Positions 1 to 64,000 of a stretch of 64,000 nt of DNA are shown in pieces; positions within the stretch are counted from its first letter, which is position 1; every line of letters starts with the position of its first letter. This stretch comes from an uncultured Bacteroidales bacterium (lineage in GTDB: Bacteria > Bacteroidota > Bacteroidia > Bacteroidales > F082): NCBI GenBank assembly GCA_946185535.1, contig CAMHJX010000002.1:62001-126000 (forward strand), given 5' to 3'. Made by a program: the position numbers and the translations under genes. Below the pieces are notes generated by a model. It did no database searches and was not told where the DNA came from. It saw nothing but the letters and a program-made list of their open reading frames with translations.

Positions 1-960
1 CCGAAATACGTGCTGCAACGCATCAATAACGCTGTCTTTACCGATGTCGATATGCTGCAAAACAACATTGAAGCCGTGACCAATCATATTCGGAAAAAGT
101 ATGAAAGTCAAGGCGTTGCAGACATCAATCGCAGGGTCTTGCACTTTTTGAAAGCCGATACTGGCAAGACCTACATCGTTGAAGATGAAAAATATTGGCG
201 TGTGATGGACTTCATTGCCGACAGCTACACCTACGAAGCCGTCACGCCTGAATACGCCTATTATGCAGGTCGTTCCTTTGGCGATTTCGAGTCCTTGCTG
301 ACGGATTTGGAGACGCCGATAGGGGAGATTATCCCTGATTTCCATAATATCGAATTCCGCTTGAAGCAGATGGAAGGTGCCATTGCCGAAGACCGTGTGG
401 GGCAAATGCGTGAGGTGGAAGTGCAGAAGTTCGTGAAAAAAATCAGAGAGGCAGCTGATAGGATGTGTCTTGGCGAAAGGCTTTATCGAGAGGGGAAGTT
501 GCCGAAGCGCATCTGTCACTGCGATACGAAGGTGAACAACATGCTTTTTGACAAAGAAGGTAACGTGCTCTGCATCATTGATTTGGATACCATTATGCCG
601 AGTTTTGTCTTCTCCGACTTTGGCGATTTTTTGCGTTCTGCTGCCAACACGGGTGCTGAGGACGACCCTGATTTAGACAACATCCATTTCAACATGGAGA
701 TCTTTAAGGCTTTTGCAAAAGGTTATCTGGAAGGCACGAAATCCTTCCTGTTGCCGATAGAGAAGGAGAACTTGCCCTACGCTGCCACATTGTTCCCCTA
801 TATGCAGGCCGTTCGTTTCTTGACGGATTACATCAATGGCAATACCTATTATAAGATAAAATATCCTACCCACAATCTGGTGCGTACACGAGCACAGTGG
901 AAATTGTTTGAGGAAGCGGAGGCGCACCTGGATGAAATGAAACAGATATTGGCGTTGTAG
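1..960 (+). CDS. APH-family small-molecule kinase (5' truncated)
   Basis: The frame is already open at base 1 (Pro-Lys-Tyr before the first GTG at 10), so the true start lies upstream of the window and about 319 residues are visible. The protein has the catalytic signature of the aminoglycoside/choline kinase (APH) fold: HCDTKVNNMLF (HxDxKxxN type, catalytic Asp) near bases 520-550, followed by IIDLDT, the metal-binding segment equivalent to the DFG motif. Bacteroidales carry many such genes next to sugar metabolism; the characterised relative is N-acetylhexosamine 1-kinase (NahK). I infer a cytoplasmic ATP-dependent sugar kinase rather than drug resistance, but the substrate cannot be read from the sequence. 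The stop codon TAG (958-960) lies inside a palindromic repeat that starts at 955. Confidence 0.75.
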   Translation, partial: PKYVLQRINNAVFTDVDMLQNNIEAVTNHIRKKYESQGVADINRRVLHFLKADTGKTYIVEDEKYWRVMDFIADSYTYEAVTPEYAYYAGRSFGDFESLLTDLETPIGEIIPDFHNIEFRLKQMEGAIAEDRVGQMREVEVQKFVKKIREAADRMCLGERLYREGKLPKRICHCDTKVNNMLFDKEGNVLCIIDLDTIMPSFVFSDFGDFLRSAANTGAEDDPDLDNIHFNMEIFKAFAKGYLEGTKSFLLPIEKENLPYAATLFPYMQAVRFLTDYINGNTYYKIKYPTHNLVRTRAQWKLFEEAEAHLDEMKQILAL

Positions 961-1034
961 AGACGCGATTTATCGCGTCTTTGATGACACAATATATGCA
1001 TTTTTCGAGACGCGATAAATCGGCGTCTCTACAA
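955..1034. repeat. TTGTAGAGACGC nested palindromic element, copy 1
   Basis: The outer arms are TTGTAGAGACGC (955-966) and its reverse complement GCGTCTCTACAA (1023-1034). Next to them are second arms GATTTATCG (967-975) and CGATAAATC (1013-1021). AGACGCGAT/ATCGCGTCT (961-980) forms a third hairpin inside. There is no T tract, so it is not a typical terminator, although it separates two convergent genes. Both flanking genes stop at the TAG within TTGTAG of the element. A related perfect palindrome lies at 59811-59848. Confidence 0.85.
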
Positions 1035-1286
1035 GATTAATGGTATTTGTCGTGCACGTATCTTTTTGGATTGGTGAAGATCCATTTTGTTGATTTCATC
1101 TAATCTTTTTTGGTCAAGCACACCATTATCCCATAGTTCGTCCAAACGTTCATCCATTTTTTGGGAATAGTAATGGAAAAGAAGATTTTTCAATTCGATG
1201 AGTTCTTTTTCTGTCTTCATGTATTGAAACATTTTAAGCAGATGTATCTGAGTGGGTGTGAAAACTGTAGTTCGCAGTTCTGCCAT
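1029..1286 (-). CDS. Small helical protein of unknown function
   Basis: An 85-residue, highly charged, predominantly helical protein with no signal peptide or membrane segment. I recall short Bacteroidales proteins with the same layout (FTPTQ start, then an LLFHYYSQKMDERLDELWD-like helix, often beside PIN-type genes), but I cannot name the family with confidence and a regulatory or antitoxin role is only a guess. A -7 box (TAACTTTG on the minus strand, 1312-1319) lies 26 bases upstream of the ATG and supports a real gene. The last residues (about IPLIL) and the TAG stop run into the palindromic element at 955-1034, so the C-terminus may have been altered by that element. Confidence 0.55.
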   Translation of the reverse strand: MAELRTTVFTPTQIHLLKMFQYMKTEKELIELKNLLFHYYSQKMDERLDELWDNGVLDQKRLDEINKMDLHQSKKIRARQIPLIL

Positions 1287-1311
1287 GGTTTTTCCTTGTT
1301 TGATTTTGCTG

Positions 1312-1348
1312 CAAAGTTACATACTTTTTCCGGAAAAGACTATATTTG
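1312..1348. promoter_or_regulatory. Divergent Bacteroidetes -7 boxes
   Basis: The minus strand carries TAACTTTG (1319-1312), serving the small gene that starts at 1286. The plus strand carries TATATTTG (1341-1348), 23 bases before the ATG at 1372. Both match the TAnnTTTG consensus of the Bacteroidetes primary sigma factor. No convincing -33 box was found for either. Confidence 0.55.
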
Positions 1349-1371
1349 CACTCAAAATAACGCTTGATTCG

Positions 1372-2436
1372 ATGAAAAAGTCCTTGGCTTGGCTCTGTTT
1401 TGTGTGTTTTGTGATTGCAAATACTGCTTTTGCCCAAAACGAGCCCGTACGCGTCGCCTTCTGGAACATGGAGAACTTCTTCGACCCTTTTGTGGACAGC
1501 ACCAAGACCTACAACGCTTTCACCGAGGACGGCATGCAGCATTGGACAAAGACCCGCTTTTACCGCAAGCGTAACAATATGTACAAAGCCATCTTGGCCA
1601 TGTCGGAGAACCGTCCCTTGGGCATCTTAGGCATGTGTGAGGTAGAAAACGAGTATGTGCTGAGCGCCCTTTTTGAACAGACACCTTTGAAGAAGCACAA
1701 CTACCGCTGGGTGCTTTATGAAGGCCCCGACAAACGCGGCATCGATCCCGCCATTGTGTATTCCCTTGACCATTTCCAATTGGTTGAGAGCGCCGTGTTT
1801 CCGTATTATAACCCAGAGGATACGTCGTATCATTCGAGAGATATTTTGTATGCGAAGTTTATCGGTAAGGACGGCCCTTCGACAGGCTCAGGGACCTCAA
1901 CTGTTGCAGACACCATTCACGTCTTTGTCAACCATTGGCCTTCAAGATACAGCGGCGAGTTGGAAACGGTAGGTTCACGATCATGTTCGGCGGCGATTTT
2001 GCGCGCCAAAGTGGACTCCATCATGGCGGCAGCACCAGAAGGTTATCATCCTAAAGTCATCATGATGGGCGACCTAAATGATTGTCCCACCGACCCAAGC
2101 GTTTATGATGTGTTGCGAGCACGGCATCCCAGCGAGTTGGAGGAAGGCTGTCTCATCAACTTGTTCGGGAAGAACGATGGTTTAGGCTTTGAAGGCACCT
2201 TGAAACATCAGACGGATTGGCAGATTTTTGACCAAATCATTGTTACACCAGGCCTATATGGCGACAGAGAAGGACTTTATTATCAAGAAGGTAGCGCGCG
2301 GATTTTCCATGCAGACTTTATGCTAGAGGATGATGAAACTTACCACGGCAAGAAGCTCTTCCGCACCTATATCGGGCCGCGCTATTTTGGCGGCTTTAGT
2401 GACCATTTACCTGTGTATGTGGATTTGGAGAGGTGA
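1372..2436 (+). CDS. Secreted endonuclease/exonuclease/phosphatase (EEP) family protein
   Basis: A 354-residue protein. The ATG at 1372 was chosen over upstream in-frame codons because it begins a clean signal peptide (MKKSLAWLCFVCFVIANTAF, cleavage after the following AQ) and lies just behind a -7 box. EEP motifs are in order: FWNMENFFD near the N-terminus (metal-binding Asn/Glu region), NHWPSR in the middle, GDLNDCPTDPS (GDxN motif) and the C-terminal FSDHLPVY (SDHxP, catalytic His). The family cleaves phosphodiester or phosphomonoester bonds using Mg2+; in Bacteroidetes such exported members are often annotated only as endonuclease/exonuclease/phosphatase. An in-frame insert, GPSTGSGTSTVADT, is encoded by a dispersed repeat (1875-1896). 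Exact substrate unknown. Confidence 0.85.
   Translation: MKKSLAWLCFVCFVIANTAFAQNEPVRVAFWNMENFFDPFVDSTKTYNAFTEDGMQHWTKTRFYRKRNNMYKAILAMSENRPLGILGMCEVENEYVLSALFEQTPLKKHNYRWVLYEGPDKRGIDPAIVYSLDHFQLVESAVFPYYNPEDTSYHSRDILYAKFIGKDGPSTGSGTSTVADTIHVFVNHWPSRYSGELETVGSRSCSAAILRAKVDSIMAAAPEGYHPKVIMMGDLNDCPTDPSVYDVLRARHPSELEEGCLINLFGKNDGLGFEGTLKHQTDWQIFDQIIVTPGLYGDREGLYYQEGSARIFHADFMLEDDETYHGKKLFRTYIGPRYFGGFSDHLPVYVDLER
1875..1896. repeat. TTCGACrGGCTCA dispersed element inside the EEP gene
   Basis: CCCTTCGACAGGCTCAGGGA, plus two more bases, is an imperfect palindrome (CCCT...AGGG). It is translated in frame as the Pro-Ser-Thr-Gly-Ser-Gly-Thr loop of the EEP protein. The same core TTCGACGGGCTCA occurs three times, in both orientations, in the dnaX linker (62577-62765). 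The core resembles the CCTGAGCTTGTCGAAGG-type repeat seen in many bacterial genomes. Confidence 0.8.
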
Positions 2437-2500
2437 TTTTTTTTCGGTTGAATCATAAGGTCTTGTTTCCCTGCCGTAACTTGCGAAACTTGAAAACAGT

Positions 2501-2528
2501 TATCAACAAGAATAGTTGATATCTTTTT
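2501..2528 (+). terminator. Possible rho-independent terminator of the EEP gene
   Basis: TATCAAC (2501-2507) and GTTGATA (2515-2521) form a 7-bp AT-rich stem followed by TCTTTTT. The stem is weak, hence low confidence. The rest of the 2437-2683 gap is AT-rich and holds only the promoter of the next gene. Confidence 0.4.
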
Positions 2529-2584
2529 AGTAATTAGTTTTAGTTTTTACCCTCTTAATAGGTGCTTAATAGGCGGGATTTTTG

Positions 2585-2592
2585 TACTTTTG
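2585..2592 (+). promoter_or_regulatory. -7 box of the giant surface protein gene
   Basis: TACTTTTG matches TAnnTTTG and is followed by GC, as in other promoters of this window. It implies a 5' leader of roughly 85 bases, ending in an A-rich stretch directly before the ATG at 2684. No clear -33 box is visible. Confidence 0.5.
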
Positions 2593-2683
2593 CAGGCTAA
2601 AAGAGTGCATTTTTATACCTTTTTGAGAATATTGTTTTGAAATTAAGTAAATTAAAGTAAATATCAAAAAAAAGTAAAGTAAA

Positions 2684-5600
2684 ATGAATTGTAAAAAATT
2701 ACGAAAAACAGGGGCGGTTTTTGCCCTTCTGTTGTTGCTGATGTCCTTCGCTGACAGCGTTTGGGGGCAAACAGTAAGCTTGGTTGGTGTGGACAACATC
2801 ACAACCAATAGCATGAGAGTCCAAGTTAGTGCTACTGGTACTAATTTGAGAGAGTTTGGTTTCGTTTATAGTAGAACAATCGATGCCCCTACCATCAATA
2901 ATTATGGGGGCAATAATAATGGGGGTAGGGTCTCATTAGGCAATGCGCAAGGCACTTATGACGGCGTGATGAGAAACCTTATTCCAAACACAACCTATTA
3001 TGTGCGTGCCTATGCTATTACCAATGGTTGGAATTCACAGACACTGTACGACGGTAGTGCCGCTGGAGTGCCATACACGACGCTTCCAGAGGTAACCACT
3101 GTTGAAGTCACTGATATCACAAGCTTCAATGCTGTGGGCGAGGGTAGTTTGACCAACAACAATGGCAACGCACCTATTACCGCGCGTGGTATCTGTTGGA
3201 GCAGCACTAACTCTTCTCCAATCATTAATGGTCCCGGATGCAGTCATGCCGCAAGCAACACGGAAGATAACCCCTATTCCGTGGAAATGACTAACCTTCA
3301 GCCGAACACCACCTATTATATGCGTGCCTACGCCCAAAACAGTGGCGGCGCAGGCTATGGCGCTGTGGTTACTTTCACTACGCCTGCCGCGCCTCCCGTC
3401 GTGACCACCGTTGGTGCCATCCACGTCACAAGCGTTAATGCTGTGGGTTTGGGTCGTGTGACCAACGACTGCGGTAGCCCTGTTACGCGCCGTGGCGTCT
3501 GCTGGAGCACCACCAACACTACTCCTACCATTGATGGATCGGGGTGCAGTTTTGGCACAAGCGGTACGGGAATAGGTAACTATTCTGTGGATATGAATAA
3601 CCTTCAGCCCAATACCACATACTACGTACGTGCCTTCGCCGAAAACGGTGTTGGCATCGCCTATGGTGAAGTAAAGACCTTATACACTACGGTTCACATG
3701 CAGAACGGAACCATTGTAGTGGACGACGAATTCATCTTTACCGACAGCGAGGCTGATGATGGATGGTATAACCATAACGAAGACTACACCCTCGTTTTCA
3801 TTCCGGAATCCACGTCCAACGGCGTGAAAATCGAGTTCGAATCATTGCTTATCAACAACGATTTTCTGTATTTCTACGATGGTGACATCTCCGACAACAA
3901 CCTTATCGGCGTATTCACCTGCAATGAATATCATGCCTATCAACACAATGGAGACAGCCAAATTTCTGTCTTCGGTTTGAACGGCAATATCTTCACCGTG
4001 ACATCGCACAACTATATGACTGTGCGTTTTGTCTCCGACCATCAATGGAAAGATGCCGGTTGGGTCGCTCATGTCTCTCAGGTGCCTTTCACACTTCAAC
4101 CGCCTGCGGTGGCCAAGTTGGCCTGTACGGACGACATCTTCGAGCTGTTGCCCACCAGTAAAGGAAAGTACTCCACTACGCTAAAGTATGCCATCGCATA
4201 CGGAGGCGAGAATCCAGGTGAACCCAACACGGAGTACTCAGTGGGTACACCTATCAATATTAATGGTAGTTATCCGGTTAAGATCAGAGTAAAGACAGAA
4301 GTGGTAGAAACAGAAGGTGCCGATCCCATCAGCTCCAGCTCTCGCCTGTTCATTTTCGGAGATGAGTCGCTTGTTGGGCATCCTGTTGCACCAACCATTA
4401 CTCCCCCCGCTTCGGGTACTTCCTCGGTGACCCTCAGTGTGGTGCGTCCTGCTGACCTCAATGATACATGGAAGATTCTCTATACCCTTGATAGCACTGA
4501 CCCAACAGATCCGACTAATACTAATGTATATACCATCGACGCGACTTCCGAGGATACGCTGACTCACAATGTGACCACCTCAGGTACGGTAGCACTCTAT
4601 GACTTCTGCGAAGTGATTGCAGTTGTTCAAGGTACTACCTGCCCCGATATCTATTCGGACGCTACCAGTTATATATACGACGATACTCACACCATCTATC
4701 TGGTACGTCCGACAATCTCGTTTGCTGGAAATGGCAGTACGGCTACCACCACCATTACCCCGCCCACCGAGGGCTGCATTATTTATTACACAGTGAACGG
4801 TGGACCAATTCAAATTTATGCTTCCCCAGCCATCGATGGCAATCCAGCTATCGCTCCCACACCATTCACGGTGAATGCCAACGACCGTGTGGAGGCTTGG
4901 GTGGACAAACCGGGCCCCAACTATGTGGAGTCTGGCCATGCCGTAAGCACCTATCTTCCTGGCAATGATGACCCAGGCAGTGGTAGCGGCCTGTATGGCG
5001 AAGTGGTCTATCTCGACGACCGTGAGCCACACAGCTGGAGCTACTACAGCGATGGCGACCAACCTGTCCATAGCCTCCATCCTGCCGACGTGAAGATTAC
5101 CTATTTTGGCAACGGCACGGGAACGGTGAGCACAACCAATGGACCGGCCCCCGACACTGTTAGTTGGACCGCCGATGCCACAGGTGTGCAGGTAGGTCCT
5201 GGTGCTGCTGGCAACCAATTCGTCTATTACAAAACCCTCGAAAGCGGTGGCTATGAAGTTGACAACGGCGTTTATATTAATTTGGTTCCCGATTATGAAG
5301 GAACAAGCCATGACTATCCTTATTCCTTGATTCCTAACCCGTTCTCGGTGAGACCAATGTACACAAGCGTTACAACAACGAGAAATATTTATATTGAATA
5401 TAGACAGTATTATGCTCCAGGTACGTTGACAGTATCTTATATTGATATCAATGGTAATTTGCAAACTTTTACACAAAACACTTTCTATCCACGTCCAGAT
5501 CCTACTACATTAACTGTGCAAACAGGTTCAACTGTTTCTTTTAGTTTAAGTAGAACAGGAGACTGGAATCCACCGCAAGGAGAGGGGCCGGCTTATGTTG

Positions 5601-8600
5601 GCTGTGATGTAAAATATGATAATCAAGACGGTGAATTGATTTGGACAGGAACATCTACTGGCCAAACGGTTACAGGAGATGTCACAGTGCAAGAAGGTGG
5701 CCCTGGTGGAGGCCCCACTATTACTAATACTGACTTCCGTGGCTTCTACGCTTGGCGCGTGAAGCGCTTGAAGGGCGTAACCATCAGGGATGCCTATGGT
5801 ACTACTTATGGTGAGAATTCCATTATTGATGCCGAGACGCGTTTGCTGTTCCACACCGAAAACGAATATGACAATGAAGTGGACTTCGAAGCCCTTTGGG
5901 CCAAGGCCTACGTGGTGGAAAACGGCAACACCGCGAGTGGACTGAATGCCAACGTAAGCTATGAGCGTAATTTTGTAGTGGGTGCGACTACCATTAATGG
6001 TGCACTTAATGTGCCTGTTACCTACAGCAGCTACTATCCCGACGGAACAGTTGCAACTAATGGCTATGTCAACATGGTAGGCAACTTCATCTGCAATAAC
6101 GACACGAAGTTCGAATACATGAACCTTAGATTAGTTAATAATGATGGGCAAGGCAGCGAAGCCATCGAAATAGCTGCCAACAACCATTATCTCTGCTTAG
6201 GAAGAGGCATTAACAATGCTGCAAATAATACTATAAATCGTGTCGAGGGTATCCCTGCTCAAAATCAAACTGATTTGAGATATACCCTTCGCATTGAAAG
6301 CGGAAAAATCAATAGATTGACTTTTGTTAGAGATAATGATAACCGTCAAACTATTAGTGGACGTTATTTGGTGACAGGCATTACAGGATGTGACTATGAC
6401 AGGGCACAGAATGATAACGACAATTTGATTATTGCTTGCAATCCAAATATTACTTCTAACTATGAAGACGAAAACAATAGGTTATTCCTTTCATACGGAA
6501 TGGATTTTACTGGTCGCTCAAACTATGACCGTCAGACTTTTGATCTTGTGGTGAAGAGTGGTACATACCAACAACCCTATTGGGATAATGGAGGTAACGG
6601 AATGCATAGCCGAACATATTATGTAGGCCAAAACAATGCTGGAGCCACTATATCAGGTTTCCGATACATCACAGTGGAAGGGGGAGAGTTGGGCAGTATG
6701 AACGGAGGTCGTGGCACAAACAGTGGCAGTAATACATCTATAAGCAATGTGGTATCAAGCATCAGAGTCAAGGGTGGAACTTTCCATGGAAGTGTGTTTG
6801 GTGGTGCAGCCGATAACACAACCTATGGCAGCCGAAGGATTGTCATCACCGACGGTGAGATTCTTGGTTGGATTGCAGGTGGCTGCAATGGTTCGGGTGG
6901 ATCAACCGAAACAGGCCAAGCCAATACGAATGGCGACTCATATGTTTATGTGGGAGGTAATGCCATGGTTGGTGGTGACAATGTCATTACGGTGAACACC
7001 ACACCGGGAGGCAATGTGTTCGGGGCTGGACGTGGCAAGGTCATAGCCGACGGCCCTGGCCCTAATAATGTTCAAGCCAGATTTAACCAAACTGCCTATG
7101 TTAATACATCCAACGTGGTCGTAGCCGATGACGCTTACGTTTCCAATAATGTGTATGGTGGCGGTTACCACGGATACGTTACCGACTCAACTAATGTCTA
7201 TATTGTTGGCGGTAGGGTTGGAAACAGCGTCTTTGGCGGTGCTTATATGCATTATTATGATGATGGTTACAATAGAACTATTCCTGCCACCAGAGTCCAC
7301 ATTAAAAATGGCCACGTCATGGGTAATGTGTATGGCGGCAGCGATTCCTTGGGTTATGTTGGTCAACGTGACGCCAGGGTTGAGATGATTGGCGGAATCG
7401 TCGGTGATACGTTAAACAATTTGGTAAACGGTAGCGTGTTTGGCGGTGGCAATGGTATAGAAACTGCGGTGCAGAGCAATACATTCGTCACCATCGACGG
7501 TGGCATGATAGTGAACAACGTGTATGGAGGCGGAAACATGGGTGCGGTTTGGCAGAAAGCTACGGTCACCATTAAAAATGGAAAAGTGGGCGACGAGCAT
7601 AGCCAAACCAATCCTCGCAAAGGCAATGTGTATGGAGGCGGAAGAGGTGAGCCATGGCGTGGAGAGGTTTCATACGTGAATGAGGCCGAGGTCAACATCG
7701 ACGGTGCCTATATCATGGGCTCGGTGTTTGGCGGCGGTGAGAACGGACATGTACGTACCAACACGGTGGTCAACGTCGATAAGGGCCAAGTGGGTGGCTA
7801 TGAAGACGATGCCGTTCATAACTGCAATAACCCCTACCACGGTAGCGTGTTTGGTGGTGGTAGCGGTTTGGAACTGTACAGCAACAACGGACAGAATGTT
7901 TACCATAATCAGGCTGGTTGGGTGATGGGCAATTCGACGGTCAACATCGTCGATGGTGCCCACGTCATGCGTAATGTGTATGGCGGCAGCAACGTGGCCT
8001 CGGTGGGTCAGGTTGAAATGAACGGTAATACGCCCGTTACCGATGGCGCAGGCTACTTTAATCCAGTGCCCAATACGGGTCTGGCTACGGTCAACATTTC
8101 GGGTGGTATCATCGGAACGGACGGCGAAAGCTCCACTCTTGTTTACGAGGGGCATCCTACGATGGTTTCCAACGGCATGGTGTTCGGCTCAAGCTATGGC
8201 TATGCGGTCATAGGCCAAAAGGATTTTGCCCATGTCAACAGCACCCATGTCATGATTGCTGCCGGTGCCGACATCCGTGGTTCGGTGTTTGGCGGCGGCG
8301 AAGACGGCATTGTGCTCGACTCCACCTTCGTTGAAATCATCGACGGCACCATCGGCATGCCTATTACGGGAGAAGAAAGCGAGCTTGATGCCTATGGCGC
8401 AAGCGTCGTTGGTCCTATCTATAAAGGCAACGTGTATGGCGGCGGTCGAGGCCTCGACCTTCATAACGACACAATCAGCACCGTTGCAGGTTTCGTGAAG
8501 AGTAACACGCACGTGGTGATGACTGGTGGTTTGGTGCGCCACAACGTGTATGGTGGCGGCAGTCTGGCCAATGTGGGATTCAGGAATGATCCAGCCACGG

Positions 8601-11600
8601 GTAGGGCAATAGTCCTCGTCAGAGGTGGTCAGGTGGGTGCCACAGGTATCAACAACGGTAACGTGTTCGGTTCGGGTCGTGGTATGCCTGCCACTCCAGG
8701 CGATGATGAACTTATGAAATATGCCAGATTGGCCTTTACGAACAACACCTTCGTCACCATCGACGGCGTGGGCAAAGTGAAGAACGCGGTGTTTGGCGGT
8801 GGCGAGAACGGCCATGTGTTCAACAAGACCAAGGTGAACATCGATGGCAATGCCGCTATCGGTAGCGACAACATCAACCCCTACTCGGGCACCATGTTCG
8901 GCGATGTGTATGGCGGCGGTCGCGGTGTAGACAAGAATAGCGATGGCGATTTCAGCCGCACTGCTGGTAAGGTGTATGTGCAAACCGAGGTGAACGTCAA
9001 TAATGGTACCATCTACCATGCCGTGTATGGTGGCGGTGCCATGGCTTCCGTAGGTCAGATTGAGACCAGCGATGGCACGCCTACGGGTACACCTTATTAT
9101 TATAGTTATGATGACGCCACTCAAACGAATGACCCGGAAACAGGCTATTTGAAGCTCAAACCAACTACAACTATTGAGAACAATGGCTTTACTGTGGTCA
9201 ACATCAATAACGGCACCATCGGTTCCGATGGCCCCAATGGCGACGGCAACGGCAATGTGTTTGGCTCGGCCAAAGGTTGGGCAGGTTCACAATTCAAGCA
9301 CTTGGCCTATACGGGTAACACGGATGTCAACATCATCGGCGGACACATCATGGGCTCGGCGTTTGGTGGTGGCGAAAACGGTCACGTGTTAGGTAGCACC
9401 GATATTGAAGTTTCGGGTGGAGAAATTGGTTTGACGGGATCACACAGCACCCTTATGGGCAATGTGTTCGGTGGCGGCTGCGGTACCGACAAGGACGAAA
9501 ACGGTAAAAATAGTCTCACGGCTGGTTGGGTGAAGTTCAACACGAATACCCTCGTTAGGGGTGGCTCCGTCTACCGTAACGTGTATGGTGGCGGTAACTT
9601 GGCTTCCGTGGGTTATGCTGAAAACCATAATGCTGAATTCTCAGGCAGGGCCAATGTCCTCATCAAGGAGAATGCGGTTATCGGTATCGACGGCAACGAA
9701 AACGGACACGTGTTCGGCTCAGGATACGGTCGTGCAGCTACTGAGTCAGGTGCTGACACCATTTATGCTCAGATGGCTTTCGTAAAGAATACTTTCGTCA
9801 CGATTCAAGACGATGCTGCTGTGAAAGGTAGCGTGTTCGGTAGTGGTGAAAATGGCCACGTGCGTCAAAACACCCATGTGTTTGTGGAAGGCGGTGAAAT
9901 TGGCACCGATGGTACCACAGGCTACGAGGGTAACGTCTACGGTGGCGGTCGCGGTAAGGACTTGAATGCCAATAACGATTATAGCCGCACCTCAGGTAGA
10001 ACTTACGGCAATACCTTCGTTGACATCAGCGGCGGTAAGGTGAACGGCTCCGTCTTTGGCGGTGGTCGTATGGCTACTGTAGGAACTTATCCTGCCCAGG
10101 ATACCATCCCCGCTGACCCTGATTTCAACAATGGCGGTGAAACAGGTCGAGCCACGGTGTATATCCATGGCGGCGTGACCATAGGTAATGAAAACACGGC
10201 CTTACGTGGCGGTAACGTTTATGGTGGCGCCAAAGGCTTGGTGGGTACGAAGTATGCCCATTTAGCTTATCTGAAGAATACGGAAGTTATCATTAATGAA
10301 ACTGCTACAATCAACGGCTCGGTGTTTGGTGGCGGTGAAAACGGTCACGTTTCCGAGAACACCAAGGTGGCCATCTACAATGGCACCATTGGTTTTGCTG
10401 GTGGCAACGAATACAAAGGCAATGTGTTTGGCGGTGGCCGAGGTATCGATAGGGATGCCAATGGTAACCAAACTGTAACCGCTGGTATCGTAAAGGGTAG
10501 CACCCGTGTTTTCTTTGAGGGCGGTACTGCGTATGGCAGTGTGTTTGGTGGAGGTAACGCAAGTCTCGTTTCCTTGGAGAAAGTGGTCAACATCAACGGT
10601 GGTGACGTGATGAAAAACGTGTTTGGCGGCTGCAAGCAAGTCGTTGGCGACACAAAGGTACGCCTGCACCCTGGCACAAAGACGGTCAACATGCGTGGTG
10701 GACATGTCCACGGTTCGGTGTTCGGATGTAGCAACAACTCCATCGACGGCAACTTTGAAGAAGGACACGAAAAAGACTGGACCGCTTTTGTCAACATCAG
10801 TGGTGGCACCATTGATGGTAATGTGCATGGTCTGGGTTACGCCGGTGAGGTGATAGGCTCGTCGGAGGTCAATGTTGGTGTCAACGCCATTGCCGAAAAG
10901 GTCAACGGAGAATGGTCTGATTTGAGCAAGCGCAATGTCGACAACATCTATTTCGACGATCGTGCCTATCTTCCTACCGTACTTACTACAGGTTTGTTTG
11001 ACGTGACAAGCACTTCTGCCGAAGTGGACGGTTATGTCTCCGCCATTGCTAATAGCAATGTTACGGAGCGTGGTATTTGCTGGGGCACATCACCCGAACC
11101 CACAACAAAGGTTCAGGCTACAACGGAAGGAGACGGCCGTGGCTATTATACCCTCGACCTCACAGGCTTGACTCCAGGCACCACCTATTATGTGCGTGCC
11201 TATGCCATCAACGGCAAGGGAACGACCTACGGTGCCGAGATCTCCTTTACTACCGATGCTGAAGAACCTAACTATGCTACGGCAGAAATCGACCGCGATG
11301 AGCACGAAGGCAAGATTGAGATTGAAAATGCGGTGAGTATCGGCAACTCAGTGTATGCTGGTTCCAGCTACTTCGGAACACAAGGCAACAACGTGAACGA
11401 TTGGACTCACTACGATGCTACGGGCTATACCAACATCTACATTGACGGTACGTCATACAACACTCTTGAGAATTCGGGTAATTTCATGAATATCGGAGGT
11501 GGCGTGTTCGGTAGTGGTACCCACTGCGAGGCTGGTCTGTCGGGACACAATGTCTTGATGAGAGAGTATGGCCATCGTAACACGAATAATACTGACCATG

Positions 11601-14600
11601 GTGCTGAGTTTACTTCAGGCACCCGTACCCTGACCACAATCCAGCGTTGTCAGAACTTGCTGCTTGACAATGTCAACATCAACATCACTGGTTTCAACGA
11701 CATCAACACAACCTACAACACCAACAAGTTGTATTCTGTGGTTAAGGTGGATGATACGTTGTATATGGCAAATGCCAGTGCTATCGCTATTGGTGATGGC
11801 CAGCCCGCCTATATGGACTCGATCCATTGCTTGCGTAGTGTGCATCTGAACGTGACTAATAGAACGATTTACGATGAGCTTGATGCTTTGGAGGATAATG
11901 ACCTCACTAATATACAGAATGATTCCGTCAAGCAAAATTACGGCAGGATTCCGAGCTGGGAATGGATTGCTGTCAACCCCAAAACTGGAAGCGATAATAC
12001 GGCACAAAATGCAAGACTGTATTACAGAACTTCTGCGTCAACAACACCTTTGAATTATACGCAGGAAAACGTCATCTTGTTCAACGACTTCTCGCAACTT
12101 TGGGTGCGTTATCATAAGGGCGTCCCAACCACCATGTATGGTGAGCTGCAAGGTTTCTTCAGAATGGACAGCGACTACGAACCTTACGGAACGGAGAGCT
12201 TTGCCTTTGCCCGCCCGAAGATTACCGGTGCTAACAACAACAACATCTTGTCAGGTAATGCTGAGAATCCTTATCTATACGCCAAGGACAATCTTGAGGA
12301 CGGCGGCTTCCTGAGCTACAAGGTTGACAATTTGGGTGGAGATTACGAGAACGGATATAACTTCTTCACCGAACCAGGTCTCATCGGTGGTTGGAACTAT
12401 CCCGTCGATGGTGACGACGGTGGTGAAGACTTCACCAAGACGAAGCAGTATCCTTATATCAATGTGTATCCGATTACGAGAGATGACCGCGACTTCTACC
12501 GTATGTGGGTCATTCCCAGAAGAAACGGTGCAGCCTGGTATGTGGATGGCCGTGGCGTTGGTGCTGAAACTGGTGGCTGGGGTAAAGACTTGAACCACCA
12601 GGATGGCTGGGGTCACTTCCCGGATAAGCCGAAACTGACGGTGAGCTTTAAAGCAGGTGCCGATGATGCACATAATGGTATCATTTTTGATAGAACAAGA
12701 ACTATCCCTAACCCTAATGGAGAAGGATATTTGTATGGACCATATAGAGTATTCGATCCTTCGAAGGATGTCATTTATGTGGTAGGACCTGTTTCGGCTC
12801 TGAAGGAAGAAGATCGCAGTGAGATTAACATTAATAGAGTTTGGGAAAATGAGTATACGCTTGATCCCGATAGTTTGTATCCGCTGCATAACTACAAGTT
12901 GAAGCTCTTCCGTTATCCTGGTGGACATAAGATGAGTAACGATTCAATTGATGGTTCTGTAACGACCACACTGCTGACCCAAGACATCCTTGGTGATGAT
13001 GATACATTTGAGGCTTACGATGGATTGCCAGCGGGCGTTACCTCAGGTCCTGGTGCCAACTACGATGCCATGATCGATGTGGATTCGATTTCGGATAAAC
13101 AAGGCAATATCACACTGAACAATGTCTTGGTCGATGGTCTGTATGGCCATACTCAGATTGATGATGGTTTCCATCAGATTCCGACCAGCTTTAATCAGGA
13201 TGCAGTGCACAAGCCGCTTGTTGTTATGGGTTCTGGAACTACGTTGACGTTGAAGAGCGTTGCTGAACCAGACGACCCGACGCAGGAAGGTACCGAACTA
13301 CAACGTGGTTACAACAACACCAAGGCTGCTTACTACTACGATCCTGATTATGATGATGACGCTGACGATAATCCTGACAATGTCTTTGCTACACGTCATG
13401 GCGGTGCAGTCTATGTGCATCGTTATGCCACGATGAACGCTGAAGGCAAGGTGACCGTGAAAGAAAACTTGCAGAATCTTGATCAAATTGTTTACGATGA
13501 GGATGGAGAAGAGAATGGAACGACACCTGTCAAGATTGAGAGCAACGTCTATCTGCCTACCTTTAAAAAGCACACTTACATCACCGGTCCGTTGGATCAA
13601 ATTTCACGAATCGGTATCACCAGCCCGATTAGAAATGCGGAGCCTCATTTCACGCAGAACACCATGTCACCCATCGCAGAAGCTACTAATGCCAACATTG
13701 CATACAATGCTTGGAATAACGAGAACTACTACGACGACTTGGCCCGCTTCTTCTATAGAGGCTATCAGGACGACTTCAAGACCACCTATTATGAACAAGA
13801 TGCGGCGAATTACTCGCCTGCGCTGGCTGATGCAGGAGACGATGAAACCATCGAAAAGACCCTCTATTTTGGCTGGACTTGGAACAATGTGGTGACGAGG
13901 AAGCCTCTTGACTTCAGCTATGACAGCATTGACTCGCCCGAAGACCTTGCCTGGCTGATTAGCGTGGTGAATGGTTTGAACGGCAGGGTGGCCAATGACC
14001 TTTCCTCCATCAATGTTATCGAAGAAAAGACCGACATTGACTTGGTGCAGTATGTGTGGCTCCCAGTTGGTGACCAAATAGCTGGAGTGAAGCCCTTCGG
14101 CAGCAAGTTCGACGGTCGTGGTCATATCATCACCAATTTGAGCATGGCATACTTCGGTATGGGCGACGGACGCTACAACCGAGTCAACTATGGCATGTTT
14201 GGTGCCGTTGACGGCGGCGTGGTTGACCGTACCTTCGTGTTGAGTGGATATATCGAACCTGTCAGCGACCTGAACCATAAAGGTGATGCCAATATAGGTA
14301 CCTTGGTGGGCATGTTGGGCACAGAAGGTGCTTCCAAACCCAAGAGTATGGTATCCAACAGCGAAGGTGGTGCCGACATTGTTTGCGCAGTGCGCGACGA
14401 TGCATTTAACGTTGGCAGTGTGATTGGTTCTATGGTGGAAGGCGAACTCCATTCCTCAATGGGTATGTCTGACATCAAGGCTGAGAAGTCGTACAATGAG
14501 GGCGGTTACATTGGAGGTCTGGTGGGACGTGCCGAACCGAATATCGACGGTAAAGTGGCCAATATCAACAACTCCTTCTCCAATCCGAAGTTGATGTTTG

Positions 14601-17086
14601 GTGTAGATAGTGATGTCAAGGCTGGTGGTTTGGTCGGATATAATGTGGCCACCATCAAGAACTGCTATTCTCGTCTGCAAGAGAAAGATAGCACTGATAA
14701 TCATGTTACTAATGCCAAATTCAAGCTCTTGGCATTTGAGACGAAGATGCCGATTATTTTGGGACATAGTTTCCAGTCACCCGTGTTCGAACAGGCTGGA
14801 TTTGACGCAGGTTTCGCGAGCTTGCTGACCAATTGTTACCATTACACAGACCCGATGTCCGCCGACCGTTACCGTTATATCTATAACGACAACAAGTTGC
14901 AAGTAATGGATGGCGGTAGTTGGAAGGATATTGCGGAAGACGAAACCTGCCTGCTGTTCAACAATCTGAACCAGTGGGTTGAGGAGAACAATGATGGTGA
15001 TGATCACAAGTATTCCTTGTGGGTCCGTCCGACTATCACGGGTATCAACGACGACTTCCCCATCTTGCATCTCTGCGATTGGAACGACCAAAGCATACAA
15101 GGCCTTGGCGACTTCCGTAGCATGGCTACTTGGCATGGAGGTCCTAAGTTGCAATATGCAGGTCCTGTGCGTGATTACAATGAGTTGAACTCTATGGTTG
15201 ACAGAATGACGACCAAAGACTATATGTATGTCTATGGTGATGTGACCGATGTGTTGACAGCTAGGGTTGATTCAGCAAATCTTTATCGTCCAGCCCAACT
15301 CAGCGTCTATGAGCATGCAGCTATCTTGCATCCTGGCACTTTGGCAGGCCATCCTGAGACTTACGTGGGTGTTACATTTGACAATTCATGTGCTCATGCA
15401 TACTCAACGCCAGGTCTCAACCATATTGAAGACAGTCTGTTCTTGCCTCGCGATTGGCACATGTTCTCTTCAACGCTCAGCAATGCACCATTAGGCTTCA
15501 ATTACGATGTAAATGGAGTGAACACAAACTTGTCTCAGTATTATACTGGCGGAGATAATGGTACATATTTCAACAATCCATGGCCATTTATAGATGGAGT
15601 AGCTGGTAGTAGTTATGGAGAGTTTACATGGCTCAATGACGCAGGATCGAATGATAAGAATCGTTACTGGATGAAGGGCTGGGAGAATAGCCAGAGCCAG
15701 AACTGCGCTGCACCTGAGTTTGATGAAAGCAAATGGGTGGATGGTTATTTCCCGAGCAGTGTGGCTGGCCAAAGCGAATTTGGCGATGGCTGCATTGAGG
15801 ATGAAGATGAGTATGGTCGTTTCCCCTATGGTATGGACATGTTCTGCTGGTATGAGCCCGAACCGCATTGGATCAACTTCAAGCGCAACGGCCCGAACCA
15901 CTGGCATAGTGATGAGATTAATCCTGATGTGCCGCATAACCAGCATGTTCATAAGCACCTTCCTTATACAGAGAAGAACGAGGATGACACAGAGGATATC
16001 TCCAACCAAAATGAGGACTATTTGAAGATTGGTAAAGGCTATATGTTCGCAATAGCAAAGAAAACCTACCTTCAGAGTCATGGTAATTTGAACGCTGAAG
16101 AAAAGTATCGTGCTGTCACCAGACTAGGAAGGGATTTCCCAGGTTGGAATCTTGTGGGCAACCCATACCATGCATACCTCGATTTTGAACAGTTCTTGAC
16201 CAAGAATGGATCTGTCGAACCGTACTATGTCATTTATGATGCTGATGGCTATAAAGGTGGTCCTAAGAGTGCATACCTCTACTATCCAAATTCCGGTTCG
16301 GAGGGTGGCGAGTATGCAGATCAGTACTTGCATCCTCATCAGGGTTTCTTTATTAAGACGAATAATGGAAATATTCCGTTGACTTTCGATGAAAGTATGT
16401 CTGTGACCCGTTCTGATGCGTCTGATATAGCTTACCGTAGTCGGAGTTACAACTATCCTTTGGTGAACCTTTATTTGAGTAGCGAGAGGGGATGCTCGGA
16501 TGTGACGGTCATAGAGTTCCACAGACCTTCATGGGGAGGTGCAAAGAAGCAGAAGGGGTTGCGTCAAGGCAACGGTCTGTTCTATGCCTATCATGAGAAC
16601 GAACCCTATGCTGCATTGTTTGCCAAGGAAGGAACAGATAAAGTTCCGTTAAAGTTTGAAGCGAAGGAAGACGATGTGTTCACCATGAGATGGAACACGG
16701 CTAACGGATACTTCAGCAGCCTCTATCTGATAGACAACCTGACAGGTGCCCGCTATGATATGCTTGCGAACGACAGCTACGTGTTTGAGGGCCACAAGGA
16801 TGATTACTATTCTCGTTTTTACATCACATTCGACTGCCTTGATGTGGAAGAGTATGAAGAAGACGAGGTAGAGAAGACGTTTGCCTTCTTTGATGGCTCG
16901 CAATGGGTTGTGACAGGCGAAGGTTCGTTGGAGTTGATCGACCTTCAAGGCCGCATCTTGTGGCAAGAAAGAGTCTCAGGCGGACAGAGCCGAGTAAGTA
17001 TTCCCGATGTTGCGAAGAGCCTTTACCTATTGCGATTGGTAAACTCCTCGGAAGGGACAAAGGTTCAAAAGATAGTCATAGATTAG
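2684..17086 (+). CDS. Giant T9SS-type surface protein with V(F/Y)GGG repeat solenoid (4800 aa)
   Basis: Signal peptide at residues 1-29 (ends SVWGQ). Three FN3-like modules follow at about 30-330, each with a TxRG(I/V)CW and a TTYY(V/M)RA signature. Then come a CUB-like domain (about 345-467) and two chitobiase-C-terminal-like segments (about 567-615 and 685-740). A Gly-rich region at about 1360-2730 holds some 35 motifs of the type GSVFGGG or GNVYGGG, each followed by TxVxIxGGxIG; this reads as a beta-solenoid. A fourth FN3-like module lies at 2765-2858 and GLUG-like repeats at about 3805-4000 (GGLVGR, GGLVGY). The last 65 residues (ELIDLQGRILWQERVSGG ... LYLLRLV) resemble a T9SS type A sorting domain, though without the usual YPNP. 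I infer a secreted, surface-attached adhesin. The intact 14.4-kb frame argues for selection. The binding target is unknown. Confidence 0.85.
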   Translation: MNCKKLRKTGAVFALLLLLMSFADSVWGQTVSLVGVDNITTNSMRVQVSATGTNLREFGFVYSRTIDAPTINNYGGNNNGGRVSLGNAQGTYDGVMRNLIPNTTYYVRAYAITNGWNSQTLYDGSAAGVPYTTLPEVTTVEVTDITSFNAVGEGSLTNNNGNAPITARGICWSSTNSSPIINGPGCSHAASNTEDNPYSVEMTNLQPNTTYYMRAYAQNSGGAGYGAVVTFTTPAAPPVVTTVGAIHVTSVNAVGLGRVTNDCGSPVTRRGVCWSTTNTTPTIDGSGCSFGTSGTGIGNYSVDMNNLQPNTTYYVRAFAENGVGIAYGEVKTLYTTVHMQNGTIVVDDEFIFTDSEADDGWYNHNEDYTLVFIPESTSNGVKIEFESLLINNDFLYFYDGDISDNNLIGVFTCNEYHAYQHNGDSQISVFGLNGNIFTVTSHNYMTVRFVSDHQWKDAGWVAHVSQVPFTLQPPAVAKLACTDDIFELLPTSKGKYSTTLKYAIAYGGENPGEPNTEYSVGTPININGSYPVKIRVKTEVVETEGADPISSSSRLFIFGDESLVGHPVAPTITPPASGTSSVTLSVVRPADLNDTWKILYTLDSTDPTDPTNTNVYTIDATSEDTLTHNVTTSGTVALYDFCEVIAVVQGTTCPDIYSDATSYIYDDTHTIYLVRPTISFAGNGSTATTTITPPTEGCIIYYTVNGGPIQIYASPAIDGNPAIAPTPFTVNANDRVEAWVDKPGPNYVESGHAVSTYLPGNDDPGSGSGLYGEVVYLDDREPHSWSYYSDGDQPVHSLHPADVKITYFGNGTGTVSTTNGPAPDTVSWTADATGVQVGPGAAGNQFVYYKTLESGGYEVDNGVYINLVPDYEGTSHDYPYSLIPNPFSVRPMYTSVTTTRNIYIEYRQYYAPGTLTVSYIDINGNLQTFTQNTFYPRPDPTTLTVQTGSTVSFSLSRTGDWNPPQGEGPAYVGCDVKYDNQDGELIWTGTSTGQTVTGDVTVQEGGPGGGPTITNTDFRGFYAWRVKRLKGVTIRDAYGTTYGENSIIDAETRLLFHTENEYDNEVDFEALWAKAYVVENGNTASGLNANVSYERNFVVGATTINGALNVPVTYSSYYPDGTVATNGYVNMVGNFICNNDTKFEYMNLRLVNNDGQGSEAIEIAANNHYLCLGRGINNAANNTINRVEGIPAQNQTDLRYTLRIESGKINRLTFVRDNDNRQTISGRYLVTGITGCDYDRAQNDNDNLIIACNPNITSNYEDENNRLFLSYGMDFTGRSNYDRQTFDLVVKSGTYQQPYWDNGGNGMHSRTYYVGQNNAGATISGFRYITVEGGELGSMNGGRGTNSGSNTSISNVVSSIRVKGGTFHGSVFGGAADNTTYGSRRIVITDGEILGWIAGGCNGSGGSTETGQANTNGDSYVYVGGNAMVGGDNVITVNTTPGGNVFGAGRGKVIADGPGPNNVQARFNQTAYVNTSNVVVADDAYVSNNVYGGGYHGYVTDSTNVYIVGGRVGNSVFGGAYMHYYDDGYNRTIPATRVHIKNGHVMGNVYGGSDSLGYVGQRDARVEMIGGIVGDTLNNLVNGSVFGGGNGIETAVQSNTFVTIDGGMIVNNVYGGGNMGAVWQKATVTIKNGKVGDEHSQTNPRKGNVYGGGRGEPWRGEVSYVNEAEVNIDGAYIMGSVFGGGENGHVRTNTVVNVDKGQVGGYEDDAVHNCNNPYHGSVFGGGSGLELYSNNGQNVYHNQAGWVMGNSTVNIVDGAHVMRNVYGGSNVASVGQVEMNGNTPVTDGAGYFNPVPNTGLATVNISGGIIGTDGESSTLVYEGHPTMVSNGMVFGSSYGYAVIGQKDFAHVNSTHVMIAAGADIRGSVFGGGEDGIVLDSTFVEIIDGTIGMPITGEESELDAYGASVVGPIYKGNVYGGGRGLDLHNDTISTVAGFVKSNTHVVMTGGLVRHNVYGGGSLANVGFRNDPATGRAIVLVRGGQVGATGINNGNVFGSGRGMPATPGDDELMKYARLAFTNNTFVTIDGVGKVKNAVFGGGENGHVFNKTKVNIDGNAAIGSDNINPYSGTMFGDVYGGGRGVDKNSDGDFSRTAGKVYVQTEVNVNNGTIYHAVYGGGAMASVGQIETSDGTPTGTPYYYSYDDATQTNDPETGYLKLKPTTTIENNGFTVVNINNGTIGSDGPNGDGNGNVFGSAKGWAGSQFKHLAYTGNTDVNIIGGHIMGSAFGGGENGHVLGSTDIEVSGGEIGLTGSHSTLMGNVFGGGCGTDKDENGKNSLTAGWVKFNTNTLVRGGSVYRNVYGGGNLASVGYAENHNAEFSGRANVLIKENAVIGIDGNENGHVFGSGYGRAATESGADTIYAQMAFVKNTFVTIQDDAAVKGSVFGSGENGHVRQNTHVFVEGGEIGTDGTTGYEGNVYGGGRGKDLNANNDYSRTSGRTYGNTFVDISGGKVNGSVFGGGRMATVGTYPAQDTIPADPDFNNGGETGRATVYIHGGVTIGNENTALRGGNVYGGAKGLVGTKYAHLAYLKNTEVIINETATINGSVFGGGENGHVSENTKVAIYNGTIGFAGGNEYKGNVFGGGRGIDRDANGNQTVTAGIVKGSTRVFFEGGTAYGSVFGGGNASLVSLEKVVNINGGDVMKNVFGGCKQVVGDTKVRLHPGTKTVNMRGGHVHGSVFGCSNNSIDGNFEEGHEKDWTAFVNISGGTIDGNVHGLGYAGEVIGSSEVNVGVNAIAEKVNGEWSDLSKRNVDNIYFDDRAYLPTVLTTGLFDVTSTSAEVDGYVSAIANSNVTERGICWGTSPEPTTKVQATTEGDGRGYYTLDLTGLTPGTTYYVRAYAINGKGTTYGAEISFTTDAEEPNYATAEIDRDEHEGKIEIENAVSIGNSVYAGSSYFGTQGNNVNDWTHYDATGYTNIYIDGTSYNTLENSGNFMNIGGGVFGSGTHCEAGLSGHNVLMREYGHRNTNNTDHGAEFTSGTRTLTTIQRCQNLLLDNVNINITGFNDINTTYNTNKLYSVVKVDDTLYMANASAIAIGDGQPAYMDSIHCLRSVHLNVTNRTIYDELDALEDNDLTNIQNDSVKQNYGRIPSWEWIAVNPKTGSDNTAQNARLYYRTSASTTPLNYTQENVILFNDFSQLWVRYHKGVPTTMYGELQGFFRMDSDYEPYGTESFAFARPKITGANNNNILSGNAENPYLYAKDNLEDGGFLSYKVDNLGGDYENGYNFFTEPGLIGGWNYPVDGDDGGEDFTKTKQYPYINVYPITRDDRDFYRMWVIPRRNGAAWYVDGRGVGAETGGWGKDLNHQDGWGHFPDKPKLTVSFKAGADDAHNGIIFDRTRTIPNPNGEGYLYGPYRVFDPSKDVIYVVGPVSALKEEDRSEININRVWENEYTLDPDSLYPLHNYKLKLFRYPGGHKMSNDSIDGSVTTTLLTQDILGDDDTFEAYDGLPAGVTSGPGANYDAMIDVDSISDKQGNITLNNVLVDGLYGHTQIDDGFHQIPTSFNQDAVHKPLVVMGSGTTLTLKSVAEPDDPTQEGTELQRGYNNTKAAYYYDPDYDDDADDNPDNVFATRHGGAVYVHRYATMNAEGKVTVKENLQNLDQIVYDEDGEENGTTPVKIESNVYLPTFKKHTYITGPLDQISRIGITSPIRNAEPHFTQNTMSPIAEATNANIAYNAWNNENYYDDLARFFYRGYQDDFKTTYYEQDAANYSPALADAGDDETIEKTLYFGWTWNNVVTRKPLDFSYDSIDSPEDLAWLISVVNGLNGRVANDLSSINVIEEKTDIDLVQYVWLPVGDQIAGVKPFGSKFDGRGHIITNLSMAYFGMGDGRYNRVNYGMFGAVDGGVVDRTFVLSGYIEPVSDLNHKGDANIGTLVGMLGTEGASKPKSMVSNSEGGADIVCAVRDDAFNVGSVIGSMVEGELHSSMGMSDIKAEKSYNEGGYIGGLVGRAEPNIDGKVANINNSFSNPKLMFGVDSDVKAGGLVGYNVATIKNCYSRLQEKDSTDNHVTNAKFKLLAFETKMPIILGHSFQSPVFEQAGFDAGFASLLTNCYHYTDPMSADRYRYIYNDNKLQVMDGGSWKDIAEDETCLLFNNLNQWVEENNDGDDHKYSLWVRPTITGINDDFPILHLCDWNDQSIQGLGDFRSMATWHGGPKLQYAGPVRDYNELNSMVDRMTTKDYMYVYGDVTDVLTARVDSANLYRPAQLSVYEHAAILHPGTLAGHPETYVGVTFDNSCAHAYSTPGLNHIEDSLFLPRDWHMFSSTLSNAPLGFNYDVNGVNTNLSQYYTGGDNGTYFNNPWPFIDGVAGSSYGEFTWLNDAGSNDKNRYWMKGWENSQSQNCAAPEFDESKWVDGYFPSSVAGQSEFGDGCIEDEDEYGRFPYGMDMFCWYEPEPHWINFKRNGPNHWHSDEINPDVPHNQHVHKHLPYTEKNEDDTEDISNQNEDYLKIGKGYMFAIAKKTYLQSHGNLNAEEKYRAVTRLGRDFPGWNLVGNPYHAYLDFEQFLTKNGSVEPYYVIYDADGYKGGPKSAYLYYPNSGSEGGEYADQYLHPHQGFFIKTNNGNIPLTFDESMSVTRSDASDIAYRSRSYNYPLVNLYLSSERGCSDVTVIEFHRPSWGGAKKQKGLRQGNGLFYAYHENEPYAALFAKEGTDKVPLKFEAKEDDVFTMRWNTANGYFSSLYLIDNLTGARYDMLANDSYVFEGHKDDYYSRFYITFDCLDVEEYEEDEVEKTFAFFDGSQWVVTGEGSLELIDLQGRILWQERVSGGQSRVSIPDVAKSLYLLRLVNSSEGTKVQKIVID
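6740..10880 (+). repeat. Coding V(F/Y)GGG repeat array with a four-module super-repeat
   Basis: In the giant gene the motifs recur in a fixed order: an ENGHV module (GSVFGGGENGHV), a GRGxD module (GNVYGGGRGLDL, GNVFGGGRGIDR), a MASV/LASV module (RNVYGGGNLASV, HAVYGGGAMASV) and a GSGRG/GSAKG module (GNVFGSGRGMPA, GNVFGSAKGWAG). ENGHV or EDGIV starts recur near 7740, 8290, 8800, 9365, 9840 and 10330, a period of about 475-570 bases (160-190 residues). Repeats before 7700 and after 10500 are more divergent, the usual pattern when the centre of an array is homogenised by recombination. Confidence 0.8.
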
Positions 17087-17110
17087 TCATGTCATAGAAT
17101 ATAGAAAGGA

Positions 17111-17443
17111 ATGAATAATAATATGAAAAACTTATCGAGAAACAACGGGAAACGTGCCTTTGGCGGTATCAGGACAGCTTCTTTTGTATTATTGTCTATG
17201 TTGACGCTTTGGTCGGGTTCGATGCGCGCTCAAGTGTTCCTTATGGAAGATGATAATGGAGCGAACATTAGGTTGAAAGAGTCGGAGAGTTTTATTCCGG
17301 TTCCGTATCAGGGTACGAGTCTTGACGAGTATTTGTATGCCCCCTTGGGCGAAGGCTGGCTATTGTTGGCAGGCTTAGGTGGCGCGTACTTGTTGAGGAA
17401 AAAAAGTAAGAAGGAAAAATCAGAAGATTCAAAGGAGGATTGA
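17111..17443 (+). CDS. Small exported protein with PLGxG C-terminal membrane anchor
   Basis: A 110-residue protein starting 24 bases after the giant gene stops, so probably co-transcribed with it. A hydrophobic export signal lies at about residues 24-42 (SFVLLSMLTLWSG, then MRAQ). A short polar middle (about 43-77) contains EDDNGANIRLKE. The tail is PLGEGWLLLAGLGGAYLLRK followed by KSKKEKSEDSKED. The tail is a proline-led hydrophobic helix and a basic stretch, the layout of PEP-CTERM-like or sortase-like sorting anchors; PLGxG tails of this kind recur in Bacteroidales proteins, in my recollection. It could be a co-expressed anchor or accessory of the giant protein, or a processed peptide. No enzyme motif is visible. 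Confidence 0.7.
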   Translation: MNNNMKNLSRNNGKRAFGGIRTASFVLLSMLTLWSGSMRAQVFLMEDDNGANIRLKESESFIPVPYQGTSLDEYLYAPLGEGWLLLAGLGGAYLLRKKSKKEKSEDSKED

Positions 17444-17700
17444 GCTGATAGGAAAAAGTGATTAAAGGGTCTTTGACCTTCTTGCGAATACTTCGCATCG
17501 GTCAGAAGGATGCTAAAGTGTCGGTTTACCTGGAGGACTACCGATATGTTTTAGCCGACTAAATGCCAAGATAGATCATCATTGACGGTTTTTCTGGCAC
17601 GAATAAAAGACTTGGCAACCTTCTGGCGGGTGGCGTACGTCAGACAAAAGAAATGATTCCGACCGCTCGTCAGCTCATGACAAGCGCGCGAAAAAACAGG
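17444..17700. other. Structured non-coding trailer, function unknown
   Basis: No convincing gene. There are several potential hairpins on the plus strand: TGCGAA-TAC-TTCGCA, itself enclosed by TGACC/GGTCA (about 17472-17503); TCGGT/ACCGA just after it; and a long-range TGCCAAG/CTTGGCA pair (about 17562-17618). The stretch ends directly at the strong terminator at 17701. A 34-codon GTG frame (ending YLEDYRYVLAD) crosses it but lacks further support. No TAnnTTTG box precedes the stretch, so it is more likely a 3' trailer of the preceding transcript or a decayed gene than an independent RNA. Confidence 0.35.
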
Positions 17701-17735
17701 AGGGTGTGCCAAAATAAGGCACACCCTCTGTTTTT
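17701..17735 (+). terminator. Strong rho-independent terminator
   Basis: AGGGTGTGCC (17701-17710) and GGCACACCCT (17718-17727) form a perfect 10-bp stem with a 7-base AAAATAA loop, followed by CTGTTTTT. It probably ends the transcript of the giant protein and its small neighbour. Upstream A-runs could let it also serve the minus-strand toxin-antitoxin pair. Confidence 0.85.
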
Positions 17736-17822
17736 AAAGTATCACATATTTCTAGAATTGCCGTATGATAAAGTTGATAACTTCGATTTCGCTAAATGAG
17801 GTCTCGCAGTGACACGAGGCAC

Positions 17823-18095
17823 TTATTTGTCCTCGTAATGCCCGTAACTTCTGAGCACAAGGACAAGGACATCTTCTTCAAAAATACGATAGACGAGGCG
17901 GTGTTTCTTTGTGATCTCGCGGCTCCATCGGCCTTTGGGCTTGCCTTTTAGCGGCTCCGGATGTCCTAAGCCTGTCTTGGGATGTTCTTTCAGTTCGCCG
18001 ATAAACTGCACTGCCTTGGCATAGACTTTAGGCTCACTTTTTTCCAATCTTGCCAGTCCTTCGAGGGCTTCGGTGGTGAAATCAATGTTATACAT
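17823..18095 (-). CDS. Txe/YoeB-family mRNA interferase toxin
   Basis: A 90-residue protein of the usual YoeB length. It carries the family C-terminal signature: GHPEPLKGKPKGRWSREI, then HRLVYRI and a final RSYGHYEDK in which the His and Tyr near the end are the expected catalytic residues. YoeB toxins cleave mRNA in the ribosomal A site and are neutralised by a YefM- or RelB-like partner. The ATG shares one base with the stop of the upstream antitoxin (TGATG), so translation is coupled. Located between the giant surface gene and tsaD, in a stretch that also contains a gene relic. Confidence 0.9.
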   Translation of the reverse strand: MYNIDFTTEALEGLARLEKSEPKVYAKAVQFIGELKEHPKTGLGHPEPLKGKPKGRWSREITKKHRLVYRIFEEDVLVLVLRSYGHYEDK

Positions 18096-18349
18096 CAGTA
18101 TCCGCTCCTCCTAAGCATCTCTGATACCGACTCGTTTGGTAACAAGCGGACGCATTGTCCCTGCTTGTACTCCTCCTCCCCACGGTCAAGGCTGGCCATG
18201 AATTCTTCTTTCGACACCAGACTCTCATCTTCTTTGGTGGCGGCCAATTTTTTGGCGTATTTCAAGAGTTTCATCATCAGTCCTTCATCGTCGGCAATTT
18301 CGCTCATTGTGCGAAATAATTCCGCATTTATTTGTACCACTGTCATCAT
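18095..18349 (-). CDS. Antitoxin of the YoeB-type toxin
   Basis: An 84-residue acidic protein directly upstream of the toxin and overlapping it by one base. The N-terminus (TVVQINAELFRTMSEIADDE) looks like the start of a small dimerising DNA-binding or helical domain, and the segment LVSKEEFMASLDRGEEEYKQ resembles the toxin-binding tail common in Bacteroidetes RelE/YoeB antitoxins. Two adjacent Met codons are possible starts; the first is kept. A -7 box (TATTTTTG on the minus strand, 18379-18372) lies 22 bases upstream. Autoregulation of the pair is expected from the family, not shown here. Confidence 0.8.
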   Translation of the reverse strand: MMTVVQINAELFRTMSEIADDEGLMMKLLKYAKKLAATKEDESLVSKEEFMASLDRGEEEYKQGQCVRLLPNESVSEMLRRSGY

Positions 18350-18371
18350 CTTATCTGTTTTATTTTGACTG

Positions 18372-18379
18372 CAAAAATA
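18372..18379 (-). promoter_or_regulatory. -7 box of the YoeB-type toxin-antitoxin operon
   Basis: CAAAAATA on the plus strand is TATTTTTG on the minus strand, matching TAnnTTTG, 22 bases upstream of the antitoxin start. No clear -33 box. Confidence 0.5.
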
Positions 18380-18471
18380 ACAAAATCCTTCTATATAGCC
18401 ATTGTTCTTATCAAAATCCTAAAGATTTCATTCCAAATTACTTGCATAATCCAAGTTTTTGTTGCTCACCC

Positions 18472-18696
18472 ATGGAGAAGGCCTGTGAGACATTGGAGCT
18501 TTGTTTCAGCTGCAAACAGGTGGGCGAATTCACCCTGACCGTCGATAGAAACGTGACGGAATTCGAATACCTGCAGCTGGTTGACCACGTCACCGGCTTG
18601 ACCGTGGACTTGCTAAAGCAATCCACCTACGTCTTTCATGCCACAGGACAAGAACCTGATGCCCATTTCAGCATAAGGTTCAAAGTGACGGAATAA
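18472..18696 (+). pseudogene. Relic of the C-terminal region of a giant surface protein
   Basis: From the ATG at 18472 a 74-residue frame reads as a piece of a larger protein. EYLQLVDHVTGLTVDLLKQS TYVF matches, position by position, SLYLIDNLTGARYDMLANDS YVF of the 4800-residue protein (near residues 4680-4705), and the following SIRFKV matches RFYITF. It has no signal peptide and no promoter. I read it as the 3' end of a second, lost copy or neighbour of the giant gene, now separated from it by the toxin-antitoxin pair. A strong terminator follows it. Confidence 0.6.
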
Positions 18697-18719
18697 ATAG
18701 GGTATTTATCCATAAATAA

Positions 18720-18749
18720 ACGGCCATCTTACACAAGGTGGCCGTTTTT
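18720..18749 (+). terminator. Rho-independent terminator between gene relic and tsaD
   Basis: ACGGCCATCTT and AAGGTGGCCGT form an 11-bp stem (one G-T/A mismatch) around an ACAC loop, followed by TTTTT on the plus strand. It starts 24 bases after the stop of the relic and lies just past the 3' end of minus-strand tsaD, where it may act in both directions. Confidence 0.8.
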
Positions 18750-18753
18750 ATGA

Positions 18754-19776
18754 CTATTCTTTTAGGCTTTGTCTTGCATAAGGCACCAAATCCTGGCTTG
18801 CAAATTCACCTTTCAAGAACTTGAAATACCCTGCCACGGCGACCATGGCGGCGTTGTCGGTGGAATAGGAGAGGCGAGGGATGAAGACTTTCCAATGGTA
18901 TTTTTCGCCCAAGGCGAGCATGGCATCGTGCAAGCCGCTGTTGGCACTCACGCCGCCGGCGATGGCCACGGTCTTGATGCCCGTCTGCTTGCTGGCTTTC
19001 ACCAACTTGTTCATCAGGATGTCGATGATGGTCTTCTGCACCGAGGCGCAGAGGTCGGCCTTGTTTTCCTCGATGAAATTTGGGTTGAGCTTCAAATTGT
19101 CGCGAACGGTGTATAAAATACTGGTCTTCAGTCCGCTGAAGCTGTAGTCCAAGTCGGGGATTTGTGGTTTGGCGAAAGTGAAGGCGTTGGGGTTGCCTAT
19201 CTTGGACAGCTTGTCGATGACGGGACCGCCAGGGTAGGGCAGGCCGAGGATCTTGGCGGTCTTGTCGAAGGCTTCGCCAGCCGCGTCATCGATGGTCTTG
19301 CCGATGACTTCCATGTCGAAATAGTCTTTCACGACCACGATTTGGGTGTGTCCACCTGAGACGGTGAGACAGAGGAACGGGAAGTCGGGCACCTCGGTGT
19401 GCGTTTCATCGGTGGCGAAATGTACCAAAATGTGTGCGTTCATGTGGTCGATTTCAACCATGGGGATGTCCAAGGTCTGTGCGAAAGCCTTGGCAAACGA
19501 GGTTCCTACAAGCAATGAGCCTAATAGACCAGGGCCACGCGTAAAAGCGATGGCGGATAACTGATTTTTTTCTATTTTTGCAGTCTTCAAGGCTGTGTCG
19601 ATGACGGGGATGATATTCTGTTGATGGGCACGCGAAGCGAGTTCGGGAACCACACCGCCGTATTGCTCGTGAACCTTCTGACTGGCAATGACATTGGAGA
19701 GCACACGTGTGCCTTGAAGCACTGCGGCTGAGGTGTCGTCGCACGAAGATTCGATGCCTAAAATGTATTCGTTCAT
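18754..19776 (-). CDS. tsaD: tRNA N6-adenosine threonylcarbamoyltransferase TsaD
   Basis: A 340-residue protein, normal length for TsaD. It transfers the threonylcarbamoyl group to A37 of ANN-decoding tRNAs in the cytoplasm, together with TsaB and TsaE. The start MNEYILGIESSCDDTSAAVL is the standard TsaD N-terminus, so the ATG at 19776 is preferred over one 9 bases upstream. The metal-binding motif HMNAH lies near residue 110, ATP-binding glycine segments SGGHT and GEAFDK follow, and AIAGGVSANSGL is near residue 265. A -7 box (TACTTTTG on the minus strand, 19803-19796) lies 20 bases upstream. Head-to-head with the TamB-like gene. Confidence 0.97.
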   Translation of the reverse strand: MNEYILGIESSCDDTSAAVLQGTRVLSNVIASQKVHEQYGGVVPELASRAHQQNIIPVIDTALKTAKIEKNQLSAIAFTRGPGLLGSLLVGTSFAKAFAQTLDIPMVEIDHMNAHILVHFATDETHTEVPDFPFLCLTVSGGHTQIVVVKDYFDMEVIGKTIDDAAGEAFDKTAKILGLPYPGGPVIDKLSKIGNPNAFTFAKPQIPDLDYSFSGLKTSILYTVRDNLKLNPNFIEENKADLCASVQKTIIDILMNKLVKASKQTGIKTVAIAGGVSANSGLHDAMLALGEKYHWKVFIPRLSYSTDNAAMVAVAGYFKFLKGEFASQDLVPYARQSLKE

Positions 19777-19795
19777 GGGTCTCAATTTGGAGGGT

Positions 19796-19803
19796 CAAAA
19801 GTA
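19796..19803 (-). promoter_or_regulatory. -7 box of tsaD
   Basis: CAAAAGTA on the plus strand is TACTTTTG on the minus strand, 20 bases before the tsaD ATG. It overlaps the most likely translated start region of the divergent TamB-like gene. Confidence 0.5.
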
Positions 19804-19841
19804 TTAAAAAAAAGATTATCCATAGCATTTTGGTTGTGATT

Positions 19842-22800
19842 ATGGTGCTGCTGGGCATCATAGCCAGCCTTTTTATTGCTATCCAAGACCCTGTTTTCCA
19901 GAAGTTTGCCGCTCGATTTGCCAGTGGATACCTATCAGAAAAAACTGGTGGCGACATCAAAGTAGGCCGCTTGTTGATTACCCCCGATTTTACTGTCTAT
20001 TTGGATGATGTCATTGTCAAAGACTTGAACGACAATGATTTGGCTAATATTGGCTCGTTGCGGACGAAATTAGACCTTGGCGATATGCTGAATGGAGATA
20101 TCCATCTTGAAAGTGTGAGCTTGCGTGACACGAAAGCCAATCTAATCAAGTACGAGGGTGAGGATAAGTTCAATTTCGCTTTTCTTGTTGATGCTTTCAA
20201 AACCGACACTGTCGACCCCGACAAAGGACCTGCTCGCATTTTTGTCGACAAGATCGTGGTGATGAATTTGGATTTTGTGTATTGGAACCAAAACAGGGAC
20301 CGTCCGGATAAGACAGAGCGCCATTTGATGGATTATTCTCATATTGCCGTAGATGACATCAATCTTAGGGCTCGTAATCTCTCTATTTTGGGCGATTCCA
20401 TCAGTGCCCGAATCAATGCTCTCAATGGTAAGGAAATCAGTGGATTGGAGATAAAGAGTTTTGAGGTCGATGCCGTTGTCTGCTCGAAGGGTATTTATCT
20501 TGACAGGCTAAAGTCTGAACTGAACAATACCCGCATTGATGCGGATGTTCACATGCTGTACAACGACTATGCCGATATCAATAGCTTCGTTGATTCGGTC
20601 GTTTTCGACGCGACGATACGTCCTACTCAAATCTTGTTGTCCGATGTCGGCGTGTTCTCTGAAGTCATGTACAAGATGCCCGATAACCTTCGTTTTCAGG
20701 GTCGGTTTGCGGGACCCATTGAGCATTTCAGCGTCGATGATTTTAAGGCTGAATTTGGCAAGTCGACGGTCATAGAGGGCAGTTTGAGCTTGCATCCATT
20801 GGACTTTTTTGATGGGGAACATGAGATGAATATCAAACGGCTGCAGTTTACGTATGACGATTTGGCGAATTTCTATATTCCAACTTCCACCAAGACAATT
20901 CCATTGCCCGAATCGTTGCGTCCGCTGAAGACGGGTAGAGCCTCGTTGCAATACAAGGGGTCATACAACAATTTTAATTCTGAAGTCCATCTCGTGTCGG
21001 GCATTGGCAATGTCGATCTTGAAGTGTCGCGCCAGAAGACGGAAAAAGGCGACAACGTGTTCACTGGTTACATAGATGCCGAAAATGTGGATGCCGGCTT
21101 GATTGCTAATGCGCAAAAATATGTTGGCAGTCTCGATTTAAATGCAGATTTCGTTGCAAGGGTTCCCGAGAAAGGCTATGTCGACTTGACGATGAAAGGG
21201 AAAGCTAATCAAGCTGAATTGTTGGGGCATCGTATCGATGAGATTGTGCTTAACGGCGATTTGAAGGAAAACCGATTCAAGGGAGCTGTCACTGTTGATG
21301 ACAAGGTGTTAGGCCTCGACTTCAACGGATTGGTTGACTTCAACAACAAGAAATATCCCATTGCCAACTTTAAGGCGGTAATCGATCATGCCGACTTGAC
21401 CGCTTTGGAGTTGATGAAAGACGATTCCGTTTCGGAAATCAGTACGAACATCGAGGCCAATTTGAGAGGTTTCAATCTTGATGACCTTGAAGGCAAGCTC
21501 CACCTTGACAACACCGTATATCGCGATGGACGCGGTAGTTATAGTATGGATAGCTTTGATGCTTCTATCCTCAACGACAACCTCATGCAGCGCAAAATCA
21601 ACGTTACCTGCGACTTCTTCAATTTCGAGATGGCAGGCCAGATGAATTTTGCCAGTCTCATTCCTGTTTTCAACGAATTTGGAGACTCTTTTGTGCATTT
21701 TCCGATATTCCAAAAGGATCGTGACGCATTTAAGAAGTATGCCCTTACCCATGATGTCGACCAAGACTTTGTCGTCAGCCTTCTCTTGAAAGACACACAG
21801 ACGCTGAGCCGTCTTTTCATGCCTGATTTGAAGATTGCCAAAAATACCTCGGTCAATGGCACGTTCACATCGCGTTCAAGGCAGCTCAACCTTACAGCAA
21901 GGTCAAAATGCGTGGAGTTTGGAAAGTTGGCCATCAACAATGTGGAGCTAAAGAACTTCAATGGACTTGAAGCCTTTTATGGTGTGCTCTCGATAGGAGG
22001 TGTTTATTGGACCAACATCACTGCAACGGACACGACATCCATTGGTCTTGACAACTTGTCGGTTTTTACTAAGATGGACAACGACACCATAGCCACTCGC
22101 GTTAGATGGGATGATAATGACACACTCGACCACAACAAGGCCTTGATTGAGACCACGTTCCATCCTCACCTGAACGGAGGCATTTTCAATATTGGCAATG
22201 CTGAAATCATCATCAACGACTCGTTGTGGACTGTGTCGCCCAGCAATTTCATTGATATCACCGAGGGGAAAGTAAATATCTCTAACGTGATGTTCAGCCA
22301 TAACCGGCAGTCGCTGCGATTGGATGGCTTTGCACCTATGAATGAAGGTGATACGATTTCGGTACAGTTACGTGACTTTGACCTCTCCAACTTTGATGTC
22401 TTTACTATGGGTATGGGCATCAATTCCGATGGCTTTGTCACAGGCGATGCCTTGGTCAGTAGCTTGAAAGACGCTCCCATGGTCTTGGCTGACCTTAGGA
22501 TAGACCAACTAGGGCTGAACGGCGACTTGATTGGCGATACAGAGATTGAGAGTTCGTGGGACAACGAGGACAAATCCGTTGATTTGGAAGCGAACATCTA
22601 CAACGATGACCGTCGGATGCTGTATGCGTTTGGCTCGTACTATACGGCAAGAGATGAAAACAGCCTTGACTTTACAGCTGTTTTGGACTCCTTGCGGTTG
22701 TCTGCCTTGAATCCTGTTTTGGATAAGTTCGTGTCGCGGGTGCAAGGCTATGGCAACGGCATGATTGACATCAATGGTTCGTTGCAGCAGCCTGACATCA

Positions 22801-24290
22801 AAGGAAAGATAAGCATTATCGGTGGCGGCTGCAAGATTAACTATCTGAATACGTTTTACACCTTTAGTCCATCGATTTTGGTTGACAATGAGAGTATTGC
22901 GTTTGAGAACATGGTTTTGGTCGACACTTTGGGCAATAAAGCTAGGGTAGAAGGTCAAATTAGGCACGACAGGTTTAAGGACTTTTACCTCGACCTGAGG
23001 TTGTATCCGAGAGATTTCTTGTCGATGGCTACCACTAACAAGGACAACGACACCTTCTATGGCGCTGTGGTTGCCGATGGCTTGATAACTATTAAAGGCC
23101 CCTTTGATGATATCTTCCTTGGCATCAAGGCGCGAACACAGGATGGCACTGCACTCACCATTCCTCTCAACACGGCCGCAACGGTGAAAGACAATGACTT
23201 CATCATCTTTGTCTCGCCAGTGACGGATACCATCGAAGAAATGCCCGAAGAGGAAACGGCTCAGAAAAAGCAGAATTTTGCCATCGACCTTGATATTGAC
23301 GCCACTGATGTCGCTAAGTTGAAGATTATGCTTCCGGGCAATATTGGCACCATTGAGGCCCAAGGTGACGGTAATGTGAAGTTGGGTACTTCCACTACTG
23401 AAGCCCTTTCGATGTATGGCAAGTACACTATTACTTCGGGACGATTCCTGCTCACATTGATGGGCATCGTGTCGCGCAACTTCGCATTAAAGAAAGGAGG
23501 CTCCATATCGTGGACGGGCAAACCTACCGACGGTCGCATCAATGCCACGGGTGTGTATTCTGTCAAGGCTTCTTTAGCCGATTTGATGCAGGTCGACTCG
23601 ACTTCTTCGGCCAGTACTAATGTCAACGTCGAATGTCTTATCCATTTGAAGGATGCCTTGCTCAACCCGACGATTTCCTTCGGCATGAGGTTGCCTAATG
23701 CCAGCGAAGATGTCATACAAACCGTCTTTTCTGTTGTTGATACGACCAACCAAACTGTAATGGCCAACCAGGCGCTTTCTTTGTTGGTGTTTGGCAAATT
23801 TGCATACGCTGGAGGCTCGGCAGGGGCTTATCAGACGGTGAGTCTGTCCAACTTGTTCATGTCGAATTATCAGTTCGATATCTCCCAAAATATGAATATT
23901 GGCGTGAGTTATCATTATGGCGCAGATTCGTATGATGAATACCAAGTTGCCTTGCGCACCGAGCTTTTCGAAAACCGACTGACCATAGAGACTAATGTAG
24001 GCGTGATGTCGAGCAACAATCCGAATGCGGGTAGTGCATCCAATATTGTGGGCGAATTTGACTTGTATTACAAACTAAGCAAGGACGGACGACTACAAGC
24101 CCATTTCTACAACCATTCCAACTACAATACCAACTTCAACAGCTTCGCCATCGACAAGCGGGCACCCTACACGCAGGGTATAGGTCTTACCTACAGCAGG
24201 TCGTTCCCCACTTTCCGCGATTTGTTCAGGAAGAAAACCAAGCAGACGAACCAGCCGCTCATTATCAGGCATAAGAACCAGGAAAACTAG
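19842..24290 (+). CDS. TamB-like translocation and assembly module protein
   Basis: About 1482 residues from the ATG at 19842. One N-terminal hydrophobic anchor (LLGIIASLFIAIQDPVFQKF) precedes a long AsmA/TamB-type repeat body rich in alternating beta segments, and the conserved TamB (DUF490) domain occupies roughly the last 400 residues (ITSGRFLLTLMGIVSRNFAL, LLVFGKF). TamB proteins span the periplasm and are thought to work with BamA/TamA-like proteins or in lipid transport to the outer membrane. The start is uncertain: a Lys-rich stretch KSIKKKIIHS just upstream, in frame, looks like the normal positive N-region, but no ATG precedes it; an ATT or TTG start is possible. The stop TAG touches a GTG of the next gene, so the two are probably one operon. 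Confidence 0.88.
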   Translation: MVLLGIIASLFIAIQDPVFQKFAARFASGYLSEKTGGDIKVGRLLITPDFTVYLDDVIVKDLNDNDLANIGSLRTKLDLGDMLNGDIHLESVSLRDTKANLIKYEGEDKFNFAFLVDAFKTDTVDPDKGPARIFVDKIVVMNLDFVYWNQNRDRPDKTERHLMDYSHIAVDDINLRARNLSILGDSISARINALNGKEISGLEIKSFEVDAVVCSKGIYLDRLKSELNNTRIDADVHMLYNDYADINSFVDSVVFDATIRPTQILLSDVGVFSEVMYKMPDNLRFQGRFAGPIEHFSVDDFKAEFGKSTVIEGSLSLHPLDFFDGEHEMNIKRLQFTYDDLANFYIPTSTKTIPLPESLRPLKTGRASLQYKGSYNNFNSEVHLVSGIGNVDLEVSRQKTEKGDNVFTGYIDAENVDAGLIANAQKYVGSLDLNADFVARVPEKGYVDLTMKGKANQAELLGHRIDEIVLNGDLKENRFKGAVTVDDKVLGLDFNGLVDFNNKKYPIANFKAVIDHADLTALELMKDDSVSEISTNIEANLRGFNLDDLEGKLHLDNTVYRDGRGSYSMDSFDASILNDNLMQRKINVTCDFFNFEMAGQMNFASLIPVFNEFGDSFVHFPIFQKDRDAFKKYALTHDVDQDFVVSLLLKDTQTLSRLFMPDLKIAKNTSVNGTFTSRSRQLNLTARSKCVEFGKLAINNVELKNFNGLEAFYGVLSIGGVYWTNITATDTTSIGLDNLSVFTKMDNDTIATRVRWDDNDTLDHNKALIETTFHPHLNGGIFNIGNAEIIINDSLWTVSPSNFIDITEGKVNISNVMFSHNRQSLRLDGFAPMNEGDTISVQLRDFDLSNFDVFTMGMGINSDGFVTGDALVSSLKDAPMVLADLRIDQLGLNGDLIGDTEIESSWDNEDKSVDLEANIYNDDRRMLYAFGSYYTARDENSLDFTAVLDSLRLSALNPVLDKFVSRVQGYGNGMIDINGSLQQPDIKGKISIIGGGCKINYLNTFYTFSPSILVDNESIAFENMVLVDTLGNKARVEGQIRHDRFKDFYLDLRLYPRDFLSMATTNKDNDTFYGAVVADGLITIKGPFDDIFLGIKARTQDGTALTIPLNTAATVKDNDFIIFVSPVTDTIEEMPEEETAQKKQNFAIDLDIDATDVAKLKIMLPGNIGTIEAQGDGNVKLGTSTTEALSMYGKYTITSGRFLLTLMGIVSRNFALKKGGSISWTGKPTDGRINATGVYSVKASLADLMQVDSTSSASTNVNVECLIHLKDALLNPTISFGMRLPNASEDVIQTVFSVVDTTNQTVMANQALSLLVFGKFAYAGGSAGAYQTVSLSNLFMSNYQFDISQNMNIGVSYHYGADSYDEYQVALRTELFENRLTIETNVGVMSSNNPNAGSASNIVGEFDLYYKLSKDGRLQAHFYNHSNYNTNFNSFAIDKRAPYTQGIGLTYSRSFPTFRDLFRKKTKQTNQPLIIRHKNQEN

Positions 24291-24298
24291 TGATTACC

Positions 24299-27200
24299 AT
24301 GAAAAGCGCCAATTTCAAAGTCTTCCAGGCGTCGGCCGGGGCGGGAAAGACCTTTACGCTCATTAAGGAATACCTGAAACTATGTCTTGCCAATAAAGGT
24401 GCGGTAAGCAATTTCAGAAACATCCTTGCCATCACCTTCACCAATGCGGCAGCCAACGACATGAAAGCCAAGATTGTGAAGACATTGCGTGAAATCATTG
24501 ATAGTGAGAAGGTCGATCCCAAGTCTATGGAGGCCAAACTGATTGAGGAATTGGGTATCAGCGATGCAGAACTGAAAAGCAACACGCAAAGTTTGATGAC
24601 GCATATTATGCATGACTATAGTAGCTTTTGCGTGAGCACCATCGATGCCTTTGTGCAAAAACTGTCGCGAAGCTTCGCACACGATTTGGGATTGCCGAGC
24701 CAGTACTCGGTCAGCATCGATACGGATGAGGTGGCGGAGACCATTACGGAACAACTGGGTTTGAGAATCAGCGATCAAGACGATTTTTTGACGCGCCTCT
24801 TGGTCGACTTCAGTAACAATCAGTTCGACAGCCAACGTTCAACGGCCATTGAGAATCAGCTTTCCGATTTCATTGCCAAACTGATGACCGAGAAGGCTTA
24901 CCAAAAGGACGAGAACAACAAGATCAAGAACTATACCCAATACAAGCAAACCATTGACTTCCTGAATGATAAAACGAGAGGCTTTGAACGAGACATACAA
25001 GAGCATTTGGATGATTTCGGACAACTTGAGAGACAGTATGGCCTCAGAGATGAGTTTTATGCCTACGGGAAAAATGGCTTCATCTCATACATCAGGAAAC
25101 TATCGGCAAAGACATACGAGCAGTCCAGCTCTCGATTCAATGGCGTGCTTGAAAAAGGGAATTGTTTCTCAAAAGAGGGCGAAAAGCAATTGGGAAAGAG
25201 CCAGGTGGATGTCATTAATGCCGCTTTGTTGCCTGTACTTCAGGCGATGAAAGACGAAATTGAGAAAGGTTTGGGGGCATTCTTGTTCTACAAAACGCAA
25301 AGGGATTTGCTTTATCTCTATGCCCTCCGCACGCAGATTCGGATGGAGTTCGACGCTTTGGCCAACGAGGAAGAAGTGGTACACATTTCTGAGTTCAACA
25401 AACTGCTCAACACAGTGATGGGCGATTTTTCGGTTCCCTTTGTTTATGAGCGCATTGGAGAACATTTCCGTCATGTGTTTGTGGATGAGTTCCAAGACAC
25501 TTCGGTGCTGCAATGGCAGAACCTTTTGCCGCTGATAGACAACGGCTTGTCATCGGGCAATATGAGTATGGTGGTGGGCGACGGCAAACAGTCCATCTAC
25601 CGTTTCCGCAGTGGTGAGGTGGAGCAGATTGTCAACTTGCCTGAAATCTATGCCTTGCCCAAGGATGAACGCGAGGCGGCATTCCGACAGTTTGAGCAGA
25701 ATCTGAAAGACAATTTCGCTTTCAAGAATCTAGACACCAACTATCGTTCCTATGCCCAGGTTGTCGAATTCAACAATGCTTTCTTCGAGTCGGTGTTTAC
25801 CACCTTGTCATCTGATTTGCAAAAGGTGTATGTGTCAGAGAAGCCAGGCACTCATGAGATAGTTGACATTGTTCAAAAGATTAGCAAGACTGACAATGAA
25901 GGTTTGGTGCAGGTGGATCTATATGATACCGAAAACCAGCCAAATTACTGTTTTGATAGGGTAGAGGCCATCATCCGAGACCTTACCGAAACGAAAGGCT
26001 ATCAGTATTCCGACATTGCCTTGCTCACCCGAAAGTCTGAATATGGCTCTGAAATGGCCAACTACCTGAACGACAAGGGGATTCCTGTCATCTCACAAGA
26101 ATCGATTTTACTCAAGTCATCTGACAAAGTGCAGCTGATGGTGAATACCTTGCGTTATTTGCTTTATAGTGATAATGAACCGAATGTTGCCAATGTGTTG
26201 TTTTATTGGAAACTGACGCAAGAGCCCGATTTCGATGGGAATATCAGTCAAGTTTTCGGTGAGGTGAAAGCCATTGCCCAAGGGGAGACGGCAATTGAAA
26301 CCGTGATGGGTTTGGGTGAGTCAGGCTTGTTGCAAAGCGCCCTCTCCAAGGCGACTTGTCTCTATGACCTTTGTGCCAACCTGTTGCGCATCTATCATTT
26401 TGACACCATCCACGATGCCTTTTTGAACTATTTTATGGAAGAGGTCTTCAAATCGCAGTCGGGGATAAGGGAAGGCATTGCTGACTTTCTAACGTATTGG
26501 AATAAAAGGCAGGACAAACTTGCGGTGATGTCGGTGAGCGGTAATGCGGTGAAAATCATGACCATCCATAAGTCGAAGGGATTGGAGTTCCCGGTGGTCA
26601 TCTATCCCGAGGCCATCATCGACTTGGATGAGAAGTTGAATGCCAGCAAGGCGGCTGAGGAATGGCTGCGTCCCGAGGACTTGGGCTTTGAAGCCATCCC
26701 TAATTTGGATAAGGTGTTGTTTAAACTGGATTCAAAAGCCGAGAGCATGGGTGACATAGCCCCGAAATTGGTAAAGAAGGAAAAGGAAAGCAACCAGTTG
26801 GACAACCTCAATTTGCTTTATGTCGCCTTCACTCGTGCCGTGCAACGGCTTTATGTCATCGCCAAGCAAGGTAAAGCTGACAAACCCAATGTCATTCGCG
26901 ATTTCCTCAAGGATAAAAATGACCATCAAGTGCCAGATAACAATGCTTTGGTGTATCGTTTTGGCGGTCTCGACTTCATGAAACCGAAAGAAAAGGAGAA
27001 GGAAGGAAAGAAAGAACTGACGACTGAGTCTGTGGCTGGAGATTGGTTTGGAAAAATCAATGTCGATTCCAATCCGACAATAGTGTGGCAATCGAAGAGC
27101 GACAAGCTATTGCCGCGTGAATGGGGAGAGTTGGTGCATCAGATTTTGGCGAAGATTTGCACAATTAACGATATAGAGCAGGTGTTGTCACCTGTCGTCT

Positions 27201-27544
27201 CTGATGGCACTATCAATCAAGAGACCGCTGATTGGATTCGTGACAAATTCTTCCAAATGGCACAATATCCACTGATTTCGGCAGCCTTCAATTCCTCAGC
27301 CAAAGTGAAGACAGAGTGCGAGATCTTCTATCCCAAAGCAAAAGATAAGGTCATCCGTCTGGACCGTTATGCCGAACTTCCCGATGCCATCTATCTGATT
27401 GACTACAAGACGGGTCAGAAGAAAGAAGAACACCATAATCAGGTCCGTACATACGCCAATGCCTTGAGGGAAATGACTGACAAGGAGATTCGGGGATTCT
27501 TGGTGTATCTTTCCGATGGAATTATCTTAGAACAAGTGTGCTAA
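24299..27544 (+). CDS. UvrD-family helicase with C-terminal nuclease (AddA/RecB-like)
   Basis: 1081 residues from the ATG at 24299; an alternative GTG at 24290 overlaps the TamB stop. Helicase motif I is QASAGAGKTFTLIKEY at the N-terminus, motif Ia ITFTNAAANDMK, motif II VFVDEFQDTS near residue 395, motif III VVGDGKQSIYRFR, motif V MTIHKSKGLEFPVV and motif VI LLYVAFTRAVQRLYV. The C-terminal 170 residues contain LDRYAELPDAIYLIDYKTGQ, the PD-(D/E)XK nuclease core. This is the Bacteroidetes AddA-like architecture used in double-strand break resection. The usual AddB-like partner is not in the window. Confidence 0.9.
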   Translation: MKSANFKVFQASAGAGKTFTLIKEYLKLCLANKGAVSNFRNILAITFTNAAANDMKAKIVKTLREIIDSEKVDPKSMEAKLIEELGISDAELKSNTQSLMTHIMHDYSSFCVSTIDAFVQKLSRSFAHDLGLPSQYSVSIDTDEVAETITEQLGLRISDQDDFLTRLLVDFSNNQFDSQRSTAIENQLSDFIAKLMTEKAYQKDENNKIKNYTQYKQTIDFLNDKTRGFERDIQEHLDDFGQLERQYGLRDEFYAYGKNGFISYIRKLSAKTYEQSSSRFNGVLEKGNCFSKEGEKQLGKSQVDVINAALLPVLQAMKDEIEKGLGAFLFYKTQRDLLYLYALRTQIRMEFDALANEEEVVHISEFNKLLNTVMGDFSVPFVYERIGEHFRHVFVDEFQDTSVLQWQNLLPLIDNGLSSGNMSMVVGDGKQSIYRFRSGEVEQIVNLPEIYALPKDEREAAFRQFEQNLKDNFAFKNLDTNYRSYAQVVEFNNAFFESVFTTLSSDLQKVYVSEKPGTHEIVDIVQKISKTDNEGLVQVDLYDTENQPNYCFDRVEAIIRDLTETKGYQYSDIALLTRKSEYGSEMANYLNDKGIPVISQESILLKSSDKVQLMVNTLRYLLYSDNEPNVANVLFYWKLTQEPDFDGNISQVFGEVKAIAQGETAIETVMGLGESGLLQSALSKATCLYDLCANLLRIYHFDTIHDAFLNYFMEEVFKSQSGIREGIADFLTYWNKRQDKLAVMSVSGNAVKIMTIHKSKGLEFPVVIYPEAIIDLDEKLNASKAAEEWLRPEDLGFEAIPNLDKVLFKLDSKAESMGDIAPKLVKKEKESNQLDNLNLLYVAFTRAVQRLYVIAKQGKADKPNVIRDFLKDKNDHQVPDNNALVYRFGGLDFMKPKEKEKEGKKELTTESVAGDWFGKINVDSNPTIVWQSKSDKLLPREWGELVHQILAKICTINDIEQVLSPVVSDGTINQETADWIRDKFFQMAQYPLISAAFNSSAKVKTECEIFYPKAKDKVIRLDRYAELPDAIYLIDYKTGQKKEEHHNQVRTYANALREMTDKEIRGFLVYLSDGIILEQVC

Positions 27545-27568
27545 AAAAGAGCCTCCGTTTCCGAAGGC
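27545..27568 (-). terminator. Rho-independent terminator of ppdK
   Basis: On the minus strand AGAGCCTTCGGAAACGGAGG followed by CTCTTTTTT folds into a stem (AGAGCCT with AGGCTCT, one bulge) with a T-run. It starts 37 bases after the ppdK stop. Between them lies a short low-complexity run of TCAGCATT units (about 27573-27604). Confidence 0.75.
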
Positions 27569-27604
27569 TCTAATTCAGCATTTATAATTCAGCATTCAGC
27601 ATTC

Positions 27605-30322
27605 TTACTTCGCTCTCTCTTCCTCAATAGCGGCCTGAGCAGCAGCCAGACGTGCGACGGGCACGCGGAACGGCGAGCAGCTCACGTAGTTCAAGCCGGC
27701 CTTGTAGAAGAAGTGGACCGAAGCGGGGTCACCACCGTGCTCACCGCAGACGCCGCACTTCAGGTTGGCGCGTTGGCTACGGCCACGCTGCACACCCAAC
27801 TTGACGAGTTGGCCAACGCCTTCTTGGTCGAGGGTGTTGAACGGGTCGGCAGGGATGATCTTCTCTTCGATGTAGTCCTTCACGATGGCGTTGACGTCGT
27901 CGCGGCTGAAGCCGAAGGTCATCTGGGTGAGGTCGTTGGTGCCGAAGCTGAAGAACTCGGCTACGCTGGCGATCTGGTCGGCCACTAAAGTAGCACGAGG
28001 AATCTCAATCATGGTGCCGTACATGTAGTTGATCTTGACACCGAACTTGGCTTCCACTTCAGCCTTCACGCGGTTGGCGATGGCCTTCTGGTGCTCAAGC
28101 TCCTTGACGTTGATGGTCAGCGGGACCATGATTTCCAGATGCGGGTCGAAGCCCTCGGTCATCAATTCAGCGGTGGCCTGGAACAGGGCGCGGAACTGGG
28201 TCTCGGTGATCTCGGGATAGACGATGCCGAGGCGGACGCCACGCAGACCCATCATCGGGTTCACTTCGTTGAGGGCGTCGATGCGCTTCTTGATCTCCTC
28301 GAAGCTGATGCCACGCTCCTTAGCGAGGGCCTTCTGCTTCTCTTCGGTATGAGGAACGAACTCATGCAAGGGCGGGTCCATCAGACGGAAGGTCAACGGC
28401 TTGCCGTTCAAGACCTTCAGCGTGCCCTTGGCAGCGTTCTTGATGTAAGGCTCAAGTTCAGCCAAGGCAGCCACGCGCTCTTCGGTGGTGTTGGCCAGGA
28501 TCATGTTACGCAGCTTGGCCAGCGGCTCTTCGCTGTTCTTGCCGTAGAACATGTGCTCGATACGGAACAGGCCGATACCTTCGGCGCCGAAGTTGACGGC
28601 GTTCTGGGCATCTTCCGGATTGTCGGCGTTGGTGCGGACACCCATCTTGCGGTACTTGTCGACCAAAGCCATGAACTGCTGGAACAGCGGGTTCTCGGTG
28701 GCGTTGATCATTCCGACGGGCTCGGCATAGACCCAACCCTTGGAACCGTTCAAGCTGATGACGTCGCCTTCCTTGAACTGCTTGTCACCGATCTTCACGA
28801 TGCCCTTCTCGAGGTCGATCTTCACGGCGTCGCAACCCACGATGCAGCACTTACCCCAACCACGGGCCACGAGGGCGGCGTGTGAGGTCATACCGCCACG
28901 GGCGGTCAGGATACCGTCGGCGGCACGCATGCCTTCGACGTCTTCGGGGTTGGTTTCCTCACGGACCAGGATGTTGGCCACCTTAGCGGCACGGTATTCC
29001 TTGGCCTTCTCGCTGGTGAGGGCGATGCGACCGACAGCGCCACCAGGACCTGCAGGCAGACCCTTGGCGATGACGTCGTGCTTCTTCTCGTCGGCAGCGT
29101 CGAGGATGGGGTGGAGCAGCTCGTCGAGTTGCTCGGGGGTGAGGCGCATGACGACTTCCTTCTCGTCGATGAGGCCTTCCTTCAGCATGTCGAGGGCCAT
29201 GGTCAGAGCGGCAACGCCAGTGCGTTTGCCGACGCGGCACTGCAGCATATAGAGCTTACCGTCTTGGATGGTGAACTCGATATCCAGCATGTCGTGGTAG
29301 TTCTCCTCAAGGATGCGGCGCACCTCGCAGAGTTCCTTATAGGTCTCGGGCATCAGCTCCTGCATGGACTGCATATGCTTGTTCTGCTCGTTCTTGGTGT
29401 CATCGTTCAACGGGTTGGGGGTACGGATACCAGCCACCACGTCTTCACCTTGGGCGTTGATCAGCCATTCGCCGTAGAACTGGTTGTCGCCAGTGGCGGG
29501 GTTACGGGTGAATGCCACACCGGTAGCGGAGCCTTCGCCCATGTTACCGAACACCATGGTCTGCACGTTGACTGCCGTGCCCCAGTCATCCGGAATGCCT
29601 TCGATACGACGGTAGGAGATGGCTTTCTTGCCGTTCCAGCTCTTGAACACGGCCTTGATGCCGCCTTCGAGTTGGGCTTCGGCGTCGTCCGGGAATTCTG
29701 TGCCCAGCACTTCCTTGATACGGACTTTGAAGTCTTCAGCCAGTTGCTGGAGCTCTTCGGCCTTCAGCTCGGTGTCGCTCTTGTAGCCCATCTTCTCTTT
29801 GAAAGCGTCGAGCATATCGTCGAGTTGCTTACGGATGCTCTTGCCGTCGGCGGGTTCAATGCCCTCAGCCTTTTCCATGACGACGTCGGCGTACATCATG
29901 ATGAGGCGGCGGTAGGAGTCATACACGAAACGGGGGTTGTTGGTCTTCTTGATCAGGCCAGGGATGGTCTTGGAGCAGAGACCGATATTCAGCACGGTGT
30001 CCATCATGCCAGGCATTGACTTGCGTGCGCCGGAACGGCAGCTGACGAGCAGCGGGTTCTCGGGGTCGCCATATTTCATGCCCATGATGTTTTCCATGTT
30101 CTTCATGCCAGCATGGACTTCATCCATTAGGCCAGCGGGAAGTTGGCAATTGTTTTGGTAATAGGCTGTGCAGCATTCCGTTGTGATGGTCAAGCCAGCA
30201 GGTACAGGCAGCTTGAGCAAGCACATTTCGGCGAGGTTGGCGCCTTTGCCGCCCAGCTCGTTCTTCATCGAAGCATTGCCTTCAGCGGTCTTTCCGCCAA
30301 AGGTGTAAACGTACTTTGTCAT
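27605..30322 (-). CDS. ppdK: Pyruvate, phosphate dikinase
   Basis: A 905-residue protein. It interconverts pyruvate + ATP + Pi and phosphoenolpyruvate + AMP + PPi in the cytoplasm; anaerobes use it in glycolysis or gluconeogenesis. N-terminal ATP-grasp domain: GGKGANLAEM near residue 25 and the arginine-rich VSCRSGARKSMPGMMDTVLN segment. Swivelling phosphohistidine domain: ARGGMTSHAALVARGWG, catalytic His at about 481. C-terminal PEP/pyruvate TIM barrel: GTNDLTQMTFGFSRDD and LKCGVCGEHGGDP with the catalytic Cys. The gene is noticeably richer in C-ending codons than its neighbours, as expected for high expression, which is why it throws long antisense open frames. It has a textbook promoter and its own terminator, so it is monocistronic. 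Confidence 0.97.
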   Translation of the reverse strand: MTKYVYTFGGKTAEGNASMKNELGGKGANLAEMCLLKLPVPAGLTITTECCTAYYQNNCQLPAGLMDEVHAGMKNMENIMGMKYGDPENPLLVSCRSGARKSMPGMMDTVLNIGLCSKTIPGLIKKTNNPRFVYDSYRRLIMMYADVVMEKAEGIEPADGKSIRKQLDDMLDAFKEKMGYKSDTELKAEELQQLAEDFKVRIKEVLGTEFPDDAEAQLEGGIKAVFKSWNGKKAISYRRIEGIPDDWGTAVNVQTMVFGNMGEGSATGVAFTRNPATGDNQFYGEWLINAQGEDVVAGIRTPNPLNDDTKNEQNKHMQSMQELMPETYKELCEVRRILEENYHDMLDIEFTIQDGKLYMLQCRVGKRTGVAALTMALDMLKEGLIDEKEVVMRLTPEQLDELLHPILDAADEKKHDVIAKGLPAGPGGAVGRIALTSEKAKEYRAAKVANILVREETNPEDVEGMRAADGILTARGGMTSHAALVARGWGKCCIVGCDAVKIDLEKGIVKIGDKQFKEGDVISLNGSKGWVYAEPVGMINATENPLFQQFMALVDKYRKMGVRTNADNPEDAQNAVNFGAEGIGLFRIEHMFYGKNSEEPLAKLRNMILANTTEERVAALAELEPYIKNAAKGTLKVLNGKPLTFRLMDPPLHEFVPHTEEKQKALAKERGISFEEIKKRIDALNEVNPMMGLRGVRLGIVYPEITETQFRALFQATAELMTEGFDPHLEIMVPLTINVKELEHQKAIANRVKAEVEAKFGVKINYMYGTMIEIPRATLVADQIASVAEFFSFGTNDLTQMTFGFSRDDVNAIVKDYIEEKIIPADPFNTLDQEGVGQLVKLGVQRGRSQRANLKCGVCGEHGGDPASVHFFYKAGLNYVSCSPFRVPVARLAAAQAAIEEERAK

Positions 30323-30380
30323 TTTCTTAATTGATTATTAGTGATTTAACTGATATTCTTTCGTTCAAAAAATGAAGTTG

Positions 30381-30411
30381 CAAAGGTAGGGAAAACTTGC
30401 AAAAACTCAAA
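30381..30411 (-). promoter_or_regulatory. ppdK promoter
   Basis: Minus strand: -33 TTTG (30411-30408), 19-base spacer, -7 TACCTTTG (30388-30381). This is a full match to the Bacteroidetes primary-sigma promoter. It predicts a leader of about 55 bases before the ATG at 30322. Confidence 0.75.
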
Positions 30412-30450
30412 GTGTGAAGGAAGATTTTTTTTGAAAGGTGGTTCTGTGTC

Positions 30451-30542
30451 CGCCAACTCTCCAAGTAAAAAGCCGCCAACTACACAAGTAAAATTTCGCC
30501 AACTCTCCAAGTAAAAAGCCGCCAACTCTCCAAATTTTATTG
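30451..30542. repeat. Four 23-bp direct repeats upstream of the AAA ATPase gene
   Basis: Four head-to-tail units start at 30451, 30474, 30497 and 30520 with an exact 23-base period. All begin CGCCAACT; units 1 and 3 are identical (CGCCAACTCTCCAAGTAAAA then AGC), unit 2 differs at a few bases, and unit 4 diverges after CTCTCCAA. There are no spacers, so this is not a CRISPR. The array ends exactly at the -33 box (30540-30542) of the ATPase promoter. Confidence 0.9.
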
Positions 30543-30569
30543 TTGGAATTGAAATAATTTGTATTTTTG
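30540..30569 (+). promoter_or_regulatory. Promoter of the AAA ATPase gene
   Basis: -33 TTG (30540-30542), 19-base spacer, -7 TATTTTTG (30562-30569), then an ATG at 30593. The -33 box falls on the last bases of the fourth 23-bp repeat, so a protein bound to the repeats would be placed directly beside RNA polymerase. Confidence 0.65.
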
Positions 30570-30592
30570 CAGCGGTTTTAATTCTATGATAA

Positions 30593-31861
30593 ATGACTGA
30601 AAGAATGTATTTTCCCCGAATTTGCGATGGGTTGGTGAATGAAAAACTATCCTATTCTGGTGCACTGCTTATTGAAGGCCCAAAATGGTGTGGAAAAACT
30701 TGGACTGGAAAACACGTGGCAAAGAGTGTTTTGTATATGCAAGACCCCGACAAGGGAGCCGGTTATATGGAACTGTCGAGAACTATGCCTTCACGATTAC
30801 TGAAAGGTGAGAAACCAAGGCTTATTGATGAATGGCAGGAAGCGCCTGTCCTTTGGGATGCGGTGCGGTTCGATGTGGATCAAACTGGCGAGTGGGGGCA
30901 GTACATTTTGACGGGTTCCGCCACACCGCGTGATGACAATATGCCGAAGCACACTGGAACGGGCAGGATAGCTCGACTGCGTATGCGCCCTATGACTTTG
31001 TTTGAATCCATGGAATCTGTCGGCTCGGTTTCGTTGCGACAACTTTTTGAAGGTCAGGAGGATGTAGAAGGGGAAAGCCCACTTGGTATTCCTGACTTGG
31101 CTAAAGTGATTTGTCGAGGGGGATGGCCAGAGGCTGTGGCAAAAAGGCAGACCTCTGCCCTGATTGCTCGCAACTATGTAGATGCTGTTGTGAATGTTGA
31201 TGTGCAAAAAGTGGATGGCGTTGAGCGGAATCCATATCGAGTGAGGCAATTGTTGCGTTCATACGCGAGAAACATTTCAACGATGGCCTCCCTGACCACC
31301 GTACTTGCTGATATTCAAGCAAATGATGTGGCATTTTCCGATACTACCATGTATGGTTATGTCAATGCGTTGCGTAGGATTTTTTTGATTGAGGATATTC
31401 CGGCATGGAAGCCCTCTTTGCGTTCAAAAGCGGCTATTCGCACTTCAGAAAAGCGGCAGTTCGTGGATCCTTCCATAGCCACTTCGGTATTGCGTTCCAA
31501 TGCCGATAGCATTTTGGATGATTTCAATTATTTCGGTTTCCTTTTCGAATCATTGGTGGCCAGGGATTTGCGTGTTTATGCCCAAGCTCTTGATGGTGAG
31601 ATTTTCCATTATCGCGACAAGGACAATCTTGAGGCCGACCTTGTGATTCGGTTGAACGACGACCGTTGGGCTGCAGTTGAAGTGAAGTTGGGAAGCAAAG
31701 AGATTGAGAATGGAGCGAAACACCTCATAGAACTCCGAAACAAGGTGGACACTTCAAAAGTGGGAGAGCCTTCGTTTTTAATGGTCGTCACAGGAGGACA
31801 ATTCGCCTATCGTCGCGAGGACGGTGTGTTTGTGGTACCAATCGGGTGCTTGAGGGATTGA
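30593..31861 (+). CDS. AAA_14/DUF4143 ATPase
   Basis: A 422-residue protein. N-terminal AAA domain: Walker A EGPKWCGKTWTGK near residue 30, Walker B-like PRLIDEWQEAP near 80, and ILTGSATP (sensor region) near 105. The C-terminal DUF4143 part ends with NLEADLVIR and WAAVEVKLGS; the spaced D...ExK pattern is that of a PD-(D/E)XK-like fold. Such ATPases are multicopy in many Bacteroidetes and other anaerobes, and their biological role is not established. Soluble, with no signal peptide. Monocistronic by position. Unusually, it has a 23-bp repeat array against its promoter and a 33-bp repeat array right after its stop. Confidence 0.9.
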   Translation: MTERMYFPRICDGLVNEKLSYSGALLIEGPKWCGKTWTGKHVAKSVLYMQDPDKGAGYMELSRTMPSRLLKGEKPRLIDEWQEAPVLWDAVRFDVDQTGEWGQYILTGSATPRDDNMPKHTGTGRIARLRMRPMTLFESMESVGSVSLRQLFEGQEDVEGESPLGIPDLAKVICRGGWPEAVAKRQTSALIARNYVDAVVNVDVQKVDGVERNPYRVRQLLRSYARNISTMASLTTVLADIQANDVAFSDTTMYGYVNALRRIFLIEDIPAWKPSLRSKAAIRTSEKRQFVDPSIATSVLRSNADSILDDFNYFGFLFESLVARDLRVYAQALDGEIFHYRDKDNLEADLVIRLNDDRWAAVEVKLGSKEIENGAKHLIELRNKVDTSKVGEPSFLMVVTGGQFAYRREDGVFVVPIGCLRD

Positions 31862-31890
31862 TGGATGCAGGTTGTAATGCCGCTTTTGTC

Positions 31891-31980
31891 GGAATCTCAA
31901 AATTTGTTCAGCGAAATGTGTATGGAATCTCATGATTTTTTCAGCGAAATCTGTACGGAATCTCACAATTTTGACAATAT
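31891..31980. repeat. Three 33-bp direct repeats downstream of the AAA ATPase gene
   Basis: Units start at 31891, 31924 and 31957, an exact 33-base period, each beginning GGAATCTCA. The first two share a TTCAGCGAAATSTGTAY half; the third is cut short after about 20 bases. The period is a multiple of three and the minus strand is open, giving a repeated peptide (MRFHTHFAEQI-like). It has no extended gene around it. No spacers. Confidence 0.85.
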
Positions 31981-31981
31981 G

Positions 31982-32416
31982 CTAGCGGAAATAAGGCGTT
32001 ACATGTCCATTGGAGACAAACACCTTCTTTCCTTTCCATTCCTTTTCAATAGCCCAGCCCCCATAAAGTTCATTCAATCGTTCAGCCTCTTGTACTGAGT
32101 CAACAGGGAAATAATCGGTATAGTGATCATCGTTTTCCTCGCCATGATATTCGCTTTCCTGAACTAGTATTAATCCCCCACAATTACGGCATCGGTAAAG
32201 TTTCCTTCCTCCGTCATCCCAAGTATGAAGACAATGCCCGTTGCACATGTCGCCATAGCCCCATAATTCCTCCAACATCCCACGGAAATGTTCAAAAGCA
32301 TCCGCCGCTGTCGGCAAATCGAATCCCACACAATGATGTTGGTCGTTCGGAGATCTCTTCAAAAGATCATATTGCTCCTTTTTTCTTTGTTCTAATTCCT
32401 TGATTGTTTCTGACAT
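31982..32416 (-). CDS. Small protein with Cys-rich putative zinc site
   Basis: A 144-residue soluble protein. A charged N-terminal helix is followed by MCNGHCLHTW and YRCRNCGGLILV, four cysteines in a CxxxC...CxxC arrangement typical of a zinc ribbon. The rest is acidic (SEYHGEENDDHYTDYF). I do not recognise a named family. It lies 36 bases downstream of the next minus-strand gene and could be the last cistron of the envelope run, but its content suggests a cytoplasmic role. Its stop codon abuts the third 33-bp repeat. Confidence 0.6.
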   Translation of the reverse strand: MSETIKELEQRKKEQYDLLKRSPNDQHHCVGFDLPTAADAFEHFRGMLEELWGYGDMCNGHCLHTWDDGGRKLYRCRNCGGLILVQESEYHGEENDDHYTDYFPVDSVQEAERLNELYGGWAIEKEWKGKKVFVSNGHVTPYFR

Positions 32417-32452
32417 GATTTATTGCTTTTCTTTGTTAGACATAGCATCCAT

Positions 32453-33109
32453 TTAATAATTCATCAACGGCGTTCTAAAATACTTGGAAATCAATTTGGA
32501 ATTCATCTTTCTACTTTCTTGTTGCACATTGTTTAGAATCTTTTGGGAAACTATAGTGTCAGGATAGGGCGCACCGGTTTGCCATCCCCACTTGACATAT
32601 TCATCTAACACCTTCAAATCAGGGTATATTTTCTTCAGCAAATCTTTTCTGTCTGATAGATTATTGTACACCATCAACGACCTCTGCCAATGCCCTACCA
32701 TCACAAACATATTATGAAAAGGATCAATTTCCTTGTTTGGCACATATTGTTGGGCTATGGCATAATTGAGCACAATGAACAGTTCCTCATCTGAGGCCTC
32801 GCTTAATGCTTTGGCAAAGCGCGCTTGTTCTTTTGCATAGCCTTTCTTCTCTCGTTCTAATTCACGGACCCATTTCCGTTTGATGGAATCTTCTCGTTCC
32901 CATTCCCGTTTTAGGGAGTCTTCGGAAATTGTCGGACCTTTCGAAACGGCTTCCACTTTAGGAGTTGCAACAGCTTTAGGCTTTGGGACTTTTCTTGGAG
33001 TAAGCACAAGGAAAGCTATGACTAACAAGGCGAGCACTACCGTTGCAGTAATGGCAATATGCAATTTGCGTTTTTGATTGTTGGGGGAGAAATTCATACG
33101 ATCTATCAT
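32453..33109 (-). CDS. Single-pass membrane protein with coiled-coil
   Basis: A 218-residue protein; a start at 33097 (MNFSPNNQ) is equally possible. One transmembrane helix (about residues 18-37, ATVVLALLVIAFLVL) follows a short basic N-terminus. Next come a Pro/Lys-rich linker (PRKVPKPKAVATPK) and a highly charged helical stretch with repeated DSLKREWEREDSIKRKWVR-type units (about 60-100), probably coiled coil, then a helical C-terminal domain. The topology implies a large periplasmic domain anchored in the inner membrane. Family not recognised. It follows the envelope genes on the same strand after a 140-base gap. Confidence 0.6.
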   Translation of the reverse strand: MIDRMNFSPNNQKRKLHIAITATVVLALLVIAFLVLTPRKVPKPKAVATPKVEAVSKGPTISEDSLKREWEREDSIKRKWVRELEREKKGYAKEQARFAKALSEASDEELFIVLNYAIAQQYVPNKEIDPFHNMFVMVGHWQRSLMVYNNLSDRKDLLKKIYPDLKVLDEYVKWGWQTGAPYPDTIVSQKILNNVQQESRKMNSKLISKYFRTPLMNY

Positions 33110-33249
33110 TTATTGCATACAAACGTACGTTTTTTTATGGAATCCTCAAAATTTGAATATCAAAAACACCCCATTACTTATCTAAGTCATATTGCATTTG
33201 CTCAACTCTATAAAAAGGGCAGTATTGCACAATCATTTCCTTTGTTTAG

Positions 33250-34524
33250 TTAGTTCTTTCTTCTTATTGGACGAACAAGGCAGCTTGAATGTAAATTATC
33301 AATAGTTCCATTAGAAAAAACAACATAGTAACCTGTATTTGGACTAAACCAATAACGACCACCTGAATTGTAGCTGCTCATATAAAAACCACCTATATAA
33401 ATCCTATCAGCAAACATTTGCACCGACTCATCCCTCGTAGGCATTCTCCATCCCGTTAAACCTCCTAAAGATAGATTATTACAATAAGAGTTTGCTTCAC
33501 TCCATTCCATATAATTACCAGGGTCTGGCGCCACATAATAGGTATATCCTCCATATTGAAATGTTGGGAACTTTTCTGTCGTAAAGGTTTTCTCCTCACC
33601 GTAAGCAACACCTGAAGAGTTTATGGCATACGCTTTTACATAATACTTGGTGTTGTTGGACAAATCTGTCATTTCACAATTATACGAGCCTAAACCGCTT
33701 CCATTGGACTTCTTAAAATCGTTAATGGTTGGATTTGGCGCAGCGCTCCAACAAATTCCACGTTCAGTTACATTTGTGCCGCCATCAGAAATGACCTTGC
33801 ACACACATGCAGCACTTTTGTGAGTAATATTTGTGACATCAACGGTAGTCACCACAGGACTGCCATAATTGGTCGCTTTTACTGCCAATTCAATTCCACC
33901 AGTATTTGGAGTTGTAATAAGCAGGTTTGAATTGTTCACTCCCTCTTCTAATAACCCACGATTGATGATAATATAAACCGGCTTGCTATCATTAATACCT
34001 ACCGTTCCTATTACTGGAACTATCGTGTCAATCCAATTGGCAGTTTTAATAATGGAAAAATCCAATGCAATGTTACCATTATTGGAAATATTGAAGGCCT
34101 TCTGATTCACACCTGCATCATCACCAAAATCCAATATTGTAATGGGGTGATTATTATTGTCAACTATCTGCAACGAATAGTGTAGTTTTTGCAATTGGAT
34201 AGCACGTTGAACCGTGTTTCCACTCTCAATCCTAATCACATAATCATCGTCAAGGTCTGCATAACCGTTTTTGGACAGTGACAACGAATACGACCCAGAG
34301 GGTAAATCATTGAATTGGAAAGTGCCGTCCATACCAGTCAATGTGGTTTCTCCCCTCGGGTTAAGACGCACATTGACATTACTAATCGGATCTCCTGACG
34401 CAAAGTCAGTTACAGTACCGTAAATGGTTCCAAGTTTTTCAATTTCTTCTTCCGGCTTGCAGCCGAAGAACATACAGCACACCATCATTAATGCTGCAAA
34501 TTTGACAATAAGGTTGGCTTTCAT
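33250..34524 (-). CDS. Lipoprotein with CarboxypepD_reg, BACON-like, FN3 and Lcl domains
   Basis: A 424-residue protein. The ATG at 34524 is chosen because MKANLIVKFAALMMVCCMFF-GC is a compact SPII signal with the lipobox Cys at residue 22; longer starts add an unusual hydrophobic lead. Order: CarboxypepD_reg-like domain (TIYGTVTDFASGDPISNVNV, about 32-110), a BACON-like beta domain (about 120-220), an FN3-like module of the ERGICW type (about 225-320), and a C-terminal DUF1566/Lcl domain (GWRMPTRDESVQMFA ... LVRPIRRKN). These modules are typical of Bacteroidetes surface lipoproteins that bind glycan or protein; there are no catalytic residues. Last of the tightly spaced envelope operon. Confidence 0.8.
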   Translation of the reverse strand: MKANLIVKFAALMMVCCMFFGCKPEEEIEKLGTIYGTVTDFASGDPISNVNVRLNPRGETTLTGMDGTFQFNDLPSGSYSLSLSKNGYADLDDDYVIRIESGNTVQRAIQLQKLHYSLQIVDNNNHPITILDFGDDAGVNQKAFNISNNGNIALDFSIIKTANWIDTIVPVIGTVGINDSKPVYIIINRGLLEEGVNNSNLLITTPNTGGIELAVKATNYGSPVVTTVDVTNITHKSAACVCKVISDGGTNVTERGICWSAAPNPTINDFKKSNGSGLGSYNCEMTDLSNNTKYYVKAYAINSSGVAYGEEKTFTTEKFPTFQYGGYTYYVAPDPGNYMEWSEANSYCNNLSLGGLTGWRMPTRDESVQMFADRIYIGGFYMSSYNSGGRYWFSPNTGYYVVFSNGTIDNLHSSCLVRPIRRKN

Positions 34525-34587
34525 TAATAAAACGATTTGACTTTTCATAATTAAAATGAAATACATACAATACACGAAGGTGTTTCA

Positions 34588-36711
34588 TTAATTACCCGAG
34601 ACAATAGTAATATCATCAACATCTATCACAAATTCATCAGAACAATTAAAGTGACGGATAGCAATCCAAATGCTCTGTCCAGCATAGGCACTTAAATCAA
34701 CAGTTTTCAAATACCAAGTTCCTTGCGTTCGATTGCCTCTGATTTTTCCTCCTGATTTCACTTTTGCTGATAGAGTCCATTCGTCAATGGTAACAAAATC
34801 ATCACTATGCGTTGCTCGTGTTGAGATTGCAACTCCGTAATGCTCGGCAGGATAATCTGCATCTTGAGCACAAACATAAAACTGTACTTTTGCACCATTA
34901 GATATGGAATAACGTTGCGGTGAAACTAAATAATTATCAGGATATAGAGCAACACCCATATCATTACTATACGATTCTGAGATCATTGTGGCCACGCTTC
35001 CATTATGGCCATTATATCCTCCTGAGTTATTAGCCCATTTCCAAGTATATCCGTCACCATCCGCATCGATAACTTGCCATCCTTGCGAGCCATCTTCAAA
35101 ATCATATGAATAAGTTTGACTACTGCCACCACCTCCAGATGAATAATGACAATAAGCAGGGGCACTAAATGGGCTTACACCTCCACCATAACTTACAGTT
35201 TTTATTTTGTAATAATTATCTTCGTATGTGGCATCGTCATAAAAACATTTTTCATCTGTTTCACCAATATTAGTATATGTAATGCCATCATTTGACCAAT
35301 ACACAAAATATGCCATAGCATTTGATACAGTTCTCCATGACACTTTAATTCGAGAACCACTTACGTTAGCTAAAACGCCTTCAGGGGCAGATGGGATGGA
35401 ACCACCGCCAGATGAGTAAGTGCAATAGGCATAGGGGCTAAAGGGACTTTCTCCATAATTGTTTTTAGCTTTTACCTTGTAATAATTGTTATTGGACGGG
35501 ATATCGTCATAGAAAAACAAATACGATGTTGTTCCTAATACATTGTAATTGCTGTCATTATTTGACTTATACACCGTATATTCATTGGCATCTGAAACAC
35601 TATTCCATGAGAGTTTGATTCGAGAACCACTTACTTCAGCAAATATACCTGTAGGTGCAGAAGGAGCCGAGCCGCCACCTCCGCCACCATTCAAAGTCCT
35701 TACGGCACGGACATTATAATAAATAGAGTATCCATTAGCTACAATTACATTGCCATTTCTAAAATTAAGACAATATGGTAAGTTATAATCATCCCTTGAA
35801 GATGACCAATAAATACCCGAAACAAAACCTCCTATCAACTCCCTATTACTATACAACGTCATCAATTCTTCCTTTGATGGTAACCGCCAATCACTGTATC
35901 CTGCAACCGTAGAAGTCTCACATAACAATTTTGCAGAAGACCAATCAACGCACCCCAAATCTTCAGTTTGCACCATTAATCCAGCAGAAGGGAGTTCAAA
36001 CACGCCTTCCTCTGCACTGTTTTTTTTCGCTTTAATAGTTAGTTCCTTGCCTCCGTCGGTTGCTGAAGTAATCATCAAATTAGTTGTATTATTACCATCA
36101 GCAAGCAATTCACGGTTAATGGTAACAATGATAGGCCATGTCACGTTCACGCCAACAGTTCCCGTTAATTGATCTGGGTTTATCGAAACCCAATTAGCGT
36201 TCGTTGGTATTGTGATGCTATATTGCAAGTTTCGCTCTCCTCCATTGAAAATATTGAATGTTTTTTGCGTCACCCCTTCATCAGCCCCAAAATCCAACTC
36301 CGAAATCTCATTGCTATCATCATCATAAATATGCAATGACGACGGAAGTTTCTTTATTTGAGCATCTCTTTTCGTTTGCTTGTCTTTCTCAATTACAACG
36401 GGGTTGTTATCTATTAGGTCTGAATACCCTACTTTCGTAACCTTAATGAAATAAGTGCCACTTGGCACATCAGGAATTTCATAATGGCCATCAGAGCCTG
36501 TAATAGAAGCATGCAAAGTAGCATTCTCACTCATAAGCAGTTGGACATTAGCGTTTGCAACAGGATCATGGTTCCCAGCAAAGTCCATGACCGTGCCATA
36601 GATGGATCCCTTTCCTTCTCCATTTGAAGAGTTATCTTCTTTTTTACAACCAACCATCAAGCAGCATAATACCAACAATGCGGTAAGTTTAAATAAGCGT
36701 TGCTTTTTCAC
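34588..36711 (-). CDS. Multidomain lipoprotein with Lcl, two FN3 and cleaved-adhesin domains
   Basis: A 707-residue protein. SPII signal with lipobox LCCLMVGC (Cys at about 22). A CarboxypepD_reg-like domain (SIYGTVMDFAGNHDPVANAN, about 36-115) and a BACON-like domain (about 125-230) are followed by a Lcl/DUF1566 domain (WRLPSKEELMTLYSNRELIG ... VRAVRTLN, about 240-340) and two near-identical FN3 repeats (GSRIKLSWNSVSDANEYTVY and GSRIKVSWRTVSNAMAYFVY) joined by YSSGGG linkers. The C-terminal 160 residues (YDFEDGSQGWQVIDADGDGY ... DVDDITIVSG) match the cleaved-adhesin/gingipain haemagglutinin fold. Paralogous with the next gene downstream over the first 230 residues. Probably a surface adhesin. 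Confidence 0.82.
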   Translation of the reverse strand: MKKQRLFKLTALLVLCCLMVGCKKEDNSSNGEGKGSIYGTVMDFAGNHDPVANANVQLLMSENATLHASITGSDGHYEIPDVPSGTYFIKVTKVGYSDLIDNNPVVIEKDKQTKRDAQIKKLPSSLHIYDDDSNEISELDFGADEGVTQKTFNIFNGGERNLQYSITIPTNANWVSINPDQLTGTVGVNVTWPIIVTINRELLADGNNTTNLMITSATDGGKELTIKAKKNSAEEGVFELPSAGLMVQTEDLGCVDWSSAKLLCETSTVAGYSDWRLPSKEELMTLYSNRELIGGFVSGIYWSSSRDDYNLPYCLNFRNGNVIVANGYSIYYNVRAVRTLNGGGGGGSAPSAPTGIFAEVSGSRIKLSWNSVSDANEYTVYKSNNDSNYNVLGTTSYLFFYDDIPSNNNYYKVKAKNNYGESPFSPYAYCTYSSGGGSIPSAPEGVLANVSGSRIKVSWRTVSNAMAYFVYWSNDGITYTNIGETDEKCFYDDATYEDNYYKIKTVSYGGGVSPFSAPAYCHYSSGGGGSSQTYSYDFEDGSQGWQVIDADGDGYTWKWANNSGGYNGHNGSVATMISESYSNDMGVALYPDNYLVSPQRYSISNGAKVQFYVCAQDADYPAEHYGVAISTRATHSDDFVTIDEWTLSAKVKSGGKIRGNRTQGTWYLKTVDLSAYAGQSIWIAIRHFNCSDEFVIDVDDITIVSGN

Positions 36712-36752
36712 AATAGTTAAATTTAAATATTAAACAATCAATGATTTAGAGA

Positions 36753-38213
36753 TTACAATTTGTAAACTTCGGGACTTGTGTTGACATACTGTGGCATACA
36801 CACTCCCACATTCGCACCGATATATGTCGGGTCACTGATGTAATAGCGTTTGCCTTCATACTCAAAGTAATAGCCATTCAATCCCTCAGTATAACCAACA
36901 GCCGTGGCCAAATGGTTTGGATAGTTCAGCAACACCACGTCCAATCCGAGCAGGTCGTGGATGAGGGTTGAGAACAAAATGGAACGATCTTCGCAATCGC
37001 TGTATGGATAATAGAAAGTTTCGTCTCCAAACAAGGGGCGCTCATAACCGAATTGGTCTTGGTCAGTCTTGTACTCCAATGCCGTCTGCACGAAATTGAT
37101 GATGCAGTTGGCTGCCTCAATTTGGCTCTTTCCCGCAATGCCCTTGCGAAGCATCGGATACAGCTTCGCTTTCACCTCTTCGCTAAGGCCTGCCCAACTA
37201 TAATTAGTCCACAAGCATTTGGGATAGCCTTGATAAAAGTCCATAAGGTTCTTGTTTGGTGAAAGCGTTACAGAAATTTCGGGATAGCGTTTCGATTTAA
37301 ACACTTTACCCGTTGTTGGTATATAAGCAAACTTGGGAGGGCAAGGCATTCTTAAAGACATTATTCTTTCATTTTTTGAAAATGCCCTATTGAACATATA
37401 AGTTCCTCCTGCTTCATTCGTGCCAAGAATATACAGCCGTTCACCTTGATGCGTGATAAAACAACGTTCATAGATGACACCATCAAAGGGCACGAGGGCA
37501 ACCAAATGACCATTTTTGTTTCCAATCCTTACCTTATATCCAGATTGAGCCAACAGATAAACCTGCATCAGCATGGCTTCATTTGTTGCTTTACCAAGAA
37601 AGCTCTCGGAAAGGTCACGCAATAGGCAATAATAAGCCCAATCGCCCAAGAACAGTTCCTTTTGTAAAGCAAGACAATCTCCGAGCAATGCATCGCTTTT
37701 AGGAGAGGAAAGATGCAACCAAGCATCAGCGACAGCTGTCTCTGAAGCATCTTTTAACTTGAATCTCAAACTCTTGTCCAAACTCACCACACATGACGTA
37801 CCATAACAAGTAAACTCATATTCCGCAGATGACGGAATGGGTGATTGCTTTGGCACATCGGGACGTTTTATGGGGCTAAGTGGCGATGGCTTTGGTGTTG
37901 GGATGGGTTTATATGGAATAGGATTGGGGAGATTGGGGATTGGCGTATCTCTATTATACTCGAACGGACGAGGTGGTTCCGGAAGTTCGGGGACTGGTTC
38001 TCCTTTCAATAGTTGAAAAGCCTCCCAATTCTCACGCATATACTGGGCATATTCCTCGTTAGCCTTGTGGCGAAACACGTCATAGTTTTGCATCACCGAA
38101 TCCTTATAGCGTTCCAGTTCCTGCTTTTGCTTGTTTTTGTAGTCCTGAAAGTCTTGGGCCTTCATTTGTAAAACGAGCATAAGCAATCCAAAGAATAAGA
38201 GCGTTTTTTTCAT
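36753..38213 (-). CDS. Secreted transglutaminase-like protein with Pro-rich linker
   Basis: A 486-residue protein. Signal peptide MKKTLLFFGLLMLVLQMKAQ, a charged helical stretch (about 21-70), then a Pro-rich linker (PIPNLPNPIPYKPIPTPKPS, about 90-125). The C-terminal domain has the Cys-His-Asp order of the transglutaminase-like fold: YSDCEDRSILFSTLIHDLLG (Cys), NYPNHLATAVGY (His) and YYISDPTYIGANVG (Asp). Such domains act as cysteine peptidases or amidases, or as scaffolds; all three residues are present, so activity is plausible. Its place in the middle of an envelope operon with LPP20-like proteins suggests processing or cross-linking of an envelope component. I know of no described system with this gene order. 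Confidence 0.75.
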   Translation of the reverse strand: MKKTLLFFGLLMLVLQMKAQDFQDYKNKQKQELERYKDSVMQNYDVFRHKANEEYAQYMRENWEAFQLLKGEPVPELPEPPRPFEYNRDTPIPNLPNPIPYKPIPTPKPSPLSPIKRPDVPKQSPIPSSAEYEFTCYGTSCVVSLDKSLRFKLKDASETAVADAWLHLSSPKSDALLGDCLALQKELFLGDWAYYCLLRDLSESFLGKATNEAMLMQVYLLAQSGYKVRIGNKNGHLVALVPFDGVIYERCFITHQGERLYILGTNEAGGTYMFNRAFSKNERIMSLRMPCPPKFAYIPTTGKVFKSKRYPEISVTLSPNKNLMDFYQGYPKCLWTNYSWAGLSEEVKAKLYPMLRKGIAGKSQIEAANCIINFVQTALEYKTDQDQFGYERPLFGDETFYYPYSDCEDRSILFSTLIHDLLGLDVVLLNYPNHLATAVGYTEGLNGYYFEYEGKRYYISDPTYIGANVGVCMPQYVNTSPEVYKL

Positions 38214-38238
38214 AAGTTTACATTTTGGAGTTAATCAC

Positions 38239-38568
38239 TTATTCATTTTTCTTCTGCATGGTTAACTTGACATTCACCACCCGGCCAGCATCTGGAGTAA
38301 TATATTTGCGATTGGCGTAATACCCTGTTTTACTCACTTCAACACTGTATTGGTGTACATCAAGGTCAAGGAACTCGAAATAGCCATCACTTCCCGTATA
38401 AGTGTTGTAACCACCTGGGCTTAAAATCACCAAAGCACCCTGAATAAGTTCACCTGAATCCACATCAACCACAGTTCCAGTAATTCCGCAGAATGTATCG
38501 TAAGTCACAGGCTCACACGATGTAGCCAATGCTATCAATGCAATTATAAATAGGAGTGTTCTTTTCAT
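38239..38568 (-). CDS. Small CarboxypepD_reg-like lipoprotein
   Basis: A 109-residue lipoprotein with signal MKRTLLFIIALIALATSC (lipobox ATSC). The rest is a single CarboxypepD_reg-like beta-sandwich: GITGTVVDVDSGELIQGALV, then GSDGYFEFLDLDVHQYSVEV and a C-terminal VVNVKLTMQKKNE. These domains usually precede TonB-dependent receptors or act as binding modules; a stand-alone version suggests a structural or carrier lipoprotein. It lies 29 bases from the gene before it and 25 from the transglutaminase-like gene after it. Confidence 0.75.
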   Translation of the reverse strand: MKRTLLFIIALIALATSCEPVTYDTFCGITGTVVDVDSGELIQGALVILSPGGYNTYTGSDGYFEFLDLDVHQYSVEVSKTGYYANRKYITPDAGRVVNVKLTMQKKNE

Positions 38569-38597
38569 TGTTGTATTTCTTTCTTGTTGTTAGCAGG

Positions 38598-39350
38598 TTA
38601 AAAGTTAAGGGTAAAAGCTATTCCTGTTGATTCAGGAGTGGCGTATGGAACGAAACTTATCATTTTTCCATCAACCGAGATATATGGAGTACCTCGTGAT
38701 ACCAATCCATCGATAATGTTCCACGCATAGACACCTATGGCACCAGCAAGAAACCCATAGCTCACATAGTTATATGTGTTGGCGCTGGCAGCATAACGCT
38801 GTTTTAAGGTAGCATTGTTCGTGGAACCAATCATGGCGGCATAGTAGTTTTTCCTCGTTTGCGCAAAAGCGAAGCCTCCAATGCAGAGTATTTCGCTGGC
38901 GATAATTGTCGATGCTTTGATTTTCTGCCCTTTGTAGAACTGCATCCAACCTGGTACAAACACACGAGCTGAAAACGGATATCGGTCAGTGGAAGTCACC
39001 TTTTCTATATCAGAAATCTGGTACTTTGGGTTGTTCGGGGTTTGATACAGGAAATAACCTGTTAGGCCATAGTCGGTGTTTTCCCAATAAGAAGCGATGT
39101 AGCCTGATTTTATCCAAGCGTTTTCTTCGCCCACTTGCAGTTTTCTGCGTCGTTTGATCTCGTTTTGGGCTTTATAGATGATGTCGTCTTTGTCATCACC
39201 ACTTTCCACAACGACTTCCAATTTGGATTTAGCCAGAGGCTTGCTGTAAGTGGATGTGGCCCAATTCGGTTTGTTTTGGCCTTTCACGGATAGTGGCAAT
39301 GTGCAAATAATGCACATTGCCATATAGAGCAGTTTTTTCGAAAGATTCAT
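38598..39350 (-). CDS. Exported membrane protein with two C-terminal hydrophobic helices (DUF5683-like)
   Basis: A 250-residue protein with signal peptide ending SVKGQ (about 25). A soluble middle (about 26-125) contains a charged segment AQNEIKRRRKLQVGEENAW. Then comes FVPGWMQFYKGQKIKASTII, two membrane-prone helices (ASEILCIGGFAFA and SYGFLAGAIGVYAWNII) and a short beta tail. The PGxxQFYKGQ motif before a pair of helices resembles DUF5683-type Bacteroidetes membrane proteins. Function unknown. Eight bases separate it from the upstream gene. Confidence 0.6.
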   Translation of the reverse strand: MNLSKKLLYMAMCIICTLPLSVKGQNKPNWATSTYSKPLAKSKLEVVVESGDDKDDIIYKAQNEIKRRRKLQVGEENAWIKSGYIASYWENTDYGLTGYFLYQTPNNPKYQISDIEKVTSTDRYPFSARVFVPGWMQFYKGQKIKASTIIASEILCIGGFAFAQTRKNYYAAMIGSTNNATLKQRYAASANTYNYVSYGFLAGAIGVYAWNIIDGLVSRGTPYISVDGKMISFVPYATPESTGIAFTLNF

Positions 39351-39358
39351 GACCTTGT

Positions 39359-40003
39359 CTATTTTTCCATTTCTTCAGACCCTTGTTCAAAAGTTTTGAA
39401 AGCAGAATCTCGGAAGGCCTTTTCGTTTTGGCGTACTTGTTGTCTAATGTCGGAAGGCACTTCTTTATCATTCTCAATACCTTCTATAAGGGCATCGACC
39501 AAGTCTGTTTTTTTAACCAAAATGCCAATGTAGATATTTTGGTATCCCGCGTCATCAATCTCGCCAAAGGTACGGCAATCCTCTTCAGTGTCTCCCAAGA
39601 TTCTATCTATGACTTCTTCTCCTGCACTTTCAATATGGGATGCCGCAGAACTCTTGTCGCCATAGTCAAATTGGTCAAAATAGTCGCGAACAACAGCCTT
39701 GTATTTTCCCCCGATTTTTTGTTTTACTTGTTGCCTAACATTGTTCAAAAGCTTGTTGATGACAAGGGTATAATCTCGTTCACCCTCGCCGCCAGCCTTT
39801 ACTCTTGTATAACCACTTCCGGCAAAATATTCGTCATCATCATAACGCATGCACGGTTGGATAGTTGTCTCTTCGGTTTGGCGAAGGTCTTTTTCGCGAT
39901 CTCTCATTCTGTCATTCCTTCCACTTCTGTTGTTTTGAGCACAAAGGGATTGTACGCTAGCAATCATTAGGAACGATATCACTAAAAATCTTATAGTTCT
40001 CAT
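39359..40003 (-). CDS. Exported LPP20-like protein, paralogue of the preceding gene
   Basis: A 214-residue protein with an SPI signal (SFLMIASVQSLCAQ) followed by an Arg/Asp-rich region. The core aligns with the 250-residue protein encoded just upstream: YDDDEYFAGSGYTRVKA against YDDDEWFYATGMRQVKA, RDYFDQFD against RDYFDQMD, SHIESAGEEVIDRIL against SHIESAGDLVVRAMI, and FRDSAFKTFE against FRDSAFKVFE. The (A/G)xGxxxVKA start followed by long helices recalls LPP20/FlgP-type envelope lipoproteins, but this copy has lost the lipobox and is probably periplasmic. Separated by 9 bases from its paralogue, so an ancient tandem duplication. Confidence 0.65.
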   Translation of the reverse strand: MRTIRFLVISFLMIASVQSLCAQNNRSGRNDRMRDREKDLRQTEETTIQPCMRYDDDEYFAGSGYTRVKAGGEGERDYTLVINKLLNNVRQQVKQKIGGKYKAVVRDYFDQFDYGDKSSAASHIESAGEEVIDRILGDTEEDCRTFGEIDDAGYQNIYIGILVKKTDLVDALIEGIENDKEVPSDIRQQVRQNEKAFRDSAFKTFEQGSEEMEK

Positions 40004-40012
40004 GGCAATTTG

Positions 40013-40765
40013 TTATTGTTGGTTTTCTTTAAATTCATTGTATTCTTTGTTGTTTGACTCTTCAAACACTTTAAAGGCACTGTCACGGAATTGCTTTTCG
40101 TTGAAACGCACTTCCAGTTCCTTGTCCTTTGACAACTCTTTTACCGCGTTTTCAAGGAACTTCTTTTTACTTGCCTTAATGGTCATATACATGATCATGT
40201 TGCCATTTTCATCTGGACTCGTGTTCTTGCGGCATACTTCGTATGTGTCGTTAATCATGGCACGGACAACAAGGTCTCCTGCACTTTCAATGTGTGACCT
40301 TTCATAGCTGCCTTCCTCGGTGTCCATTTGGTCGAAATAATCGCGTGTAACGGACTTGTATAGAGCTGATAATTTTTGACGCATCTGTTGTTGGGTAGAA
40401 CGAAGAGTTGCAGTAACGGCAGTGTTGAAGGAATTGGCTTTGACTTGACGCATACCTGTGGCATAGAACCACTCATCGTCATCGTACATTTGACATGGCA
40501 TCTCCGTAGCATCGGCTGCACGAGCTGCCTGCTTTTTGGCAATCTCTTCTCCAACATCGGCATTGGCCTGACGTTGTTTTTCGGCTTGTTCGGCTTGTGC
40601 CTTGGCATCCTCGTTACGTTGTCTTGCTTTAATTAGTTCAGTTTCCTGGTTGAGTCGTTCAATTTCCACATTGGTTGCTGTTTGTTTGTTGCTCCCGCAT
40701 CCAGCAAGGGCAAGCATGGCCAGCATCGCCATTCCGAATTTGTTCAATGTTTTCATTTTGTACAT
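40013..40765 (-). CDS. LPP20-like lipoprotein, first gene of the envelope operon
   Basis: 250 residues from the ATG at 40765; a start at MKTLNKFG (40756) gives a better SPII signal with lipobox LALAGC. Next comes a long charged coiled-coil (about 30-85: IERLNQETELIKARQRNEDA, then KAQAEQAEKQRQ), and then the LPP20-like domain with the shared motifs listed for the next gene. The coiled coil plus lipid anchor suggests a lipoprotein that reaches from the outer membrane into the periplasm. A 6S-like RNA gene with its own terminator lies between it and the nearest recognisable promoter, so the operon may depend on readthrough or on a promoter I cannot see. Confidence 0.68.
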   Translation of the reverse strand: MYKMKTLNKFGMAMLAMLALAGCGSNKQTATNVEIERLNQETELIKARQRNEDAKAQAEQAEKQRQANADVGEEIAKKQAARAADATEMPCQMYDDDEWFYATGMRQVKANSFNTAVTATLRSTQQQMRQKLSALYKSVTRDYFDQMDTEEGSYERSHIESAGDLVVRAMINDTYEVCRKNTSPDENGNMIMYMTIKASKKKFLENAVKELSKDKELEVRFNEKQFRDSAFKVFEESNNKEYNEFKENQQ

Positions 40766-40821
40766 TTTTTAAATTGATTATTGTTTTTATTATTGTGTTC
40801 TCTTTTTCCTCAGCAAAAAAC

Positions 40822-40852
40822 AAAAAAAGCGTGAAACCAGACTGTTTCCCGC
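40822..40852 (-). terminator. Terminator of the structured RNA
   Basis: On the minus strand GCGGGAAAC (40852-40844) pairs with GTTTCACGC (40837-40829), one mismatch, followed directly by seven T (40828-40822). It follows the closing stem of the RNA without a gap and lies 57 bases before the first envelope gene. Confidence 0.8.
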
Positions 40853-41070
40853 TGTTCTAGGTATTTGGCGTAACCCGTAATCCCGATGAAATAGTCCAGC
40901 TCACGCATCGCGTGAGCATATAAACTAAATCTCAAAGATTACAATCCGTTAAAATCGCCAAATTTTAGAACAGATGAAATTTGTCTCTATGCTAAATGCT
41001 TATTTGTTAAGGTGTAAATTCTTTTGTTGTTTTTGACAGTGTTTTTATGGTTAAATAATTCCGTTAATTA
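40822..41070 (-). ncRNA. Structured small RNA, 6S-like
   Basis: On the minus strand, promoter and terminator frame a fold with consecutive matching arms: CTGTTCTA (40973-40966) with TAGAACAG (40859-40852); ATTTGGCG (40963-40956) with CGCCAAAT (40870-40863); TAAC with GTTA; GTAATC (40942-40937) with GATTAC (40882-40877); a large open bubble; and an apical hairpin GCTCACGC-GAT-GCGTGAGC (40917-40899). A long closing stem, a central bubble and a terminal stem-loop are the layout of 6S RNA, which binds RNA polymerase. Bacteroidales are known to have a 6S RNA first described as the Bacteroidales-1 motif. Assignment is by shape only. A short frame (MRELDYFIGITGYAKYLEQR) crosses it and is probably spurious. 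A cis-acting leader of the operon is the alternative. Confidence 0.6.
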
Positions 41071-41076
41071 GTGCCG

Positions 41077-41106
41077 CAAATATAAGGAATATTTTCTCAT
41101 AACAAA
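41077..41106 (-). promoter_or_regulatory. Promoter of the structured RNA
   Basis: Minus strand: -33 TTTG (41106-41103), 18-base spacer, -7 TATATTTG (41084-41077). It predicts a start near 41070 and a transcript of about 250 bases to the terminator at 40822. Confidence 0.65.
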
Positions 41107-41417
41107 GCAGAATGATAATAAAACTGTCAAATTCCGTCAAAATCAATCAAAAATCCTTCGTTGTGCCATTTTGCGCTTTCTTAAACATGGTTTGTGGCGC
41201 CAAAAACATCTATTTTTGCGCATCGGTTCACGCACAAATAGGAAGGAACAACTTCCAACCAGATAGGGGAAGACTCCAGCTCTTGTCCATTTGTTGTTCG
41301 TTCGTTGTCCGATAATTCAACGGACAATATTCAGATAAAAAACTTGGAAAAATCGGATGGGACTTAGAAGTGTTATCTGCATGGAAAGGACTGACGTAGT
41401 AACGATACACAACAAAA
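41107..41417. other. Intergenic region without a recognisable gene
   Basis: Between the RNA promoter and the terminator of the PIN gene I see no supported gene. A 67-codon plus-strand frame (41112-41315) and an 82-codon minus-strand frame have no recognisable features. No repeat or tRNA-like structure was found. Confidence 0.5.
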
Positions 41418-41444
41418 GTGCCCCGAGACTCAATCCCGAGGCAC
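41414..41444 (-). terminator. Terminator of the PIN toxin-antitoxin operon
   Basis: GTGCCTCGGGATTGAGTCTC then GGGGCAC on the minus strand forms a GTGCC-(C/T)CG(A/G)GA stem (41444-41418) followed by TTTTG. It lies 40 bases after the stop of the PIN gene. Confidence 0.7.
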
Positions 41445-41483
41445 TTTCGAATGTTTTTATTATGTCCTTGGAGCAACTAATGC

Positions 41484-41900
41484 TTATTGGTTGATTTGCC
41501 TGCTTTGACTAGGTTTCAATACATTGAGCAAAAAATAGCCAGAGTAGTCCTTGATGTTATTGGTGATGAAATGTCCGCAATTCATCTTTCGGCACAACAC
41601 ATATTGGATATTGTCTTCAATATCGTGTGAAACTTCATCAATAACTACTTCGACGTCTTTTTCTGCAAATGTAACCAAGTTAAACTTGGAGAGTAGGTAT
41701 TTCACTTGTCTACGGATTTCATCGTTGGTCCGTTTTTTTGGGAAGACGGAAACAAACTGCGCAATGCTCAGCGTGGAAATATAAAGCCGTTTCCCCTTCA
41801 ACGAGAAGAGGTATTGCAAACAAAGCTCGTCCTTTTCGCGGCCAGCCCATGCACCAACAAGGACATTGGTATCGACAAAGATTCGGTTGCTGTCCATCAT
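41484..41900 (-). CDS. PIN-domain ribonuclease toxin
   Basis: A 138-residue protein of normal PIN length. The N-terminal strand IFVDTNVLVGAW carries the first catalytic Asp; a middle Glu/Asp pair (EKDVEVVIDEVSHDIEDNIQ) and the C-terminal GHFITNNIKDYSG (Asp) supply the remaining acidic residues of the metal site. PIN toxins cleave RNA, often tRNA or rRNA, and are blocked by their partner. The ATG overlaps the antitoxin stop (ATGA), so translation is coupled. Cognate antitoxin is the next gene upstream. Confidence 0.85.
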   Translation of the reverse strand: MMDSNRIFVDTNVLVGAWAGREKDELCLQYLFSLKGKRLYISTLSIAQFVSVFPKKRTNDEIRRQVKYLLSKFNLVTFAEKDVEVVIDEVSHDIEDNIQYVLCRKMNCGHFITNNIKDYSGYFLLNVLKPSQSRQINQ

Positions 41901-42091
41901 GCGATGATTTCATGGTATTTTTTCATCTCAGCAGGCGTGAGCAAGTCAAGGTTCTTTGATGCCCAGGACTTTATGGCTGCTTTGTAAATGTCTTCTTCTT
42001 TCAGCCCTGCCCTCTTGAGCATTAGTGCAATAAGCTCAAGGTATAATGCTTTCATTTCTTTGGCTTTCTGAGCCTCTTCCTTTTTTGTCAT
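41897..42091 (-). CDS. Antitoxin partner of the PIN toxin
   Basis: 64 residues from the ATG at 42091 (MTKKEEAQKAKEMKAL). The ATG at 42121 is rejected because a -7 box (TATCTTTG on the minus strand, 42126-42119) covers it. A Lys/Glu-rich helix leads into LIALMLKRAGLKEEDIYKAA and a short tail (LLTPAEMKKYHEIIA). The size, charge and 4-base overlap with the PIN gene mark it as the antitoxin. I do not recognise a specific DNA-binding family. Confidence 0.72.
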   Translation of the reverse strand: MTKKEEAQKAKEMKALYLELIALMLKRAGLKEEDIYKAAIKSWASKNLDLLTPAEMKKYHEIIA

Positions 42092-42118
42092 TTGTATTGG
42101 TTTTATTGTTTTGCGATG

Positions 42119-42126
42119 CAAAGATA
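42119..42126 (-). promoter_or_regulatory. -7 box of the PIN toxin-antitoxin operon
   Basis: CAAAGATA on the plus strand is TATCTTTG on the minus strand, 27 bases upstream of the antitoxin ATG at 42091. No clear -33 box; the box decides the antitoxin start. Confidence 0.5.
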
Positions 42127-42166
42127 AATAAACTTTGTCAAAAAGTGTTCATTTTAAAGATGTTCC

Positions 42167-45100
42167 TTACTCTTTCACAAACTTCAAAGTACAAACCGCA
42201 CTATCCGATTTCACGGTGACAAAATACACACCGCTGTTCAAACCTTCAAGGTTGAACGCGGTCATTCCTTTGGCTTGTTGACTGTAAACTTGCTGTCCCA
42301 AGCTGTTGAATACCAAGATCTCACAGTCATCCTCAGGAAGGTTGAGGCTGAACTGGCCATGGTTCGGGTTGGGATAGATAGCCACACCGTTTGTCAAGAT
42401 TTCTTGCGTGACGGTGATGGTTTCCGCGGGTGGGAAGACAATGTTGTCTAACCATGCGCAGTCGCTGCCATTGCTGACATACACGTCCTTGTTGTAGGAC
42501 CAATACAGCTCATGCACTCCGGGGGATAAAGCAAAAGATACTTGACCCCACGGCACTTCGCCTGACCAATCCCCTTGCAATTCGGTATCGATGGTGAAAT
42601 ACAAAGCGTCATAGCCGTTTTCCGAGGAGACTTTTCTATAGAAGCTGATCTCTCCTTCGCTGTGCACGTCCAAGGTAATCTTCAATACGGAGCTTTGGTT
42701 GTTGCCGATACTACCTGACTTGATGCAATAGTTGCCTTCGTAGGGGTCCTCGGTTACCACTGTCCAAGGTTTGGTGGGGTCGTTTTCCCATTCGAACTTG
42801 CTGAAATCGCCAGTCTCCCAATCTTCAAGGACATTGCCAACTGCGAAGACGAAGCTGCCCTCATTGGTGTAGAGACCTGATGTGACGGTAAAGCCAATTT
42901 CATATGCCACGCCAAGTTCCACCTCTTCGGAAAGGGTGAAAACGAAGTCGACAGTGAACTCATCATTGGCATTCACAGTGCCTTGTTGGAACACGTTTTG
43001 CTCAAAACTGATTTCAGGAAGGTCGCAGATGATGTTGAGACGTGTGTTGGGTGCAGCAGCCAAACCTGCGTTCTTGACGGTGATGTGTGCGGTGACGGTC
43101 TCTCCTGGGTCGACATGGCCGTTGCCGTCGCTGTCTTCAATTACGGTTCCAACTACGGCGAACTCAGGGGCTTGGAGAATGATGATGAAATGGCTCTCCC
43201 AAGTGTCGGTGCCGTCAGAGCAAGTAAGGGTAAAGTCAGCCTTGGTCATATTGGGCACATTGTCGGCGATATACATGGGGAAGGCATTGTTGAGGGTGAC
43301 TGTGGCACCTCCTTCGATAGTCGGAATGACTTCAAAAGAATTGGAGGGCGTGATGTAAGGGCACTCGGTGTCGAGGCGAACCGAGACATTGTGTGCAGTC
43401 ACGTTACCCACATTCTTGACTTGCAGGTCAAGGGCTATGGTTTGGCCATAGTCAGGTTGGGCACCGCCGCTGATGACATGACTGTCGTAAATGACATAAG
43501 CGCAGTTGCTGGGTAGGCTAATGACAGGTAGACTTTGAGGCCAAGCGTCACAACCTGTCACGATGAGGCTCATCTCATCAACGAAGTTAATAGGATCGGA
43601 AAATTCAATGGTGACATTGCCGTCTTCATCTGTGTAGCCCACCCCAATCATGTCTTCGATATGGAAAAGGGCACAACGGAAATTCTTTAGTCCGTTGCCG
43701 TTGGCATTGCTGACCGTGACATCCATTGAGGTCATGCCTACGAAAATCTCAGAGGTGTAGTTCACCTCGGGCGTGAATGGTTCGTCATGCCATGGGCTGC
43801 AAGCTACATCGCCCATCATATTGAGGTCGTAGAAGTTCCAGCGCAGGGCGCCTTCTTCCCATTGTCCTGGGGCATTGACCCAAGGTGCTGTCTCGATTTT
43901 ACTTTCCCTCAAGGCCATTCCGCCATAAGGGATGCGGTCGTGGTAGTATGCGTCTTCCGTCTCTCGGGCGAGGTGGATGGCAGGGCCCTCGGTCTGGCCT
44001 TCATTGAACCAGCCGTAGCGAGAGTTGCCGAAGGTGGCCACAGCGAAGTTGGCGATTTTGGTCATGCGTTCCAATATGCAGTCGCTGGCGAAATCTCCGC
44101 AGATGCAGCCCGAGGTGTGGAAGAAGGTGTAGTTGTGATCCACGCCATTCACGGCGCTGAAGTTGTTGTTGGTGATGTCGCCGTTGCTCCAGCCAGCCAC
44201 ATAGGAGGTGTTGGCGTGACCGTCGTGGTGGACATACTGCGTGCCTTGGTTGATGGCATTGCGAAGCAGTGAGCCGCTCCAGTTGCCTTCTTCCTCATAA
44301 AGGCGTGTGAAGTTGTAATCCTCGGGGATGCCCGTAGAGGTGTAGCCGTTGTCGTCGTGTGTGCCAATGAGCAGTTCGAGGTATTGGCTGCCGTTGCTTT
44401 CAGGGTCATCGTAGAGGTGTTCGCCAGCCATGATGACATCATGGAACTCGCCAAGGACGGGTTCGGTTTGATAGGTCATGGCCTTGTGGAGCATGTTGTC
44501 GAGTTCGCTTTGGTTGCTGAAACACATACGTCCGATGCCAATCTCGGGCAGCAGGTCGTCTTCGCCGATTTCGCCCCAGCGGTTGTCACCATCATCGTTC
44601 CAGTTGCCATCCAAAGCAGCATAATAGAGGTCGGCAGGGATGTCGTTGTCTTCTTTGTCGCCACCTCCGCTGGTAACATAGCAGTATAAGCCGCGGTAGG
44701 GGATGTCGGGCACGTCGCCGGCAAGGTTCACCATCATGATGCCGTTGTTCTCGTATTCCTGGATGATGTAGTTGCGCAGCTTCTCGGGGTTGTCGCGGCC
44801 TTCCATGGTGCTGAGAATGGTCTCAAGGTCAACGACACGGGTGCGGAGACCTCGAGCCTGGTAGAAATAGACATATTGGTTGAAGGCGGTGACATACGGC
44901 TGTGTTGTGACAACCAAGAGCTCGTAGCCACCCGCGGTGCGACCTCTGTCGTTATAGGTCTGCAGCATCTCGGGGTTCTGGGCAAGACGCTTGGCGCGCT
45001 CGGCATTGTCGCCGTTGAGCCACAGCTTGCGGCTTTGGTCGGCCTTAGAGGCTGTCGTCGTGATGCGAACGGTGGCCTTGGAGGCATAACGCACTTCGCC

Positions 45101-45562
45101 GGTGCCAGGCACATACTGCACGGGCGTGAAAGCCGAGAACGCAAAACCAATGCCGTTCAGGTATTGTGTGCTAAGCTTTCCGTAGGCTTGAGTAGGATAG
45201 ACGCTTTTTGAGGCATAGAGTGTCTCGTCTTTTTCAAACTGCTTGCGCACGGGGTCGGAGTAGGTGAGGGCCGATTGGTAAGGGAAGAGGTTGTGGCTGC
45301 CTTCTATGGTCTGGAAATCGGAAAGCTCCACATCGATGCTGACGGCTTCTGTGCCTTGGGGCAACATAAGACTGACGCTCTGCCAAGGTAGCGACGGCTG
45401 ACCCGCAAGGGCGCTCTGCATGCAGTCCGTGAATTGAACCTGCTCGTAGCCTTGGATTTGGCTAAGGCTAGGTTGATTGAAATAATAAGTCTTCTCGATG
45501 GTCTGCGCCGAAGCGAACGAAGTGACCATTAGGGCTAAAAGGATTAGGTTAAGTTTTTTCAT
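42167..45562 (-). CDS. Gingipain-like C25 cysteine peptidase with T9SS sorting domain
   Basis: A 1131-residue protein. Signal peptide MKKLNLILLALMVTSFASAQ. A propeptide-like region spans to about 190; the C25 catalytic domain spans about 210-600 with QYVHHDGHANTS (catalytic His at 449) and FHTSGCICGDF (catalytic Cys at 486), matching the GH and CxxG(D/N)F motifs of gingipains. Ig-like beta domains follow (about 600-900), then a carbohydrate-binding or MAM-like domain (VLEDWETGDFSKFEWENDP, about 905-1045), and a T9SS type A sorting domain at the end (IYPNPNHGQFSLNLPEDD ... LNSGVYFVTVKSD). Exported through the type IX system to the cell surface. Close paralogue of the 1129-residue protein encoded by 49392-52781. 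Confidence 0.92.
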   Translation of the reverse strand: MKKLNLILLALMVTSFASAQTIEKTYYFNQPSLSQIQGYEQVQFTDCMQSALAGQPSLPWQSVSLMLPQGTEAVSIDVELSDFQTIEGSHNLFPYQSALTYSDPVRKQFEKDETLYASKSVYPTQAYGKLSTQYLNGIGFAFSAFTPVQYVPGTGEVRYASKATVRITTTASKADQSRKLWLNGDNAERAKRLAQNPEMLQTYNDRGRTAGGYELLVVTTQPYVTAFNQYVYFYQARGLRTRVVDLETILSTMEGRDNPEKLRNYIIQEYENNGIMMVNLAGDVPDIPYRGLYCYVTSGGGDKEDNDIPADLYYAALDGNWNDDGDNRWGEIGEDDLLPEIGIGRMCFSNQSELDNMLHKAMTYQTEPVLGEFHDVIMAGEHLYDDPESNGSQYLELLIGTHDDNGYTSTGIPEDYNFTRLYEEEGNWSGSLLRNAINQGTQYVHHDGHANTSYVAGWSNGDITNNNFSAVNGVDHNYTFFHTSGCICGDFASDCILERMTKIANFAVATFGNSRYGWFNEGQTEGPAIHLARETEDAYYHDRIPYGGMALRESKIETAPWVNAPGQWEEGALRWNFYDLNMMGDVACSPWHDEPFTPEVNYTSEIFVGMTSMDVTVSNANGNGLKNFRCALFHIEDMIGVGYTDEDGNVTIEFSDPINFVDEMSLIVTGCDAWPQSLPVISLPSNCAYVIYDSHVISGGAQPDYGQTIALDLQVKNVGNVTAHNVSVRLDTECPYITPSNSFEVIPTIEGGATVTLNNAFPMYIADNVPNMTKADFTLTCSDGTDTWESHFIIILQAPEFAVVGTVIEDSDGNGHVDPGETVTAHITVKNAGLAAAPNTRLNIICDLPEISFEQNVFQQGTVNANDEFTVDFVFTLSEEVELGVAYEIGFTVTSGLYTNEGSFVFAVGNVLEDWETGDFSKFEWENDPTKPWTVVTEDPYEGNYCIKSGSIGNNQSSVLKITLDVHSEGEISFYRKVSSENGYDALYFTIDTELQGDWSGEVPWGQVSFALSPGVHELYWSYNKDVYVSNGSDCAWLDNIVFPPAETITVTQEILTNGVAIYPNPNHGQFSLNLPEDDCEILVFNSLGQQVYSQQAKGMTAFNLEGLNSGVYFVTVKSDSAVCTLKFVKE

Positions 45563-45586
45563 TGTGTTATTGGGTTTATTCTATTT

Positions 45587-45754
45587 CTATTTGGTGCAAA
45601 TTTGAGTGTTTTCGTAACAACAAGCGGAAATCACCTCTTCTGTCGTGAAGAAATATCCATCAGCAATTTGTTCTCTCCCGGTTTCGGCCATTTGCAAGAG
45701 TTCCTCTTTTGAATATGGTTGCATAGGATTGTCTGTCAATGTTGCTGTACTCAT
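45587..45754 (-). CDS. Very short antitoxin-like protein (55 aa)
   Basis: The frame reads MSTATLTDNPMQPYSKEELL, then QMAETGREQIADGYFFTTEE and ends ICTK. The segment SKEELLQMAETGREQIADG resembles the acidic tail of Bacteroidetes RelB-like or prevent-host-death antitoxins, such as SKEEFMASLDRGEEEYKQG in the antitoxin at 18095. A -7 box (TACTTTTG on the minus strand, 45785-45778) lies 24 bases upstream. No toxin gene is adjacent: the C25 peptidase follows 24 bases later. It may be an orphan antitoxin or the first short cistron before the peptidase gene. Confidence 0.45.
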   Translation of the reverse strand: MSTATLTDNPMQPYSKEELLQMAETGREQIADGYFFTTEEVISACCYENTQICTK

Positions 45755-45777
45755 ATTTATTAGTGTTTAATTGATTG

Positions 45778-45854
45778 CAAAAGTACACAAATTCACAAAT
45801 TCGGAGGAAATAATGCTGTAATTTTTTCGTTTTCAAGGGAAAGAACTATTTTTG
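45778..45854. promoter_or_regulatory. Divergent -7 boxes
   Basis: Minus strand TACTTTTG (45785-45778) serves the short antitoxin-like gene and perhaps the C25 gene behind it. Plus strand TATTTTTG (45847-45854) lies 25 bases before the ATG at 45879. Confidence 0.5.
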
Positions 45855-45878
45855 CAAAACAATCAAAAACGAAGTGAA

Positions 45879-47057
45879 ATGAAAAAGCATTTAGCCATAT
45901 TGTTGCTCCTGTTGGTTCCGGCGTTTTCATTTGGGCAGGAGAAAGAAGGATTTAAATACACCAGCAAAGAAGAAGATGCATATTACCAGGACAGGCATTA
46001 CAAGCCGTTTGAGCCTTTGAGTAAAGAAGTTTTTTCGAATTATAAAGATGATTTTTTTGGATTTGAGGAGATGGATAATTATACTCCTTATTGTGATACA
46101 CTGTTTTATACTCCGTTTCAAGACTCGATAGAGAAACATTGCCGATTTTATTTTTGGCATGATTCTTTACGGCAATTTATTGGTGGAATAGATAGATACA
46201 GAATTTTAAGATATGAGAAACAAGGTAGGATAGAAGCATTTGTATACGAGGATTCGAAGTATGTGAGGAAATTTTCTGCAGAACCTGAACTTTGGGTTGC
46301 CTATTCTTCGGATGGAGGTGAGTCGTGGGAGTACTATTATACGGGTATTGTTCAAAGGCAACCGATTTTTGTCAAATGGTATTCAAAACTGCCGCTGTTT
46401 AATGCTGAAGGTGACTTGCAGATAGAGGCTTGTTTGTTAAGGCAGATGTCGTCATACATATTGCCGTTTGGTTCTTCAGGATTTAATGTGCCAAAAGACG
46501 GATTACTCTTGACCTTGGATTTAGTGACTTTGCGCAAAGATTCTGATGGCGATGGTTTGACTGACATTGTTGAGGCAAGATTTCGCACTGACCCCAAAAA
46601 AGCGGATACCGATGGAGACGGCATCCCAGACAATTTGGATCTAAATCCTCGATTTGCGTTGCCAAGGACTGAAAAAACGGTAATAATGGAAGCGGTTATT
46701 GAGGATTATAATATAAACATCCATACAGATACGCTGTCGGATTTACAAATTCCAGGGCCGAATTACGCCACAGATACCACCGAAACTGTGATGATTGTTT
46801 CCAACAGTCCTGACATTCAAAGCATTCAGCCAAAATCACATAGGATAATCATTTTAACGGAGGAAGAATATGAGTTCTTGAAAGAACCATTTGATGAAGA
46901 TTTACCAAAAACAACTATTTCACCTCTATTCAAAGTGGATGACATACCTGATGCATTAGTATTTCGTATTGACTATGGTATGTCAGCGAAACGCTATTTT
47001 GTTGTGAGAATTGATAAAGGTTGGGCACTAAAAGTCGTATCGGGTATGATCATCTAA
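45879..47057 (+). CDS. Secreted protein with thrombospondin type 3-like calcium repeats
   Basis: 392 residues from the ATG at 45879, which begins a clear signal peptide (MKKHLAILLLLLVPAFSFGQ). The N-terminal half (about 21-205) is rich in aromatic and acidic residues without a recognised fold. Near residues 225-260, DSDGDGLTDIVEARFRTDPK and DTDGDGIPDNLDLNP form two Asp-rich thrombospondin type 3/EF-like calcium loops. The C-terminal 130 residues are predicted beta/alpha and end without a sorting domain. Probably periplasmic or surface-exposed; no enzymatic motif. Convergent with the GH3 gene that follows. Confidence 0.7.
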   Translation: MKKHLAILLLLLVPAFSFGQEKEGFKYTSKEEDAYYQDRHYKPFEPLSKEVFSNYKDDFFGFEEMDNYTPYCDTLFYTPFQDSIEKHCRFYFWHDSLRQFIGGIDRYRILRYEKQGRIEAFVYEDSKYVRKFSAEPELWVAYSSDGGESWEYYYTGIVQRQPIFVKWYSKLPLFNAEGDLQIEACLLRQMSSYILPFGSSGFNVPKDGLLLTLDLVTLRKDSDGDGLTDIVEARFRTDPKKADTDGDGIPDNLDLNPRFALPRTEKTVIMEAVIEDYNINIHTDTLSDLQIPGPNYATDTTETVMIVSNSPDIQSIQPKSHRIIILTEEEYEFLKEPFDEDLPKTTISPLFKVDDIPDALVFRIDYGMSAKRYFVVRIDKGWALKVVSGMII

Positions 47058-47062
47058 ACCGT

Positions 47063-47093
47063 CAGCCCGCCTGAATCTCCTTCAAGCGGGCTG
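47063..47093. terminator. Hairpin between convergent genes
   Basis: CAGCCCGC (47063-47070) and GCGGGCTG (47086-47093), extended inwards by TGAA/TTCA with one bulge, make a strong stem between the ends of the thrombospondin-repeat gene and the GH3 gene. The T-run is poor on both strands, so efficiency is uncertain. Confidence 0.5.
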
Positions 47094-47124
47094 GATTGTC
47101 TTAAGCTAATTGCAACTAACCAAA

Positions 47125-49383
47125 CTATTCGGTTATTTGTATAGTCCCCAACACATCATTCACTTCCCATGACTGTGATTTGCTGAGACGGAATGATGCC
47201 TTGGCGCGTATATCGGTAACAGAAGCCCCAAACAACACTTGATAAGTGCCAGCTGCGGTCTCCCAAGCCGAATGTTCATCATTGAAAGAAGCCAATTCGT
47301 AGGCAGTGATCTTCATAGTCAAAGTCTCGGACTCGCCTGGAGCCAATAGTTTGGTTTTGGCAAAGGCCTTCAGCTCGCGAGAAGGTTTCTTAAGGCCTCC
47401 TGATGGAGCAGCCACATAGAGCTCAACGATTTCGCGGCCAGTCACTTTACCCGTGTTAGTCACGGTGACGGTGGCCTTGATGCCGTCGGCAGTGGCTTTC
47501 ACCGAGGGCTTGCCGTAGGCGAAAGTCGTGTAGCTCAGGCCGTAGCCAAAGGGGTAGGAGACTTCTACATCTGGGTCTGATTGGAAGTGCCGATAACCCA
47601 CATCAATGCCTTCGTAATATTGGGTGTAGTCCACGTTCTTTCTTTCGCCTTTTCTGCCTTTGGTCATCTCCCAATTATAGGGGAAAGTGTACGATGTGAG
47701 AATGTCCATATAGTTGATGGGGAAGGTCATGGGTAGCTTGCCAGAGGGATTCACTTTGCCCTTTAGGATGTCGGCCACAGCGTTGGCGCCTTCCTGTCCG
47801 GGCGCCCACGGAAGCACGATGGCATCGACCATGTGCTTCCACGAGGCGGTTTCGATAACGCCAACGATGTTAAGCACTACGACGACCTGCTTCAACTCTT
47901 TATGATAACTCATGCTGATGTTCTGGAGCAGCTCGCGCTCAATGGAGGTAAGCTCGAAGTCGTCTTTTACGGCACGATCGGCTCCTTCGCCTGCGATTCT
48001 GCCTATGACCACTACAGCCACATCGTTGTGTTGGGCTTGCCTTTCAATGGCTTTCGCTGAAATTGTAGGCTCAGGACGGTGACGTTTGTCAATGGCGCTG
48101 CCTTCCATCTTTTCTGTCGCTGTTTGGGTAGCAAAGCATGCACGATAATATTCGACCAAGCTCTCGTCCAAGGTGAAGCCCGCAGCGGTCATGGCTTCCT
48201 GCATATTGACGATGTGTTTCGTGTTGACCTCACCTGAACCTGTTCCGATACCCACAAAATCGACTGAAGTGAGACCATAAAGAGCCACTTTTTCGCTGCC
48301 TTTCAGCGGCAGAGTGTTGTCTTCGTTGCGTAGCAGAATGATGGATTCCTCGGCAGCTTTACGCGCCACAACTGCGTGAGCTTTCAAGTCGGGCTTGTTG
48401 GAGAATTTGTAGCCTCTGAAATGCGGGGTCTTGACAATGTATTGCAGCATCCTGCGCACATTACGGTCAAGTTCCTCTTGGCTGATGGTGCCCTCGTTGA
48501 CGGCAGCCAAAATGCGGTCAATCTCCACTTGACGGCCAGGCTCCATTAGGTCGTTACCCGCTTTTGCGGATTTTACCGTTCCGTCTTTAACGCCCCAGTC
48601 GGTCATCACGATGCCGTCGAAGCCCCACTCATCGCGGAGGACGGTGGTCAGCAGGCCGTGTTTCTGCTGGGTGTATTCGCCGTTGAGTTTGTTGTACGAC
48701 GACATCACCGTCCAAGGTTTTCCTTCCTTGACGGCAATCTCGAAGTTCTTCAGGTAAAGTTCCCTCAAGGCGCGGTTGCTTACGCGTGCATCGTTCTCCA
48801 AGCGGTTGGTCTCTTGGTTGTTGGCAGCGAAGTGCTTCGCTGAGGTACCAACGCCATTCTTTTGTACACCGCGTATATATGCCGCAGCCATCTTGCCTGA
48901 GAGTAGTGGGTCTTCGGAATAGTACTCGAAGTTACGCCCACAAAGTGGGTTACGGTGAAGGTTCATGCCTGGAGCGAGGAGCACATCAACACCATATTCC
49001 AACACTTCGTTACCCATTGCGGTGGTCACGGTTTCCACCAACTCAGGATCCCATGAGCTAGCAAGAAGGGTGCTGGTGGGAAAGCCCGTGCAGTAGAAGG
49101 TCTGGTCGGTGCCTTCACGTTTAGGCTGGATTCGAAGGCCGGCAGGACCATCGGCAAGCACCGTCATGGGGATGCCGAGACGAGCTATCTCGCGAGTGTA
49201 ACCTGCAGCACCTGGCACAAGGTCTCCTGGACCTCCAACCAATAGGGTGACTTTCTCTTCTATAGTCATCGATGCGATAACCGTCTCGATGTTGTCCTCG
49301 CGAAGGATTAGTTGGTTATTTTGGGCAGGACAGGTGATGCTACATGCAAGGCAAAGCAAAGCAATGAAATTCAATTTCTTCAT
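47125..49383 (-). CDS. Secreted glycoside hydrolase family 3 (beta-glucosidase type)
   Basis: A 752-residue protein with signal peptide MKKLNFIALLCLACSITCPA. It hydrolyses terminal non-reducing beta-linked sugars. The GH3 TIM barrel (about 30-330) contains ADGPAGLR, APGMNLHRNPLCGRNFEYYS, KHFAANNQETNR and the nucleophile in GIVMTDWG (Asp 262). The second alpha/beta domain (about 370-580) has VVVIGRIAGEGADR, and the C-terminal FnIII-like domain (about 650-735) has ELYVAAPSGG. Full length. The ATG lies 8 bases after the stop of the upstream C25 peptidase gene, so both are probably one transcript, combining protein and glycan degradation. Confidence 0.93.
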   Translation of the reverse strand: MKKLNFIALLCLACSITCPAQNNQLILREDNIETVIASMTIEEKVTLLVGGPGDLVPGAAGYTREIARLGIPMTVLADGPAGLRIQPKREGTDQTFYCTGFPTSTLLASSWDPELVETVTTAMGNEVLEYGVDVLLAPGMNLHRNPLCGRNFEYYSEDPLLSGKMAAAYIRGVQKNGVGTSAKHFAANNQETNRLENDARVSNRALRELYLKNFEIAVKEGKPWTVMSSYNKLNGEYTQQKHGLLTTVLRDEWGFDGIVMTDWGVKDGTVKSAKAGNDLMEPGRQVEIDRILAAVNEGTISQEELDRNVRRMLQYIVKTPHFRGYKFSNKPDLKAHAVVARKAAEESIILLRNEDNTLPLKGSEKVALYGLTSVDFVGIGTGSGEVNTKHIVNMQEAMTAAGFTLDESLVEYYRACFATQTATEKMEGSAIDKRHRPEPTISAKAIERQAQHNDVAVVVIGRIAGEGADRAVKDDFELTSIERELLQNISMSYHKELKQVVVVLNIVGVIETASWKHMVDAIVLPWAPGQEGANAVADILKGKVNPSGKLPMTFPINYMDILTSYTFPYNWEMTKGRKGERKNVDYTQYYEGIDVGYRHFQSDPDVEVSYPFGYGLSYTTFAYGKPSVKATADGIKATVTVTNTGKVTGREIVELYVAAPSGGLKKPSRELKAFAKTKLLAPGESETLTMKITAYELASFNDEHSAWETAAGTYQVLFGASVTDIRAKASFRLSKSQSWEVNDVLGTIQITE

Positions 49384-49391
49384 AGGTAAGT

Positions 49392-52300
49392 TTAGTTTAC
49401 GATTAACTTGGTGATTTCCACATTATTTCCGCTCTGGATTCTAACAAAATACAGTCCTTTAGGTGCCTCGTTCAGGTCAATTTGTTGGTTGCCTGTGACC
49501 TTTCCCAAACATCTAACCACTTGTCCCAAGGCATTGAAAATGTCGACATTGCTCTCTTCGGCGAGTTCGATGTTGAAGTTGCCGCTGGTCGGGTTGGGAT
49601 AGATGGCATTGGCTTTTGGCGCAACTACCTCTTCAACTTTAGTGATATAACAGGTGCGTGGGAAGATGATGTCGTCAATCCAGGCGCAGTCGCTGCCCGA
49701 TTGTCCATCGTTGTTCTTGATGTAGAACCATTCGAACACATGACTTCCGGCTTCGAAATCAAATTGTGCAAAGGTCCAGTCATTCTCGCCCGACCACCAG
49801 TCTTTCCTTCTGCCATCCATGAAGAAGGCGAAGATGTCCTTGTGGTATTCGGTAGAGGTCTTGAACCAGAAACTGATTTCTCCGTCGTTAAGGATGTCGG
49901 CGTAGACAACAAGCTTGGTGACCTCATTGTCGCCGATATTGCCGGACCGGGCACAGAAATTGCCGCTATGCGCCTCTTCGTCAGTGACAAACCAATGCTG
50001 ATCGCCTGTGTGCTCCCATTTGAGGAAACTGAAGTCGCCGCTTTCGAAGGTTTCTACTGCTAAGCCAACACTAAACGAGTAGTCGTAATGGGTGGCGTAT
50101 GCTCCCGTGTGGAGGCAAAGGTCGAGATTGTAGGTGGTACCGCTGACGATATCGCTGTCGGTGTCGATGTTGACATCGATGTTGAAGTTGCCGTCTCTGT
50201 CGATATTGCCAATCTGGTATGTGGTTTCCTCAATATGGAGGCCCTGACCGATGTTATTGATCGTCAAGTAGGTATCGGGAGCCAAAGCGTGCCCTGAGTT
50301 CGTGCAAGAGATGTGTATGATGGCTTGCTCACCTGGGTCAACGAATCCGTTGCCGTCGCCTTCAATTTCTTCCAACTCAATATTGACGAATTGCAGGTTG
50401 GGCGCCAGGGCGAGGAAAGACTTCTGTGTAGTATGTGTGACATCGCCAACATAAGTAGTGAAGTTCAAGGTGAAGATGGTCTGGTCAGGAATGTTGTCGG
50501 CGATACCAATCGCGCCTAGACGATGGCCTTGCATGGTGCTGTTAGGTGCAAACTCATCGATGGTAAAGTTGCCTTCGAGCGGGTTGATGTATTCACAGTC
50601 GGAAGTCACTGCCCCATGGACATTGTATGCAGTAGCGTTGCCTTTGTTGAAAATGTCACCGCTTACCCAAAGACCTTGCGAGCCACTCAAGGGTTCGCCT
50701 TCAAAGGAGGTAATGTCACCATAAACAAATGGTTCGCTGCCGTCAAATCCAGTCACTTCGAGGATTTGTGGCCATGCGCTTTGGCCCGTGACGATAAGTT
50801 TCAGCTCGCCCACCTTGTCCAAGGCAGGGGAGAAGGTCAGTTCGGCATTGCCATTCTCATCCGTGATGTTGAAGCCAAGCAAGGTCTCTCCGTCAAATAG
50901 GCTGACGCGGAAGTTGTTTAAAGGCGTGCCACATTGGTCAACATGTACCATAGAGGAGGTAGTGCCCACTTTCAGGCCTTTCTCGAAGGTGATGTTGGGC
51001 GTAAAAGGCTCTTCAAACCAAGGATACAAGGCGGCATCACCCAACACATTGAGACAGTATATGTTCCAACGCAGGCAGCCGTTTTCCAGTTCTCCTTCAT
51101 CAAAAGGAATGACAACCCAAGGCGCAGTGGCTATTTTGGCCTCGCGTATGGCCATACCGACTGTGGCTATATGGTCGTTGCAGTAGGCGTCCACAAATTC
51201 ACGGTGGATATGGGCTGCCATGCCATCGCCCCACGGCACATACCAGCCGTAGCGCGAGTTGCCCGTGGTGACCACAAAGCCAGTCTCAATCGTAATCATC
51301 TTCTCAAGGATGCAACCCGCAGGAAAGTTGCCGCAGATGCAGCCGTGGGAGTGGAAGAGCATATAGTTGTGGTTGATGCCGTCGTTGCCAGCAAAGTAAT
51401 CGTTGTGCATCGATGAGGCATCCCAACCGGCCACAACATCGGTGTTGGCATGACCCACATGGTGTACATATTGTCCTCCATTGCCGAAAACGCGTTTGAA
51501 ATCACCGCCGCTCCAATTGAGGTGGGGTGAAGCATAATAGCGTTTGAAATTGTAGTTTTCTGGATAACCGTAGGTGGTATAGTCGTAGTCGTTGTTTTCG
51601 CCGATGAGGCGTTCCATGTCTGTGCTGCCATAATAGCCATCGCCCAAATGCTCGGCACCAAGGACGGGTGAAGTAAACTCACCTAAGACGGGTGTTTGCA
51701 AGTAGCTGAAGGTCTTGTGCATGATGGTCTCAAACTGGGCCTCGTTGTTGAAAGGCAGACGACCGATGCTCAACTCGGGCAGCAGATCGTCTTCGCCCAC
51801 TTCACCCCAGCGGTCGTCGTTGTCATCGTTAAGGGTGCCGTCGAGGCAAGCATAATACATGTCGGAAGGCAGTTGATCCTCGTCGCCTTCTTGGGCAAAA
51901 CACCATAAGAAACGGAAAGGCACGATGCTTACATCGCCGCCGAGGCTCACTATGGAAATGCCGTTGTTTTCGTATTCTTGGATGATGTAGTTGCGGATTT
52001 GTTCTGGCTCGTCGCGACCCTCCATAGTGGCATAAATCTCTTCCAAAGAGACAATGCGTGTGCGGATGCCCTTGTCGTTATAAAGGTTGAGGTATTCGCC
52101 AAAGCGGGGAATCCATTCCTCAGAGGTGATGACCAGCATGTCGTAACCTCCGATGGCGCGACCGCGCATGTTGTAGGTACTTAAAATATCCTCATTTTGG
52201 GCCAAACGCTTGATGGAAGCTTCGTTTTCGGGCGTGAGCCAGAGTTTGCGGCTGTGGTCGTCACGGCTTATAGTGGTCTCAATGCTGACTTTCACGGTAC

Positions 52301-52781
52301 GGGCATAACTGACCTTACCCGTGGCAGGCACATATTTCATGGGAGTGAAGCCGCCGAAGGCGAAGGCTACGCCATTGAGATATTGTGTGCTGACAGCGCT
52401 AAAATCACGCGTCGGGTAGGCACTTTCTGAACGATAGAGGCTCTCTTTTTTCGCAAAGGGAATTTCTTTTTCGTTGGAAATAGGGCGAGGTCGCTGGTAA
52501 GGATAGAGGTTAAATGTGCCTTCAAGTTCCACGAAATCAAAGAACTCCACATTGACGGAGACGGCCTCTTGACCTTGGGGCAGCATCAGGCTTATGTTTT
52601 GCCACGGCAGGGTGGGTTCGCCTACTTGTCCCATAGGCAGGCAGCCTTGTAGACCGATTTGTTGATAGCCGTCGCGCTCGCTGACGACAGGCTGGCTGTA
52701 ATGATAGGTTTGTTCGATAGTTTGGGCCTGGACAAAAAGGACGGAGGCCAATAGTGCTAAGACAAGTTGTAGTTTTTTCAT
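49392..52781 (-). CDS. Gingipain-like C25 cysteine peptidase with T9SS sorting domain (second copy)
   Basis: 1129 residues from the ATG at 52781 (an in-frame TTG lies 6 bases upstream). Signal peptide MKKLQLVLALLASVLFVQAQ. Same architecture as the protein at 42167-45562: pro-region, C25 domain with QYVHHVGHANTD (catalytic His 444) and FHSHGCICGNF (catalytic Cys 481), beta domains, a binding domain (VETFESGDFSFLKWEHTGD) and a T9SS type A sorting domain (IYPNPTSGNFNIELAEES ... EAPKGLYFVRIQSG). Length and order are nearly equal to the first copy, but sequence identity is moderate, so the duplication is old and specificities may differ. Divergent from ddh. Confidence 0.92.
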   Translation of the reverse strand: MKKLQLVLALLASVLFVQAQTIEQTYHYSQPVVSERDGYQQIGLQGCLPMGQVGEPTLPWQNISLMLPQGQEAVSVNVEFFDFVELEGTFNLYPYQRPRPISNEKEIPFAKKESLYRSESAYPTRDFSAVSTQYLNGVAFAFGGFTPMKYVPATGKVSYARTVKVSIETTISRDDHSRKLWLTPENEASIKRLAQNEDILSTYNMRGRAIGGYDMLVITSEEWIPRFGEYLNLYNDKGIRTRIVSLEEIYATMEGRDEPEQIRNYIIQEYENNGISIVSLGGDVSIVPFRFLWCFAQEGDEDQLPSDMYYACLDGTLNDDNDDRWGEVGEDDLLPELSIGRLPFNNEAQFETIMHKTFSYLQTPVLGEFTSPVLGAEHLGDGYYGSTDMERLIGENNDYDYTTYGYPENYNFKRYYASPHLNWSGGDFKRVFGNGGQYVHHVGHANTDVVAGWDASSMHNDYFAGNDGINHNYMLFHSHGCICGNFPAGCILEKMITIETGFVVTTGNSRYGWYVPWGDGMAAHIHREFVDAYCNDHIATVGMAIREAKIATAPWVVIPFDEGELENGCLRWNIYCLNVLGDAALYPWFEEPFTPNITFEKGLKVGTTSSMVHVDQCGTPLNNFRVSLFDGETLLGFNITDENGNAELTFSPALDKVGELKLIVTGQSAWPQILEVTGFDGSEPFVYGDITSFEGEPLSGSQGLWVSGDIFNKGNATAYNVHGAVTSDCEYINPLEGNFTIDEFAPNSTMQGHRLGAIGIADNIPDQTIFTLNFTTYVGDVTHTTQKSFLALAPNLQFVNIELEEIEGDGNGFVDPGEQAIIHISCTNSGHALAPDTYLTINNIGQGLHIEETTYQIGNIDRDGNFNIDVNIDTDSDIVSGTTYNLDLCLHTGAYATHYDYSFSVGLAVETFESGDFSFLKWEHTGDQHWFVTDEEAHSGNFCARSGNIGDNEVTKLVVYADILNDGEISFWFKTSTEYHKDIFAFFMDGRRKDWWSGENDWTFAQFDFEAGSHVFEWFYIKNNDGQSGSDCAWIDDIIFPRTCYITKVEEVVAPKANAIYPNPTSGNFNIELAEESNVDIFNALGQVVRCLGKVTGNQQIDLNEAPKGLYFVRIQSGNNVEITKLIVN

Positions 52782-52803
52782 TTTCAATGAGTAAATTTGG
52801 CTG

Positions 52804-52850
52804 CAAAATTAGAAAAAAAGCCGCGTTTTTTCGATTTTTTCCTACTTTTG
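52804..52850. promoter_or_regulatory. Divergent promoters of the C25 peptidase and ddh
   Basis: Minus strand TAATTTTG (52811-52804) lies 22 bases upstream of the C25 ATG; plus strand TACTTTTG (52843-52850) lies 19 bases upstream of the ddh ATG. The two -7 boxes are about 30 bases apart, so the polymerase footprints overlap and the promoters may interfere. Confidence 0.55.
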
Positions 52851-52869
52851 CCCTTTAAAATTTGAAAAA

Positions 52870-53769
52870 ATGGAAAAAATCAGAGCTGCCATAGTAGGTT
52901 ATGGCAATGTGGGTCGCTTCGCACTCGAAGCCTTGGAAGCCGCGCCCGATTTCGAAGTGGCGGGCATCGTCCGTCGCAATGGCGCAATGAACAAACCGAG
53001 TGAACTGTCTCAATATGAGGTGGTTAAAGATATTAAGGAACTGAAAAATGTGGATGTGGCCATCTTGGCTTGCCCCACGCGCAGTTGTCCCGAGTATGCC
53101 AAACAGATTCTTCCTTTGGGCATAAATACCGTGGATTCCTTTGATATCCATACTTCCATCGTTGACTATCGTCGCGAGTTGATGCCTATTAATAAGGAAA
53201 CGAAGACTGTCAGCGTCATCGCCGCAGGCTGGGATCCAGGTTCGGACTCTATCGTTCGTACCTTGATGCAGAGCCTTGCGCCTAAAGGTTTGTCCTACAC
53301 CAACTTCGGTCCTGGCATGTCGATGGGTCACAGCGTCTGTGTGCGCTCCAAGAAAGGGGTGAAGAATGCCCTCTCGGTGACCATCCCACTGGGCGAAGGC
53401 ATCCACCGCCGCATGGTGTATGTCGAACTGGAAGACGGGGCTACCTTGGAACAGGTGACTAAGGACATCAAGGCCGACCCATATTTTGCCAGCGATGAGA
53501 CTCATGTGTATGCCGTCGACAGTGTCGATGCGGTGCGCGACATGGGTCATGGTGTGAATTTGGTGCGCAAGGGTGTTTCGGGCAAGACAGCCAACCAGCG
53601 CATGGAGTTCAATATGAGCATTAATAATCCTGCTTTGACGGGTCAGGTGCTGGTGAATGTAGCCCGCGCCACGATGCGCTTGCAGCCGGGCTGCTACACA
53701 ATGGTTGAGATTCCCGTCATTGATATGTTGCCTGGTGATCGCGAGGAACTGATTGGGCATTTGGTTTGA
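52870..53769 (+). CDS. ddh: meso-Diaminopimelate dehydrogenase
   Basis: A 299-residue protein. It reductively aminates tetrahydrodipicolinate to meso-diaminopimelate with NADPH and ammonia, a one-step branch of lysine and peptidoglycan precursor synthesis. The N-terminal Rossmann motif is AAIVGYGNVGRFALEALE. Family signatures follow: CPTRSCPEYAKQILPLGINT, VDSFDIH, AAGWDPGSDSIVR and GPGMSMGHSVCVRS, with the substrate-binding residues of the family. The C-terminus (NPALTGQVLVNVARATMRL) is intact. Just 8 bases separate its stop from the first ATG of the following frame, but the real GH3 start is further downstream. Confidence 0.96.
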   Translation: MEKIRAAIVGYGNVGRFALEALEAAPDFEVAGIVRRNGAMNKPSELSQYEVVKDIKELKNVDVAILACPTRSCPEYAKQILPLGINTVDSFDIHTSIVDYRRELMPINKETKTVSVIAAGWDPGSDSIVRTLMQSLAPKGLSYTNFGPGMSMGHSVCVRSKKGVKNALSVTIPLGEGIHRRMVYVELEDGATLEQVTKDIKADPYFASDETHVYAVDSVDAVRDMGHGVNLVRKGVSGKTANQRMEFNMSINNPALTGQVLVNVARATMRLQPGCYTMVEIPVIDMLPGDREELIGHLV

Positions 53770-53802
53770 TTGGAACAATGAAACACAAAACCCGACCCCA
53801 AA

Positions 53803-53892
53803 CCGTCATTGCGGGCCTGACCCGCAATCTCTTTCGCGATAGGGCGTCGTCTTCGTGCTCGGGAGATGGCGGATCCTTGTCCGCCATGACGG
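53803..53892. repeat. 90-bp palindromic hairpin element at the 5' end of a GH3 gene
   Basis: Terminal inverted repeats CCGTCAT (53803-53809) and ATGACGG (53886-53892) enclose two hairpins: TGCGGG-CCTGA-CCCGCA (53810-53826) and ATGGCGGA-TCCTTG-TCCGCCAT (53866-53887). The translated left end reads VIAGLTRNL, a string familiar from many genomes carrying the GTCATTGCGGGCyTGACCCGCAAT type repeat. There is no transposase; it is a small non-autonomous element. Confidence 0.85.
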
Positions 53893-53903
53893 TAAAAGGT
53901 GTA

Positions 53904-56240
53904 ATGCAGTCCTTCCTTGTGATAGTGTGCTTGTTATTGTCCTCCTGTGCCAAACAGCAAGACAAAATCGAGTCGCTCTTATCGCAGATGACCTTAGAAG
54001 AAAAATGCGGCCAACTAACTTGCCCAATAGGCTTCAACTTTTACGGCAAGGACGGCGACTCTTTATGGCTAGCTGATGACTTCATTGGGATGATGGACAC
54101 GCTGCCGCTCGGCTCCTGCTGGGCCGTGCTTCGTGCCGATCCTTGGTCAAGGAAGACGGTGGAAACGGGCCTGCATCCGCGCGAGTCGGCAAGGCTGCTC
54201 AATATGATGCAGCGCCATGCGGTGGAAAACACGCGTCTCGGCATTCCTTTGCTGTTTTGCGAAGAAACACCTCATGGTCACATGGCGGTGGGCACAACTG
54301 TTTTTCCAACGGGTATCGGCCAAGCCAGCACATGGAATCCCACATTACTCGAACAGATGGGCGAGGTGATGGGGAAGGAGGTGCGACTTCAGGGCGCACA
54401 AGTGGGCTACGGTCCTGTCCTTGACATCGCTCGAGACCCCCGTTGGTCGCGAGTTGAAGAGACTATGGGTGAGGATCAGTGTCTTTCAGGTGTGTTGGGT
54501 GCGGCAGTCGTGAAAGGAATGCAGAAAAATGTTTGTGCCACTTTGAAACATTTGGCAGCCTACGGCATTCCGCAAGGCGGACACAATGCCGCCACTGCGA
54601 ATGTCGGTCAAAATCGTTTGATGACAGATTATTTGCCATCGTTCGAAAAAGCTATTTGTGAAGGCGGTGCCAAAACTGTGATGACTTCCTACAATACCAT
54701 CGATGGTATGTCTTGTTCGGCCAATCGTTGGCTTTTGCAAGACATTCTTCGTAATTCATGGAACTTCAAAGGTGTGGTCTTTTCTGATTTAAACGCTGTC
54801 AACGCTATCTATGCCACGCAACATGTGGCCGCTGACCCTGCCGAAGCAGCTGCCATAGCCTTGAAAGCTGGTGTCGACATTGACTTGGGCGGTTACAATT
54901 ACGGTGGTTTTTTGAAGGAAGCCTTGCAGCGCGGTCTCGTCACCGAAACAGACATCGACCGAGCGGTACGCCATGTCCTGCAACTGAAATACGATCTGGG
55001 TTTGTTCGAAAATCCTTATGTTGAAGAGGTATTGGCCGAGACGAAAGTGGGCACGAAAGAAAACGCCCAATTGGCCAAGCAAGTGGCTTTGGAATCCGCT
55101 GTTTTGCTGAAAAATGATGGCATTTTGCCCTTTGGCGGAAGCATTAAAAAGGTGGCAGTCATCGGGCCGAATGCCGACAATATGTACAACCAACTCGGCG
55201 ACTACACAGCTCCACAAGACCCTGACCGCATCGTGACCATGCTCGAAGGCATCCGCGAAAAGGGCAGGGCAGAGGTGACTTATGCCAAAGGTTGTGCCGT
55301 GCGCGACGAGAACGATGCCAACATTGATGAGGCGGTGAAAGTTGCCAAGGCCGTTGATGTGGTGGTGCTGGTTGTGGGTGGCTCCTCCGCCCGCGATTTT
55401 AAGACAAGCTACGAGGAAACAGGTGCCGCCATCGTCAATGAGTCCTTTTCCGACATGGATTGTGGGGAAGGATACGACCGCTCTACCTTGAAATTGTTAG
55501 GCAAACAAGAAGAGTTAATGGAACGCATCTATGCTACAGGTAAGCCTGTGGTAACAATTTACATTCAAGGTCGTCCTTTGGACATGAACCTCGCCGCAGA
55601 AAAATCCAATGCCTTGCTGACACTTTGGTATCCCGGCATGGAAGGCGGTTCCGCCTTGGCCGACATCCTTTGGGGCGATTACAATCCTGCTGGTCGTCTG
55701 CCGATTTCCATACCTCGTTCAGTGGGACAAATTCCCGTCTTTTATTCTCAACCACAAACTGGTGATTACGTTGAAGAATCTGCCAAGCCACTTTATCCGT
55801 TTGGCTATGGCTTAAGTTATACCCAATTCGAATACGGCAATCTGAAAGTTGAACAAGTTAAGGCCATGTCATTGACTACGTCGAATGCAAAGCATTTCCA
55901 ACAAGGGACTGTGCGAAAGATGGAATCCATGTCCGACACATTATGTAGAGTCACATGCATTGTGAAAAACACAGGCTCATCCGATGGTGATGAAGTCGTT
56001 CAGCTTTATGTGCGCGATGAAGTTGCTAGCGTTGCCCCAGCCTCAAAGCTGCTGAAGGGCTTCCAAAGGGTTTCTATTAATAAAGGTGAAGCCAAGCAGG
56101 TCACCTTTTATCTTACTGAACGCGATTTGTCGGTGTATTCAAAAGAAAAAGGTTGGCATTTGGAGCCAGGTGAGTTCACTATTATTGTTGGCGGGGATTC
56201 GGATGGAAATAAAGTTTTTTATGAATTTATACTGGAATAA
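53904..56240 (+). CDS. Glycoside hydrolase family 3 lipoprotein
   Basis: 778 residues from the ATG at 53904, chosen because it starts an SPII signal (MQSFLVIVCLLLSSC, lipobox LSSC). Longer in-frame starts (53778, 53886) would add residues encoded by a palindromic repeat. TIM barrel motifs: MTLEEKCGQLTCPIGFNFYG, GPVLDIARDPRWSRVEETMG, TLKHLAAYGIPQGG, and the nucleophile in GVVFSDLNAV (Asp 295). The second domain has VVLVVGGSSARDF and DCGEGYDRSTLKL; the C-terminal FnIII-like domain has VVQLYVRDEVASVAPASKLL. Distinct subfamily from the GH3 at 47125-49383. Probably periplasmic or surface-anchored. Confidence 0.92.
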   Translation: MQSFLVIVCLLLSSCAKQQDKIESLLSQMTLEEKCGQLTCPIGFNFYGKDGDSLWLADDFIGMMDTLPLGSCWAVLRADPWSRKTVETGLHPRESARLLNMMQRHAVENTRLGIPLLFCEETPHGHMAVGTTVFPTGIGQASTWNPTLLEQMGEVMGKEVRLQGAQVGYGPVLDIARDPRWSRVEETMGEDQCLSGVLGAAVVKGMQKNVCATLKHLAAYGIPQGGHNAATANVGQNRLMTDYLPSFEKAICEGGAKTVMTSYNTIDGMSCSANRWLLQDILRNSWNFKGVVFSDLNAVNAIYATQHVAADPAEAAAIALKAGVDIDLGGYNYGGFLKEALQRGLVTETDIDRAVRHVLQLKYDLGLFENPYVEEVLAETKVGTKENAQLAKQVALESAVLLKNDGILPFGGSIKKVAVIGPNADNMYNQLGDYTAPQDPDRIVTMLEGIREKGRAEVTYAKGCAVRDENDANIDEAVKVAKAVDVVVLVVGGSSARDFKTSYEETGAAIVNESFSDMDCGEGYDRSTLKLLGKQEELMERIYATGKPVVTIYIQGRPLDMNLAAEKSNALLTLWYPGMEGGSALADILWGDYNPAGRLPISIPRSVGQIPVFYSQPQTGDYVEESAKPLYPFGYGLSYTQFEYGNLKVEQVKAMSLTTSNAKHFQQGTVRKMESMSDTLCRVTCIVKNTGSSDGDEVVQLYVRDEVASVAPASKLLKGFQRVSINKGEAKQVTFYLTERDLSVYSKEKGWHLEPGEFTIIVGGDSDGNKVFYEFILE

Positions 56241-56323
56241 TCAATATTTTTCGTTTCTTTGCCCCGCCAAATTATTGGTTGATAATAAAAACAATTAATT
56301 AAGAATTATAAACAGATTAAAAA

Positions 56324-57739
56324 ATGAAGAGATTACTACTATTATCGTGCTTGTTTGCAATGATGGCAGCAAGTTTGAGTGTCATGGCGCAAGATATTAC
56401 GATAACCTTGAAGCCGGGTTGTACGTGGTTTAGTTATCCTAAGGCAGAAGCAATGAGCATTTCATCGGCTTTAGGGAATTTTATTCCCATGAATGGTGAT
56501 GTGATTAAGTCACAAAATGGTAGTGCCTCTTATAATAACGGAAATTGGAGAGGGTTAAGTCAGTTTACCCCTGGATTGGGTTACATGTACTATTCGAATC
56601 GCACTGAGGATGTTGAGATTGTCTTTACGCAATCCTCTTCTTTCTCAGTGACCACTGCCGAACCGACCGACATCACTGCGACAAGCGCAGTGGTGGGTGG
56701 CACAGTGAATGCTCCGGAAGGCACTCACGTGTTTTTGCGTGGCGTGTGCTGGGGCACGGAACCGAATCCCAACATTGATGGTAACCATACCACTGAGACT
56801 GGAACTATTGGCAACTTTAGCGTTATTCTTGATGGTCTGACACTAGGCACTGTTTACTTTGTGTGTGCCTATGCAGTGACAGACTATGGCCTTCAATATG
56901 GAGAGGAACAGCTTTTTATTCCAATCGACAATAGTAATGTTCCTGAAGGTGCAATCAATGGCAAATTTACTATTAATGACAGTGGCAATCAAGTGTTTTT
57001 TTCGCAAGGAAATTTGCAATACATAGGCAGCGCTAGTACCCCCTATTGGAAGTTCGCTGAGAATCAGTGGGATTGCCTTGGAACCAGTACAGGACAGAAT
57101 AGCAATAGCCAGACCGTTGATCGCGATTTGTTCGGTTGGGGAACAAGTGGTTGGAATTGTGGCAATTCTTGTTATCAACCGTGGGAAACATACAATATGA
57201 CGGGTTCGTCCTATGGTCCAGCAGGTGCAAATAATTTGACTGGCACAAATGCAAATTCAGATTGGGGTGTCTACAATTCAATATCTAATGGCGGTGACCA
57301 GCCCAGCCAGTGGCGCACCTTGAGCAAAGATGAATTGGTATACGTTTTCGACACCCGAACGACAGAATCAGGCATACGGTTTGCCAAAGCTAAAGTGAAC
57401 GATGTGAATGGCGTAATTCTGCTACCTGACGATTGGAAAGATAGTTATTATAGTCTAAATGAAGTGAATGTAAAAGAAGCCCATTACAGCAGTAATACCA
57501 TTACCGCGTCAATGTGGAGCTTTTTGGAGCGTGTCGGAGCTGTCTTTTTTCCCGCTACTGGTTATCGGTTTGGGACTTCTGTGTACAGTGTAGGGGTCAA
57601 TGGCTACTATTGGTCGAGTTCGTTCATCAATGCCACTTATGCCTATGGTGTGTACTTTAATGATTCGAACGAGAATTCAAAGGACGGCAGCAATCGCTCC
57701 TATGGACGAGGCGTGCGTTTGGTGTGTGTAGCCGAGTGA
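56324..57739 (+). CDS. Secreted FN3/Lcl-domain protein
   Basis: A 471-residue protein with signal peptide ending SLSVMAQ. Residues about 24-105 form an aromatic-rich domain (ITLKPGCTWFSYPKAEAMSI). An FN3-like module of the RGVCWGTEPNPNIDG type spans about 110-200. The C-terminal 260 residues start GAINGKFTINDSGNQVFFSQ GNLQY and end with YYWSSSFINATYAYGVYFND and GRGVRLVC, a C-type-lectin-like DUF1566/FISUMP-type domain common in Bacteroidales and Fibrobacter. No T9SS sorting domain and no catalytic motif. Probably a surface or secreted binding protein. The preceding 83-base gap is AT-rich without a clear promoter. Confidence 0.75.
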   Translation: MKRLLLLSCLFAMMAASLSVMAQDITITLKPGCTWFSYPKAEAMSISSALGNFIPMNGDVIKSQNGSASYNNGNWRGLSQFTPGLGYMYYSNRTEDVEIVFTQSSSFSVTTAEPTDITATSAVVGGTVNAPEGTHVFLRGVCWGTEPNPNIDGNHTTETGTIGNFSVILDGLTLGTVYFVCAYAVTDYGLQYGEEQLFIPIDNSNVPEGAINGKFTINDSGNQVFFSQGNLQYIGSASTPYWKFAENQWDCLGTSTGQNSNSQTVDRDLFGWGTSGWNCGNSCYQPWETYNMTGSSYGPAGANNLTGTNANSDWGVYNSISNGGDQPSQWRTLSKDELVYVFDTRTTESGIRFAKAKVNDVNGVILLPDDWKDSYYSLNEVNVKEAHYSSNTITASMWSFLERVGAVFFPATGYRFGTSVYSVGVNGYYWSSSFINATYAYGVYFNDSNENSKDGSNRSYGRGVRLVCVAE

Positions 57740-57749
57740 TTTTGGCAAC

Positions 57750-59213
57750 TTAGCTAACTTTCACGTTCACAATTCCGTTCCTGTCGCAGCGCACCACGAT
57801 GCGCTTGTATTCGACATTGCCTTCGTAGACGCATTGGATGATGATGGTGATGTGATAGACCTTTTTGCCTTCTATAGGTTTGTATTCGTTATCCTCCCAA
57901 GTGCCTGAAAGAGGGAAACTCGGGTTGTCCATCTTGCGGGTGTATTCCGTGAAATTGTACCTCAGTATGTCATTGATGCCTCGGAGTGGATAAGGGCTGG
58001 CCTTAGCCAATTCGCTAGGCCAGAGTTGTACTTTTTTACGGTAGAGCAAAACCTTTTCGTCTTTGCCACTCACCTCGGCGAAGAGCGGATTACGGCTACG
58101 TAACTTGATGACTTCGGGGATGATTTTGTCGCTGTCGATGAAGTCGACACTGTCCTTGCTCCAACCGATGTATCTTCCTTTGACGCGAAAATCAGTACGC
58201 GTGTCGAAGACCTTGCTGCTGACACGACGAGCGAAAATGAGTCGTAACCAATCTTTCAGCCTGTCTTTGAACATGTAGCTGATTACCAATGCGATAAGAA
58301 AAGGTAAGGTGAAGTTGCCATAACGCTGTTGGAAGAAGAACGAAGATAGTGTAGCCACTACCATGGCAGCACCGGCAGCAAGACTGTAGAGAATCTGCTC
58401 CACTAGGAAGGTGTTCTTACGCTTGGTGGCGTTGAGATAAAGGTCGCTCTCACTGAATTTTTTGAGCAGGCTTGCTCGGAAGACGAAGTCTTCGTTGCCT
58501 TTTTCGTCGTCAATCTTCACGCAAATATAGCCTTTTTGCTCCCGATAATTCCTCTCACCGAGCAGTATTTCTTTGAAACGGGTTTCGATTTGTGGATACT
58601 CCTCGGGATGGCTCACGCGGATGGCATCGCGAAGGCGATAGGTGTATTTTTCCAACACATTGCTCAAGAACTCATCCCCGTAAGCGAAGACTTGTCGGGT
58701 TCGGTCTGTGGCATTGTCCTCGTTCAGTTGGTTGAACAGGCAACGGAATCGTTCTAATACTTTGCGCCCATCTTCTAAAAATTGTAGGCAAGCGTCCTTC
58801 CTTGTAGCTGCATCAGATTGCTGTAACGCTGAAAAACAAGAGTCGCGGAAAGCGCTCTTGGCGATGGCGCAATACATCTTGATGGTATGGGTGAGGTCAA
58901 GCGTGTCGTCGGGAGCGGCGTGCAAGTCGTTGAAATTGGTTGTGAGTGCCTTGCTGGGCAGCAGTTCGTCGTTGTTGGCCAATTCATGCAACTCATACGA
59001 TGGGGTGATAAGTCTGACGCCCGACTTGAGGTCGCGGTAAAAGTCATCTTTGCTGTACTTGGCCGCGTTGATGTCGAGACTATTGGGCACAAAAATCCAC
59101 GTGTTCATCACGTAGTCGCTGTATTTCGTCGGTTTCGAGGCTTGCTCCGTGTTGAATCCCACCTTAAATTCCAAGGTGAACTTGTCGTGGATTTTTGTGC
59201 TTAGGTCTATCAT
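57750..59213 (-). CDS. Membrane protein of unknown function with central helical pair
   Basis: A 487-residue protein without a signal peptide. A soluble, mostly helical N-terminal part (1-270) is followed by two adjacent transmembrane helices (about 283-330: LYSLAAGAAMVVATLSSFFF and FTLPFLIALVISYMF) and a basic C-terminal domain with beta strands (VYHITIIIQCVYEGNVEYKR). Both termini are therefore cytoplasmic. The stop is 10 bases from the convergent secreted-protein gene, and the start lies 3 bases after the acyltransferase stop, so it is co-transcribed with that gene. Family not recognised. Confidence 0.65.
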   Translation of the reverse strand: MIDLSTKIHDKFTLEFKVGFNTEQASKPTKYSDYVMNTWIFVPNSLDINAAKYSKDDFYRDLKSGVRLITPSYELHELANNDELLPSKALTTNFNDLHAAPDDTLDLTHTIKMYCAIAKSAFRDSCFSALQQSDAATRKDACLQFLEDGRKVLERFRCLFNQLNEDNATDRTRQVFAYGDEFLSNVLEKYTYRLRDAIRVSHPEEYPQIETRFKEILLGERNYREQKGYICVKIDDEKGNEDFVFRASLLKKFSESDLYLNATKRKNTFLVEQILYSLAAGAAMVVATLSSFFFQQRYGNFTLPFLIALVISYMFKDRLKDWLRLIFARRVSSKVFDTRTDFRVKGRYIGWSKDSVDFIDSDKIIPEVIKLRSRNPLFAEVSGKDEKVLLYRKKVQLWPSELAKASPYPLRGINDILRYNFTEYTRKMDNPSFPLSGTWEDNEYKPIEGKKVYHITIIIQCVYEGNVEYKRIVVRCDRNGIVNVKVS

Positions 59214-59216
59214 AGC

Positions 59217-59801
59217 TTAGCCTTTTTCGTATTCGTCATAAAGGTTGAAAAGTTCGGGGTGTTTGCCCATGACTTTTCTAGAGCGGTAGTAGTCCCAAAT
59301 CTCAGCCAAGTCCTTATCGTAATCACCTGAAGGATAAATGACTTTTTCAAGTGAGCAAAGCTTCTTCTTATAGTCGATGAAACCTAATGCAATGGGAACA
59401 TGGGCTCCTTCGGCAATGACATAAAACCCTTTTTTCCAATGTTTTACTTTCTTTCTGGTGCCTTCAGGGCAGATGATGAGGTGTGTGTTCTCGTTTTGGC
59501 TGAACATTTCAACCATCTGCTCCACAAGGTGGTTTTGATGCCCCCGGTTGACGGGGATTGCACCGAGTTTTTTTAGTGGCCAGCTCAAAATACCACCGCA
59601 GTACTGGAAGAATTCGATCTTCATCATGACCTTAAAATTGATGCCTTGTGCCCAATAGAAGGCCATGCCAATGAAGAAATCCTTGATGGCAGTATGCGGT
59701 GCCACAATACAGACAGCGTTGCCGAGGTTAGGGTAGGTGTTGACCACTTTCCAGCCTCCGAGCTTGAGCCTCGTTTTCCCTATGAATTGTTTAAATCCCA
59801 T
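59217..59801 (-). CDS. PlsC-like lysophospholipid acyltransferase
   Basis: A 194-residue protein. The acyltransferase motif HxxxxD is present as APHTAIKDFF near residue 36, motif II/III appears as GAIPVNRGHQNH, and ICPEGTRKKVKHWKKGFYVI gives the PEGTR block. This family acylates lysophosphatidic acid or related acceptors at the inner membrane. It is short for PlsC (usually about 240) and lacks an obvious N-terminal membrane helix, which fits the small Bacteroidetes 1-acyl-glycerol-3-phosphate acyltransferase-like proteins; the acceptor could be another lysolipid. Translationally coupled to the membrane protein behind it. Confidence 0.85.
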   Translation of the reverse strand: MGFKQFIGKTRLKLGGWKVVNTYPNLGNAVCIVAPHTAIKDFFIGMAFYWAQGINFKVMMKIEFFQYCGGILSWPLKKLGAIPVNRGHQNHLVEQMVEMFSQNENTHLIICPEGTRKKVKHWKKGFYVIAEGAHVPIALGFIDYKKKLCSLEKVIYPSGDYDKDLAEIWDYYRSRKVMGKHPELFNLYDEYEKG

Positions 59802-59810
59802 TTTTTATGG

Positions 59811-59848
59811 AAATTGTAGAGACGCAAAAACTTGCGTCTCTACAATTT
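59811..59848. repeat. TTGTAGAGACGC palindrome, copy 2
   Basis: AAATTGTAGAGACGCAA (59811-59827) and TTGCGTCTCTACAATTT (59832-59848) form a perfect 17-bp stem with a 4-base loop. The core TTGTAGAGACGC is the same as in the element at 955-1034. It lies between the M13 peptidase stop and the acyltransferase start on the minus strand; read on the minus strand the stem is followed by CCATAAAAAA, so it might also terminate transcription. Confidence 0.85.
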
Positions 59849-59856
59849 ATTATTGA

Positions 59857-61908
59857 TTACCAAATATTTGCACGTTCTTCAGGAGCAATGTACATGCCGT
59901 TTTCAGGCTGAATATCGAATGCCTCGTAGAAGTGCGGCATTGAACCGAGAGTGCGGTTAACGCGAGCTTCAGCGGGTGAATGCACGTCGGTCTTCACTTG
60001 GCGCTCGATGTACTTGTCGCGCGAGTTGTTACGCCAAATGGTGCCGTAGCTGATGAAGAAGCGCTGGGCAGGCGTGAAGCCATCGATGCTTTGGTTGGCC
60101 TTTGCCTCTTCGGTCATCTGGTAGGCATCCCATGCTACATTGAGGCCACCGAGGTCGGCGATGTTCTCTCCGAGGGTGAGTTGACCGTTGATTTGGTAGC
60201 CTCTCACTTGGAATTCGTCAAAGAGCTTCACAAGTTGCTTGGTGCGTTCGGCGAACTGAGCGGCATCTTCTTCGGTCCACCAGTTGTTGAGATTACCCTT
60301 TTCGTCATACTTGCAGCCTTGGTCGTCGAAGCCGTGGGTCATCTCGTGACCGATTACCACGCCAATGCCACCGTAGTTAACGGCGTCGTCAGCGTCCATA
60401 TTGAAGAACGGAGGCTGAAGAATAGCGGCGGGGAACACGATTTCGTTCATCTCGGGGCTATAGTAGGCATTGACAGTCTGCGGGGTCATGAACCACTCTT
60501 CCTTGTCAACGGGCTTTCCGATTTTGGCCATTTCCCTCTCGTTTTCGAAACGAATGGCGCGGTGCACATTCTCGAAATACGAATCAGGTGTAACTTCATA
60601 CTTGCTGTAGTCCTTCCACTTGTCGGGATAACCGATCTTCACGTTAAAGGCATCGAGTTTGACGAGTGCCTTGGTTTTGGTTTCTTCGCTCATCCAGTCG
60701 AGATTCTTGATGCGCTCACCCAAGGCGATACGAAGGTTGCCAACAAGGTTCAGCATACGCTCTTTGGCCTCGGCGGGGAAGTGCTTTTCCACATAGAGTT
60801 GACCGATGGCTTCGCCAAGACAACCTGAAGTGGCGTCAAGGATGCGGCGCCAACGGGGTTGCTGCACTTCCTGACCGTAGAGGTAGTTGCCATAGAAGCT
60901 GAAGTTCTCAGCGTCGAGGTCGCTGCTTAACATGGAGGCACTGCCGTGGATGACCTTCCAACGCAGGTAGTCCTTAATGGTGTTGAGGTCGGTGTTGAGG
61001 ATGATTTTGTCCATAGCGGCCATGAAGTCGGGCATGCCCACGTTAAGGCTTTCGATCATCGGGGCACCAGCGTTCTTGAAATAGGTGTTCCAGTCGAAGT
61101 TGGGCGTTGTCTTCTGCAATTCGACAAGAGTCCTCATGTTGTAGGTCTTGTCAGGGTCACGACGTTCCACGCGAGTCATCGAGTTTTTAGCCAGCTGGGT
61201 CTCAAGGGCAAGGATACGTTTGGCTTTGTCGGCAGCAGCTTCTGGCTCGGTGCCGGTGAGTTCAAACATCTTGGCGACATGTTCGACGTATTTGTCGCGC
61301 ATCTCTTGTGATTCTTCAACAAGATAGTCGTCGCGGTCGGTCAGGCTCAAGCCACCTTGATAGAGGTGCATGATGACCATTTCGGCATTCTTCGGGTCGG
61401 GGCTACCGCCTGCTCCAAAGAAGCCGCCGATGCCTTCGCTGTGGAGCTTGCCTAAAAGCTCAGCCAGTTGGGCTTTGTCATTGAGGTTGTCGATCATTTC
61501 GAAATAAGGCTTCAGCTCGCTGTAGCCGCGCTCGTCGATAGCGACTGTGTCCATGCCCGCATTGTAGAAGTCACGGATTTTCTGTGCCACACTACCTTGT
61601 TGTGCGGTGGTGTCTTGTGAGACCTCATCGATGATGTCTTGGATGAGTAGTTCGTTGTGTTGGTCGATTTCCGTGAAGGCTCCGTAGGTGGAGTATTCTT
61701 CCGGAATCGGGTTGTTTTTCAACCACTCGTTGTTGACGAAGCGGAAGAAATCCTCAGCCGGGTTGATTTCGGTGTCCATATTGCTCAACTCGATGGCTGG
61801 AACAACTTCTTTCTTCGGTTCTGGTGTCTGTGTCTCGACTGCTTTCTCGGCGCAGCCTGCTGCCATTGTACATAATGTCATCATGGCGATAATGTGTTTT
61901 TTCTTCAT
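59857..61908 (-). CDS. M13-family zinc metallopeptidase lipoprotein (neprilysin/PepO-like)
   Basis: 683 residues from the ATG at 61908, which starts an SPII signal (MKKKHIIAMMTLCTMAAGC, Cys 19). The N-terminal M13 domain begins with DTEINPAEDFFRFVNNEWLK. The catalytic site VVIGHEMTHGFDDQG has zinc ligands His 521 and His 525 and catalytic Glu 522; GENIADLGGLNVAWDAY supplies the third ligand Glu. The C-terminus ends PEERANIW, close to the CxxW-like end of the family, with Asn-Ile in place of the Cys, as in bacterial PepO. It cleaves peptides, usually under about 40 residues, in the periplasm or at the surface. Monocistronic by position. Confidence 0.93.
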   Translation of the reverse strand: MKKKHIIAMMTLCTMAAGCAEKAVETQTPEPKKEVVPAIELSNMDTEINPAEDFFRFVNNEWLKNNPIPEEYSTYGAFTEIDQHNELLIQDIIDEVSQDTTAQQGSVAQKIRDFYNAGMDTVAIDERGYSELKPYFEMIDNLNDKAQLAELLGKLHSEGIGGFFGAGGSPDPKNAEMVIMHLYQGGLSLTDRDDYLVEESQEMRDKYVEHVAKMFELTGTEPEAAADKAKRILALETQLAKNSMTRVERRDPDKTYNMRTLVELQKTTPNFDWNTYFKNAGAPMIESLNVGMPDFMAAMDKIILNTDLNTIKDYLRWKVIHGSASMLSSDLDAENFSFYGNYLYGQEVQQPRWRRILDATSGCLGEAIGQLYVEKHFPAEAKERMLNLVGNLRIALGERIKNLDWMSEETKTKALVKLDAFNVKIGYPDKWKDYSKYEVTPDSYFENVHRAIRFENEREMAKIGKPVDKEEWFMTPQTVNAYYSPEMNEIVFPAAILQPPFFNMDADDAVNYGGIGVVIGHEMTHGFDDQGCKYDEKGNLNNWWTEEDAAQFAERTKQLVKLFDEFQVRGYQINGQLTLGENIADLGGLNVAWDAYQMTEEAKANQSIDGFTPAQRFFISYGTIWRNNSRDKYIERQVKTDVHSPAEARVNRTLGSMPHFYEAFDIQPENGMYIAPEERANIW

Positions 61909-61957
61909 TATTTTATTATTTAAACATTTAAGATTCAAGATTCAAAGATTTAAGTGA

Positions 61958-62082
61958 GATTCCCTTCGGGAATGGATAGCATGTTGTGTGTAAACACGGC
62001 GGCAAGAACAAGTTTTGGTAGGTAAGTGTCCCAAGCCGCCGTATTGAAAAATAATGGCACTTTGCCATTCCCGCAGGGAATC
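61958..62082. repeat. Nested inverted-repeat element between dnaX and the M13 gene
   Basis: Outer arms GATTCCCTTCGGGAATGG (61958-61975) and CCATTCCCGCAGGGAATC (62065-62082) are inverted repeats with a single mismatch, and each arm is itself a small hairpin (ATTCCC-TTC-GGGAAT type). Inner arms ACGGCGGC (61996-62003) and GCCGCCGT (62035-62042) are perfect. It starts 13 bases after the dnaX stop. No coding capacity, so a miniature mobile element or a transcription-blocking structure. The adjoining bases 61929-61955 are a low-complexity AAGATTCAAGATTCAAAG run. Confidence 0.75.
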
Positions 62083-62095
62083 TTCATCCTTTCCA

Positions 62096-63949
62096 TTATA
62101 GATCTCCCTCCAACTTTAGTTCCGTCTGCAAAGTCCTCAAATACGGCCGTTCTTCCACCATCTTCTCAAACTTATCTTTGTCGGTATAAGCCTCGATTTC
62201 GGCAGGGCGCTCCATCAACTCGGGCTTGAGTTGGTATTGGTTGTTGTGCAGACTGTTCTTCAAATGGTGCTTCAAAGCAGTCATTCCTTCTGTGTCATGC
62301 TCAAAAAGAAGGTTGTCGACACTGAAGTGAATCTCAGCACTGCCCATTAATTTAGGAGTGTATTTGCCCAATGCAGCAGCAAAGTTGGGCGACACATTTT
62401 TGTACCGGTTGACAAAATCAGCCCATGCAGCTGTGAGCTGCTCTTGTGTGAACGGCGTGTCCCAAGTCTCTTCTTTTTCCTCAGCCTTTTGTCCAGCTTG
62501 CTGCATGGCCTTGTTGATGCTGATGCTGCTCGTGGTGCCACGCGGACGGACGACCGGCGCAGCGGAGGTGGCGGTGGTAGCGGACGTTGAGCCCGTCGAA
62601 ACGGAAGCGGCTTGTGGTTGAATTGTTGATTGTTGAGGAGTTGGCTTGTTGGTCGGCCCTTCGACGGGCTCAGGGACCTTGGCTGTAATAGTGGGTTCAG
62701 GGGCTTTGGTCGTAACCAGGGGCTCGGGAATCTTTGTAGTAGCGGACGTTGAGCCCGTCGAAACGCCGCTAGGTACGGTAGGGTTTACGTTTTGCGCTGG
62801 TCTGTTCTGCGGCATCTGCACAGACTGTGCCTGCGTTGTGGGCATATTCAAGGCTTGGCTGCACAAGGCGCACATCTTCAACAAGGCAATCTCTAGATGC
62901 AGGCGTTTGTTGTTGGCAGCACGGTAGTCGATATCGCACTTGTTATTGATTTCCAAGGCGCGAATGAGGAAGGGCATGGGGCAGGCCTGCGACTGCGCCA
63001 AATAGCGCTGTCGTAGTTGCTCGCTGACTTCCAAGAGCTGTACTGTAATCGGGTCTTTGCACACCATGAGGCTTCTCAAATGGTTGCCTAAGCCGTTTAT
63101 GAAATGCTGTGGTTCAAAGCCCTTGCTGATGATGTCGTTGAGAATGAGCAGGATGTCGCTCGTGTTGCCATGAAGGATATGGTCGACAATTTGGAAATAA
63201 TAGTCATAATCCAAAACATTCAGGTTGTCGATGACATCTTTGTAGGTAATATTTTTGCCAGAGAAGCTGACCATCTGGTCGAAGATGGAGAGGGCATCGC
63301 GCAAGGCACCGTCGGCCTTTTGCGCGATGATGTTCAAGGCTTCGGGCTCGGCTGATACGCCTTCACTTTGGGCCACAAAGGCCAAATGCTTGGCAATATC
63401 ATCAACTGTAATCCGCTTGAAGTCAAAGATCTGGCAACGTGAAAGAATGGTCGGAATGATTTTGTGCTTCTCGGTGGTGGCCAAGATGAATTTGGCGTAC
63501 GCAGGTGGCTCTTCCAAGGTCTTCAAGAAAGCGTTGAAAGCCGCTGCCGACAGCATGTGGACCTCGTCGATGATGTAGACTTTGTATTGTCCAATTTGTG
63601 GAGGAATCCTCACCTGGTCGACCAGACTGCGGATGTCTTCAACCGAGTTGTTGGAAGCAGCGTCCAATTCGTAAATGTTGAAAGAGGCGTTGTTGTTGAA
63701 GGCACGGCACGACTCGCATTCGTTGCATGCCTCAAGGTTCTCTGTGGGGTGGAGGCAGTTGATGGTCTTGGCCATGATGCGGGCGCAAGTAGTCTTACCC
63801 ACACCTCGTGGTCCGCAAAACAAGAAAGCTTGAGCCAAGGTGTTGTTGCGGATGGCGTTCTTCAATGTGTTGGTGATTGAGCCTTGCCCTACGACAGTGT
63901 CGAAGGTTATCGGCCTGTATTTTCTAGCGGATACGACGAAATTTTCCAT
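62096..63949 (-). CDS. dnaX: DNA polymerase III subunit gamma/tau
   Basis: A 617-residue clamp-loader ATPase, the core of the replisome. AAA+ domain: YRPITFDTVVGQ, Walker A FCGPRGVGKTTCARIMAK, a zinc module of four Cys (CLHPTENLEACNECESCRAF), Walker B VYIIDEVHMLS, and the sensor ATTEKHKIIPTILSRCQIFD. A collar domain follows to about residue 365. The linker at about 385-480 is built from repeat-derived segments: VSTGSTSATT occurs twice and PEP(L/T/V)-type units three times (IPEPLVTTKA, PEPTITAKV, PEPVEGP). The C-terminal domain (about 490-617) is intact. No canonical A-AAA-AAG slip site was seen, so gamma is probably not made by that mechanism. Confidence 0.95.
   Translation of the reverse strand: MENFVVSARKYRPITFDTVVGQGSITNTLKNAIRNNTLAQAFLFCGPRGVGKTTCARIMAKTINCLHPTENLEACNECESCRAFNNNASFNIYELDAASNNSVEDIRSLVDQVRIPPQIGQYKVYIIDEVHMLSAAAFNAFLKTLEEPPAYAKFILATTEKHKIIPTILSRCQIFDFKRITVDDIAKHLAFVAQSEGVSAEPEALNIIAQKADGALRDALSIFDQMVSFSGKNITYKDVIDNLNVLDYDYYFQIVDHILHGNTSDILLILNDIISKGFEPQHFINGLGNHLRSLMVCKDPITVQLLEVSEQLRQRYLAQSQACPMPFLIRALEINNKCDIDYRAANNKRLHLEIALLKMCALCSQALNMPTTQAQSVQMPQNRPAQNVNPTVPSGVSTGSTSATTKIPEPLVTTKAPEPTITAKVPEPVEGPTNKPTPQQSTIQPQAASVSTGSTSATTATSAAPVVRPRGTTSSISINKAMQQAGQKAEEKEETWDTPFTQEQLTAAWADFVNRYKNVSPNFAAALGKYTPKLMGSAEIHFSVDNLLFEHDTEGMTALKHHLKNSLHNNQYQLKPELMERPAEIEAYTDKDKFEKMVEERPYLRTLQTELKLEGDL
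62577..62765. repeat. TTCGACGGGCTCA element cluster inside dnaX
   Basis: Two direct copies, 27 identical bases each, at 62577-62603 and 62739-62765 contain TGAGCCCGTCGAA. A third copy at 62657-62678 (CCCTTCGACGGGCTCAGGGA plus CC) is in the opposite orientation. Together they encode the variable linker of DnaX in frame. The related copy at 1875-1896 differs at one core base. Confidence 0.85.
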
Positions 63950-63974
63950 ATCGGGAAGCCTTTGTTTAAACCGA

Positions 63975-63982
63975 CAAAATTA
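63975..63982 (-). promoter_or_regulatory. -7 box of dnaX
   Basis: CAAAATTA on the plus strand is TAATTTTG on the minus strand, 25 bases before the dnaX ATG. The -33 region falls at the edge of the window. Confidence 0.45.
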
Positions 63983-64000
63983 CAACTTTTCGGACTTACT

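Follow-up and report, generated by a model that had tools for sequence, protein, structure and literature searches.

The window analysed here is a stretch of 64,000 nucleotides from the genome of an uncultured Bacteroidales bacterium, and positions below are counted from its first letter. A single ATG-started frame of 4800 codons with no internal stops occupies positions 2684-17086 of the plus strand, and is followed by a micro-gene. The features of the two genes are as follows.

2684..17086 (+), giant gene, 4800 aa, an open reading frame whose orthologue in MAG RUG14699 (L043) is 4799 aa long when counted from its ATG
2684..2770 (+), putative N-terminal signal peptide, residues 1-29, identified by eye
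3086..3688 (+), FN3-type domains of the N-terminal head, approximate limits (PF00041 41.8 bits, PF16656 51.2 bits)
3686..4093 (+), CUB-like domain (PF00431 20.3 bits, just below the cut-off of 21.4)
4094..5083 (+), Fn3_assoc / CHB_HEX_C_1-like segment (21.4 and 20.8 bits, just below the cut-offs of 23 and 22)
6794..10873 (+), V(F/Y)GGG solenoid-like array, residues 1371-2730, 33 modules (motif pattern, AlphaFold2, lag test)
7700..8260 (+), cycle 1 (A-B-C-D), this and the next five from motif positions
8261..8764 (+), cycle 2 (A-B-C-D)
8765..9334 (+), cycle 3 (A-B-C-D)
9335..9808 (+), cycle 4 (A-B-C-D)
9809..10297 (+), cycle 5 (A-B-C-D)
10298..10873 (+), partial cycle 6 (A-B-C) and two closing modules
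10874..11263 (+), FN3-type domain behind the array (on the piece, PF00041 24.8 bits, cut-off 25, and PF16656 26.5 bits, cut-off 30)
11291..16663 (+), conserved C-terminal base, residues 2870-4660 (mean column identity of 52% among 10 homologues)
14621..14671 (+), GLUG motif within the base (PF07581 25.4 bits, cut-off 20.5)
16913..17080 (+), T9SS type A sorting domain, matched part (TIGR04183 25.4 bits, cut-off 23)
17111..17443 (+), companion micro-gene of 110 aa, starting 24 bases beyond the stop codon of the giant; its relatives follow giants

The earlier note on this DNA, made from the sequence alone, had described an uninterrupted frame of about 4800 residues with about 35 motifs, and coordinates, length and motif number were all borne out. 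The V(F/Y)GGG-type core matches the protein 35 times (500 shuffles, mean 1.2, maximum 5), and 33 of these matches are array coils at residues 1371-2679. The match at residue 1903 resembles a chance hit, 14 residues ahead of a true motif, and that at residue 2941 falls past the end of the array, within which the smallest motif spacing is 26 residues. Four module types were set by the loop behind the motif (A, ENGHV; B, GRGxD; C, NLASV; D, GxGxA), and in the consensus anatomy (93 to 100 modules per type) loops are inserted at set points of the modules. The A modules of the window protein start at residues 1681, 1868, 2036, 2226, 2384 and 2547, giving A-to-A cycles of 187, 168, 190, 158 and 163 residues, that is, five complete cycles and an incomplete sixth. 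The recurring four-module order with a period of about 160-190 residues, also proposed from the sequence, was found to be significant with and without labels. Nineteen four-module windows were in order (shuffle mean 1.34, maximum 10; 0 of 5000 shuffles), and the mean label-free alignment score peaked at lags 4 (50.7) and 8 (49.5), compared with 31.6-35.0 at lags 1-3 and 5-7 (0 of 2000 permutations).

The label test was passed at no more than 3 of 5000 shuffles by 13 of 21 proteins (near-duplicates included), and the eight others are short-rod proteins or lack the C-terminal sorting domain (CTD). With the longest uninterrupted module run of each protein as the only input, the lag-4 test was passed by ten of 13 CTD giants (G018, G024 and G849 failed) and failed by both CTD-less partner proteins. 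Strings of module HMMs placed 1316 of 1863 neighbouring modules in order, a count that is partly circular because the HMMs were trained on in-order cycles from the same proteins. The commonest breaks of order in these strings are B-A and D-C, as if half-cycles of two coils (AB, CD) were also gained or lost as units.

FN3 is the only domain of the head over a cut-off. In the whole protein PF00041 covers three stretches (cut-off 25), the best of which is the one behind the array. Among the domains that had been named around the repeat, FN3 and GLUG hold, and the CUB-like and chitobiase-like ones stay just below their cut-offs. The sorting domain expected at the end was recovered by TIGR04183, and the Pfam T9SS model PF18962 gave 18.5 bits, below its cut-off of 27. 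On the C-terminal pieces, type A-like CTD models alone were among the matches (Pfam E 0.01, NCBIfam E 0.1), with no type B CTD model and no beta-barrel family. The base as a region (residues 2870-4800, about 1,900 aa) was found by piecewise comparison in the CTD-bearing giants of the genus, except that the piece 3330-3700 was undetected in the short-rod group; a search of solved structures gave no relative of it. Its column identity over 10 proteins compares with 29% for the cycles (38 cycles). Blastp matches to the head of the window protein were confined to orthologues and the short-rod group, and in several giants the repeats begin soon after the signal peptide, without a head.

No model of Pfam or NCBIfam covers the repeat, with nothing better than E 0.02, and a known repeat family was rejected on this ground. 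Search of PDB sequences gave only weak matches in the FN3 region (E 0.61 and 0.69) and another match at E 0.52. In the excerpts of open-licence PubMed Central articles that were retrieved, no description of the repeat, its family or the companion was found, so the statement that no described family has such a module order stands within these sources. A mobile or phage origin was also rejected: tblastn against 50,697 phage and 72,556 plasmid records gave no match at E 1e-3, and the eight stretches of viral contigs matched by one short peptide pattern were not confirmed.

A profile search among Bacteroidales had been suggested earlier, and a profile built from 38 cycles, searched at E 1e-5 or better, matched 34 of the 99 genomes of the genus. 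Of these, 22 match strongly, at 1.3e-34 or better, and the remaining 12 weakly, at 3e-14 or worse; short rods were found in all five weakly matching genomes that were opened (G003, G004, G033, G034 and G236). Nine of 393 genomes matched in an order-wide sample, six of them outside the genus and in three families, and in a phylum-wide sample the one match among 395 genomes was the window's own. The named relatives are the assemblies RUG14699, RUG265 and Tb.RUG.400, where RUG presumably stands for rumen genomes. When nine long-enough repeat proteins from other families were submitted to the lag test, one was ordered (L092 of G146; 0 of 2000) and eight were not. Confinement of the four-module order to the genus was thus rejected; the order occurs outside it, and most outside relatives are without it. 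In four proteins from other families of the order (L092, L095, L096 and L099) the last coil is GNVYGGGNxAxVTGxTxV-like and there is no sorting domain.

Rod size ranges from 9 to 111 pattern motifs among the relatives examined, with open frames of up to 7955 aa. The window's own genome encodes a paralogue of 4035 aa (L046, G000:C9:73000-92000) that shares the base, has 21 motifs and is likewise followed by a companion. About a dozen relatives have, immediately upstream of the CTD giant, a second V(F/Y)GGG-repeat gene that lacks a sorting domain (for example L050, L054, L055, L106, L107, L108 and L113); the window has no such gene.

Structure prediction, which had been named as the check on a beta-solenoid, is compatible with this class. 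AlphaFold2 returned an all-beta, solenoid-like model for residues 2026-2730 from four sequences, the window protein and three relatives (pTM 0.81, mean pLDDT 71, with pLDDT below 50 at 153 of 705 residues). Such a confident model is not automatic, because a job of equal depth on residues 4081-4800 gave a pTM of 0.20. The model has 17 strands of at least five residues for 17 motifs, one long strand per module, which together with the 26-residue minimal spacing fits one coil per module, and not two, of the "one or two coils" suggested before. Foldseek search of the model against the PDB gave 66 matches at E up to 10, none at E 0.001 or better (best E 0.014). The ten best rows are all beta-solenoids (Ag43, RTX antifreeze beta-roll, pertactin and a PL6 lyase), lower rows include LRR and other unrelated folds, and among the matches listed TM is at most 0.22 by query length and 0.42 by target length. 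The modelled array thus likely belongs to the beta-solenoid class, with no significant match to a solved fold. The RTX beta-roll antifreeze adhesin (3p4g) is a solenoid and has the best Foldseek probability (0.57), but its E is 0.15 or worse and neither the window protein nor its cycles has an RTX match in Pfam. Tandem GGxGxDxUx nonapeptides were not found either, and a single GGRGxD was seen by eye in B modules only.

The evolution of the array was compared among species-level relatives. In G859, the closest of them at 95.3% identity, the array is the same as in the window protein, and in G031 (72% identical) the five cycles still correspond one to one to those of the window protein (63-81% identity on the diagonal, 33-48% off it); rapid variation of repeat number, of which these species-level comparisons gave no sign, was rejected. 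Within the window protein the cycles are 33-47% identical to each other and are not perfect repeats; they are individually conserved and constrained, not homogenised. Against G859, dN/dS is 0.108 in the repeat and 0.295 in the head. It is 0.754 in residues 1090-1365 (very few changes, dS 0.026), 0.296 in residues 2870-3700, 0.047 in the GLUG part, 0.197 in residues 4100-4660 and 0.064 in the CTD. The dS along the giant gene varies from 0.026 to 0.235, which hints at recombination.

Among 12 pairs at 82% identity or more, the array is kept in ten, one of which (G852/G854) has a 23-residue gap at the broken end of G852, and is changed in two, G018/G856 (84%) and G822/G855 (83%). The array of G856 exceeds that of G018 by a block of 600 residues, which makes up exactly 12 modules (three rounds of D-A-B-C) and preserves both frame and phase. 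Because G849 and G854 carry the matching block (68-69% identity) and the break falls at corresponding points of two C modules, the alignment suggests that the difference is a loss in G018. At a second site of the same pair, G018 has about 327 extra residues, which comprise seven called modules and an eighth, degenerate D recognised by eye. G855 and G024 have one 26-residue coil more than G822, at the very start of the array. Change in whole four-module units, the pattern to be looked for according to the earlier note, was accordingly seen for 12 and 8 modules in G018/G856 and not for the end coil in G822/G855, so that length change by whole cycles only was rejected; internal change by whole cycles, seen twice in one pair, is not yet a general rule. 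Larger blocks distinguish more distant pairs, for instance one of 2063 residues in G849, whose 41 pattern motifs are not a whole multiple of four.

The companion protein has a putative topology, assigned by eye, of a signal peptide, an acidic segment, Y-x-P-L-G-x-G, one C-terminal transmembrane (TM) segment and a basic tail, and the same topology was recognised by eye across the alignment of relatives (23 rows). It is encoded behind 24 of the 26 complete CTD giants that have 250 bases or more of following sequence, a set in which near-duplicate pairs are counted, and is missing in G010 and G034. Seven of eight CTD-less repeat frames had no companion match, and the one weak match (E 2e-4) is perhaps the signal peptide of the next gene. 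In the window's own genome all three proteins with the last base part (E 1e-10 or better) have a companion, and the companion matches below E 1e-4 number eight, compared with at least 150 T9SS clients. One of the five remaining matches lies behind a T9SS-tailed protein of 629 aa, and four are at a contig end or without a preceding T9SS-tailed protein. In 12 other genomes of the genus, a hand count placed the companion within 600 bases of the matched base part at 15 of 19 loci. The miss in G034 is a true absence, and those in G236 (two) and G020 (one) may be contig ends, because other companion matches sit at contig starts there. The companion was found at 2e-16 or better in the eight genomes with a base locus, and not at all or at 7.9e-11 or worse in the four without one.

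No model in Pfam or NCBIfam names the companion family. It was not assigned to a known sorting-signal protein, since LPXTG/PEP-CTERM-like matches occur in at most nine of 23 members (best E 0.0027). According to excerpts of PMC9143113, type B CTD clients of T9SS have PorP-like partner proteins. The giant and its companion resemble this arrangement in that a secreted client would have its own partner, and differ from it in the type A signal and in a one-TM micro-protein that is not PorP-like. T9SS clients in the genome number at least 150: all 150 scored places, from 202 candidates, are over the TIGR04183 cut-off, and the weaker tail of the window protein itself is absent among the 150 listed.

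From sequence and model we lean towards regarding the protein as a T9SS-exported, surface-anchored solenoid stalk, most likely with a role in adhesion or spacing. It would be exported by Sec and then pass through T9SS, leaving its base at the cell surface. If each V(F/Y)GGG module forms one coil, the array would be a rod, and with the standard beta-solenoid rise of 0.48 nm per coil its predicted length is about 16 nm (33 x 0.48 nm), holding the FN3/CUB-like head off the cell. Longer loops placed at set coils by the four-coil order would make the surface pattern repeat every four coils; gain or loss of whole cycles inside the array would keep this register, and coils at the end may change singly. 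Plant fibre, host mucus or other cells are putative targets. The small membrane protein behind the giant probably assists the export or anchoring of base-bearing proteins, which is the weakest step of the explanation.

A rather unlikely alternative is a self-associating or matrix/surface-layer protein, whose rods would pack laterally through the repeating surface, with autoaggregation of the Ag43 type and no display at the tip. A surface with four-coil periodicity would be suitable for such packing, the headless giants are consistent with it, and the best Foldseek matches are Ag43 structures (PDB 4kh3, which we take to be Ag43). Those matches are not significant, however, the window protein and its orthologues do have a head, and the individual cycles are conserved rather than made alike. 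Like the passengers of Antigen 43 and pertactin, the window protein may be a long parallel beta-solenoid at the cell surface, but it has no C-terminal barrel family and carries instead a T9SS signal and the four-coil higher-order repeat.

We consider it improbable that the repeat is no solenoid and that the model reflects the tendency of AlphaFold2 to turn repeat sequences into solenoids. The alignment of four sequences, the moderate pLDDT and the lack of a significant fold match would allow for such a bias; against it, the alternation of T-x-V-x-I and G-G-x-I-G and the 26-residue minimal unit suit beta-helix coils, the repeats are imperfect, and residues 4081-4800 were not modelled with confidence at equal depth.

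A moving gliding adhesin of the SprB kind is very improbable. The genome does have GldL (190.6 bits, cut-off 68.3), but GldL is a core part of T9SS too, and the SprB-repeat family that Pfam presumably holds had no match in the window protein at E 1 or better. There is a precedent for a giant T9SS adhesin in SprB of Flavobacterium johnsoniae, a gliding protein of 6497 aa in excerpts of PMC9870892, with a type B CTD in those of PMC9870892 and PMC10202324. The window protein is similar in being a very large Bacteroidota protein with predicted T9SS export to the surface, and differs in having a type A CTD and no SprB repeats. Hardly to be expected, finally, is a carbohydrate-active beta-helix whose solenoid would itself cleave or bind polysaccharide in the manner of beta-helical lyases. 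The weak Foldseek matches do include polysaccharide lyases, and one of the 38 cycles touches a polysaccharide-lyase domain model (E 0.12; 12.9 bits, cut-off 27), but no lyase family is over its cut-off in Pfam or NCBIfam and lyase domains are far shorter than the array.

The solenoid stalk could be part of something wider, although we regard this as doubtful: an uncharacterised Bacteroidales surface-appendage system with a constant base that carries the sorting signal, a swappable head, a rod of four-coil cycles whose inner length evolves mostly by whole cycles, and a client-specific one-TM factor for T9SS export or anchoring, to which some species would add an upstream CTD-less solenoid. Our confidence in both the stalk and the appendage system is lowered because of the one-coil change and the order found in G146. 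If they are true, the genus would use a four-coil unit to make rods of different, graded lengths on its surface and would offer a natural system for questions of solenoid length, register and surface pattern, and the client-linked micro-protein would be a new T9SS part for type A clients.

Elsewhere in the window, two peptidase C25 family proteins with T9SS tails (1131 aa each, 43% identical) are encoded on the minus strand at 42167-45562 and 49392-52787, and a glycosyl hydrolase family 3 gene separates the two.
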